Origin: Branchiostoma floridae
Lineage: Eukaryota > Chordata > Leptocardii > Amphioxiformes > Branchiostomatidae
DNA length: 64,000 bases
Assembly: GCF_000003815.2 (NCBI RefSeq)
Contig: NC_049993.1
Coordinates: forward strand, 18,641,392-18,705,391
Direction of reading: 5' to 3'
How positions within the stretch are numbered: the stretch's first letter is position 1; each line of letters starts with the position of its first letter. This document shows, one piece after another, positions 1 through 64,000 of the stretch. The translations under genes and the position numbers were made by a program. Below the pieces are notes generated by a model. The model worked only from the letters and a program-made list of their open reading frames with translations. It had not been told where the DNA came from and did not search any database.

Positions 1-11097
<11,097 letters not shown>

Positions 11098-11165
11098 ACT
11101 CTTCCCAGCATCCTTCACTCCACTACCCAGCATTCTTCACTCCACACCCCTGCAGCATCTGACCT

Positions 11166-11334
11166 ACCGTATCTGCTCAAATAAACGCAGACCACTTAGA
11201 TAAATACCGAGGGAGGGATTTTTCACAGCTGTGCCAATATAGCAGGCATGGGTTTGAATCTTCACTCCTGGCAGTGTTCACTTCTGGATGATGTTTTTTT
11301 TTTGAGGTCGCTGTTATTTGAGTGTATACGGTAA
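11166..11334. mobile_element. Foldback MITE, copy 1, VCP 3' region
   Basis: Starts TACCGTATCTGCTCAAATAA and ends TTATTTGAGTGTATACGGTA, which are inverted repeats of each other. The interior is repeated in copy 2 (GGATTTTTC, TGGATGAT). Confidence 0.75.
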
Positions 11335-11368
11335 CCATCCTCTAATTTCAACTGTGCAGCATCCGACA

Positions 11369-11551
11369 TACCGTATTTACTCTAATGAATACAGAACACT
11401 TAAATAATAGCGGGAGAGGGGATTTTTCTCTTTTACAGCCATGCCAGTATGACAGGCTTGGTTTGAATCTAAAATGTAAAAACTACTGTCAGTGTTAATT
11501 TCTGGATGATATTTTAGGTGCGCTGTTATTGGAGTATATACAATGGTAACC
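11369..11551. mobile_element. Foldback MITE, copy 2, VCP 3' region
   Basis: A diverged tandem copy of 11166-11334. Shared flanks GGTAACCATCCT and GCAGCATC show that flanking sequence was duplicated along with the element. Confidence 0.7.
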
Positions 11552-11642
11552 ATCCTTTAGTTTAAACTATAAAGAGACAGAGTCTCCCAAATGAAATTTA
11601 GTATTGTCTCAAAAATAAGAAATCTTCTTGAGGGAGGTTTTT

Positions 11643-11744
11643 TAGCCTGACTAAAATCGCGCCCCTAGCGGCCGGCCCTAAGATTGCCGCCTCCCTAGGG
11701 GGTCATTAAGCCCAGCCGGCGAGAGCTTGTGTAAACACAGGCTA
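11643..11744. mobile_element. 102-bp element with TAGCCTG termini and 9-bp target duplication
   Basis: TAGCCTG and CAGGCTA ends are flanked by identical GAGGTTTTT at 11634-11642 and 11745-11753. The GC-rich interior is noncoding. Termini and duplication length match the larger element at 8480-8867. Confidence 0.75.
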
Positions 11745-12624
11745 GAGGTTTTTCATCTGAAGAAACTGCATTTTTCTTGTGTGTTTCTTGCTGTTCAAAT
11801 GTTAATGTTGCTTACATTTGGGCCTGAGCAACTGAATCTCTGAAAGCTCAGACATCAACTACCTACTGTTCCTCCTTTAAATCATCACGTTAAACAAAAA
11901 TCCACACAGAACTGATGTCAGAGGATGTTGTAAGTAGATGCTGTTCAGCACTTTAAAAACCTGTGGTGCAAAATGTTGGGATTTAAAGTAGGGAAAAACC
12001 AGGGGAAAATGGTTCCAGGGGAGACAAATTGTAGTGAGTTTTGCACAAGATGTGTATCGTTGAGGGGAATGTATTTGTAGAAGGGGTTTAAGTATTTAAA
12101 GAATGATAACGTAGTTTACAATTTAAGGGGTAAAAACTGTGATGAGGATTGTGATAAAAAGAACTGCTTCGAGGTATTATTATTATACATTTGTTTCAGA
12201 GCAGAATTAAACTTGAAGATAAAAATACAATTCTATGTGATATTATTACCGCAACTTGTACTTTCTGTTTGTCTTTTCCTTGTGAAGCAAAGTAGAATAA
12301 GGAAAATGAAGCATATCTCATTTCGTATGATGGTAGATAATATGTGAATGCTAGATTTGTGGATTTCTACTGTTAAACTCTCTTTTGTGTAGCAAAATTT
12401 GGCTACAGTCAGTGTCTACATTCTGTTGAAGACCTGTGCAAAGTTACTATCGCCTTATACATGTATGTATAGAACTACTATGGATGTTCTCTTATCAGAA
12501 ACTTGAAATGTACCAAATATGAAACCAAGCAAGTGTGGGTCCTTCTGTTTTTCAGTGGTCTTTTCTGACAGTTTTTCACCATTATCTTGCGGCATTAATG
12601 CTGTGAAAATGTGACTTTTTGGAG

Positions 12625-12910
12625 CGCTCCTTGCGTAGTAGATAAAGTCGTCTTCTCAACAGCTAGCGATCACAAGTTCGAGAGGTCCTGGGTTCGATTC
12701 CGGGCTTCCCAAGCTAGACGTTGTACCCTAGGGAAGGGTACATTTCTATATCTCTTATTTCCTCACTCCATCCTGGTGTAAAAATGGATACCTGACTTCA
12801 AGTGGGGAAGTAAAAGGCAGTGGAAAGAGAGGGTTGGGCTCATCCAATGCCGTGGCCTACAGTAGACTTGTTGGATAACAACCCACTGTCCCTGTGGCCG
12901 TAAAATGGTT
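12625..12910 (+). mobile_element. tRNA-derived SINE, plus strand
   Basis: A box-like GCGTAGTAGATAAAGTCG and B box GGTTCGATTCC form a tRNA-related head, followed by a CCTCACTCCATCC and TGGATACCTGACTTCAAGTG body. It does not fold as a working tRNA as far as I can see. Intergenic between VCP and LRR gene A. Confidence 0.75.
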
Positions 12911-13049
12911 GAGTCTAGCTTTTCCTTTTAGCTAATGGACTAATCAAGTATCCAAGCCACAGATTTGTCCCGATGGACTGCGTGATACCGCGGGGGTACC
13001 TCTTGGTGCTTTCACGGGTAGGTCTCTTATTAGTCGCCGTGTCCTGGGA

Positions 13050-13182
13050 TGATTTTAACTCCAAGTTTAAAATCCGGTGCCCGGCCTGGCCCAAATATAG
13101 GCCGGTAAACAAGGCCTATATTTGGGCCTTCCCACCAAACAATGAAGGAAGGCCGGTGTGACAGCGATCTCGCCCCCCCCCC
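13050..13182. repeat. Dispersed repeat with short hairpin and poly-C
   Basis: A perfect 15-bp stem occupies 13089-13103 and 13113-13127. CCGGTGTGACAGCGATCTCG plus C-run at 13153-13182 reappears inverted at 14137-14163. The GTGCCCGGCCTGGCCCAAA part recurs diverged at 50800 and 57710, marking a dispersed family. Confidence 0.6.
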
Positions 13183-14084
13183 CCCCAAAAAAAACGGGTT
13201 TACATGACATTTTAAAAGTTGATTGGTATAAACCACAAAATGTAGTTTCAGAATGATACAAGTACACGAGTTTGATACATAACTCCATTCATAGTATCAA
13301 TATTAACGTAATTACATGGTAATAAGACAGTTGAACTTGTTTCAGACAAGGAGGGTTTGGTCCCTTGTATTCCCATTATTGCATATACCTGAGTCTTGAC
13401 ATAAGATGTATTTGATTGTATTCACCTGTCCTCAAGCAACCTATATATCTCCAATATGAAGTCTCTACCATGAAGTGACCACAAAAGAACTATGTAATGT
13501 CTTTATTGATTATGCAAATATTAGGTATTAATTAGAATAACGCACATTTTGGTACATGCACCTGGCCAAGGGATATCTTCACCTCCAACATGACTTTTTT
13601 TTCTAGTATTTAGGAACTGATGCATTTACCCGTGTTTCTTAAGACAGGTACTTTACCAGTGTTTGTGTAGCATTTAGCAACAGCTATATCAACTTGCGCG
13701 TAGATAGTGTTTATAATGAGAAACTATTATTTACGTACGTGTGTTTTTGTTAGTGCTTTGGAAATGTTTCCAGAACAAGAAAGAAAACACTGTGACAAAT
13801 TGAAAACTTAAAGCTGACGTATTCCGTACCATAGACGGTGTTGATTTATACGTTCGCAGTAGCACTGTTTTTATGCCACCTCAGCTGCAAAAATTGTCTT
13901 TTTCATTTCAATGTCATGTTTGCACCGAACAATATAGTATCGACTTTCGAGGTATGACATCTTTTGGTACGGTAATAAGGTGCCATATAGGTACCAGGTA
14001 ACACACCATATACGTTACTCCCCAGGTGCAGTATAGTACCAGGTAGCGCACCTGTAATATGTAGTAGCCAGCCGCTCTGGGGGG

Positions 14085-14163
14085 GGGGGGGCGAAAACGC
14101 TAAAGGGGGGCGAAAACGCTAGTGATCTCGCCCCCCGGGGGGGCGAGATCGCTGTCACACCGG
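14085..14163. repeat. G-rich palindrome, inverted partner of 13153-13182
   Basis: Positions 14124-14150 read GATCTCG + C-run + G-run + CGAGATC, a near-perfect palindrome, and continue as GCTGTCACACCGG. The 13153/14163 pair could be the ends of a ~1-kb element or two inverted fragments. Confidence 0.55.
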
Positions 14164-14235
14164 TCGAAAAAAATGGATGAAAGGAAAAGGTCACGATTTT
14201 CCCCACCAAACTCTGCTTGGAGAGTACTAGTAGTA

Positions 14236-14960
14236 GCCACCCACCCACGAGCGGCTATATGTATTTTTTCCATTCAAATCAAGATACAGATAGACATAGT
14301 GATGATGCAATAAAGTTTAGAAACACATACCTGGGACACAGACGAGCACATCTACAAACAAAGCAAAGAATACGATTAAACAAATAGAAATGGTTACTAA
14401 ATATGATGCATTTGTGCTATCTAGAAAAGAAAATAACAAATGCTTGGAAAGAACACTCACAATCTAGTGTATTGCAACGTCTATACACCTTTCTCACGCG
14501 GTGGCCATGACAGATCTAAAACGAAGTCAATGGGGCAAAGAGACAAAATTTATTTCTAAAATCAGGTCCCATTTAGTTTTCCCCCAAACCACACAAATGT
14601 TCACAATATTAGATCAAATAATAGATATTATAACTAGTGTTATGCACCGAAAGATGTAGCAATTTAGAGTAGTGTAGACTGGTCCCATAGTCCCTTAATA
14701 GATGCAAAATAAAAGCATAATAATGCAAATATTTGACGGACATGCAGCCATTCTTTTATTCGTCGATTTCCTAATTGGCAGGCTATCATTGGTTGAACTG
14801 CTAATTATGATGGAGATTCTTTTGTTTGCCTCATTAACCTCGTTTTCCATCTATCATGGCCGCCGCGTGAGAAAGGTGCAATCAAAAACACGCACTGAAA
14901 ATTATAGAATTATCTTATACACTAATATTTAATACTGAATGGTAATATATTCAAATAAGA
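14236..14960 (+). repeat. 5' flank of LRR gene A, homologous to the flank of gene F
   Basis: Co-linear with about 50970-51360: CCACCCACCCACGAG, CATAGTGATGATGCA, CACAATCTAGTGTATTGC and more. The similarity shows that A and F arose by duplication of a large block including upstream DNA. No coding region seen. Confidence 0.75.
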
Positions 14961-14964
14961 GAAC

Positions 14965-16532
14965 GTGGAGTTCAACTGACAAGGTGGTGGATGAATAAAT
15001 AGATGCCTAAGACATGTGATCAACTCTTATGACGCCATTCCCAGACTCATCACTTCTTCCCACTCTACCACCGCCAAGTGTGACAGAAGGCATCGTTTTA
15101 GTCAGCTTCAACTCAAGGTAAGGAGATGTCCTGTAAGACAGTAGGGGATTTTGATTGCACAAGAATGATATAACTCAAGAAAGATTAACTCTTAGGGGGC
15201 ATGGCCAGGCATTTCAATTTTTTATGAAACATTGAAATCGATTTCTTAAAAGTTTGTAGCAGTGTACACATGTATATTACAGGGAGTACGTCCCAAAGCT
15301 GTGACAGATAAGATACGTTGTGCATAGGACACGATCATATTTCAGTACCATAAAAAGTGTCATTGACGGTCGCATCAGTACCATTGAAAGTACAACTGAA
15401 GGTCATATCAGTAGCATGGAAAGTGCGGAATGCTGCATTGATACAATGAAAGTGCCACTGAAGGCTTTATCGGTACTAAGGATAGTAAAATTGAAGGCTG
15501 TGCCAGTACTATAGGTAGTACAACTAGTAAAGGCTCATGATGACCATGGAAAGTGCCGTCGAAGGCTGTATCGGTTCCATTGAAAGTACAACTTAAGCCT
15601 GGGTCAGTACCATAAAATGTACCACTGAAGTTTGTGTCAGTCAGTACCATTGAAAATACAACTGAAGGATATATCAGCCCCATGGAAACAAATGAAGGCA
15701 GCATTAATACCATGAAACTGAGTAACTAGAGTTGTTTCAGTACTATGGAACTTCGCTTCAGTTTGAAAAAGACAGCTGCACCGAAACAGTGGTCTGTGCT
15801 TCTTCCTCTGAACAGAAAAACATGAACTATTGACTTATTCATCGCTGACAGAAAATGAAAACATGAACTATCGACTTATTCATAGCTGACAGCAGACAAA
15901 GTCACAAGAGAAGGGGTTGCCATAGCAGTGATGAAACACCCACCATGCAATCTCAAAGACAGGCAGACAACTAACCTTTAAAGTTTAAACATCTTACAGT
16001 TTTCTTGACTGCCATTACAGGGGGCTCAGCGACAGGCAGTTACCTCTCCCAGCCTGACCTCAGCTCTACACAGCTCATCTTTTCAAAGGTATGTGAATGC
16101 CTGATTCAATATTTTTTTAAATCAATTTTCTTTAGAAGACCAAAACATGTTGCATTTTTGGAATCTAAATCACGTTTTTTTTTCCATTTCCAGCAGACCG
16201 CAAGAAGGTTTCTATAATTGAAGACGCCTCCAGATTAAGTGTGCGACAAACTTTAAGAACCGTCGTCCTCCAGCCAAGAGCAGCGGCATCTTTGTTCCAA
16301 GCAGGTCGATCCCGTAACTATCAATGGTCAGACTGTCTAACTGGTATTTCTATTGACTGAACAGAATACAATCGATTGGTGTACTCAACTGATGAAATAG
16401 GATTGATGTTACAGTGAACAGAGATTGGAGTAGATTTAGTTCAACGATACAAAATTCTGTTTGTCAATAGTGAACCATTGTTTCAATCCCGACAAAATGA
16501 TTTTTATGTCTCCGAAGCTAGCCAAATCCAGC
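14965..16532 (+). promoter_or_regulatory. Leader exons of LRR gene A
   Basis: Predicted noncoding leader exons: one ending at 15117 (CTCAAG|GTAAGG), one at 16021-16088 (CATTACAG acceptor, CAAAG|GTATGT donor), and the coding exon starting at about 16194-16197 (CCATTTCCAGCAG). The same pattern precedes the other receptor genes, which supports it. The transcription start is not visible. Confidence 0.6.
15340..15750 (+). repeat. Degenerate ~33-bp minisatellite
   Basis: Roughly a dozen diverged units resembling CAGTACCATTGAAAGTACAA + CTGAAGG... repeat across a gene A leader intron. No equivalent array was seen upstream of gene F, so it arose in this copy or was lost there. Confidence 0.8.
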
Positions 16533-17792
16533 ATGTCCCCCAGCATGATTGTTGTTCAGGTTGCGATCTTTACCCTTATAAACCTACTGCACAATTGCGA
16601 AGCATCAGCACTTGAACAGCTATTGTATCACGGATGTAACTTTCAGATTTCTCCTTTACCCCGAATTCACTGTGACAACAAAGGTTTAACGAGTGTTCCC
16701 AAAGACCTGCCCTTAATACTAGCTGAGCTTTACCTGCCCAACAACGCCCTGACCACGTTTCCCTGCGTGGCTCTGCCCTATTTGAACGACATGATGTTAA
16801 GAAACAATAACATCAGTTACTTCCCTTGGTACTGTCTGAAGAACATGCCCATGCTAGTTCATTTGGATTTGTCACATAATCAGCTGTTTTGTGTAAACAT
16901 GTATCCCGTGAAACCTTTCGTATCAAACTTGAAAATAGTGAACGTTTCCTACAACAACATACAGACAGTGTCTTTGTGCGATCTTGGGTGGAACTTGCAG
17001 GTACCAAATGAACGAGAAATACCATACGCACCTTTCATAGCGGGTAACCCTTTCCACTGTGACTGCAAAATAGCATGGGCAGTTGATCTCGCTGTAAGGG
17101 CGGACTTGTGCCGTAACTTTCTCATCTGTGATTCTGTTAGGGAAAATCCCATTGCAGTCACCATGTATAACAACGCGTCTTTGTTTCGTTGTAAAACACC
17201 TGATAAACGAAAGAACGCAGAGCTACACATGGTCACTATCTCAGAATGTAATCTTCGCTGGCATTGGACAGGCCAAAGGCCTTGTGATCCTACCAAGCTC
17301 TGTCCCACAGGTCTACATCCCTCTGACGTCATTACTCCGTCCTTGTTGCCACTAACAACCAACAGTTCGGACTCATGGCGAGAGGAACCAAAACTGCAGC
17401 AGGCTGAAATGTTTGAGATTTCTCAAAACGTTACTAATCAAACCGTTGTCATGGCATCAGCCTGGGTGGTGACTGGATCAGTAGTTGGAGTGATAGTTGT
17501 CCTCTGTGGTGTAGGGATAGCTTTCTATTGTGCACTGGGTAAGAAACGATCTAACAACACTGCTCAAATTGGACACGTAAACACCAGTGCGACTGGCCAA
17601 GTTGTAAGCAACGTTTTTGATCACCAAGCTACCACCAGTCAGAACACCCAGGCTGATGATCAGGAAGGCTGCAGCAATGGTCCGGAAACAGACCCCGATT
17701 CTTGCACGTACGAAACTATACCTGACATAGAAGAACCGTATGCAACGGCTCGTGGTTTTGATGTGCCTCAATATCATATGGGGGGAATTTAA
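16533..17792 (+). CDS. LRR transmembrane receptor A, short tail
   Basis: Single-pass surface LRR protein, family not named. The start is the ATG conserved in paralogs (MSPSMIVV); an upstream in-frame ATG at 16497 would add 12 residues. Order: signal peptide (to the EASA region), N-terminal Cys cap, about four LRRs (LYLPNNALTTFP, MMLRNNNISYFP, HLDLSHNQLF, IVNVSYNNIQT), LRRCT cap (NPFHCDCKIAWAVDLA), linker, membrane helix at about residues 312-335 and cytoplasmic tail with TYETIPDIEEPY. 419 residues. The tail stops at TAA 17790-17792. Homologous tail sequence continues to ~18149 with a further stop, so about 115 tail residues are lost relative to gene B. Function (recognition or adhesion) is inferred. 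Confidence 0.85.
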   Translation: MSPSMIVVQVAIFTLINLLHNCEASALEQLLYHGCNFQISPLPRIHCDNKGLTSVPKDLPLILAELYLPNNALTTFPCVALPYLNDMMLRNNNISYFPWYCLKNMPMLVHLDLSHNQLFCVNMYPVKPFVSNLKIVNVSYNNIQTVSLCDLGWNLQVPNEREIPYAPFIAGNPFHCDCKIAWAVDLAVRADLCRNFLICDSVRENPIAVTMYNNASLFRCKTPDKRKNAELHMVTISECNLRWHWTGQRPCDPTKLCPTGLHPSDVITPSLLPLTTNSSDSWREEPKLQQAEMFEISQNVTNQTVVMASAWVVTGSVVGVIVVLCGVGIAFYCALGKKRSNNTAQIGHVNTSATGQVVSNVFDHQATTSQNTQADDQEGCSNGPETDPDSCTYETIPDIEEPYATARGFDVPQYHMGGI

Positions 17793-18146
17793 GACGAGAG
17801 CATTCATAAAGAAAAAGAAGGCACCAGTACCTTACCTGGTCCAGAAGCACAGGCCTTTGATCATGCCGGCCACCATGGGGAGGTTACTGATGACGAGAAG
17901 GTTTAAAGTGAGGCGGTGACGTCAGATACAGAGGTCTACGTAAATGAGCTTAAAACTTATACGATCGAACCTTATGAAATATCTCCTAGTGTTTTTGAAG
18001 GTTCCAAAATATACGGTCAGTCCTGCATACAAGAAGCTACAACCAACACATCTGAACCGTATTCAAATTCGCGTCATGGGTGTTACGTGTACAACCGTGA
18101 ACGAACCGGCACCTGTGGAGAAGGTTCCAAAATGTACGGAATCGAT
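17793..18146 (+). pseudogene. Out-of-use tail sequence of gene A
   Basis: Nucleotides still align with the end of gene B (SDTEVYVNELKT, FEGSKIYGQSC, GSKMYGID) but are separated from the gene by TAA at 17790 and by GTT-TAA near 17901. It probably now belongs to the 3' untranslated region. Confidence 0.75.
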
Positions 18147-18321
18147 TAATCTCCAAGCAGATCCTGCGGTAGCATAAGATGATATCAAAAACTGGCAGAG
18201 GGATGAAACCGGCTTAGGAGTGAGTTTCGCTACTAGGCAGATGAACACTCCTAATCCGGCTTCACTCCTCTACCAGCTTTGGATATTATCTTATGCTACC
18301 GTAGATTCTCCTTGAAGATTA
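18147..18321. repeat. Foldback element after gene A
   Basis: Arms of about 76 bases starting TAATCTCCAAGCAGATCC fold back with mismatches on a loop of about 23 bases. The same structure follows genes B-E directly and lies further downstream of F. Confidence 0.85.
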
Positions 18322-19610
18322 GAAATCGATGGTATTAGGCAGTTTGCTCGCTCATGTGTCTATTCATCTGGACAGGAACGACATTGTATTCCCAAACATC
18401 TAAATGATAATGAACATAAATCTGTTCACTGCATGGGAAGGTTTTATGCTACAGAAATTCACATTTTTTAAGTTCTAAACCATTGTAAGTTTCTCGGCTT
18501 AGATTCATATCATAATACTTTACGCTAACGAATGAATAAAAATCAATCCCAGACAAAATTGGAATGGCATCACACATAATGCAATGCCATGTTTTACGGT
18601 TGTCTTTTATGTACCAACTCTCATCTTTATTTGGCCTGAATTCTAACCTATAAATATATAGGGTTCACACTTATGACTTACGACAATGGAATATCTAGCA
18701 ATGAATGATGCACATGTAATTACCAATACACGTTCGTTTAACTGCAGAAGGATGTAAAACCAAGTGCATGACATGTGTAAGAAGTGTAGATTCCTGCGCC
18801 AGCAACTAAACTAAAAAAGATTAACGATGTCAGTGTTTTTGTAGATGTGGTATATAAACTAGATGTTTTTATTGGTTGGGATATAAAACTATATGTTTCA
18901 ATAGTTGGAGTATATAAACTACATTGTAACTTTCAGTAATGGCTGACACGCCGAATGATACACTTTTTATTTTCGTGATGAGCGGCTTGAGTCTTGATGT
19001 TAAGAACGCTCTGGATCTAATGTATAACACCAACCAAAGTTTAAAGTTTTGGAGAGCTAATTTGAAAGCTGCGCAATATGTTTGATTTTAGCAAGTTTTG
19101 CTCTAGAACGAGTGAATGTTTTAGCACGTGACGTTGGGCACATTGTGGTTGCTGAACAGTGTTTTGAGCCAAGAAAGGTATTGCAACAGCTAATCAAATA
19201 AAGGTGTATACAATACATTTTAACACATGTTTTCTTTTGAGTTGAGTTTGAATTTATTGGAGGTAGTATTCTAAAGCTCACACGGATAAAAGGATATACA
19301 AGTACTGAAAAAGAAACAATAATATGAAAATACAGATCAGAAATATAAAAAAAATATAGGCTCAAAGTCTATAACTACGATGGGAGGTCAGAGGCCATAC
19401 TAAGATATGCACTAAAACCATTATGATCCGTTGAATTGATCTATCATCCTCTTGAACAATCGCGTATCAGATACAATATTAAATTCTCTAGGTAAAGAAT
19501 GGCACCGCTTTACTGATCTATAAGTAAACGTCCTCAATTTCACCGGTGCCCTTCGGGGGTGTAGCCCCGGCCGGGCTCCGGTGGGCTGTCGGATACCTCA
19601 TTACGTCATG
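18322..19610 (+). other. 3' flank of gene A
   Basis: Co-linear with the flanks of B-E. The AATAAA at 19197-19202 (ATCAAATAAAGGTGTATA) keeps its position in the units and is the best poly(A) signal candidate (27672, 35017, 43186, 50674 elsewhere). Repeated ATATAAAAC/TATATAAAC boxes occur near 18850-18925. Confidence 0.55.
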
Positions 19611-19619
19611 CAACAGTTT

Positions 19620-19880
19620 GACGTTTAATCATGTTTTTTTCACGGTACCTTCTCCCACCGCGTTTTATCTCTCTAAACGACGTCATGTACCCATTTTCAT
19701 AGACACCCGGGTAGAGTGAAGAAATTCCTTTAAAATGCCTAATACAAGTACGCGAGATCGGAACCATGATAGGATTGGAACCCATGTCCTCTGTGCTCTG
19801 GACCAAACCTTCAGTAGGTACATGTACGCCACAAAACCCCACAGGCACGTTCGAGGCACGCGTGCAGTTTAAACATGCAG
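19620..19880 (-). mobile_element. tRNA-derived SINE, minus strand
   Basis: The complement carries a B-box-like GGGTTCCAATCC and a head matching GTGGGGTTTTGTGGCG. The 3' part contains the complement of ACCTGGGTGTCTATC-like family sequence. Several copies occur upstream of each leader exon 1. Confidence 0.65.
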
Positions 19881-20009
19881 ATTGGTCTGCTCTCATCACC
19901 CACGCACAGAAATTTGACGATTATTCTCAAGAAAATGAAGTTAGCAGCTGACAAGATGAGACAGATTTGCAGATTTTGCTCTTCAATGTGAATATTTAGC
20001 AAAGGCCAT

Positions 20010-20175
20010 GGTACCCTCCCCCCTCACCGTGAAAGAAATTCCCTTAAAGTGAGCATTACAAGGGCACAAGACCGGAACCATGATAAGATTCGAACCCATG
20101 ACCTCTGGATTCTGGACAAGCGCCCTGACAAGCACGCCATAAGACCCCGCAGGCACGTTCGAGCCACGCATGTAG
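20010..20175 (-). mobile_element. tRNA-derived SINE, minus strand
   Basis: The complement has B box GGGTTCGAATC and a GCGGGGTCTTATGGCGTGC head. It is followed by the GCAGATTGGTCTGCTCTAAT block that also follows the copy at 19620, so SINE plus flank were duplicated together. Confidence 0.65.
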
Positions 20176-20279
20176 TTTAAACATTTGAGCACATGCAGAT
20201 TGGTCTGCTCTAATCACCCACGCACAGAAAACTTGAAGATTATTCTCGAGAAAATGAAGTTAGTCGCTGACAAGATGAA

Positions 20280-21522
20280 GTATGATGTCACGTGACCAGC
20301 CGCCGTCGCCAGACGAATCAGCGTCTTTTCTCCTCACTCCGCGTTCGGCAGGTGTGACAGGAGGCGGCGTCTTAGAAAGCTGCAGGCTTATCTTCAGGTG
20401 AGCAAAGTAGGAAAATTTCAGAATGTAACGTAGCCATTAGAATAATCACAAAACATAATGTCTACCTAGAGCCTTTGTTACGAAGCATGTTCAGTGGAAA
20501 AATATATCCGTTGCTTTTTTATTTGATGTTTGTTTGAATTATATCGTGACTTTGCGTCAATAAGTACCAACTGTTCTATTTTGGCATATAGAATTGAGAG
20601 TAGGACCTGAGACATCCGAAGAGAGTGACGAAAGAAGTTACGAGACGGTCTTTCTAGACCAGAGATAGTTGCCTTCCATCGGAGAACAGGACCCCTGGGT
20701 TCTGAGCCACACGACCCCACTCGACCAAAGTAACAGGATGGAAGTGAGTATATGTTATCATAACGTAGCAATCAATATAATCACAAAATAGAATGTCTGG
20801 CATTCTCTTAGTAGGCACACTCGTCAGTGCAAACTTAGACATATTCGCTGCTTGTTACAAACCGTTGTTATGCCTTTTTCTCGAAGTCATGCTGATGATT
20901 TCGTCTTGATATATAGGATACCAGAGCAGAGCCCAAGACATACGTAAGGAGTGCTGGAGGAAGTTAAAAGCCGATCTTCTCAGCCCAAACAGCGACTGCC
21001 GTCCGAGAACAGGAACGATCGTGTCCAGCAAAACCAAGTAACTGGTTATACAGAGTACTTCATATCTTCAATATTTTCAGAGACAGTAAACAACATAATA
21101 TGTACATTGTGGTGCAGCAGTTACAATCGTGTGTTGTTGAATGTATTTAGAGTCTTAAACGGTGATAAACGGTGAAAAGAGGAAATAGTAATTGTCCGAT
21201 CGCTGTAATATATTGTAAATCAACTGTTATTCCGTAGTCGGACGACGGAATATATATCCATCTTTTTGTATTTTATCACTTTTATGACAGACAAAGACAT
21301 TGTGACTATATGGATTCTAGTTGAATCATCAGTGCCACATACAACAAAAGACAAATTTAACGAGGTAAAAGTAAGTCCATAGTCTTTTTGAAGCCTTAGG
21401 GCCAGTGGGTTGTATCCCTTTCCCCGCCTTTACCTCCCCAACCATGGCTAGGTACCCATTTTACACCTAGGCATGAAGTGACGAAAGTCGTGTTAAGTTC
21501 CATTTATCGTTTGTCACTGCAG
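20280..21522 (+). promoter_or_regulatory. Promoter and leader exons of unit 1 truncated LRR copy
   Basis: The palindromic E-box GTCACGTGAC (20287-20296) lies just before leader exon 1, which ends at 20397 (TTCAG|GTGAGC). Leader exons 2 (20592-20743) and 3 (20917-21037) have AG/GT borders. The exon with the LRR fragment begins at 21523 after TTTGTCACTGCAG. Counterparts precede the other truncated copies, with several splice sites lost there. Confidence 0.6.
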
Positions 21523-21527
21523 AAAAC

Positions 21528-21888
21528 ATGCTATACAAGTGCAGCACGATTGTCGTGCTATCTTTTGTCCTCATGTTTCTAAACTTTCACAATTGCGAAG
21601 CTTCAGCGCTATAGCGACTGCGGTCTCATGGATGAGACGTTCTGAATTCTACTTTAACCCAAATTTATTGTGACAACAAAGGTTTAACGAGTGTTCCCAA
21701 AGACCTGCCCTCAAACCTCTTTGAGCTTCATCTTCCCAACAACGCCCTGACCACGTTCCCCTGCATGGCTTTGCCCTATTTGAAGAACATGATGTTAAGA
21801 AACAACAGCATCAGTTACTTCCCTTGGTACTGTCTGAAAAACATGCCCAGGCTAGTTTATTTAGATTTGTCATATAATAAGCTGTTTT
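21528..21888 (+). pseudogene. Truncated LRR copy B', broken
   Basis: Signal peptide and the first LRRs homologous to the full genes (CDNKGLTSVPKDLPSNLFEL, NNALTTFP, NNSISYFP). An in-frame TAG at 21612 (SAL-stop) and an altered GGATGAGACG segment follow. The fragment ends at SYNKLF plus TAG, where a Penelope-like fragment begins. Its splice acceptor is intact. Confidence 0.85.
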
Positions 21889-22057
21889 AGAGCACGTTTC
21901 AGTACAATGTACTGTCCTGCAGTAAAATGTGAACCAGTCAGAATTGCCCTGAAGAAGGTGACAGACGGTCACCGAAACGTCGGTGTGGAATAAACGTATG
22001 GTTGTGTAAAAAGAGTCTCTTTATTCAGTGATGTACCAACCTGATGAAACTATTAAC
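21889..22057 (+). mobile_element. Penelope-like 3' fragment with hammerhead-like core
   Basis: Begins just after the LRR stop. Positions 21949-21981 carry CTGAAGA, stem GGTGAC/GTCACC, then GAAACGTC, followed by GGTGTGGAATAAACG and a TTTATTCAGTGATGTACC tail. The same fragment sits in every unit. Confidence 0.65.
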
Positions 22058-22400
22058 AGCCAAGAAAAGTGTAAGATGTTTAAAGGTTAATTGTCTGCCT
22101 CTCTATGGGATTGCGTGGTATGTTTTTCACCACTGCTACGATAATCTCTTCTCTCGTCTGTTGTCGGGTATGAATAAGTCAACAGTTCATCTTCTGCAAA
22201 AATCACAGTTTTGATGTAAACTAAACTACAGCGAGGTTTTGATAGTGTCGTTTGTACAACTAATTGTGTTAAGTAAACTAACGCAGACAAACTTTGGGAC
22301 TTGCTTCCTTTAATAGACATGGTTACAGTGATATATACTTCTTTAAAAAAATCGATTTTAATGTTTTCATTAAAAAATACCCCACCATGCTACATCGATG
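22058..22400 (-). repeat. Inverted copy of receptor 5' flank
   Basis: The complement matches the flank of genes A and F (GTAGCAGTGGTGAAAAACAT, CCATAGAGAGGCAGACAATT, ATTAAAATCGATTTTTT). The forward version of the same block is at 22796-22880, giving an inverted pair ~400 bases apart in each unit. Confidence 0.8.
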
Positions 22401-22443
22401 TAGGTAGAGTTTGTTTATTCAGTTTTCTTGACTGCCATTACAG

Positions 22444-23423
22444 GAGCTTCAGGCGGTTGCCTCTCACAGCCTGGCCTTAGTTCTGTAGCTCATCTTTTCA
22501 CAGGTATGTAGATTATTGATTCAGACTGTCTGATTTTTATCAGTTTCTTTAGAAGATCAAAACGTTCCCGTTGGATTTCCTGAATCTAATTCCCGTAACT
22601 CCTGTGGTCTGCCGGAAATGCCGTTTGTTCCATTTCCAGCACACAACAGGAAGGTTTCTACTAAAGATACTTAACGACTTGCCTCCAAATTAAGACTACG
22701 ACCGAGAAAACGTAAGAATAATCGTTTTAGGCCCAAGATTACACGTCTTCCAACCAATAGCAGCAACACCTTTTTTTCCAACTGTTCCCGTAACAGTGTT
22801 GAAAAGCATACCACACAATCCCATATAGAGAGGCAGACAATTAACATTTAAACATCTTATAGTTTTCTTCACTACCATTACTTACAGGGGGCACAGTGGC
22901 AGATTCTCACAGCCTGGCAGTCTATAGCCCATCTTTTCAAAGGTATGTAAACGTCTGATTCAGTACGTTTACTTTTTTGTTTTTTTATTTGGAAGAATGA
23001 AAACTTAATGTTTAATTTCTTCAATCCAAATTCCTTTCTTTTTTAAATTTCCAGCAGACCTCAGTTAGGTTTCTGGTGAAGACACGATACGAACCGCCTC
23101 CAAGTCAAGACTGCGACAGAGGAAACTTGAGAACAGTCGTCCAAGATTACGTCCTCCAGCCAAGAGCAGCGACACCTTTTTTTCAACTGTTCCCGTAACT
23201 ATCAATGGTCAGACTGTCTGAATTGCATTTGTATTGGTTCATTAACAAGCGACAATTGATTGGTGTTCTCTACTGATTAAATAAGCTTGAGGGTTTATTG
23301 AGCACATATTAGAGTAGACTTCATACAACAATTCAAAGCTGTGTGTGTGCGTAAATAGTAAACAGTTCAGTCCCGACGAAAAACTTTTTGTCCCTGCAGC
23401 CAACATACAGCACCCGAGCCAGC
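22444..23423 (+). promoter_or_regulatory. Leader exons of gene B (two tandem modules)
   Basis: Module 1: exon 22444-22503 (ATTACAG / CACAG|GTATGT) with an acceptor near 22638. Module 2: exon 22888-22942 (TTACAG / CAAAG|GTATGT) with acceptor CCAGCAG at 23054-23057 leading into the coding exon. The pairs are duplicates of one another. Which is used cannot be told. Confidence 0.6.
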
Positions 23424-25397
23424 ATGTTATCCAGCATGATTGTTGTTTTAGTTGTTATCCTAACACTTATAAATGTACCACACACCTGTGAAGCATCAGC
23501 ACTTTCACAGCTACTCTCTCACGGATGTAACGTTCAGAATTGGCACAATGGTAATTTACATTTATCATTTTTGTCACCCCGAATTCATTGTGACAACAAA
23601 GGTTTAACGAGTGTTCCCAAAGAACTGCCCTCAAACCTCTTAGACCTTCAGCTTCCCAACAACGCCCTAACCACCGTTCCCTGCATGGCGCTACCCTACT
23701 TGAAAACCATGATCTTACGAAACAACAACATCAGTTACTTCCCTTGGTACTGTCTGAAGAACATGCCCAGGCTAGTTCATTTGGATTTGTCATATAATAA
23801 GCTGTTGTGTGTCAACCTGTATCCTGTAAAGCCCTTCCTATCGAACTTAAAATTTGTTAACATTTCCCACAACAACATAAATACATTGTCTATGTGTGAT
23901 CTTGGGTGGAACGAGCATGTACCAAATGGTAAGTTTATACCATACGCCCCTATTATAGCGGGTAACCCTTTCCACTGTAACTGTGAGATAACTTGGATCA
24001 TTGATTGGGCGATGAAGGTGGAAAAGTGCCGAAAGGAAAGATCACAAAGATGTCAACATTTTATCAGGGCAATTTATATCGCCTTTGAAATGCACAAAGA
24101 CCAGTCTCTGTTTCGCTGTAAAACACCACCTGAAGTCGGAAACGTAGAGCTCTACAGATTAGGTAGATACATCTCAGGATGTTATGCCGTCTGGGATCCG
24201 ACAGGCGAAAACGGTAGAAACTACCTACCCGATCCTTGTGATCCTAACAGGTATTGTCCCACAGAGCGTCAAAATCTTCCTCCCCCTGACGTCATCACTT
24301 CGTCACTGTTGCCACTAGCAACCGCTGGTCCAGATCGATCTAGTGAGAAACCAAAACTGCAAAAGGCTGCAATAGATGAAATATCCCAAAACGTTACAAA
24401 AAATATATTGACAGATTTGCAGGATGGCGCCTCGATAGCCACTAGAACCTTCAATCAGGTGACAGATGTGGAAGAAGGGCGAAATGTTCACGCTGTGCCC
24501 GTGACAGAAACTCCAAAGAATCAGGAGACGTCATCTCCACAAACCGTTACCATGGCATCAGCCTGGGTGGTGACTGGATCAGTACCAAAGAATCAAAAGA
24601 CGTCATTACCTCAAACCGTTACCATGGCATCAGCCTGGGTGGTGACTGGATCAGTACCAAAGAATCAGAAGACGTCATTACCTCAAACCGTTGCCATGGC
24701 ATCAGGCTGGGTGGTGACTGCATCAGTAGCTGGAGTGATAGCTGTCCTCTGTAGCGTGGGTTTAGTTGTGTATTGTGCACTGGGTAGGAGACAATCTGAC
24801 AACGCAACTGCGCAACTTGGTCATGTAAACAACATGCCGGCTGACCAAGTTGTATACAACGTTTCTTATCACCCAGCCACCACCAGTCAGAACACCCAGG
24901 CTGATGATCAGGAAGGCGGCAGCAATGGTCCGGAAACAGACTCGGACCCCTGCACATACGAAACTATACCTGACATAGAAGAACCGTATGCAACGGCTCA
25001 TGGTTTTGTTGTGCCTCAATATCATATGTGGGAAATTGCAGACAAGACCAGTCCTAAGACAACAGAAGGTGCTTGTACCTTACCTGGTCCAGAAGCACAT
25101 GCCTTTGATCCTGCCGACCAACATGGGGAAGTTACTGATGACCACAAGGTCGAAAGTGAGGTGGTGAAGTCAGATACAGAGGTCTACGTAAATGAGCTTA
25201 AAACTAATACGATCGAACCTTATGAAAGATCTCCTTATGCTTTTGAAGGTTCCAAAATGTACGGTCAGTCCTGCATACAAGAAGCTACAACCAACACATC
25301 TAAACCGTATTCAAATTTGCGTCATGAGTATGACGTATATAACCGTGAACAAACCGGCACCAGTGGAGAAGGTTCCAAAATGTACGGAATCGATTAA
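23424..25397 (+). CDS. LRR transmembrane receptor B, full length
   Basis: 657 residues from ATG 23424 (conserved MLSSMIVVL). Signal peptide ~1-26; Cys cap ~35-65; LRRs ~70-163 (LQLPNNALTTVP, MILRNNNISYFP, HLDLSYNKLL, FVNISHNNINTL); LRRCT from ~178 (NPFHCNCEITWIIDWA); Ser/Thr/Pro linker with NVT sites; three tandem 24-residue units at 364-435 (PKNQ...WVVTGSV), the last running into the membrane helix (~430-452); then ~205 cytoplasmic residues with TYETIPDI, EVYVNEL (a Grb2-type YxN) and SKMYG motifs. It is the only array gene open over this whole architecture. LRRCT-capped single-pass proteins act in recognition or adhesion; the ligand is unknown. One coding exon, with leader introns upstream. 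The stop TAA is also the first base triplet of the foldback at 25395. Confidence 0.92.
   Translation: MLSSMIVVLVVILTLINVPHTCEASALSQLLSHGCNVQNWHNGNLHLSFLSPRIHCDNKGLTSVPKELPSNLLDLQLPNNALTTVPCMALPYLKTMILRNNNISYFPWYCLKNMPRLVHLDLSYNKLLCVNLYPVKPFLSNLKFVNISHNNINTLSMCDLGWNEHVPNGKFIPYAPIIAGNPFHCNCEITWIIDWAMKVEKCRKERSQRCQHFIRAIYIAFEMHKDQSLFRCKTPPEVGNVELYRLGRYISGCYAVWDPTGENGRNYLPDPCDPNRYCPTERQNLPPPDVITSSLLPLATAGPDRSSEKPKLQKAAIDEISQNVTKNILTDLQDGASIATRTFNQVTDVEEGRNVHAVPVTETPKNQETSSPQTVTMASAWVVTGSVPKNQKTSLPQTVTMASAWVVTGSVPKNQKTSLPQTVAMASGWVVTASVAGVIAVLCSVGLVVYCALGRRQSDNATAQLGHVNNMPADQVVYNVSYHPATTSQNTQADDQEGGSNGPETDSDPCTYETIPDIEEPYATAHGFVVPQYHMWEIADKTSPKTTEGACTLPGPEAHAFDPADQHGEVTDDHKVESEVVKSDTEVYVNELKTNTIEPYERSPYAFEGSKMYGQSCIQEATTNTSKPYSNLRHEYDVYNREQTGTSGEGSKMYGID
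24513..24728 (+). repeat. Three 72-bp in-frame repeats in gene B
   Basis: Units start at 24513, 24585 and 24657 and encode PKNQ(E/K)TS.PQTV(T/A)MAS and (A/G)WVVT(G/A)SV. C, D and E have two units; A and F have one. The unit spans the juxtamembrane stretch and the first residues of the membrane helix. Confidence 0.95.
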
Positions 25398-25536
25398 TCT
25401 CCCAGCAGATCCTACGGTAGCATAAGATAATATCAAAAGCTGGCAGAGGAATGAAGCCGGCTTAGGAGTGAGTTTAGCTACCGGCTGCCAGCTTTTGATA
25501 TTATCTTATGCTACCGTAGGATCTGCTTGGAGATTA
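25395..25536. repeat. 52-bp-arm foldback starting at the gene B stop codon
   Basis: Arms 25395-25446 and 25485-25536 match at 51 of 52 positions by eye, with a 38-base loop. The first triplet TAA is the stop codon of B. Ends read TA-ATCTCC...GGAGAT-TA, compatible with a Tc1/mariner-type MITE using a TA target. Confidence 0.92.
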
Positions 25537-25937
25537 GAAATCGATGGCATCAGGCAGTTTGCTCGCTCATCTGTCTGTTCATCTGGACAGGAAAAACAAA
25601 ATACAACGACATTGTATTCCCAAACATCTAAATGATGATGAACATAAATCTGTTCATGGGAAGAAATCATACTGCAGAAATTCACATTCTTTAAGTTCTA
25701 AACCACTGTAAGTTTCTCGGCTTTAATTCATATCATGATACTTACGCTAACGAACTAATGTAAACCAATCCCAGACAACATTGGAATGGCATCGCACATG
25801 ATGCAACGTCATGTTGTACGGTTGACTGTGTGTACTAACTCTCATCTTCATTTAGTTGTAACGTGTAAATATATATAGCGCACACATATGTGTTACGACA
25901 ATGTAATATTCAGCAATAAATGATGTATATGTAATTA

Positions 25938-26195
25938 CCAATGTACATACTTGTTTAACTCCAGAATGATGCAAAACTAAGTGGATGACATATGATATGT
26001 GTAACAAGTGTAGATTCCTGCGCCAACTGAAAAATTGTTAGAAATTAACGTCGTGTCAGTGTTTTTGTACATGTGGTATACTCGTATAAACTAAATGTTT
26101 TATTAGTTGGCTATGGGATATAAAACTTTACGTTTCAATAGTTGGGGTATATAAACTACATTCACTTTTAATAATGGTTGACACACAGAATGATA
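25938..26195 (+). repeat. 258-bp direct repeat, left copy
   Basis: Nearly identical to 27189-27446 (one difference noticed, TTGGGGTAT versus TTGGAGTAT). The two copies flank the CR1-like fragment. The sequence is the normal receptor 3' flank. Confidence 0.92.
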
Positions 26196-27188
26196 GATGG
26201 AACAGACATTACACATGTAGAACAGGCTGAACTGTTAGGTCTCACTATAGACCAACGTCTCACATGGGGATCGCATATTGACAAAACGAAGAATAAAATG
26301 GCAGGCATACTAGCCACAATAAGACGACACAGGAAATACTTCACAAAAAGTACATTGAGATCTGTTATTCAGGCTCTGGTTTTGTCACACATGGACTACG
26401 GCTCAGTGCTGCTATCCTCTGCACCACAGACACACATAGATGGTCTTCAGGTGGTCCAGAATCGTGCTGCTCGCCTGGCCACAAACAAGCCCTTTGACAC
26501 CAACCTGGAAGACCTACACATGCAGTTAAAGTGGCAAACCGTTAAAGAAAGACTCTTTACAAATACTGTATGTACATTCCACAAAATTGTTAAGGAAAGG
26601 CAACCCCAATGCATCTTCAAGCAATTACAAACAATTCAATCCACACATGAGCATCACACGAGGCTGTCTACTAGAGGAGCATTCACTCAATCAAAACCCA
26701 AAACAAACGCTAAAACAAGGACATTTGGCTACAGATGCATCAAAACCTATAACACATTGCCAAACACAACGACATCATACAACAACATTGAGTTCAAATC
26801 TAGGATAAAAGAGCTTGCGAAAACACGAGACAAAAGACAACCCCTGAGCACATGGTGGTAATGATTTTTATATTTCAGTACATCTAAGTTATATATTTAT
26901 GTTGTGTTATTAGTACACTTTTGATTGGATTGTGTTTCAATCAATTAAGTTAACTTCTTCTGCTATTCATTATTCGTTATGTATGATCACTTCTTTATTT
27001 TGACCTCTGACCTCTGCTTATTATTTTGCTTATTATTTTACGCTAATTATCCGCTTTTGATGTTAAGTTGTTTCTTTTGCATTTCATGTATTTCATTTAT
27101 TCTTATTATTATGACTCCAGGAAGAGTAGTGGCATGATTTTATGATGTACACTAATGGAGATCGCAATTAAACAAACAAACAAACAAA
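26196..27188 (+). mobile_element. 5'-truncated CR1/L2-like non-LTR retrotransposon
   Basis: The open stretch ending at 26861 encodes the C-terminal end of a reverse transcriptase protein (LLGLTIDQRLTWGSHI, VLSHMDYGSVLLSSA, LQVVQNRAARL motifs of CR1/L2/Jockey-type elements). About 300 bases of 3' untranslated sequence and a (CAAA)n tail follow. The catalytic palm is missing, so it is dead on arrival. It sits in the 3' flank of gene B only. Confidence 0.88.
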
Positions 27189-27446
27189 CCAATGTACATA
27201 CTTGTTTAACTCCAGAATGATGCAAAACTAAGTGGATGACATATGATATGTGTAACAAGTGTAGATTCCTGCGCCAACTGAAAAATTGTTAGAAATTAAC
27301 GTCGTGTCAGTGTTTTTGTACATGTGGTATACTCGTATAAACTAAATGTTTTATTAGTTGGCTATGGGATATAAAACTTTACGTTTCAATAGTTGGAGTA
27401 TATAAACTACATTCACTTTTAATAATGGTTGACACACAGAATGATA
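27189..27446 (+). repeat. 258-bp direct repeat, right copy
   Basis: Right partner of 25938-26195. The receptor flank continues normally after it toward the poly(A) signal candidate at 27672. Confidence 0.92.
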
Positions 27447-28129
27447 CACTTTGTATTTTTGGAATGAGCGGCTTACGAACACTGGATCTAATGTATAACG
27501 CCATCGATGTTTAAAGGTTCGTAGCGCTAATTCTAAAGCTACGTATACGTACGTAAGATGTTTGATTTTAGCAAGTTTTGCTCGAGGAAGAGTGAATGTT
27601 TTAGCACGTGACGTTGAGCACATTGTGGTTGCTGAACAGTGTTTTGTGCAAAGAAAGGTATTGCCACTGCCAATAAAGCAAAGGTGTATACAATATATGT
27701 TTCAAAACATGTTTTTATTTTTAGTTTTGAGTTTATTAGGATGCCCTTTAGCCCTAAATGGAGCTGATATTCCAGGGCTCACATTGATAAAAGAATATAC
27801 AAATACTAAAACAGACACAATAATGTACAAATACAGATCAGGCATGCATACAAATACAGACCTAAAGTCTGACATTATGAAGCGAGGTCAGAGGCAATAC
27901 TAAGATATGCACTAAAACTATTATGATTCTTAGAATTGGTCTATTATCCTCTTGAACAATCGCGTATCAGATACAATATTAAATTCTCTGGGTAAAGAAT
28001 GGCACCGCTTTACTAGTGATCTATAAGTAAACGTCCTCAATTTCACCGGTGCCCTTCGGGGGTGTAGCCCCGACAGGGCTCCGGTGGACTGCCAGAAACT
28101 GCATTACGTCATGCGACAGTTTGACCTTT

Positions 28130-28350
28130 TATCATGTTTTTTTCACGGTACCTTCTCCCCCCCGCCTTTTACCTCCCTAAACTACGTCATGTACCCATTT
28201 TGATAGACACCTGGGTAGAGTGAAGACATTCCTTTAAAGTGACTATTACAAGGACGCAAGATTTGAACCATAATAGGATTGGAACCCATGTCCTCTGTGT
28301 TCTGGACCAAACATTCTACAGGTACACTACACAACCCCACAGGCACGTTG
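28130..28350 (-). mobile_element. tRNA-derived SINE, minus strand, unit 2
   Basis: Same family and position as 19620-19880 (complement of GGATTGGAACCCATGTCCTC). It lies upstream of the unit 2 leader. Confidence 0.6.
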
Positions 28351-28554
28351 GAGGCACATGCAATTTAAATATTAGAGTACATGCAGATTGGTCTGCTCTA
28401 ATCACCCACGCACAGAAAATCGTTCAAGATTGTTCTCGAGAAAATGAAGTTAGCTCCTGCCAAAATTAGCCAGATTTTGATCTTCAATGTGTAGATATAT
28501 ATTTCGCAAAGGCATACTTGGAGCCGTAAATAGTTGGACGTTTTATCAGTTTTT

Positions 28555-28805
28555 TTCTATGGTACCCTCCCAACACCCCCCACCCCATCCCACCTTTTAC
28601 CTCCCGCAATGAAGTCAGGTACCCATTTTATAAACACCCGGGTAGAGTGACGAAATCTCTTAAATCGACTATTCAGGGCACAAGATTGGAACCATGATAC
28701 TTGATAGGATTCGAACCCATGACCTCTGGGTTCTGGACAAGCACCCAGCAGATACATGTACACCACACGACCCCACAGGCACGTTGGAGGCGCGCGTGCA
28801 GTTTA
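28555..28805 (-). mobile_element. tRNA-derived SINE, minus strand, unit 2
   Basis: The complement has B box GGGTTCGAATCC and a GTGGGGTCGTGTGGTGTAC head. It is followed by the shared GCAGATTGGTCTGCTCTAAT block. Confidence 0.68.
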
Positions 28806-28904
28806 AACATTAGAGCACATGCAGATTGGTCTGCTCTAATCACCCACGCACAGAAAACTTGAAGATTATTCTCCAGAAAATGAAGTTAGTCGCTGACAAG
28901 ATGA

Positions 28905-30092
28905 AGGATGGGATCACGTGTCCAGCCGCCATTGCCAGACGAATCAGCGTCTTTTCTCCCCACTCCGAGTTCGGCAGGTGTCACAGGAGGCGGCGTCTTG
29001 GCCAGCTGGAGCTTATCTTCAGGTGAGCAAGATACCTTAAACAAAGTAACATCGAAAAAATACATTACGTAGTGATCAAGAAAATCACAACATATAATCC
29101 TTGCATTTTTCTCATCAAACAAGTTCTGCGGAAAAATATATTCGTTGCTGGCTATTTTATGTTGTTTTGCATTCTATCGTGATTTTGCATCAATAAGTAT
29201 AAACTGTTTTATTTCGACGTGTTGAACGAGGAAGAATAGAAATTGAAAGAAGGACCTGAGCCATCCGAAGAAGTGACAGAGAAAGTTCGAGACGGTCTTT
29301 TTAGTCCCAAGATAGACCATTCTATCTAGGAGTATATTTTATCATAACGTAGTAAGCAATATAATGACAAGATAAGATGTCTGTCATTCTCTTATTAAGT
29401 ACGCTCATAAGTACAAACTGAGTCATATTCACTGTTGCAAACTGTTGATGTGTTTTTTCTTCAAGTCATGCTGATAATTTTGTTTTGATATGTAGGAGAC
29501 CAGAGCAGAACCCGAGACATCCGTAAGGAGTGCTGGAGGAAGTTAAGAGCTGATCTTCTCAGCCCAAAGATCAACTGCCATCCGAGAACAGGAACGATCG
29601 TGTCCAGCAAAACCAAGTAACTGGTTATACAGAGTACTTCATATCTTCAATATTTAAGAGACAGTAAACAGCATAATATGTATATTGTGATGCAGCAGTT
29701 GCAATCGTGTGTTGTTGAATGTATTTAGAGTCTTAAACGGTGATATACAGTGAAAAGAGGAAATAGTAATTGTCCGATCGCTGTAATAAATTGTGAATCA
29801 ATTGTTGTTCACTAGTCGGACGACTGAATATATCCATCTTTTTGTATTTAATCACCTTGATGACAAAGACTGTGTGACTATATGGATTCTAGTTGAATCA
29901 TCAGTGCCACATACAACGAAAGACAAATTTAACGTGGTATAAGTAACTCCATAGTCTTTTTGAGGCCTTAGGGCCAGTTGGTTGTATCCCTTTCTGCCTT
30001 TACCTCCCGAACCATGGCCAGGTACCCATTTAAAACCTAGGCATGAAGTGAGGAAAGTCGTGTTCAGTTCCATTTATCGTTTGTCACTGCAG
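28905..30092 (+). promoter_or_regulatory. Promoter and leader exons of truncated copy C'
   Basis: ATCACGTGTCCAGCCGCC (E-box), leader exon 1 ending at TTCAG|GTGAGC, and an exon 3 equivalent at about 29496-29618 (CAAAACCAA|GTAACT). Leader exon 2 is shortened and lacks its donor. The acceptor TTTGTCACTGCAG at 30091-30092 is intact. Confidence 0.55.
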
Positions 30093-30097
30093 AATAC

Positions 30098-30463
30098 ATG
30101 CTATACAAGTGCAGCATGATTGTCGTTCAAGCTTTTGTCCTCATGTTTCTGAACGTTGCGCACAATTGTGAAGCATCAGCACTTTCACGACTGCGATCTC
30201 ATGGATGTGACGTTCATAATTCTACTTTAACCCAAATTTATTGTGACAACAAAGGTTTAACGAGTGTTCCCAAAGACCTGCCCTCAAACCTCTTTGAGCT
30301 TCATCTTCCCAACAACGCCCTGACCACGTTTCCCTGCATGGCTTTGCCGTATTTGAAGAACATGATGTTAAGAAACAACAGCATCAGTTACTTCCCTTGG
30401 TACTGTCTGAAAAACATGCTCAGGCTAGTTTATTTGGATTTGTCATATAATAAGCTGTTTTAG
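30098..30463 (+). CDS. Truncated secreted LRR protein C'
   Basis: 121 residues: signal peptide (MLYKCSMIVVQAFVLMFLNV), N-terminal Cys cap, and LRRs ending at LDLSYNKLF, where the full-size genes continue with CVNLYPVKPF. No LRRCT cap or membrane helix. The stop comes from a Penelope-like fragment joined at this point, as in all four truncated copies. Unlike its sisters it keeps both an open frame and a splice acceptor, so expression as a small secreted LRR protein is possible. It may equally be a young pseudogene. Confidence 0.6.
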   Translation: MLYKCSMIVVQAFVLMFLNVAHNCEASALSRLRSHGCDVHNSTLTQIYCDNKGLTSVPKDLPSNLFELHLPNNALTTFPCMALPYLKNMMLRNNSISYFPWYCLKNMLRLVYLDLSYNKLF

Positions 30464-30633
30464 AGCACGTTTCAGTACAATGTACTGTCCTGCAGTAAAA
30501 TGTGAACTAGTCAGAATTGCCCTGAAGAAGGTGACAGACGGTCATCGAAACGTCGGTGTGGAATAAACGTATGGTTGTGTAAAAAGAGTCTCTTTATTCA
30601 GTGATGTACCAACCTGATGAAACTATTCATAGT
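30464..30633 (+). mobile_element. Penelope-like 3' fragment, unit 2
   Basis: Co-linear with 21889-22057. The hammerhead-like core is at 30522-30554, with one stem II mismatch (GGTCATC). Confidence 0.6.
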
Positions 30634-31855
30634 CAAGAAAAGTGTAAGATGTTTAAAGGTCAATTGTCTGCCTCTCTATGGGATTGCGTGGTATGTTTTT
30701 CACCACTGCTACGATAATCTCTTCTCTCGTCTGTTGTCGGGTATGAATAAGTCAACAGTTCATCTTCTGCAAAAATCACAGTTTTGATGCTGCCTTTTGT
30801 AAACTAAACTAAAGCGAGGTTTTGATGGTGTCGTTTGTACAACTAATTGTGTTAAGTAAACTAACACAGACAAACTTTGGGACTTGCTTCCTTTAATAGA
30901 CATGGTTACAGTGATATATACTTCTTTAAAAAAAAATCGATTTTAATGTTTTCATTAAAAAATACCCCACCATGCTACATCGATGTAGGTAGAGTTTGTT
31001 TATTCAGTTTTCTTGACTGCTATTACAGGAGCTTCAGGCGGTTGCCTCTCACAGCTTGGCCTTAGTTCTGTAGCTCATCTTCCGTTAGTTCTACTAAAGA
31101 TACTTAACGACTTGCCTCCAGATTAAGACTACGACCGAGAAAACGTAAGAATAGTCGTTTTAGGCCCAAGATTACACGTCCTCCAACCAAGAGCAGCAAC
31201 ACCTTTTTTCCCAACAGTCCCCGTTACAGTGTTGAAAAGCATACCACACAATCCCATATAGAGAGGCAGACAATTAACATTTAAATATCTTACAGTTTTC
31301 TTCACTACCATTACTACAGGGGGCACAGCGGCAGATTCTCACAGCCTGGCAGTCTATAGCCCATCTTTTCAAAGGTATGTAAACGTCTGATTCAGTACGT
31401 TTACTTTTTTATTTTTTTATTTGGAAGAATGAAAACTTAATGTTTAATTTCTTCAATCCAAATTCCTTTCTTTTTTAAATTTCCAGCAGACCTCAGTCAG
31501 GTTTCTGGTGAAGACACGAAACGAACCGCCTCCAAGTCAAGACTGCGACAGAGGAAACTTGAGAACAGTCGTCCAAGATTACGTCCTCCAGCCAAGAGCA
31601 GCGACACCTTTTTTTCAACTGTTCCCGTAACTATCAATGCTCAGACTGTCTGAATTGCATTTGTATTGGTTCATTAACAAGCGACAATTGATTGGTGTTC
31701 TCTACTGATTAAATAAGCTTGAGGGTTTATTGAGCACATATTAGAGTAGACTTAATACAACAATTCAAAGCTGTGTGTGTGCGTAAATAGTAAACAGTTC
31801 AGTCCCGACGAAAAACTTTTTGTCCCTGCAGCCAACATACAGCACCCGAGCCAGC
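30634..31855 (+). promoter_or_regulatory. Inverted flank block and leader exons of gene C
   Basis: The inverted block spans 30634-30975. The first leader module is collapsed by an internal deletion near 31080 (intron removed). The second is kept: exon 31320-31374 (CAAAG|GTATGT), then acceptor CCAGCAG and the coding exon. Confidence 0.55.
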
Positions 31856-32998
31856 ATGTTATCCAGCATGATTGTTGTTTTAGTTGTTATCCTAACACTT
31901 ATAAATGTACCACACACCTGTGAAGCATCAGCACTTTCACAGCTACTCTCTCACGGATGTAACGTTCAGAATCGGCACAATGGTAATTTACATTTATCAT
32001 TTTTGTCACCCCGAATTCATTGTGACAACAAAGGTTTAACGAGTGTTCCCAAAGAACTGCCCTCAAACCTCTTAGACCTTCAGCTTCCCAACAACGCCCT
32101 AACCACCGTTCCCTGCATGGCGCTACCCTACTTGAAAACCATGATCTTACGAAACAACAACATCAGTTACTTCCCTTGGTACTGTCTGAAGAACATGCCC
32201 AGGCTAGTTCATTTGGATTTGTCATATAATAAGCTGTTTTGTGTCAACCTGTATCCTGTAAAGCCCTTCCTATCGAACTTAAAATTTGTTAACATTTCCC
32301 ACAACAACATAAATACATTGTCTATGTGTGATCTTGGGTGGAACGAGCATGTACCAAATGGTAAGTTTATACCATACGCCCCTATTATAGCGGGTAACCC
32401 TTTCCACTGTAACTGTGAGATAACTTGGATCATTGATTGGGCGATGAAGGTGGAAAAGTGCCGAAAGGAAAGATCACAAAGATGTCAACATTTTATCAGG
32501 GCAATTTATATCGCCTTTGAAATGCACAAAGACCAGTCTCTGTTTCGCTGTAAAACACCACCTGAAGTCGGAAACGTAGAGCTCTACAGATTAGGTAGAT
32601 ACATCTCAGGATGTTATGCAGTCTGGGATCCGACAGGCGAAAACGGTAGAAACTACCTACCCGATCCTTGTGATCCTAACAGGTATTGTCCCACAGAGCA
32701 TCAAAATCTTCCTCCCCCTGACGTCATCACTTCGTCACTGTTGCCACTAGCAACCGCTGGTCCAGATCGATCTAGTGAGAAACCAAAACTGCAAAAGGCT
32801 GCAATAGATGAAATATCCCAAAACGTTACAAAAAATATATTGACAGATTTGCAGGATGGCGCCTCGATAGCCACTAGAACCTTCAATCAGGTGACAGATG
32901 TGGAAGAAGGGCGCAATGTTCACGCTGTGCCCGTGACAGAAACTCCAAAGAATCAGGAGACGTCATCTCCACAAACCGTTACCATGGCATCAGCCTGA
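31856..32998 (+). CDS. LRR receptor C, ectodomain only (nonsense before membrane helix)
   Basis: Nearly identical to gene B from ATG 31856 through the LRR and LRRCT caps and linker. TGG of the first juxtamembrane unit is TGA at 32996-32998, giving 380 residues with a signal peptide and no membrane anchor. The product would be a secreted LRR ectodomain. The downstream frame stays open to 33760 with membrane helix and tail, so the change is recent or is a sequencing error or allele. Confidence 0.85.
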   Translation: MLSSMIVVLVVILTLINVPHTCEASALSQLLSHGCNVQNRHNGNLHLSFLSPRIHCDNKGLTSVPKELPSNLLDLQLPNNALTTVPCMALPYLKTMILRNNNISYFPWYCLKNMPRLVHLDLSYNKLFCVNLYPVKPFLSNLKFVNISHNNINTLSMCDLGWNEHVPNGKFIPYAPIIAGNPFHCNCEITWIIDWAMKVEKCRKERSQRCQHFIRAIYIAFEMHKDQSLFRCKTPPEVGNVELYRLGRYISGCYAVWDPTGENGRNYLPDPCDPNRYCPTEHQNLPPPDVITSSLLPLATAGPDRSSEKPKLQKAAIDEISQNVTKNILTDLQDGASIATRTFNQVTDVEEGRNVHAVPVTETPKNQETSSPQTVTMASA

Positions 32999-33760
32999 GT
33001 GGTGACTGGATCAGTACCAAAGAATCAAAAGACGTCATTACCTCAAACCGTTGCCATGGCATCAGGCTGGGTGGTGACTGCATCATTAGCTGGAGTGACA
33101 GCTGTCCTCTGTAGCGTGGGTTTAGTTGTGTATTGTGCACTGGGTAGGAGACAATCTGACAACGCAACTGCGCAACTTGGTCATGTAAACAACATGCCGG
33201 CTGACCAAGTTGTAAACAACGTTTCTTATCACCAGGCTACCACCAGTCAGAACACCCAGGCTGATGATCAGGAAGGCTGCAGCAATGGTCCGGAAACAGA
33301 CTCGGACCCCTGCACATACGAAACTATACCTGACATAGAAGAACCGTATGCAACGGCTCATGGTTTTGTTGTGCCTCAATATCATATGTGGGAAATTGCA
33401 GACAAGACCAGTCCTAAGACAACAGAAGGTGCTTGTACCTTACCTGGTCCAGAAGCACATGCCTTTGATCCTGCCGACCAACATGGGGAAGTTACTGATG
33501 ACCACAAGGTTGAAAGTGAGGTGGTGAAGTCAGATACAGAGGTCTACGCAAATGAGCTTAAAACTAATACGGTTGAACCTTGTGAAATATCTCCTAATGT
33601 TTTTGAAGGTTCCAAAATGTACGGTCAATCCTGCATACAACAGGCTAAAACAACCAATGCATCTGAACCGTATTCAAATTCGAATCGTGAGTGTGACGTA
33701 TATACCCGCGAACAAACCGGCACCAGCAAAGAAGGTTCCAAAACGTACGGAAGGGAATAA
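32999..33760 (+). pseudogene. Membrane helix and tail of gene C beyond the stop
   Basis: In frame with 31856-32998 and otherwise open: second 24-residue unit, WVVTASLAGVTAVL helix, tail with YETIPDI and EVYANEL (YxN kept). It ends KTYGRE-stop at 33760 rather than YGID. It would be translated only by readthrough or from a TGG allele. Confidence 0.75.
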
Positions 33761-33942
33761 TCTCCAGGCAGAACCTACGGTAGCATATAATAAGATAATA
33801 TCAAAAGCTGACAGAGGAATGAAGCCGGCTTAGCAGTGAGTTTCGCTACGCGGCAAATGGACACCCCTAAGCCGGCTAGCGCTTCACTCCTCTGCCAGTT
33901 TTTGATATTATCTTATGCTACCGTAGGATCTGCTTGGAGATT
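33758..33942. repeat. Foldback element after gene C
   Basis: Same element as 25395-25536, again starting at the TAA stop. The left arm has a 5-base insertion (CATATAATAAG). The right arm matches TATTATCTTATGCTACCGTA. Confidence 0.85.
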
Positions 33943-34202
33943 TGAAAGTGATGGCATCAGGCAGTTTGCTCGCTCATCTGCCTATTCAACTGGACATGGA
34001 AAGCAAAATACACTGACCTTGTATTCCCAAACATCTAAATGATGACGAACGTAAACCTGTTCATGTGAAGATATTAAACTTCATAAATTCAACAATTTAA
34101 GTTCTAAACCATTGTACGTTTCTCAGCTTAAATTTACATCGTGATACTTTACCCTAACGAATGAATATGAATCAGTCCCAGACGCCATTAGAATGGTATC
34201 GC

Positions 34203-34390
34203 AAACTTATCGAAAAGAATAGGAGCCTGGCCGCATCTGGTTCAATTACTGTCGTATTGAGGTCACCTGAGTGGCGCTGAATGACAGCTCGCTCCAGACA
34301 CTGGCAATTTGCTCCATCTATGGTAAGCTCCTCAATATTCAGCCCCTGGCTACGAAGAAGGAGTAGTCGGCCCACGCAACAACGATAACA
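34203..34390 (+). mobile_element. SINE-like insertion in gene C 3' flank
   Basis: About 190 bases present in C, D and E but absent at the same place in A and B (GAATGGCATCGCACATGATG is uninterrupted in B). The head has GGTTCAATTAC; the end resembles CGGCCCACGCAACAACGAT. Confidence 0.65.
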
Positions 34391-35454
34391 CATGATGCAA
34401 CGTCATGCTGTACAGTTGCCTTTATGTACTAACTTTCATCTTTAATTTCAAAGCCCGAATTCTAACGTGTAAATATATAGCGTTCACACTTTTGGGTTAC
34501 GACAATGGAATATTCAGCAATGAATGATGTGAATGTAATTATCCATGCACATATTTGTTTGACTGCAGAAGGATGTAAAACCAAGTGAATGACATGTGTA
34601 AGAATTGTAGATTCCTGCGCCAGCAACTAAACTAAAAAAGATAAACGATGTCAATATTTTTGTAGATGTGGTATATAAACTAGATGTTTTATTGGTTCGG
34701 ATATAAAACTATATGTTTTAATAGTTGGAGTATATAAACTACATTGTAACTTTCAGTAATGGCTGACACGCCGAATGATACACTTTTTATTTTCGTGATG
34801 AGCGGCTTGAGTCTTGATGTTAAGAACGCTCTGGATCTAATATATAACACCAACCGATGTTTAAAGTTTCGGAGAGTTAATTCGAAAGTTACGTAAGTTG
34901 TTTAATTTTAGCAAGTTTTGCTCTAGAAGGAGTGAATGTTTTAGCACGTGACGTTGGGCACATTGTGGTTGCTGAACAGTGTTTTGTGCCAATAAAGGTA
35001 TTGCAACGGCTTATCAAATAAAAGTGTATACGATATATGTTAACACATGTTTTGTTTTGAGTTGAGTTTGAATTTATTGGATGTAGTATTCCAGAGCTCA
35101 CATAAATAAAAAAATATACACGTACTGAAAAAGAAACAATAATATGCAAATACAGATCAGAAATATATAAAAATACAGGCTCAAAGTCTAAAACTACGAT
35201 GGGAGGTCAGAGGTCACACTAAGATATACATTAAATCATTATGATCCGTAGAATTGGTCTATCATCCTCTTGAACAATCGCGTATCAGATACAATATCAA
35301 ATTCTCTGGGTAACGAATGGCAAAGCTTTACCGATCTATACGCAAACGTCCTCAATTTCACCGGTGCCCGTCGGGGGTGCAGCCCCGGCCGGGCTCCGGT
35401 GGACTGTCGGATACCTCATTACGTCATGCAACAGTTTGACGTTTTATCCTTGTT

Positions 35455-36420
35455 TTTTTTCACGGTACCTTCTCCCCCCGCCTTTTACCTCCCTAAACTA
35501 CGTCATGTACCCATTTTGATAGACACCTGGGTGGAGTGAAGACATTCCTTTAAAGTGACTATTACAAGGACACAAGATTTGTCCTCTGTGTTCTGGACCA
35601 AATATTCTGCAGGTACACCACACGACCCCACAGGCATGTTGGAGGCACATGCAATTTAAATATTAGAGTGCATGCAGATTGGTCTGCTCTAATCACCCAC
35701 GCACAGAAAATCGTTGAAGATTGTTCTCGAGAAAATGAAGTTAGCTCCTGCCAAGATTAGCCAGATTTTGATCTTCAATGTGTAGATATATATTTAGCAA
35801 AGGCATACTTGGGGCCGTAAACAGTTGGACGTTTTATGTGAGTTTTTTTCTATGGTACCCCCCCCCCCCCGCCCCCAACCACACCTTTTACCTCCCCAAT
35901 GAAGTCAGGTACCCATTTTATAAACACCCGGATAGAGTGACGAAATCTCTTAAAGTGACTATTTAGGGCACAAGATTGGAACCATGATAGGATTCGAACC
36001 CATGACCTCTGGGTTCTGGACAAGCACCCAGCAGATACATGTACACCACACGACACCACAGGCACTTTCGAGGCACGCGTGCAGTTGAAGCATGCAGATT
36101 GGTCTGCTCTAATCACCCACGCACAGAAATTTGACGATTATTCTCAAGAAGACGAAGTTAGCCGCTGACAAGATGAGACAGATTTTGCAGATTTTGCTCT
36201 TCAATGTGAATATTTAGCAAAGGCATACTTTTTCATGGTACCCACTTTTTCATGGTACCCTCTCCCCTCACCGTGAAAGAAATTCCCTTAAAGTGAGCAT
36301 TACAAGGGCACAAGACCGGAATTATGATAAGATTCGAACCCATGACCTCTGGGGTCTGGACAAGCACACCATTAGACCCCACAGGCACGTTGGAGACACG
36401 CGTGCAGTTTAAACATCAGA
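35455..36420 (-). mobile_element. Three tRNA-SINE copies, minus strand, unit 3
   Basis: Copies at about 35455-35650, 35850-36085 and 36232-36415, each followed by the GCAGATTGGTCTGCTC-type block. Two have the B-box complement GATTCGAACCCATGACC; the first has lost its central part. Unit 3 therefore has one more SINE-plus-flank copy than units 1 and 2. Confidence 0.6.
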
Positions 36421-36504
36421 GCACATGCATCTGCTCTAATCACCCACGCACAGAAACCTTGAAGATCATTCTCGAGAAAATGAAGTTAGCCCCTGCCAAG
36501 ATGA

Positions 36505-38045
36505 AGAGTCATCACGTGTCCAGCCGCCATCGCCAGACGAACGAATCAGCGTCTTTTCTCCCCACTCCGCGTTCAGCAGGTGTGACAGGAGGCGGCGTCT
36601 TGGCCAGCTGCAGTATCTTCAGGTGAGCAAGATACCTTAAACAAAGTAACATAAAAAAACTACATGACGTAGTAATCAAGAAAATCACAACATATAATCC
36701 TTGCCTTTTTCTTATCAAACAAGTTCTGCGGAAAAATATATTCGTTGCTGGCTATTTTATGTTGTTTTGCATTCTATCGTGATTTTGCATCAATAAGTAT
36801 AAACTGTTTTATTTTGACGTGTAGAATGAGAATAGAGAATTGAAAGAAAGACCTGAGACATCCGAAGAAGAGAAAGTTCGAGACGGTCTTTTCAGTCCCA
36901 AGATAGACCATTCTATCCAGGACCTCTGGGTCCTGAGCCAGACGAACCCACTTGAACAAAGTAGCAAGATGGAGATGAGTATAATATGTTAACGTAGCAA
37001 TCAGTATAGTGACAAAAAAGACTGTCGGACATTGTCTTTTTGGGTACGCTCATAAGTACAAACTTAGACATATTCGCTGCTTGTTACAAACCGTTGTTAT
37101 GCCTCTTTCTCGAAGTCATGCTGATGATTTCGTTTTGATATATAGGATACCAGAGCAGAGCCCAAGACATCCGTAAGGAGTGCTGGAGGAAGTTGAGCCG
37201 ATCTTCTCAGCCCAAAGATCAACTGTCATTCAAGAACAGGGACGGTAGTGTCCAGCAAAACCAAGTGACAGTGGTTAGATAGAGTACTTCATATCTTCAA
37301 TATTTTCAGAGACAGTAAATAACATAATATGTACATTGTGGTGCAGCAGTTACAATCGTGTGTTGTTGAATGTATTTAGAGTCTTAAACGGTGATAAACT
37401 GTGAAAAGAGGAAATTTTGTTTTGATATGTAGGAGACCAGAGCAGAACCCGAGACATCCGTTAGGAGTGCTGAAGGAAGTTAAGAGCTGATCTTCTCAGC
37501 CCAAAGATCGACTGCGATCCGAGAACAGGGAAGATTGTGTCCACCTAAACCAAGTGACAGTGGTTAGACAGAGTACTTCATATCTTCAATATTTTCAGAG
37601 ACAGTAAACTACATAATATGTACATTGTGGTGCAGCAGTTGAAATCGTGTGTTGTTGAATGTATTTAGAGAGTTAAACGGTGATACACAGTGAAAATAGG
37701 AAATAGTAATTGTCCGATCGCTGTAATATATTGTTAATCAACTGTTGTTCCCTAGTCGGACGACGGAATATATCCATCTTTTTGTATACGTATCTAATCA
37801 CTTTTATGACAAAAACTGTGTGACTATATGGATTCTAGTTGAATCATCAGTGCCACATATTCTGAAAGACAACTTTAACGAGGTAAAAGTAAGTCCATAG
37901 TCTTTTTGAGGCCTTAGGGCCAGTGGGTTGTATCCCTTTCTCCGCCTTTACGTCCCCAATCATGACCAGGTACCCATTTTACATCTAAGCATGAAGTGAG
38001 GAAAGACGTGTTAAGTTCCATTCATCGTTTGTCACTGCATAAAAC
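36505..38045 (+). promoter_or_regulatory. Leader region of truncated copy D', exon 3 duplicated
   Basis: E-box CACGTG near 36514 and leader exon 1 ending ATCTTCAG|GTGAGC. Leader exon 3 occurs twice (about 37146-37265 and 37433-37556). Exon 2 lacks its GT donor (GGAG|ATGAGT). The acceptor before D' is TTTGTCACTGCAT, so AG is lost. Confidence 0.55.
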
Positions 38046-38406
38046 ATGCGATACAAGTGCAGCACGATTGTCGTGCTATCTTTTGTCCTCATGTTTCTGA
38101 ACTTTCACAATTGCGAAGCTTCAGCGCTATTACGACTGCGATCTCATGGATGTGACGTTCTGAATTCTACTTTAACCCAAATTTATTGTGACAACAAAGG
38201 TTTAACGAGTGTTCCCAAAGACCTGCCTTCAACACTCTAAGCGCTTCAGCTCCCGAATAACGCCCTGACCACGTTCCCCTGCATGGCTCTGCCGTATTTG
38301 AAGAACATGATGTTAAGAAACAACAGCATCAGTTACTTCCCTTGGTACTGTCTGAAAAACATGCCCAGGCTAGTTTATTTGGATTTGTCATATAATAAGC
38401 TGTTTT
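38046..38406 (+). pseudogene. Truncated LRR copy D', broken
   Basis: Opens like C' but ends at an early TAA at 38238-38240 after LPSTL, through a small change in the first LRR. Homology continues to SYNKLF-stop at 38406. The splice acceptor is mutated too. Confidence 0.85.
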
Positions 38407-38574
38407 AGAGCACGTTTCAGTACAATGTACTGTCCTGCAGTAAAATGTGAATCAGTCAGAATTGCCCTGAAGAAGGTGACAGACGGTCACAGAAACGTCG
38501 GTGTGGAATAAACGTATGGTTGTGTAAAAAGAGTCTCTTTATTCAGTGATGTACCAACTTGATGAAACTATTCA
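38407..38574 (+). mobile_element. Penelope-like 3' fragment, unit 3
   Basis: Co-linear with 21889-22057. The hammerhead-like core is at 38467-38499 (CTGAAGA ... GAAACGTC). Confidence 0.6.
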
Positions 38575-39189
38575 CAGTCAAGAAAAGTGTAATATGTTAA
38601 AGGTTAATTGTCTGCCTCTCTATGGGATTGCGTGGTATGTTTTCACCACTGCTACGATAATCTCTTCTCTCGTCTGTTGTCGGGTATGAATAAGTCAACA
38701 GTTCATCTTCTGCAAAAATCACAGTTTTGATCCTGCCTTTTGTAAACTAAACTAAAGCGAGGTTTTGATGGTGTCGTTTGTACAACTAATTGTGTTAAGT
38801 AAACTAACACAGACAAACTTTGGGACTTGCTTCCTTTAATAGACATGGTTACAGTGATATATACTTCTTTTAAAAAATCGATTTTAATGTTTTCATTAAA
38901 AAAATAACCCACCATCTTACATCGATGTAGGTAGAGTTTGTTTATTCAGTTTTCTTGACTGCCATTACAGGAGCTTCAGGCGGTTGCCTCTCACAGCCTG
39001 GCCTTAGTTCTGTAGCTCATCTTTTCACAGGTATGTAAATTATTGATTCAGACTGTCTGATTTTCATCAGTTTCTTTAGAAGACCAAAACGTTCCCGTTG
39101 GATTTCCTGAATCTAATTCCCGTAACTCCTGTGGTCTGCCGGAAATGCCGTTTGTTCCATTTCCAGCACACAACAGGAAGGTTTCTACT

Positions 39190-39289
39190 NNNNNNNNNNN
39201 NNNNNNNNNNNNNNNNNNNNNNNNNNNNNNNNNNNNNNNNNNNNNNNNNNNNNNNNNNNNNNNNNNNNNNNNNNNNNNNNNNNNNNNNN
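39190..39289. other. Assembly gap (100 N)
   Basis: Exactly 100 unknown bases, a conventional size for a gap of unknown length, in the leader of gene D. Other units suggest little sequence is missing. Confidence 0.99.
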
Positions 39290-39503
39290 ACGACTTGCCT
39301 CCAGATTAAGACTACGACCGAGAAAACGTAAGAATAGTCGTTTTAGGCCTAAGATTACACGTCCTCCAACCAAGAGCAGCAACACCTTTTTTTCGCAACA
39401 GTCCCCGTTACAGTGTTGAAAAACATACCACACAATCCCATATAGAGAGGCAGACAATTAACATTTAAATATCTTACAGTTTTCTTCACTACCATTACTA
39501 CAG

Positions 39504-40039
39504 GGGGCACGGCGGCAGATTCTCACAGCCTGGCAGTCTATAGCCCATCTTTTCAAAGGTATGTAAACGTCTGATTCAGTACGTTTACTTTTCTATTTTT
39601 TTATTTGGAAGAATGAAAACTTAATGTTTAATTTCTTCAATCCAAATTCCTTTCTTTTTTAAATTTCCAGCAGACCTCAGTCAGGTTTCTGGTGAAGACA
39701 CGAAACGAACCGCCTCCAAGTCAAGACTGCGACAGAGGAAACTTGAGAACAGTCGTCCAAGATTACGTCCTCCAGCCAAGAGCAGCGACACCTTTTTTTC
39801 AACTGTTCCCGTAACTATCAATGGTCAGACTGTCTGAATTGCATTTGTATTGGTTCATTAACAAGCGACAATTGATTGGTGTTCTCTACTGATTAAATAA
39901 GCTTGAGGGTTTATTGAGCACATATTAGAGTAGACTTAATACAACAATTCAAAGCTGTGTGTGTGCGTAAATAGTAAACAGTTCAGTCCCGACGAAAAAC
40001 TTTTTGTCCCTGCAGCCAACATACAGCACCCGAGCCAGC
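39504..40039 (+). promoter_or_regulatory. Leader exon and 5' coding-exon region of gene D
   Basis: Leader exon 39504-39558 (CTACAG / CAAAG|GTATGT), acceptor TTTCCAGCAG near 39671, then untranslated sequence to ATG 40040. Near-identical to units 2 and 4. Confidence 0.6.
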
Positions 40040-41026
40040 ATGTTATCCAGCATGATTGTTGTTTTAGTTGTTATCCTAACACTTATAAATGTACCACACA
40101 CCTGTGAAGCATCAGCACTTTCACAGCTACTCTCTCACGGATGTAACGTTCAGAATTGGCACAATGGTAATTTACATTTATCATTTTTGTCACCCCGAAT
40201 TCATTGTGACAACAAAGGTTTAACGAGTGTTCCCAAAGAACTGCCCTCAAACCTCTTAGACCTTCAGCTTCCCAACAACGCCCTAACCACCGTTCCCTGC
40301 ATGGCGCTACCCTACTTGAAAACCATGATCTTACGAAACAACAACATCAGTTACTTCCCTTGGTACTGTCTGAAGAACATGCCCAGGCTAGTTCATTTGG
40401 ATTTGTCATATAATAAGCTGTTTTGTGTCAACCTGTATCCTGTAAAGCCCTTCCTATCGAACTTAAAATTTGTTAACATTTCCCACAACAACATGAATAC
40501 ATTGTCTATGTGTGATCTTGGGTGGAACGAGCATGTACCAAATGCTAAGTTTATACCATACGCCCCTATTATAGCGGGTAACCCTTTCCACTGTAACTGT
40601 GAGATAACTTGGATCATTGATTGGGCGATGAAGGTGGAAAAGTGCCGAAAGGAAAGATCACAAAGATGTCAACATTTTATCAGGGCAATTTATATCGCCT
40701 ATGAAATGCACAAAGACCAGTCTCTGTTTCGCTGTAAAACACCACCTGAAGTCGGAAACGTAGAGCTCTACAGATTAGGTAGATACATCTCAGGATGTTA
40801 TGCAGTCTGGGATCCGACAGGCGAAAACGGTAGAAACTACCTACCCGATCCTTGTGATCCTAACAGGTATTGTCCCACAGAGCGTCAAAATCTTCCTCCC
40901 CCTGACGTCATCACTTCGTCACTGTTGCCACTAGCAACCGCTGGTCCAGATCGATCTAGTGAGAAACCAAAACTGCAAAAGGCTGCAATAGATGAAATAT
41001 CCCAAAACGTTACAAAAACATATTGA
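40040..41026 (+). CDS. LRR receptor D, ectodomain only (frameshift)
   Basis: Ectodomain as in gene B. One A is missing in the run after NVTK (ACAAAAACATATTGA versus ACAAAAAATATATTGA in B), so the frame ends KTY-stop at 41026. The product is 328 residues, secreted, with complete LRR and LRRCT caps and without linker, membrane helix or tail. Gene E carries the same change. Confidence 0.85.
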   Translation: MLSSMIVVLVVILTLINVPHTCEASALSQLLSHGCNVQNWHNGNLHLSFLSPRIHCDNKGLTSVPKELPSNLLDLQLPNNALTTVPCMALPYLKTMILRNNNISYFPWYCLKNMPRLVHLDLSYNKLFCVNLYPVKPFLSNLKFVNISHNNMNTLSMCDLGWNEHVPNAKFIPYAPIIAGNPFHCNCEITWIIDWAMKVEKCRKERSQRCQHFIRAIYIAYEMHKDQSLFRCKTPPEVGNVELYRLGRYISGCYAVWDPTGENGRNYLPDPCDPNRYCPTERQNLPPPDVITSSLLPLATAGPDRSSEKPKLQKAAIDEISQNVTKTY

Positions 41027-41943
41027 CAGATTTGCAGGATGGCGCCTCGATAGCCACTAGAACCTTCAATCAGGTGACAGATGTGGAAGAAGGGCGCAAT
41101 GTTCACGCTGTGCCCGTGACAGAAACTCCAAAGAATCAGGAGACGTCATCTCCACAAACCGTTACCATGGCATCAGCCTGGGTGGTGACTGGATCAGTAC
41201 CAAAGAATCAAAAGACGTCATTACCTCAAACCGTTGCCATGGCATCAGGCTGGGTGGTGACTGGATCAGTAGCTGGAGTGACAGCTGTCCTCTGTAGCGT
41301 GGGTTTAGTTGTGTATTGTGCACTGGGTAGGAGACAATCTGACAACGCAACTGCGCAACTNNNNNNNNNNNNNNNNNNNNNNNNNNNNNNNNNNNNNNNN
41401 NNNNNNNNNNNNNNNNNNNNNNNNNNNNNNNNNNNNNNNNNNNNNNNNNNNNNNNNNNNNNNNNNNNNNNNNNNNNNNNNNNNNNNNNNNNNNNNNNNNN
41501 NNNNNNNNNNNNNNNNNNNNNNNNNNNNNNNNNNNNNNNNNNNNNNNNNNNNNNNNNNNNNNNNNNNNNNNNNNNNNNNNNNNNNNNNNNNNNNNNNNNN
41601 NNNNNNNNNNNNNNNNNNNNNNNNNNNNNNNNNNNNNNNNNNNNNNNNNNNNNNNNNNNNNNNNNNNNNNNNNNNNNNNNNNNNNNNNNNNNNNNNNNNN
41701 NNNNNNNNNNNNNNNNNNNNNNNNNNNNNNNNNNNNNNNNNNNNNNNNNNNNNNNNNNNNNNNNNNNNNNNNNNNNNNNNNNNNNNNNNNNNNNNNNNNN
41801 NNNNNNNNNNNNNNNNNNNNNNNNNNNNNNNNNNNNNNNNNNNNNNNNNNNNNNNNNNNNNNNNNNNNNNNNNNNNNNNNNNNNNNNNCCGCGAACAAAC
41901 CGGCACCAGCAACGAAGGTTCCAAAACGTACGGAATCGATTAA
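41027..41943 (+). pseudogene. Out-of-frame membrane and tail part of gene D
   Basis: One frame back from the ectodomain, this encodes two 24-residue units, the membrane helix and, after a 528-base gap, the GSKTYGID end. It has no ATG in the expected frame near its start. Confidence 0.75.
41361..41888. other. Assembly gap (528 N) in gene D tail
   Basis: Covers most of the D cytoplasmic tail. By comparison with E the gap length is about right. Confidence 0.99.
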
Positions 41944-42126
41944 TCTCAAAGCAGAACCTACGGTAGCATATAATAAGATAATATCAAAAGCTGACAGAGG
42001 AATGAAGCCGGCTTAGCAGTGAGTTTCGCTACCCGGCAAATGGACGCTCCTAAGCCGGCTAGCGCTTCACTCCTCTGCCAGCTTGTGATATTATCTTATG
42101 CTACCGTAGGATCTACTTGGAGATTT
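41941..42126. repeat. Foldback element after gene D
   Basis: Same structure as after C and E, starting at the TAA that ends the tail frame. Confidence 0.85.
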
Positions 42127-42386
42127 GAAAGTGATGGCATCAGGCAGTTTGCTCGCTCATCTGCCTATTCATCTGGACAGGAAAAACAAAATACAACGAC
42201 ATTGTATTCACAAACATCTAAACGATGACGAACGTAAACCTGTTCATGTGAAGATATTAAACTTCATAAATTCACAATTTAAGTTCTAAACCATTGTACG
42301 TTTCTCAGCCTAAATTTACATCGTGATACTTTACCCTAACGAATGAATATGAATCAGTCCCAGACGCCATTAGAATGGTATCGCAA

Positions 42387-42572
42387 ACTTATCGAAAAGA
42401 ATAGGAGCCTGGCCGCATCTGGTTCAATTACTGTCGTATTGAGGTCACCTGAGTGGCGCTGAATGACAGCTCGCTCCAGACACTGGCAATTTGCTCCATC
42501 TATGGTAAGCTCCTCAATATTCAGCCCCTGGCTACGAAGAAGGAGTAGTCGGCCCACGCAACAACGATAACA
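42387..42572 (+). mobile_element. SINE-like insertion in gene D 3' flank
   Basis: Identical position and near-identical sequence to 34203-34390, so it was inserted before these units duplicated. Confidence 0.65.
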
Positions 42573-43604
42573 CATGATGCAACGTCATGCTGTACGGTTG
42601 CCTTTATGTACTAACTTTCATCTTTATTTTCAAAGCCCGAATTCTAACGTGTAAATACATAGCGTTCACACTTTTGGGTTACGACAATGGAATATTCAGC
42701 AATGAATGATGTGAATGTAATTATCCATGCACATATTTGTTTAACTGCAGAAGGATGTAAAACCAAGTGAATGACATGTGTAAGAAGTGTAGATTCCTGC
42801 GCCAGCAACTAAACTAAAAAAGATAAACGATGTCAGTGTTTTTGTAGATGTGGTATATAAACTAGATTATTTTTTTTAGTTTTATTGGTTCGGATATAAA
42901 ACTATATGTTTTAATAGTTGGAGTATAAAAACTACATTGTGACTTTCAGTAATGGTTGACACACCGAATGATACACTTTTTATGTTCGTAATGAACGCTC
43001 TGGATCTAATAAATAATACCAACCGATGTTTAAAGTTTCGAAGAGTTAATTTGGAAGTTACGTAAGTTGTTTAATTTTAGCAAGTTTTGCTCTAGAAGGA
43101 GTGAATGTTTTAGCACGTGACGTTGGGCACATTGTGGTTGCTGAACAGTGTTTTGTGCCAATAAGGGTACTTCAACGGCTAATCAAATAAAGGTGTATAC
43201 GATATATTTTAACACGTTTTCTTTTGAGTTGAGTTTGAATTTATTGGAGGTAGTATTCCGGAGCTCACATAAATAAAAGAATATACACGTACTGAAAAAG
43301 AAACAATAATATGCAAATACAGATCAGAAATATATAGAAATACAAGCTCAAAGTCTAAAACTACGATGGGAGGTAAGAGGTCACACTAAGACATACATTA
43401 AATCATTATGATTCGTTGAACAATCGCGTATCAGATACAATCTTAAATTCTCTAGGTAACGAATGGCACCGCTTTACCGATCTATACGCAAACGTCCTCA
43501 ATTTCACCGGTGCCCGTCGGGGGTGTAGCCCCGGCCGGGCTCCGGTGGACTGTCGGATACCTCATTACGTCATGCGACAGTTTGACGTTTTACCATGTTT
43601 TTTT

Positions 43605-44180
43605 TTTCACGGTACTCTCTCCCCCCGCCTTTTACCTCCCTAAAGTACGTCATGTACCCATTTTGATAGACACCTGGGTGGAGTGAAGACATTCCTTTAA
43701 AGTGACTATTACAAGGACACAAGATTTGAACCATAATAGGATTGGAACCCATGTCCTCTGTGTTCTGGACCAAACATTCTGCAGGTACACTACACAACCC
43801 CACAGGCACGTTGGAGGCACATGCAATTTAAATATTAGAGTACATGCAGATTGGTCTGCTCTAATCACCCACGCACAGAAAATCGTTGAAGATTATTCTC
43901 AAGAAGATGAAGTTAGTCGCTGACAAGATGAGACAGATTTTGCAGATTTTGCAGATTTTGCTCTTCAATGTGAATATTTAGCAAAGGCATACTTTTTCAT
44001 GGTACCCACTTTTTCATGGTACCCTCTCCCCTCACCGTGAAAGTAATTCCCTTAAAGTGAGCATTACAAGGGCACAAGACCGGAACCATGATAAGATTCG
44101 AACCCATGACCTCTGGGGTCTGGACAAGCACACCATTAGACCCCACAGGCACGTTGGAGACACGCGTGCAGTTTAAACAT
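43605..44180 (-). mobile_element. Two tRNA-SINE copies, minus strand, unit 4
   Basis: Copies at about 43605-43830 and 44000-44175 with the complement of GGATTGGAACCC or GATTCGAACCC B boxes, upstream of the unit 4 leader. Confidence 0.6.
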
Positions 44181-44264
44181 CAGAGCACATGCATCTGCTC
44201 TAATCACCCACGCACAGAAACCTTGAAGATCATTCTCGAGAAAATGAAGTTAGCCCCTGCCAAG

Positions 44265-45504
44265 ATGAAGGGCCATCATCTGTCCAGCCGCCATTGCCAG
44301 ACGAATCAGCGTCTTTTCTCCTCACTCCGCGTTCAGCAGGTGTGACAGGAGGCGGCGTCTTGGCCAGCTGCAGTATCTCCAGGTGAGCAATCAAGATACC
44401 TTAAACAAAGTAACATAAAAAACTACATGACGTAGTAATCAAGAAAATCACAACATATAATCCTTGCCTTTTTCTTATCAAACAAGTTCTGCGGAAAAAT
44501 ATATTCGTTGCTGGCTATTTTATGTTGTTTTGCATTCTATCGTGATTTTGCATCAATAAGTATAAGCTGTTTTATTTTGACGTGTAGAATGAGAATAGAG
44601 AATTGAAAGAAAGACCTGAGACATCCGAAGAAGAGAAAGTTCGAGACGGTCTTTTCAGTCCCAAGATAGACCATTCTATCCAGGACCTCTGGGTCCTGAG
44701 CCAGACGACCCCACTTGAACAAAGTAGCAAGATGGGTATATGTTATCATAACGTAGCAATCAGTATAATGACAAAAAAGACTGTCGGACATTCTCTTTTT
44801 GGGTACTCTCATAAGTACAAACCCAGACATATTCGCTGCTTGTTACAAACCGTTGTTATGCCTTTTTCTCGAAGTCATGCTGATGATTTCGTTTTGATAT
44901 ATAGGATACCAGAGCAGAACCCAAGACATCCGTAAGGAGTGCTGGAGGAAGTTGAGCCGATCTTCTCAGCCCAAAGATCAACTGTCATTCAAGAACAGGG
45001 ACGGTAGTGTCCAGCAAAACCAAGTGACAGTGGTTAGACAGAGTACTTCATATCTTCAATATTTTCAGAGACAGTAAACAACATAATATGTACATTGTGG
45101 TGCAGCAGTTACAATCGTGTGTTGTTGAATGTATTTAGAGTCTTAAACGGTGATAAACGGTGAAAAGAGGAAATAGTAATTGTCCGATCGCTGTAATATA
45201 TTGTAAATCAACTGTAATTCCCACGACGGAATATATCCATCTTTTTGTATTCAATCACTTTGATGACAAAGACAGTGTGACTATATGGATTCTAGTTGAA
45301 TCATCAGTGCCACATACAACAAAAGACAAATTTAACGAGGTATAAGTAACTCCATATAGTCTTTTTGAGGCCTTAGGGCCAGTGGGTTGTATCCCTTTCT
45401 CCGCCTTTACCTCCCCAACCATGGCCAGGTACCCATTTTATACCTAGGCATGAAGTGAGGAAAGTCGTGTTAAGTTCCATTTATCGTTTGTCACTGTGGA
45501 AAAC
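44265..45504 (+). promoter_or_regulatory. Leader region of truncated copy E'
   Basis: The E-box is degraded to CATCTG (near 44270). Leader exon 1 ends ATCTCCAG|GTGAGC. Exon 2 lacks a donor. An exon 3 equivalent lies at about 44905-45022. The acceptor before the LRR is CACTGTGG, so AG is lost. Confidence 0.5.
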
Positions 45505-45867
45505 ATGCGATACAAGTGCAGCACGATTGTCGTGCTATCTTTTGTCCTCATGTTTCTGAACTTTCACAATTGCGAAGCTTCAGCGCTATTACGACTGCGA
45601 TCTCATGGATGTGACGTTCTGAATTCTACTTTAACCCAAATTTATTGTGACAACAAAGGTTTAACGAGTGTTCCCAAAGACCTGCCCTCAAACCTCTTTG
45701 AGCTGCAGCTTCCCAACAACGCCCTGTCAAGTGGTTCATTCCCCGCGTTGCCCTATTTGAAGAACATGATGTTAAGAAACAATAACATCAGTTACTTCCC
45801 TTGGTACTGTCTGAAAAACATGCCCAGGCTAGTTTATTTGGATTTGTCATATAATAAGCTGTTTTAG
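45505..45867 (+). CDS. Truncated LRR copy E', open frame
   Basis: 120 residues from MRYKCSTIVV through signal peptide, Cys cap and LRRs to SYNKLF-stop. NNALSSGSFPALPYL replaces NNALTTFPCMALPYL, a local replacement that removes a Cys. The frame is intact but the upstream splice acceptor is mutated, so normal expression is doubtful; it may be a pseudogene. Confidence 0.5.
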   Translation: MRYKCSTIVVLSFVLMFLNFHNCEASALLRLRSHGCDVLNSTLTQIYCDNKGLTSVPKDLPSNLFELQLPNNALSSGSFPALPYLKNMMLRNNNISYFPWYCLKNMPRLVYLDLSYNKLF

Positions 45868-46029
45868 AGCACGTTTCAGTACAATGTACTGTCCTGCAGT
45901 AAAATGTGAACCAGTCAGAATTGCCCTGAAGAAGGTGACAGACGGTCACCGATACGTCGGTGTGGAATAAACGTATGGTTGTGTAAAAAGAGTCTCTTTA
46001 TTCAGTGTATGTACCAACCTGATGAAACT
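45868..46029 (+). mobile_element. Penelope-like 3' fragment, unit 4
   Basis: Co-linear with 21889-22057. The core is at 45926-45958 with GAAA changed to GATA, which should inactivate a hammerhead. Confidence 0.6.
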
Positions 46030-46348
46030 ATTCATAGTCAAGAAAAGTGTAAGTATGTTTAAAGGTCAATTGTCCGCCTCTCTATGGGATTGCGTGGTAT
46101 GTTTTTCACCACTGCTACGTATAATCTCTTCTCTCGTCTGTTGTGCGGGTATGATATAAGTCAACAGTTCTATCTTCCGCAAAAATCACAGTTTTGACGC
46201 CGCCTTTTGTAAACTAAACTAAAGCGAGCTTTTGATGGTGTCGTTTGTACAACTAATTGTGTTAAGTAAACTAACACAGACAAACTTTGGGACTTGCTTC
46301 CTTTAATAGACATGGTTACAGTGATATATACTTCCTTAAAAAAAAATC

Positions 46349-46500
46349 NNNNNNNNNNNNNNNNNNNNNNNNNNNNNNNNNNNNNNNNNNNNNNNNNNNN
46401 NNNNNNNNNNNNNNNNNNNNNNNNNNNNNNNNNNNNNNNNNNNNNNNNNNNNNNNNNNNNNNNNNNNNNNNNNNNNNNNNNNNNNNNNNNNNNNNNNNNN
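46349..46500. other. Assembly gap (152 N)
   Basis: In the leader of gene E, where the inverted block and first leader module should be. Confidence 0.99.
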
Positions 46501-46731
46501 CTACTAAAGATACTTAACGACTTGCCTCCAGATTAAGACTACGACCGAGAAAACGTAAGAATAGTCGTTTTAGGCCCAAGATTACACGTCCTCCAACCAA
46601 GAGCAGCAACACTCTTTTTTTCCCAACAGTCCCCGTTACAGTGTTGAAAAACATACCACACAATCCCATATAGAGAGGCAGACAATTAACATTTAAATAT
46701 CTTACAGTTTTCTTCACTACCATTACTACAG

Positions 46732-47267
46732 GGGGCACGGCGGCAGATTCTCACAGCCTGGCAGTCTATAGCCCATCTTTTCAAAGGTATGTAAACGTCT
46801 GATTCAGTACGTTTACTTTTCTATTTTTTTATTTGGAAGAATGAAAACTTAATGTTTAATTTCTTCAATCCAAATTCCTTTCTTTTTTAAATTTCCAGCA
46901 GACCTCAGTCAGGTTTCTGGTGAAGACACGAAACGAACCGCCTCCAAGTCAAGACTGCGACAGAGGAAACTTGAGAACAGTCGTCCAAGATTACGTCCTC
47001 CAGCCAAGAGCAGCGACACCTTTTTTTCAACTGTTCCCGTAACTATCAATGGTCAGACTGTCTGAATTGCATTTGTATTGGTTCATTAACAAGCGACAAT
47101 TGATTGGTGTTCTCTACTGATTAAATAAGCTTGAGGGTTTATTGAGCACATATTAGAGTAGACTTAATACAACAATTCAAAGCTGTGTGTGTGCGTAAAT
47201 AGTAAACAGTTCAGTCCCGACGAAAAACTTTTTGTCCCTGCAGCCAACATACAGCACCCGAGCCAGC
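46732..47267 (+). promoter_or_regulatory. Leader exon region of gene E
   Basis: Leader exon 46732-46786 (CTACAG / CAAAG|GTATGT), acceptor TTTCCAGCAG near 46900, and untranslated sequence to ATG 47268. Confidence 0.6.
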
Positions 47268-48254
47268 ATGTTATCCAGCATGATTGTTGTTTTAGTTGTT
47301 ATCCTAACACTTATAAATGTACCACACACCTGTGAAGCATCAGCACTTTCACAGCTACTCTCTCACGGATGTAACGTTCAGAATCGGCACAATGGTAATT
47401 TACATTTATCATTTTTGTCACCCCGAATTCATTGTGACAACAAAGGTTTAACGAGTGTTCCCAAAGAACTGCCCTCAAACCTCTTAGACCTTCAGCTTCC
47501 CAACAACGCCCTAACCACCGTTCCCTGCATGGCGCTACCCTACTTGAAAACCATGATCTTACGAAACAACAACATCAGTTACTTCCCTTGGTACTGTCTG
47601 AAGAACATGCCCAGGCTAGTTCATTTGGATTTGTCATATAATAAGCTGTTTTGTGTCAACCTGTATCCTGTAAAGCCCTTCCTATCGAACTTAAAATTTG
47701 TTAACATTTCCCACAACAACATAAATACATTGTCTATGTGTGATCTTGGGTGGAACGAGCATGTACCAAATGGTAAGTTTATACCATACGCCCCTATTAT
47801 AGCGGGTAACCCTTTCCACTGTAACTGTGAGATAACTTGGATCATTGATTGGGCGATGAAGGTGGAAAAGTGCCGAAAGGAAAGATCACAAAGATGTCAA
47901 CATTTTATCAGGGCAATTTATATCGCCTTTGAAATGCACAAAGACCAGTCTCTGTTTCGCTGTAAAACACCACCTGAAGTCGGAAACGTAGAGCTCTACA
48001 GATTAGGTAGATACATCTCAGGATGTTATGCAGTCTGGGATCCGACAGGCGAAAACGGTAGAAACTACCTACCCGATCCTTGTGATCCTAACAGGTATTG
48101 TCCCACAGAGCGTCAAAATCTTCCTCCCCCTGACGTCATCACTTCGTCACTGTTGCCACTAGCAACCGCTGGTCCAGATCGATCTAGTGAGAAACCAAAA
48201 CTGCAAAAGGCTGCAATAGATGAAATATCCCAAAACGTTACAAAAACATATTGA
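47268..48254 (+). CDS. LRR receptor E, ectodomain only (frameshift)
   Basis: 328 residues, almost identical to D, with a few substitutions (NHNINTL versus NHNMNTL, NGKF versus NAKF, FEMH versus YEMH). It carries the same one-base deletion and KTY-stop. Signal peptide, Cys cap, LRRs and LRRCT are complete, so a stable secreted protein is plausible. Confidence 0.85.
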   Translation: MLSSMIVVLVVILTLINVPHTCEASALSQLLSHGCNVQNRHNGNLHLSFLSPRIHCDNKGLTSVPKELPSNLLDLQLPNNALTTVPCMALPYLKTMILRNNNISYFPWYCLKNMPRLVHLDLSYNKLFCVNLYPVKPFLSNLKFVNISHNNINTLSMCDLGWNEHVPNGKFIPYAPIIAGNPFHCNCEITWIIDWAMKVEKCRKERSQRCQHFIRAIYIAFEMHKDQSLFRCKTPPEVGNVELYRLGRYISGCYAVWDPTGENGRNYLPDPCDPNRYCPTERQNLPPPDVITSSLLPLATAGPDRSSEKPKLQKAAIDEISQNVTKTY

Positions 48255-49171
48255 CAGATTTGCAGGATGGCGCCTCGATAGCCACTAGAACCTTCAATCA
48301 GGTGACAGATGTGGAAGAAGGGCGCAATGTTCACGCTGTGCCCGTGACAGAAACTCCAAAGAATCAGGAGACGTCATCTCCACAAACCGTTACCATGGCA
48401 TCAGCCTGGGTGGTGACTGGATCAGTACCAAAGAATCAAAAGACGTCATTACCTCAAACCGTTGCCATGGCATCAGGCTGGGTGGTGACTGGATCAGTAG
48501 CTGGAGTGACAGCTGTCCTCTGTAGCGTGGGTTTAGTTGTGTATTGTGCACTGGGTAGGAGACAATCTGACAACGCAACTGCGCAACTTGGTCATGTAAA
48601 CAACATGCCGGCTGACCAAGTTGTATACAACGTTTCTTATCACCCAGCCACCACCAGTCAGAACACCCAGGCTGATGATCAGGAAGGCGGCAGCAATGGT
48701 CCGGAAACAGACTCGGACCCCTGCACATACGAAACTATACCTGACATAGAAGAACCGTATGCAACGGCTCATGGTTTTGTTGTGCCTCAATATCATATGT
48801 GGGAAATTGCAGACAAGACGAGTCCTAAGACAACAGAAGGTGCTTGTACCTTACCTGGTCCAGAAGCACATGCCTTAGATCCTGCCGACCAACGTGGGGA
48901 AGTTACTGATGACCACAAGGTCGAAAGTCAGGTGGTGAAGTCAGATACAGAGGTCTACGCAAATGAGCTTAAAACTAATACGGTTGAACCTTGTGAAATA
49001 TCTCCTAATGTTTTTGAAGGTTCCAAAATGTACGGTCAATCCTGTATACAACAGGCTAAAACAACCAACGCATCTGAACCGTATTCAAATTCGCGTCGTG
49101 AGTGCGACGTATATAACTGCGAACAAACCGGCACCAGCAACGAAGGTTCCAAAACGTACGGAATCGATTAA
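48255..49171 (+). pseudogene. Out-of-frame membrane and tail part of gene E
   Basis: Complete homolog of the B linker, two 24-residue units, membrane helix (WVVTGSVAGVTAVLCSVGLV) and tail with YETIPDI, EVYANEL and YGID end, one frame back from the ectodomain. The long open frame means the deletion is young or the segment is still used. Confidence 0.75.
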
Positions 49172-49354
49172 TCTCAAAGCAGAACCTACGGTAGCATATA
49201 ATAAGATAATATCAAAAGCTGACAGAGGAATGAAGCCGGCTTAGCAGTGAGTTTCGCTACCCGGCAAATGGACGCTCCTAAGCCGGCTAGCGCTTCACTC
49301 CTCTGCCAGCTTGTGATATTATCTTATGCTACCGTAGGATCTACTTGGAGATTT
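49169..49354. repeat. Foldback element after gene E
   Basis: Starts at the TAA of the tail frame; arms as in C and D. Confidence 0.85.
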
Positions 49355-49615
49355 GAAAGTGATGGCATCAGGCAGTTTGCTCGCTCATCTGCCTATTCAT
49401 CTGGACAGGAAAAACAAAATACAACGACATTGTATTCACAAACATCTAAACGATGACGAACGTAAACCTGTTCATGTGAAGATATTAAACTTCATAAATT
49501 CACAATTTAAGTTCTAAACCATTGTACGTTTCTCAGCCTAAATTTACATCGTGATACTTTACCCTAACGAATGAATATGAATCAGTCCCAGACGCCATTA
49601 GAATGGTATCGCAAA

Positions 49616-49800
49616 CTTATCGAAAAGAATAGGAGCCTGGCCGCATCTGGTTCAATTACTGTCGTATTGAGGTCACCTGAGTGGCGCTGAATGACAGCTC
49701 GCTCCAGACACTGGCAATTTGCTCCATCTATGGTAAGCTCCTCAATATTCAGCCCCTGGCTACGAAGAAGGAGTAGTCGGCCCACGCAACAACGATAACA
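49616..49800 (+). mobile_element. SINE-like insertion in gene E 3' flank
   Basis: Same insertion as at 34203 and 42387. Confidence 0.65.
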
Positions 49801-50227
49801 CATGATGCAACGTCATGCTGTACGGTTGCCTTTATGTACTAACTTTCATCTTTAATTTCAAAGCCCGAATTCTAACGTGTAAATACATAGCGTTCACACT
49901 TTTGGGTTACGACAATGGGATATTCAGCAATGAATGATGTGAATGTAATTATCCATGCACATATTTGTTTAACTGCAGAAGGATGTAAAACCAAGTGAAT
50001 GACATGTGTACGAAGTGTAGATTCCTGCGCCAGCAACTAAAGTAAAAAAGATAAACGATGTCAGTGTTTTTGTAGATGTGGTATATAACATAGATGTTTA
50101 TTTTTCGGATATAAAACTACATGTTTCAATAGTTGGGGTTTATAAACTACATTGCGACTTTCAGTAATGGTTGACACACAGAATGATACACTTTGTATTT
50201 CTGTAGGAACTACTTTTGAGCGGTTAA

Positions 50228-50471
50228 GGCCCCCTCTCACTTGACGTGCGGCACGCTTGCGGCATTGCTGCGTTCGTTCACTGCGGTACTGTTTTGTTAT
50301 TTTCTCCGATTTGTTATAATTCAGATATTGCGCAATACGTAAAAGTGTGACATAGAAGACCACAAAATACACAACAAGTAAGGAAATTCGTTCTTTATCT
50401 CTGAAATTCGTTGAGCATCTTCCGAACGCAGCAATGCCGCAAGCGTGCCGCACGTCAAGTGAGAGGGGGCC
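50228..50471. mobile_element. TTAA-flanked MITE with perfect ~49-bp inverted ends
   Basis: Starts GGCCCCCTCTCACTTGACGT. The right end is its exact complement for about 49 bases, with TTAA at 50224-50227 and 50472-50475. TTAA is the piggyBac-type target. The intact ends suggest recent insertion. A diverged relative is at 9731-9955. Confidence 0.92.
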
Positions 50472-50779
50472 TTAAGGAACGCCCTGCATCTAATATATAA
50501 CACCTATGTTTAATATTTCGGGGCGCTAAATAAGTCTCAAGCTACGTAAGATGTTTTATTTTTGCATGTTCTGCTCTAGGAAGAGTGAATAATTCAGCAC
50601 GTGTCGTTGAATACATCGTAGTTCCTGAACAGTAATAAGTTTTGTTCCATGAAAGCCTTTGCAACGGTTAATCAATAAAAGTGTATACGATATATTTTGA
50701 TACATGTTTTCTTTTGAGTTGAGTTTGAGTTTACTAGGATCTCTTTAGCCCCAAATGATGTAGTATTCCAGGGCTCCGG

Positions 50780-50900
50780 GTAGATTTTGAACTCCGAGTT
50801 CCAAATTCGGGGCCCGGCCTGACCCAAAGATAGCCTGGTAGTCGAAGGGCGTCCCGTAGAGGTAAGGCCCGAAAGTGCAAAAAAATACCACATAAACTGC
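50780..50900. repeat. Dispersed repeat related to 13050 and 57680
   Basis: Shares a GATTTT(G)AACTCC...GGGCCCGGCCTG...AGCCTGGTAG pattern with 13050-13110 and 57680-57745. The type of element is unknown. Confidence 0.5.
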
Positions 50901-50959
50901 CCGGCTGGGTCGCTCTTTCAATTTGAAACCGAAGATGTGTGCACGTGCAGATTGTCTGC

Positions 50960-52831
50960 TGTAGCCACCCACTCACGACCGGCAAGATTACTTGATAAGT
51001 ATCATTTTATTCAAATGTAGAGACAGAGACAGATGTGGATATAGATACAAACATAGTGATGATGCACCCAAGTTAATAAGAAACCCATACTTCGGACACT
51101 TGGGACACTGCCTACAAACGCCAGTAAGAACAAAATAGGATTAAAGAAATGAAAATGGTTACTTGATATGATACATCTGTGCTTGAAAAGAAAAGAAAAT
51201 TACACAAATGGTTAGAATGAATATTCACAATCTAGTGTATTGCGTGTTCTACTGTAATCACACACAAGAACTGAAAAATAGAATTATGTATGAATAAAAG
51301 AATTATATCATGGAATTACGTTGTATATCATATAAGAACAATATAGACTTTATATAGAAAATGGAGTTCAACTGACAAGATGGTGGATGTATAAACAGGA
51401 AAAGATAGAGGCTTAAAACACGTGACCAGCTCTTATGAAGTCATCGCGAGACTCATCACTTCTTCCCACTCTGCCACCGCCAGGTGCTACAGAAGGCAGC
51501 GTCTTAGTCAGGTCCAACTCAAGATAAGGAGATTTCCTGTAAGAAAGGAGGGGGTTTCGATTCGACAAAATGATATAGCTCAGAAAATTTAAACTTTTTG
51601 GGGGCATGGTAAGGAATTTCAATATTTCACGAAACATCGTCGTAGTCAGCTCCAGCTCGAGGTAAGGAGATTTCTTGTAAGAAAGTAGGGGGGGGGGGTT
51701 GATTGCACAAAATGATATAACTCAAGAGAGATGAATGTTGACTTTTACTTTATTTTTGTCCACAATTAGCTTGACATTTCTGTTAGCTATTGTCGCTGTG
51801 GTCCTATACGTCAATACGGGTACATCATTGCAGGTGGCATGGTCGGCGATTTCATTTGTATGAAGACATGCATTGAAGTCGATTTCTTAAAAGTATATAG
51901 CACTGTAGACATGTCTATTAAAAGGAGCAAGTACTAAAGTTGTCGGTGTTAGATAACATAATTAGTTGTTTAACCGACACCATAATTCAAGTCCACAAAA
52001 CTTCGCTTTAGTTTGCAAAAGGCAACACCAAAACTGTAGTCTTTGCGGAAGATGAAAACATATGAAAAAAAAAACTATTGACTTATTCATACCTGACAGC
52101 AGACAAAGCCACGAGAGAAGAGATTGTCATAGCAGTGGCGAACAGCCTACCACGCAATCTCATAGAGAGGCAGACATTTAACCTTTATAAACATCTTGTT
52201 TTTCTCGATTGTGCCATTACGGGAGCTGTTACATCATAGCAGTGGCGAGAAGTCAACCAAGCAATCTCATAGAGAGGCAGACATTTAACCTTTAAACTTC
52301 TTATAGTTTTCTCGACTGCCATTACAGGAGACACAGCAGCAGACTCTCACAGGCTGGCAGTCTATAGCTCATCTTTTCAAAGGGATGTGAATGTGTGAGT
52401 CACTGTGTCTACTTTTTATCAGTTTCTTTAGAAGACTAATAATTCATGTTGAATTTTTGGAACCTGAATCACATTTGTTTCATTTCCAGCAGACCACAGG
52501 AAGGTACAAAACGAAACTGAAGAGGAACTGAAGAGCAGTCGTCTCGGGCCCAAGATCAGGTCCTCCACAGCCAAGAGTAGCAACACCTTTGTGCCCAGCA
52601 GGTCCCGTGACTATTGATGGTTAGACTGTCTAAGTGGTATTTGTATTGGCTGTGTAAAACACATTTGGTTGGTGTACTCTATTGATGAACTGAGATAGAG
52701 GTTGTAGTGAACACATTAATTAGAGTAGATGTAATACAATAATACAAAACTGTGTGTACGTAAATAGTAAACCATTGTTTCACGACGAAAACGTTTTGTA
52801 CATGAAGACAGCACATAGCATCCCATCAGGT
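50960..52831 (+). promoter_or_regulatory. 5' flank and leader exons of gene F
   Basis: Homologous to 14236-16532 of gene A, including AACACGTGACCAGC near 51417. Leader exon 1 has a damaged donor (CTCAAG|ATAAGG) but a second copy ends at 51661 with GCTCGAG|GTAAGG. The last leader exon donor reads CAAAG|GGATGT, so GT is lost and the leader may be spliced differently. Acceptor CCATTTCCAGCAG lies near 52490. Confidence 0.55.
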
Positions 52832-54403
52832 ATGTTATCCAGCATGATTGTTGTTCTGGTTGTGACCTTTCCCCTTTCAAACGTACTGCACAGTTGTGAT
52901 GCATCAGCACTTTCACAGCTACTCTCTCACGGGTGTAACGTTCAGAATTGGTATATGATACATTTGTCTCGTTTACTCCGGATACATTGTGACAACAAAG
53001 GCTTAACGGGTGTTCCCGAAGAACTGCCTTTAGGCCTCTTTGAGCTTCAGTTTCCCAACAACGCCCTGACCACTTTTCCCTGCATGGCCCTGCCTTATTT
53101 GAACACGTTAAACCTAAGGAACAATACGATAACTTACTTCCCATGGCACTGTGTGAAGAACATGCCCAGGCTAGTTCATTTGGATCTGTCTCATAATCAG
53201 CTGTTCTGTGTCCACCTGTATCCTGTGAAGTCCTTCGTATCAAACTTGAGAATGGTAGACATTTCCTTCAATAACATAAAAACATTGTCTACGTGCGATC
53301 TTGGGTTTGACATATATGCACAAAATGGGAACCGTTTACATTACTTACCTATCATAGCAGGTAACCCATTCCACTGTAACTGCGACATCACTTTTATCAT
53401 TGATTTCGCGATAAAGGCGGAAACGTGCCGAAATAAAACATCACGAAAATGTGATTTTCTCAGAACAAATGATATTGCATTTGGCATGTACAAAGACCAG
53501 TCTTTGTTCCGCTGTAAAACACCACCTATAGTAGAGAACGTAGAGCTCCACAGGTTAAATGGATTTATGAATATTTCAGGATGTTATTTTTTCTGGGATC
53601 CGACAGGCGTAGATAATATACTCTACCTACCCGAGCCCTGTGATCCTAACAGTACCTGCCCCACAGAGCGCCAGGATATTCGTCCCTCTGACATCATCAC
53701 TACGTCATTGTTGCCCCTAGCAACCGCTGGTCCAGATCGATCCAATGAGAACATTACAGAAACGCCAAAGAATCAGGAGACGTTATCTCAGACCGTTGCC
53801 AAGGCATCAGGCTGGGTGGTGACTGGATCAGTAACTTTGGGGATAGCTGTCCTCTGTAGCATGGGTGTATTTTTTTATTGTGCACTGGGTAGGAAAAGAT
53901 CTAACAACGCAACTGCGCAACTTGGTCATGTAAGCAACATTGCGGCTGGCCAACTTGCAAATAATGTTTGTTATCAACAAACTACGACCATTCAGAACAC
54001 CCAGGCTGATGATCAGGAAGGCTGCAGCAATGGTCTGGAAACAGACCCCGATTCCTGCACATACGAAGCTTTACCCGAAACAGATCCGTATGCAATGTCA
54101 CCTTATGTTTTTGATGTGCCTCAATATCATATTGGGGAAAGGACTGAGAAGACCAGTCCTAGAAAGAAAACAGAAGGTGCTAGTACCTTTGGTCCAGAAG
54201 CAGATACGGAGCCCTCCGTAAATGATGTCGACTCCGACACGATTGAAGCCTATGAATCAGATGAACCTCAATGTCAATTTGGGGAAGATAAGACGGAGGC
54301 TAAAATCAGTAATAATAATACTGAAGGCGCCAAAACCTTAGATGTATATAGCCCAGATGTACAGGCTTCTGAGACTGCCTCCTTTGGTGGAGAAGCTTCT
54401 TAA
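52832..54403 (+). CDS. LRR transmembrane receptor F, full length, divergent
   Basis: 523 residues from the conserved MLSSMIVVL start (ATG 52802 in frame would add 10). Signal peptide, Cys cap, LRRs (LQFPNNALTTFP, LNLRNNTITYFP, HLDLSHNQLF, MVDISFNNIKTL), LRRCT (NPFHCNCDITFIIDFA), a short linker, one 24-residue unit, membrane helix (WVVTGSVTLGIAVLCSMGVFFYCAL), and a tail with TYEALPETDPY and QYHIGE. The last ~80 residues differ from B-E (acidic, ending FGGEAS), and the YxN motif near the B tail end is absent. With B it is one of two genes open over the whole architecture. Divergence from B-E shows it is outside the recent array expansion. Confidence 0.9.
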   Translation: MLSSMIVVLVVTFPLSNVLHSCDASALSQLLSHGCNVQNWYMIHLSRLLRIHCDNKGLTGVPEELPLGLFELQFPNNALTTFPCMALPYLNTLNLRNNTITYFPWHCVKNMPRLVHLDLSHNQLFCVHLYPVKSFVSNLRMVDISFNNIKTLSTCDLGFDIYAQNGNRLHYLPIIAGNPFHCNCDITFIIDFAIKAETCRNKTSRKCDFLRTNDIAFGMYKDQSLFRCKTPPIVENVELHRLNGFMNISGCYFFWDPTGVDNILYLPEPCDPNSTCPTERQDIRPSDIITTSLLPLATAGPDRSNENITETPKNQETLSQTVAKASGWVVTGSVTLGIAVLCSMGVFFYCALGRKRSNNATAQLGHVSNIAAGQLANNVCYQQTTTIQNTQADDQEGCSNGLETDPDSCTYEALPETDPYAMSPYVFDVPQYHIGERTEKTSPRKKTEGASTFGPEADTEPSVNDVDSDTIEAYESDEPQCQFGEDKTEAKISNNNTEGAKTLDVYSPDVQASETASFGGEAS

Positions 54404-54737
54404 TAATAATATGAAGATAGAGTTTACAATCAATCGCCAACATTATACGGCCTGTCCTGCACTCATGAAACTACACCCAACATATCTGAACCTGCTCCAA
54501 AGTCATGTCCTCTTTGTGACCATGCCTCCCCCATTAGTTGAGAAGGTTCAGAAACGTACGGCACAGAGCAGCATGGTGGTGCATCTGTGTACTCGTCAGG
54601 ACAGGTAAAGCAAAACACGCCGACGCTATATTCTGTTCATGTTAGGGAAGCTGAAACGGAACGACCAAAGCACAACGCGGCTGGATTCCAGCCTACCTAA
54701 AATCAGTCCTGAGAATATATATATATATATATATAGC

Positions 54738-55556
54738 TAAGGGCACAACATGCCGCACGGGCAAATACGTGCTGGCTACGTACCAAAATAGAAGAAGAAG
54801 AAGAAGAACTTTATTGCGCAACAATTGTAACAGTTACAATGTATGGCAATGTGAACAACTATATACTAATACAAATAACTAACAACTAATGTATATACGT
54901 AATACAATATAACAGTATAAACAATCTAGTGAGTACTAGTAGTAGTGTAGTATCATAAAGCATTATCTCGTTTTTGCAATGAGGTGTAAATAAATTGGCC
55001 TACGTAGGCAGATATATGAACAGGACATGATAATATCAAATGGAATACCTCTTGACCTAGCATGTGGCAGTACAATTTCGGACTTACATACAATATTTTG
55101 AAATAACTTTTGACGGTCTTCTTCATAAGTCGGACAATCCATTACAAAATGAAATTCATTTTCTATGTCATTATGGCATGTGGGACAAAGTCTCTCATTG
55201 GTTGGTATGTTGTAGTGTCGGCCCTTTTCAATTTGTAAGGTGTGTGCACTAATCCTTAGTTTCGTTAGGTCATTTCTAAACAATTTGTTTTGAACAGATG
55301 AAATATGGGCAATCTTTTGGGATCTGTAAATGTTAAATACCGCCTCCGTACGAACTCGTAGGGAATCCGACGGATTTTGGAACTTCACGTGCAGGCAAAA
55401 CGTTGTGTGCCATCGGGCTGCGGATTCGCCCCCGTACGTGCCAGTACGGGCGACGCGCCTGCCCTGTACAGCCTGAACGTTTTCAGAAATACTTGGTGGA
55501 CGTGGCCTCCCAAAAAACGTACGGACAAATTGCACGTACGGTGAGTTGTGCCCCTA
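54738..55556. mobile_element. TIR element split by a nested retrotransposon
   Basis: The left end AGCTAAGGGCACAAC near 54738 and the right end GTTGTGCCCCTAGCT ending near 55556 are inverted repeats, both beside TATATA sequence. Between them lies a minus-strand CR1-like fragment. The remaining interior (CCGTACGTGCCAGTACGG palindromes near 55430) belongs to the outer element. Confidence 0.7.
54790..55320 (-). mobile_element. 5'-truncated non-LTR retrotransposon, minus strand
   Basis: The complement encodes the end of a reverse transcriptase protein with a zinc-knuckle-like segment (TKLRISAHTLQIEKGRHYNI, RLCPTCHNDIENEFHFVMDC) and ends with AATAAAGTTC plus a (TTC)n tail at the plus-strand left side. 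No catalytic domain remains. It is nested in the TIR element. Confidence 0.8.
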
Positions 55557-55617
55557 GCTGATATATATTATGAAGGTGCCAGTACCTCAGCTGGTCAAGA
55601 TGCACAGGCATGTCAAC

Positions 55618-55771
55618 CTAATCTCCAAGCAGATCCTACGGTAGCATAAGATAGTATCAAAAGCTGCCAGAGGATTGAAGCCGGCCTAGCAGTGCTGTGT
55701 ATGGCAGTGTGACTACACTCCTTCGTCAGTTTAGTACTATCTTATGTCATCTTAGGATCTGCTCGGAGATT
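55618..55771. repeat. Foldback element downstream of gene F
   Basis: AATCTCCAAGCAGATCCTAC and the complement at the right end match the element after A-E. It lies 1.2 kb beyond the F stop because other elements inserted between. Confidence 0.8.
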
Positions 55772-55977
55772 AATGTGAACCTTCCTACGGAATATGTGGC
55801 ACCAGGCAGTGTGCCTGTCCTCTGTCTATTCGGTAAAACAGGAAAGCAAAACACACCGACCCTGTATTCTCAACCCTAAATAACGAACTCCCTCGGATAG
55901 GACGTTAAAGGGAGGTACCGTGTTTGTTTCAAGAGATCCACACCTTGATTACGTTAAAAACCCACCATGCACTTATC

Positions 55978-56178
55978 GAAAAATAAAGAGCAGGGGTCCG
56001 TCCCGGTGTGAGTGGTTCAAATCCTACAGTCCTTTGCTCGCACATCAGGAAATTGCTGTCATATTGAGGTAACCTGAATTAGCGCCGACCCTTTCGATTT
56101 AGCTCGACTATGATATTTTCCTCGCAATGCACCCCCCCCCCGCTGCGAAGGGACAGTAGCCAGCCCACCCAATAACAA
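55978..56178 (+). mobile_element. tRNA-like SINE downstream of gene F
   Basis: B box GGTTCAAATCC at about 56010, body as in the copies at 34203, 42387 and 49616, end AGCCCACCCAATAACAAT. Confidence 0.65.
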
Positions 56179-56179
56179 T

Positions 56180-57680
56180 AAAAATAATAACAAATAACGA
56201 TGACAAGCTATCATGAACGAAACTATGTTCATGGTTGAAAATCCCGTTCTTTAGGTTTTTAGATATGATACTCTTCTCGACGGAAATTTGTATGTCGTGA
56301 TACTGACATTAACAAAGCATTCCCATACAATATTGGAATGGCATCATACATTATGTACATTTGTCTATATGTATATATATATATGATAATTATGTAATAC
56401 TATTTCACTATACGTACTATCTTTATTTTACAAAGCACGAATATCAACGTGTAAATATATACAGCACACGTTACGAGTTACGACAATGGAATATCCAGCA
56501 ATTAATGATATGAGGTAATTACAATGCGCACACTTGTGTGTAACTTGCAGAATGATGCAAAACCAAGTGGATGTTGTATTAAAGTGTAGATTCCTGTACC
56601 AGCAACTAAACTGAAAATATTATTAACGGTGAAAATGTTTTGGTATAGATGTGATATATAAATAAGATGTTTTGACAATTGTGATGTATAAAATACACGG
56701 CATATTGTGGACTTTAGAATACTTTAGGACTTTTGATACACCATATATTTTTGTAATGAGCGGCTTAGGAGTGCACTTGGTCTAATAACATATAAAGCCA
56801 AACGTTGTTGTAAGCATCGGAGTGCTAAGTATCCAGCTACGTTCGATGTTTGAATGCTCTTAGAAGAATGGATGTTTCAGTACCTGAAGATGAGACATTA
56901 TGCGTGGTTACTGAATAGTGTTTTGTGGCAAGACAGGTGTTACAACTGCTAATCAACCGTTAAGGTGTGTACTGTATTTCTAAACGTGTGAATTTCTGTT
57001 GGCGATGGAATAAAGAAGTAGGATTCTGAAAGTGGCTGTTCTTCAATATTAATGAACATGTAGAATAGCCAGAGAACATTCATGACGTATCAACATGCAA
57101 CATGCAAGCTAGTAAATTTCAATAGGCTCTGACTCAGTTTAAGAGTTACTGGCTCGTGCTGTACGCAACTGAACAACAGAATAGAGAGGGAGACAGAGAC
57201 ACAGAAAGACGGACAGACAGATGAGAAGTAGCATTCCTGGGAAAAATAATGAATATTCGTGTCTATCGTGCACGTACAAACTCAAGATGTCTACTTCATC
57301 AATCACCCACGCTCTACAGTCACGAGCAGTTAGATCACTATCAGACAATCTCCCCACGCACAGAAGGGATTGTAAACATTACTTGTTCCCAGGCTGACAG
57401 AATAAAAAGGTCAGTGAACGTCTCTGATCGCCCACGTACTGAAACTTTAACAAAGAGTAAGACCCTGTCATTGTAAATGCTCACTTTGTTACGTTTTGTT
57501 TCTACTTGAACTCTCCTCCAGTTTTGATCGTTAATTTTCATTTGTTGCATGAAATTATGCTACGGTCCAATTTGCACGTGTTGTTGCGGTGGCGTTTCGG
57601 AAACGGGGGGGGGGGGGGGTCTGCCTCTTCTGTGTTTTAACGGAAGGCCACGGCGTCCATTTGTCGATTATTTGTGTTGA
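56180..57680. other. 3' flank of gene F and intergenic DNA
   Basis: 56400-56960 is a diverged version of the A-E 3' flank (GAGTTACGACAATGGAATAT, AATGAGCGGCTTAGGA); the poly(A) signal is altered. 57000-57680 shows no recognisable gene, with a G-run at 57606-57619. Confidence 0.5.
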
Positions 57681-57883
57681 TTTTAATCATAAGTTTTAGA
57701 AAAATCCAGGGACCAGGCCATACCCGAAAATAGCCCGGTAGCTGCAGAGTGTTCCACGTGGCCACGTCAGGAAGTGCAGGAAAACTATCACCGTGGCATT
57801 TAATTTGGCAGATTGGTTCCTTGACCAGATTTCCATCGGAGTGTTTCCTAGTGGTGGGTGGATTTCTCGTTGGAACTTCGAAT

Positions 57884-58133
57884 TCACTTCTCACATTCTC
57901 CCGCCCCACCTCCTCTTCTTCCAATAGTCAAGACCGGTGTGTCCCTGCGCAGTCCTCTGCCCGCAGAAGGACTTCCCGCCACAGACTGACCGCTCGACGC
58001 TCCTGTAGTGAAGTTGAGTCCCCGGCTAGATGCTCCTGCTGTAGGGGCGGCGGGATGTTTCGCACTGAACTTGAACTCAGACGTGCTTGTCTGGAGGCCT
58101 GTGCTCAACTTGGTCTGACGGTGTCTGGCGGCC
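57884..58133 (-). pseudogene. Broken second copy of the NHL-exon start
   Basis: Repeats the linker of the same gene (TKLSTGLQTS, SSRGLNFTTGASSGQSVAGS, DTPVLTIGRRGGG) directly after the propeller, then loses homology at GECEK-stop. It joins the propeller at CAGGTA, which is also the acceptor junction of the real exon. Confidence 0.85.
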
Positions 58134-61100
58134 CTGTACCTGTAAAACTTGATACAATGCCCATAACTACACGCTACAGCTATGTGGCCATCCGGTGTCA
58201 GCTCGATTCCCTGGGGGAATCCTCCCTTCACTGTGGCCACAGTTCTCAGGTACGTCCCGTCTGACCCGAACACCTGCAGACGGCCGCCATCACGGTTCAC
58301 TACAACGATGTTACCTGCCGGGTCTACTGTGATCCCTGTTGGCCAGGAGAGCTCTCCCTCGTTCCGCCCCTGTTCACCAAAACTGAACTTCAGCTTACCC
58401 TCAAGGTCAAACACTAGCACTCTATGGGCCGGAGAATCAGTGACAAAGAACAGATCACGTGACTCGTCCGCTGCTAAGAACCGCGGGTACTGTAACTTCC
58501 CCTTGCCGATGTCCCGGATGAGGCTCCCGTCAGGCTGCAGGAGGAGACACGACTTCTGTTTGCTGTCCGCCACGACCATGCGGCCGTTCTGCAGAACTGC
58601 AACTCCGCGTGGATGTCGCAAACAGTCGGATTTTAGGGTCTTTGTAAGTTTTCCTTCCTGTGAGTACACCCGGATTGCTTGTTTTTCAGTTCCTATCGTG
58701 TTTTCTGACGTCACGACAAACTGTCCACTGGAGTCAATGTCAATGCCAAAGGGAGCATAATCTTCAAGGGGAAAACACCGAAGTGACAGAACAGTCTTAG
58801 AATCAAATATCTGAACCCGTTTGTTCCCTGCCTCCAACACTGCAATGTTACCGTCCATGTCCACTGCTACATCTCTTGGGTAGGAAAGTTCTCCCTCCCC
58901 ACCTCCCCTTCTTCCAATGCTCAAGACCGGTGTGTCCCCGCACAAATCTCTGCCGACAGACGGACTTCCCGCCACAGACTGACCGCTCGACGCTCCTGTA
59001 GTAAAGTTGAGTCCCCGGCTAGGTGCTCCTGATGTAGGGGCGGAGAGCTGGTTCGAACTGAACTTCAACCCTGCCCTGCTCGTCTGGAGGCCCGTGCTGA
59101 TCTTGGTTTGGCTGGGGGCTTTTATACCTGCAGAATTTATAGTAAAATTTGTGTTACGCCGACGCCAGGGCTCGAAATTCATTTTTGGGATTAGGTCCAC
59201 TGGTGCACCCAGCTTAAAGAATTGGGTGCACCAAAAAAAATTTGGGTGCACCACTTAAATTTAAGTAATAACCTAATAATAAAACTTAGTTACAAGCTAT
59301 AAAATTCTTAAACAAGTACCATGACAAACATTTTTAATATCTTTCTAACTTAGATGTCAAGAATATGATGTATACTAGTATACTTAGATATCTTTACATA
59401 CATAAACCTAAGACTTGAAATAATTGGGTGCACAGCTCCAATTTTGGGTGCACCTGGGTGCACATGCACCCAGTATTTCGAGCCCTGAATACCAATGTCA
59501 AACTGATATCTGAGTTCGCTATTTTGCCTCCAACTCGGACCAATAGGTTAGCCTGACGAGGATCTCATTTGGCTTGGAGAAGAGTCTCTGCTAGCCAGCA
59601 TGTGCTGACATTTTGGCTGATGCCAGAGTATCGAAAGTTGTAAGTGGGATATCGACGATCAGAAAAATGTCTTATTATTAGACAATTGTGCGTAACTAGT
59701 TCCACAATTACAATCAATGCAATTAAGTTTAAACACCGTCAATTTAGCCCTAGGTAACGAATGAACACAGAACGGCACGAGCGGCATGAAAAATCCTTAT
59801 GATTAAATCCCCTAAAACTCTCGTGGAAAAGCAGCTGTATCACCTGCACCGATTGTAGGCCCAAATGAGAAGCCACCACTGCGTGTAGCCCCTGAACTGC
59901 TAGATGACGACTTCTTGGAGGCAGATATTGAAGACGATCCGGTTGCTCTAAACGTGAACACACCGCTGGGTCTGGTGGCCGCTGGTCCTGTACCAAACAG
60001 AAACAGTGCTCGTTTCAACTGTACCCACCTTGTCAAACTTGAACCTTGGGAAGATAATGACAATATTTTGTATAGCTCAAAAGCTGATCATGATGAAAAT
60101 AGTTAGATTTAAAAAATCAGCCGCTGCTTTTGTATGGTTTCATATTCTTCTACAGCCGTCCCAGTGATAATATTTGCGACTACAGATACATGCAACGGGA
60201 GGAACTTTTTCTAACCATGTCAAGTTAGTGGTTGAAATGCTGATTGTAAAAAAAATACAATTCAGCCATTTGTAACATTTCTCTCTTTCTCTCTCAAATA
60301 AATAAATAAATAAATGAATAAATAAATAAATAAGAAAAGTACCTGGGAACTGCTGTTTGGAATTTGTTGTCATTCTAGTCGAGGCTAATTCAAATGCACC
60401 AAACTGAACCTCTTCATTGGAAACTGTTTTCCCTGTTGATGTTGACTGGGGGCCATCCTTGCATCTCCCTTTTCCTGGCGATGGCTCGTGACTTCCTTGG
60501 TTAGGTATTTTACATGCCGCGCATCGTGTCGCCTTCTTGCTATTGTGGGACAGACAAATGTCACACTGCCATTTGGACCGCTGTGCAGATATGGCAGGGG
60601 GAACAGTGGTGGGTACAGTGAGGTTAGACTGGCTCCCAGGCTTCGGGGTGTCACCTGATGGCTTCTTGCGCTTCAATGGCAGAGGCTCTGTCTTCAGGGC
60701 ATCCAGATCACGCGACTCGTCCACTCGCTTAGTTCGAACTAAACATTTAGACGCGTCAACCTTTCCTGCATGTCTTACGTGTACGCGCCCCGCCCTAGCC
60801 ACACGATCTCTGAACTTCGCCACAGCCGTCCCCTCCGAGAACACGACTTGACTCGGTCGGGCTGTCAGGTCGTTTGGAGTTGTCAGCAGTTCTTCCACCG
60901 TCTGTCGTGCTTGACCCTCGACCTCGATGACGTGCATGTCACTGCCGTGTTCCAAGGCTTGTTTACAGAACTCAGACGCGCTCATCAGTCCGGCTAACTG
61001 AAACTGTATAGCATCTTTCTGGGTTTCCAGAAAATTCCTAACCTCCTGGCGGCGTAAGCCGACTTCTGTGACAACTTTTTCTTGTCTATCTCGAAGCAAG

Positions 61101-61870
61101 GCCATCAGCTGATCAAAATATACTGTGGTCTGTTCAATCGCTGCGTCTGCCGATGTTGGCAACTCGGATATTTCCTTCTCGATGTCATTCATGGTAGTTC
61201 GCATGTCTTTTTCTCGAGGCTCGATTTTTGCTATCAGTTTTTGTAGGTCTTGTTTCTTCCTCTCAGCGACGGAGCCGATTTCTACAGGATTGTGTTGATC
61301 ACCTGACCGATGATCGACAACCGTACAGGCGACACAGACCAAAGTCTGACAAGGTTCACAGTAGAAAGTTAAGACTTGGTCTTCGTGCTTTGGGCAGAAG
61401 GCTTTGCGCTGAAAGCTGCTGGGCACACCTTCAGAGGCCTCCGGGTTCTCTTTGGTCACGATCTGATGCCCTTTCATGGCTGGAAACCTGCGATGTGTGT
61501 TTGTATAGGACTCACAAAGCAGAACGGCACACTGTACGCACCATGACCGCGCCCCCTCCTCCTTCCCCTCACACACCTGACACCGTGACACACCTGGCTC
61601 CGCCCCTTTCTTCGCGGCCGCGAAGTCCATCAGGTTGTTGACGTAGAAGTTGGTTCTGAGCCCGTCCACACCTTGGTCTGGTAGACTGACCTGTGTGCTG
61701 CAGGTTGGACACTCCAGCGGCTGTTGTTTGGTGGCCCATTCTTGCAGACACTCCTTACAAAATGTGTGCAGACATGGCAGGACTCTGGGGTCCCGGAAGT
61801 GCAGCATACAGACCGGGCACGTCAGAAACTGCTCGTTAAAGTCGTCCGATCTTTGCATTTTACTCGCCAT
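57884..61870 (-). CDS. TRIM protein: RING, B-boxes, coiled coil, RanBP2 finger, NHL propeller
   Basis: Probable E3 ubiquitin ligase. Exon 1 61870-60343: RING (C18, C21, C33, H35, C38, C41, C54, C57), B-box 1 (CQVCEGKEEGARSWC), B-box 2 (FCPKHEDQVLTFYCEPC), coiled coil ~205-330, RanBP2-type finger near 430 (WQCDICLSHNSKKATRCAAC). It ends in phase 1 at CCCAG|GTACTT. Optional exon 59987-59844 (144 bases, phase 1-1) encodes an FxF-rich linker with SGGFSFG. Exon 59127-57884: linker, then a six-bladed NHL-like propeller (DTPVLSIGRRGG to HCIKFYRYR). Joined, the frame is continuous, about 971 residues with the optional exon. After the propeller the frame runs into a second, broken copy of the exon start, ending GECEK-stop. 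The optional exon also has its own in-frame stop at 59812 if its donor is skipped. Exon choice is inferred from splice sites and phase. Confidence 0.85.
59166..59487. mobile_element. MITE with CAGGGCTCGAAAT termini in TRIM intron
   Basis: Inverse orientation of the 6464-6757 element, sharing termini and GGGTGCACC-rich ends. No clear target duplication. It lies between the NHL exon and the cassette exon. Confidence 0.85.
59844..59987 (-). other. Cassette exon of the TRIM gene (FxF/FSFG linker)
   Basis: Acceptor TTTGGTACAG and donor GTGCAG|GTGATA flank 144 bases, phase 1 on both sides, so inclusion or skipping keeps frame. It encodes PAATRPSGVFTFRATG, a Ser run and GGFSFGPTIGAG. If the donor is not used the frame stops at 59812. 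Confidence 0.65.
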
Positions 61871-62060
61871 TGTGCCACCAGGATTATTTTTAAGATGGAG
61901 ATTTTAACGCAGCGCGCTTAATGCTCTGTATAAAGCTCACCTGATGGATGCGAAACTGAGCACAGCGATTTCTCGGAACTCAGTTTCGCAAGGCTGACGT
62001 CACGTTAACCTTTACTCCGGATCCCGATCCTACGTCAGGAACGCGGCTCGTCAAAGTCGC
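61871..62060 (-). promoter_or_regulatory. Upstream region of the TRIM gene
   Basis: Contains a palindromic CRE TGACGTCA at 61995-62002 and an 11-bp inverted pair GCGAAACTGAG (61950-61960) / CTCAGTTTCGC (61979-61989) that includes a GAAACTGA interferon-response-like half site. The transcription start is unknown. Confidence 0.4.
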
Positions 62061-63114
62061 CAGGTTCTGGAATCCTACGTGCCATCTCGATTAATACGTT
62101 TTCAGAAAGATATGTTTGTGATTCCTCGCTCATACAAACTGAATAGAAGGTGATCACGGTACTGCCGAGTCCATGGTTGTGTGTGCTCCGAAGCAAACTT
62201 CGTTTTCCTTTGAATGACGTAGTTTCAATCACAACCGCTAACCTCTGGTGACCTCGTGCTTTACATCAAATAATTCACATTGCGTACACGTGAATACTAG
62301 TTGCTGTAACAGGTTACCTCTACGTTGAAATATGGAAACTGTAATCTAGTATTAGATTTCAGTCCTAATCTAATACTTTTAAGTATTATATTTTCGTTTC
62401 TATATTTAAACATATAGGTAACCTAATAATTTTCTGGGCCCAATGCCAATCTGTCTACCTAAGGCCATGTTGGTTTCATTACATGGATGACATCCTCTGG
62501 GAATCACAAAACTGATGCGAGCGTGCAAATAAAGATGGTTTGACAAAAACGTTGCCTTCATTATGAAATCTAGGTGATCGGGAAGGCTGAACGAATGACT
62601 TAACACACAAAATATAGTATATCGAAAAATAGAGTTTTCATTTAGTTCCTTTGAGTTTTCTTTTACCTTGAAATATTATTTGACATTAGTTTACGTTTTC
62701 CGACATTTGTTTCTTATACCATTTACAGTATGGTTGAAAACGTTTTAAAATCTATTTTTGGAAATGGCCGAAAATTGATGTGCACTCGGATGTCATCCAT
62801 ATAATCAAATTAACATGGCCTAACGTACATGAAAATAAAACCCTGCATGGTCGTCAGTGATAAAAGAAAGACTTAACAGGGGAACATTTTGCACCTTGGT
62901 CAGTAGAACAGTGGATTCTTTATTGAAATATCTAAGTCATTTCCAAGATGTAAACAGGTTTCATTGATACATTTGTTAGTTAAACAAGAGAAAGGCTAAT
63001 GGAGATTTCAATAAATAAACAAACATAGTTACATACATACAAACAATGTAGGAATGAAGACGTGTAGGTATAATCTGATTTATGTTCGGCGATTACAAGA
63101 AACGAAGTAGGAGA
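62061..63114. other. Intergenic region between TRIM and the next NHL gene
   Basis: AT-rich sequence with short ORFs on both strands and nothing recognised as a gene. Confidence 0.5.
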
Positions 63115-63177
63115 ATATGAACTATACAGATGCAGTGCAATCCGAATCGGATTGCACTGCATCTGTATAGTTCATAT
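63115..63177. repeat. Perfect 30-bp-arm hairpin
   Basis: Arms 63115-63144 and 63148-63177 are exact complements around the loop AAT. It immediately precedes the Penelope-like fragment. Confidence 0.97.
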
Positions 63178-63199
63178 TGCACTGATAACGTTAGTATTC

Positions 63200-63250
63200 A
63201 TTTTGTACTGATGAAGGTGACAGATAGTCACCGAAACGTCTACAGAAGAA
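63200..63250 (+). ncRNA. Hammerhead-ribozyme-like motif in a Penelope-like fragment
   Basis: CTGATGA (63208-63214), an extra A, stem II GGTGAC-AGATA-GTCACC, then GAAA (63233-63236) and CGTC. The flanks TTTTGTA and TACAGAA can pair as stem I (seven pairs, one G-U). GAAACGTC has the self-complementary ACGT that serves as minimal stem III in dimeric hammerheads. Penelope-like elements are known to carry such motifs. The extra A between CTGATGA and stem II is non-standard, so activity is uncertain. Confidence 0.55.
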
Positions 63251-63415
63251 TTAAAAGAAGGTTGTGAAACGAAGAAGACTTTGTTCGGAAGTAGGAGAAG
63301 TAAGAAAAAGTTTATGACCATTCCTTCTAAATTTTGGCGTTAAAGATACAATAACAAAGCTAACTGTTACTAAACAAACTCTTCTAAAGTCAACATCAAG
63401 CTAGGCCAGTGGTGT

Positions 63416-64000
63416 TCATTTGTACCTATACAGTTCTACACAATGCCCGCTATAGTATGCTACAGCTACGTAACCATCCGCGGTGAGTGCGAGTCCGTGT
63501 GGGGCGCCTCTAGTCGTGGTCACGGTTCGGAGGTAGGTCCCGTCAGGCCCGAACACCTGTACGCGCCCGTCCGCTTTGTTGGCGACGATGACGTTACCTG
63601 CCCGGTCTAACGTCACGCCTGTGGGGCCGTTCAGCTCCCCCTGGTTCGTTCCCCGCTTGCCGAAACTGAACTTCAGGTTGCCGTCAAGGTCAAACACCAC
63701 GACCTTGTGGGCGCGGTTGTCCGTGACGAATATCAGGCCACGTGACTGGTCAGCCGCGATGAACCATGGGTCCTGCAGCTGCCCCTTGCCGATGTCCCGG
63801 ATGAGGCTCCCGTCAGGCTGCAGGAGCAGACACGACTTCTGCTGCTTGTCCGCCACCACCATGCGGCCGTCCTGCAGAACTGCAACTCCAAGCGGATGCC
63901 GCAGAAATTCGGGATTGAACGTCGCCAAAAGTTCCCCTTCCTTTGAATACTTCCTGACGCCATAGTCCGTGCCGTATGATGTTACATACAGGTTTCCGCT
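63416..64000 (-). CDS. NHL-repeat protein, C-terminal part (runs off window)
   Basis: Open from the window edge to TGA at 63416-63418, about 194 residues. NHL blades align closely with the TRIM propeller at 58130-59127 (HPLGVAVLQDGRMVVAD, SCLLLQPDGSLIRDIGKG, DGTYLRTV, HCVELYRYK-stop). Here the protein stops right after the last strand, the expected end, unlike its neighbour. It is probably the last exon of a second TRIM-NHL gene, a tandem paralog; RING and B-box exons would lie beyond 64000. Confidence 0.88.
   Translation of the reverse strand, partial: SGNLYVTSYGTDYGVRKYSKEGELLATFNPEFLRHPLGVAVLQDGRMVVADKQQKSCLLLQPDGSLIRDIGKGQLQDPWFIAADQSRGLIFVTDNRAHKVVVFDLDGNLKFSFGKRGTNQGELNGPTGVTLDRAGNVIVANKADGRVQVFGPDGTYLRTVTTTRGAPHGLALTADGYVAVAYYSGHCVELYRYK

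What the first reader, a model, noticed from the sequence alone, without database searches (positions are those of the whole stretch)
31856..49171. Three of four array receptors have lost the membrane anchor by two independent mutations
C has TGG to TGA just before the membrane helix. D and E share a one-base deletion in an A-run. All keep an intact signal peptide, LRRs and LRRCT, and the parts lost are still nearly open. Repeated loss at the ectodomain/anchor boundary suggests soluble or decoy forms rather than random decay.
Basis: partly seen in the sequence, partly recalled or inferred. Interest (0 to 1): 0.75.

Follow-up and report, generated by a model that had tools for sequence, protein, structure and literature searches.

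The report
Truncated LRR receptors in young array
In a tandem array of single-exon leucine-rich-repeat receptor genes of what looks like an amphioxus genome, three near-identical copies end before the membrane anchor; the truncations are in the sequence, but they are too few and too young to show selection for secreted decoys, and ordinary gene turnover with gene conversion explains them.

Summary
The lesions are in the sequence. Copy B (23424-25397) encodes a 657-aa receptor: signal peptide, LRRs, an LRRCT-like cap, a stalk, one membrane helix and a tyrosine-rich tail. C ends at TGA 32996-32998 (380 aa). D and E end at 41026 and 48254 (328 aa each) through a shared frameshift.

Three corrections. 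The D/E change is compound: AAAAAAT in B/C against AAAAAC in D/E. D and E share one event. D's whole 2-kb block lies between two assembly gaps.

"Rather than random decay" is not supported. B-E share a block of about 0.5% divergence, while the 3' flanks of B and of C or E are 13-14% apart. That fits recent gene conversion or crossover, so open frames and missing ectodomain stops say little. Ectodomain differences are 6 nonsynonymous to 1 synonymous. Two events both landing in the stalk has a chance probability of about 0.08-0.09. Of 36 family copies examined, 9 lack the anchor in the ectodomain frame; by events, about 5 lie in the stalk and 3-4 in the ectodomain (P 0.07-0.11).

If translated, C, D and E would most likely be secreted; the genes appear intronless, so exon-junction NMD should not remove them. 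Selected decoys remain possible but unproven.

The parts
23424..25397 (+). Copy B: intact 657-aa single-exon LRR receptor (signal peptide, LRRs, LRRCT-like cap, stalk with three 72-bp repeats, TM helix about aa 435-453, tyrosine-rich tail)
31856..32998 (+). Copy C: 380 aa, ends at TGA 32996-32998 before the TM helix; the rest of the frame is open to 33760
40040..41026 (+). Copy D: 328 aa, frameshift in the A-run (41014-41019) then stop; on a gap-bounded 2-kb stretch
47268..48254 (+). Copy E: 328 aa, same frameshift as D (48242-48247); lost part open to 49171
16533..17792 (+). Copy A: 419 aa, keeps TM, stop codons in the cytoplasmic tail
52832..54403 (+). Copy F: 523 aa from this ATG (533 aa from an upstream ATG), keeps TM, tail ends at a triple stop
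23053..24852 (+). Homogenised block as seen in B (5' flank, ectodomain, stalk, TM start), about 0.3-1% divergent among B-E, against 13-14% for B versus C or E in the 3' flank
24513..24728 (+). 72-bp tandem repeat in the B stalk (3 copies; 2 in C, D, E), overlapping the start of the TM-coding segment; C's TGA lies in C's copy of this repeat
30098..30463 (+). Short LRR fragment in unit C (121 aa); sister fragments near 21.5k, 38.0k and 45496-45867, all ending at NKLF-stop; those at 21.5k and 38.0k carry further internal stops
39190..39289 (.). Run of 100 N at the left edge of D's block
41361..41888 (.). Run of N inside D's lost tail region
46349..46500 (.). Run of N at the left edge of E's block

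Best explanation
A young tandem array of single-exon LRR receptor genes (probably immune-type, probably Branchiostoma floridae) turns over by duplication, deletion and gene conversion. A roughly 1.8-kb block holding the promoter-proximal DNA, ectodomain and stalk has been homogenised across copies B-E. Two ordinary disabling mutations arose in the fast-changing, repeat-bearing stalk. One (C) is private. The other (D/E) was copied between units by conversion or duplication, or is one locus placed twice by the assembly. Shown: lesions, polarity, homogenised block, weak constraint on the lost part. Inferred: if transcribed, the copies would secrete LRR ectodomains, because a signal peptide remains, no helix remains, and intronless genes escape exon-junction NMD. 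There is no evidence that this has been selected; most likely it is a passing, nearly neutral stage on the way to pseudogenes or to being overwritten by an intact sister copy.
For: B versus E: 6 differences in 1345 bp of 5' flank plus ectodomain against 108 in 1162 bp of tail plus 3' flank (Fisher P 6e-30). Synonymous divergence B versus C is 0.0044 before and 0.057 after the lesion point, which points to recombination, not selection. Ectodomain differences in B-E are 6 nonsynonymous to 1 synonymous. Short sister fragments, 5.4-9.0% apart, carry ectodomain stops in 2 of 4 copies. Tail stops in A and F show decay beyond the anchor boundary. In 15 of the 27 helix-bearing family members, the helix/tail part has median dN/dS 0.70 against 0.44 for the ectodomain, higher in 97 of 105 pairs. 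The 72-bp stalk unit is in 3 copies in B, 2 in C-E and not repeated in the six others aligned. The sister array keeps the helix in 8 of 8 genes.
Against: Anchor loss with most of the ectodomain kept is seen up to five times in this genome (C, D/E, L019, L034, L036), somewhat more than stalk length alone predicts (P 0.066, or 0.112 with the short fragments counted). C, D and E keep B-like 5' DNA. No transcript or protein data were available either way. Structure prediction of the truncated product did not run.
Confidence: 0.66

Rival explanations
1. Selected soluble forms: the truncated copies are secreted and act as decoys or opsonins that share the ligand of the anchored receptor B; loss of the anchor is adaptive and recurrent.
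For: Signal peptide and ectodomain retained with helix absent in C, D, E; further anchor-loss cases at L034 (breaks at the start of the helix-coding segment) and L019; the family-wide ectodomain is more constrained than the tail; 5' flank retained.
Against: Two events in this array, chance P about 0.08-0.09; family tilt not significant; no excess of synonymous over nonsynonymous change in the truncated ectodomains; L019's stop is next to an N run and L036's start is masked by one; D is gap-bounded.
Confidence: 0.15
2. Assembly artefact: near-identical blocks were mis-joined, duplicated or mixed between haplotypes, so that D (and its shared lesion with E) is not a separate gene, and C's single base may be a consensus error.
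For: D's block lies between two N runs and the gap edge coincides with the start of the near-identical block; E's block begins at another gap; D-E divergence (6 mismatches in 2072 aligned) is about a tenth of the heterozygosity of 3.2-4.2% quoted for amphioxus (PMC12500494, passages).
Against: The C and E genes lie on sequence without N; the D/E change is compound, not a plain homopolymer slip; units differ by 5.4-9.0% in their short fragments, so the tandem units look real; the genome search listed no further copy at 99% or more.
Confidence: 0.14
3. The truncations are bypassed: unrecognised splicing or recoding in the stalk still yields an anchored protein.
For: The lost frame is open to the tail in C and E; stalk length is very variable between members.
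Against: 27 of 36 family copies, B included, read from ectodomain through the helix in one frame; no splice site or recoding signal was searched for by a tool or demonstrated; helix/tail constraint is weak.
Confidence: 0.05

Closest known systems
BbLcLRR, amphioxus Lck-associated inhibitory LRR receptor (PMC8211107; abstract, sections 24 and 27 and passages read)
   Same: Single-pass amphioxus LRR receptor of similar size (699 versus 657 aa) with functional tyrosines in its tail; B's tail has 13 tyrosines.
   Different: BbLcLRR is reported with a WSC domain and motifs its authors call ITIMs; B has no WSC hit and no tyrosine fitting the strict ITIM, only two Yxx[ILVF] and two YxN sites, one tyrosine being both. 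Its sequence was not compared here.
Amphioxus VLR-like protein Bf66946 (PMC4731796, outline and abstract read)
   Same: Amphioxus LRR ectodomain; reported to bind Gram-positive bacteria.
   Different: No direct sequence comparison was made; B's ectodomain matches Slit2, VLR chimeras, LRRC32 and platelet GPIb chains at general LRR level (60 of 152 matches shown).
Secreted decoy receptors made by truncation, for example DAF-2B of C. elegans (PMC13421766, start of abstract seen in a search listing)
   Same: Ectodomain without membrane anchor made beside an anchored receptor.
   Different: DAF-2B is described there as a secreted isoform that sequesters ligands; here only genomic frames exist, without expression or function.
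Lancelet dispensable immune genes, presence/absence variation (PMC12373286, passages read)
   Same: Fast-turning, lineage-specific immune-type families in which gene content varies between animals.
   Different: That paper reports whole-gene presence/absence; the terms LRR and leucine-rich do not occur in its main text.

Membership tests
Soluble decoy receptor | Ligand-binding ectodomain with signal peptide, no membrane anchor | tested here: met
   C, D, E: N-terminal hydrophobic segment and no other stretch at Kyte-Doolittle 1.6 or more; 7 of 325 codons vary among B-E, none a stop. Ligand binding itself was not tested
Soluble decoy receptor | Expressed and secreted | not testable with these tools
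   no transcript or protein data
Soluble decoy receptor | Competes for the ligand of a signalling receptor | not testable with these tools
   ligand unknown
Soluble decoy receptor | Selection maintains the truncated form | tested here: inconclusive
   6 nonsynonymous to 1 synonymous in codons 1-325; too few changes
Recent (segregating or young) pseudogene | Disabling change derived relative to relatives with an intact frame | tested here: met
Recent (segregating or young) pseudogene | Relaxed constraint after the lesion | tested here: inconclusive
   post-lesion C-E dN/dS 0.76, but intact relatives also show a median of 0.70 in the helix/tail
BbLcLRR-type ITIM receptor | ITIM [IVLS]xYxx[IVL] in the tail | tested here: not met
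   0 of 13 tail tyrosines of B
BbLcLRR-type ITIM receptor | WSC domain | tested here: not met
   no Pfam WSC hit at E up to 0.1 in five full-size array proteins (A, B, C, E, F; D was not scanned) and one short fragment
Extracellular LRR receptor with LRRNT/LRRCT caps | LRRs plus cysteine caps | tested here: met
   LRR_8 above cut-off in all six proteins scanned; LRRNT above cut-off only in the short fragment, below it in A, B, C, E and absent in F; LRRCT by pattern and weak PDB matches only, no Pfam hit

The most novel reading that the evidence does not exclude
The array is a conversion-driven switchboard. Because the stalk lesions lie inside the block that gene conversion spreads between units, anchored and soluble versions of the same ectodomain can be swapped between loci, so animals differ in the ratio of membrane to secreted receptor, and this dosage variation is kept by balancing selection.
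Probability: 0.07. Interest if true: 0.8.

Novelty: new member of a known kind. Interest (0 to 1): 0.3.

Why it matters
If the truncated copies were expressed and selected, a basal chordate would be making secreted LRR recognition proteins by breaking receptors at the anchor, a germline parallel to the membrane and secreted forms of jawless-fish VLRs (parallel mine). As the evidence stands, it is a clear case of how gene conversion and a variable stalk can produce apparently patterned truncations, and a caution against reading selection into young duplicates.

Tried and rejected
Rejected: (1) that an intact ectodomain and nearly open tail show preservation: the copies are too similar and the older short fragments do decay. 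(2) That the block identity reflects selection on the ectodomain: the noncoding 5' flank is nearly as similar and synonymous divergence B-C changes about 13-fold within the gene. (3) That D/E is a simple homopolymer error: the change is compound. (4) That extra alleles on unplaced contigs could show the population state: the DNA search listed only the four near-identical copies B-E (49 candidates, 40 scored, so a lower bound). One unplaced contig, C307, holds a relative of the C5 gene L032: 98.5% over 1202 bp, then a break at the helix start. (5) Structure prediction of the truncated product: not run, machine busy three times. (6) Papers: judged by the titles and abstract starts listed, the searches showed nothing on anchor loss in amphioxus LRR arrays; this holds only for that library, those terms and the rows listed. 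PMC10199209 (outline and abstract) concerns a GPI-anchored LRR protein and was not used.

Limits. The stalk fraction of 0.31 used in the binomial tests is my estimate from helix positions, typed in as an assumption. The census of 36 copies comes from a query made mostly of ectodomain, so copies that lost their ectodomain are under-counted. Short fragments were left out of the 36 and enter only the 5-of-9 test. Several helix-bearing copies (for example L014, L026, L031, L032) show no N-terminal segment at my hydropathy cut-off; I did not follow that up. For one search I used 15 of the 27 helix-bearing copies. The expected-stop arithmetic leaves out indels. The species name is recalled from genome size and contig number; no call names it.
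Full report
Where it is. The window is G000:C15:18641392-18705391 of a genome of 513,431,437 bases in 431 contigs. I take it to be Branchiostoma floridae from recalled assembly size; no call names it.

What is there. Six full-size, apparently intronless LRR receptor genes lie on the + strand: A 16533-17792, B 23424-25397, C 31856-32998, D 40040-41026, E 47268-48254, F 52832-54403. B is intact at 657 aa. It has a signal peptide and a membrane helix near residues 435-453, LRR_8 above Pfam's cut-off and a cysteine cap of LRRCT type, seen only by pattern and weak PDB matches because Pfam's LRRCT model gave no hit. Its tail has 13 tyrosines; none is a strict ITIM, two are YxN and two Yxx[ILVF], one being both. 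Each unit B-E also has a short LRR fragment that ends at NKLF-stop; those near 21.5k and 38.0k carry further stops.

The lesions. C has TGA at 32996-32998 where B, D and E have TGG. The nearest gene outside the array, L013 (85% identical DNA), keeps the frame at the D/E site. Both lesions are therefore derived, and D and E share one event. A and F keep the helix but have stops in the tail.

Assembly. There are N runs at 39190-39289, 41361-41888 and 46349-46500. D's block 39290-41360 is an island between two of them, and E's begins straight after the third. The left edges coincide with the start of the near-identical block, as expected when an assembler breaks at a repeat boundary. The C and E genes contain no N. 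D should not be counted as an independent witness.

Why the four copies look alike. Across 5' flank plus ectodomain, B and E differ at 6 of 1345 sites; across tail plus 3' flank at 108 of 1162 (Fisher P 6e-30). B-C shows the same (8 of 1346 against 117 of 1163, P 5e-31), C-E more weakly (2 of 1345 against 45 of 1407, P 2e-11), and D-E shows no contrast (P 0.72, with most of D's tail missing). The noncoding 5' flank is nearly as similar as the ectodomain (B-E 3 of 371 and 3 of 974), and B-C synonymous divergence goes from 0.0044 to 0.057 across the lesion point. This looks like recombination history (conversion or crossover), not selection on the ectodomain. D and E differ by 6 mismatches in 2072 aligned bases. 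With the rate of 5.1e-9 per base per generation quoted in PMC12500494 (passages) this is, by my arithmetic, about 0.28 million generations, and about a tenth of the 3.2-4.2% heterozygosity quoted there.

Is the pattern more than chance? Among possible single-base stops in B, 86 of 288 (29.9%) fall between residues 246 and 431, which are 28.3% of the length. Two independent events both there has P about 0.08-0.09. Of substitutions in the lost part, 141 of 2970 (4.75%) would make a stop; C and E differ there by 24 sites, one of them C's own TGA, so about half a stop per lineage is expected even if all changes came after the lesion, and seeing none says little. The 7 variable ectodomain codons are 6 nonsynonymous and 1 synonymous. 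The short fragments, 5.4-9.0% apart, show what a longer time does: ectodomain stops in 2 of 4.

Family census. The genome search scored 40 of 49 candidates, so it is a lower bound. I examined 36 full-size copies: 6 here, 8 in a second array about 0.3 Mb away, 22 elsewhere. The helix is in the ectodomain's frame in 27 of 36: 3 of 6 here, 8 of 8 in the second array, 16 of 22 elsewhere. The nine without are C, D, E, L019, L030, L034, L036, L038 and L041. Calling D/E one event, the stalk-side cases are C, D/E, L034, L019 and L036; the ectodomain cases are L030, L038 and L041. L030 also has a stalk stop; L019's stop is next to an N run, and L036's start is masked by one. With a stalk share of 0.31 (my estimate), 5 of 8 has P 0.066, and 5 of 9 with the short fragments as one event P 0.112. 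L034, on unplaced contig C307, is 98.5% identical to L032 over 1202 bp and then diverges where the helix begins.

Constraint. In 15 of the 27 helix-bearing members (105 pairs), median dN/dS is 0.44 for the ectodomain and 0.70 for a stretch of up to 95 residues beginning ten before the helix, the latter higher in 97 pairs. The stalk carries a 72-bp tandem repeat that overlaps the start of the helix-coding segment, 3 copies in B and 2 in C-E; C's stop lies in it. A variable, weakly constrained stalk is where lesions would be tolerated or arise without any advantage.

How it most likely works. B is an anchored LRR receptor of immune type, by analogy with BbLcLRR (PMC8211107, abstract, sections 24 and 27 and passages read), though B lacks the WSC domain and strict ITIMs. 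C, D and E, if transcribed, would most likely give secreted ectodomains with stalks of different length; in intronless genes exon-junction NMD would not act (general knowledge). That they serve as decoys is a hypothesis without positive evidence. The ordinary account, birth and death with conversion, covers the observations made here and fits the report that lancelet immune genes are over-represented among dispensable genes (PMC12373286, passages).

Verdict. Observation confirmed with corrections. Interpretation plausible as to product, unsupported as to selection.

Noticed in passing
L034 (C307:5400-9500) versus L032 (C5:7615500-7620000): An unplaced contig holds a relative 98.5% identical over 1202 bp that diverges at the start of the helix-coding segment, giving a 352-aa frame without a helix; L032 is an intact 611-aa receptor.
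   Followed up: partly
L040 (C7:19312500-19317900): A single 927-aa open frame contains two family ectodomains in a row followed by one helix.
   Followed up: no
L043 (C19:13915000-13919500): An 850-aa open frame appears to carry tail segments (around B 452-538) more than once.
   Followed up: no
15 intact family members, e.g. window:23424-25397 versus L013: In 12 of 14 comparisons with B the helix and tail have lower synonymous divergence than the ectodomain (B-L013 0.149 versus 0.338; medians over all 105 pairs 0.505 versus 0.63), while B against L018 and L031 goes the other way; this suggests tail exchange between members or two tail classes.
   Followed up: partly
window:24513-24728, 32945-33085, 41128-41271, 48356-48499: The 72-bp stalk repeat duplicates the first codons of the helix segment, so the stalk repeats carry copies of the TM start.
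   Followed up: partly
window:21501-21900, 30098-30463, 38022-38400, 45496-45867: Four short LRR fragments, one per unit, end at the same NKLF-stop; two carry further stops.
   Followed up: partly
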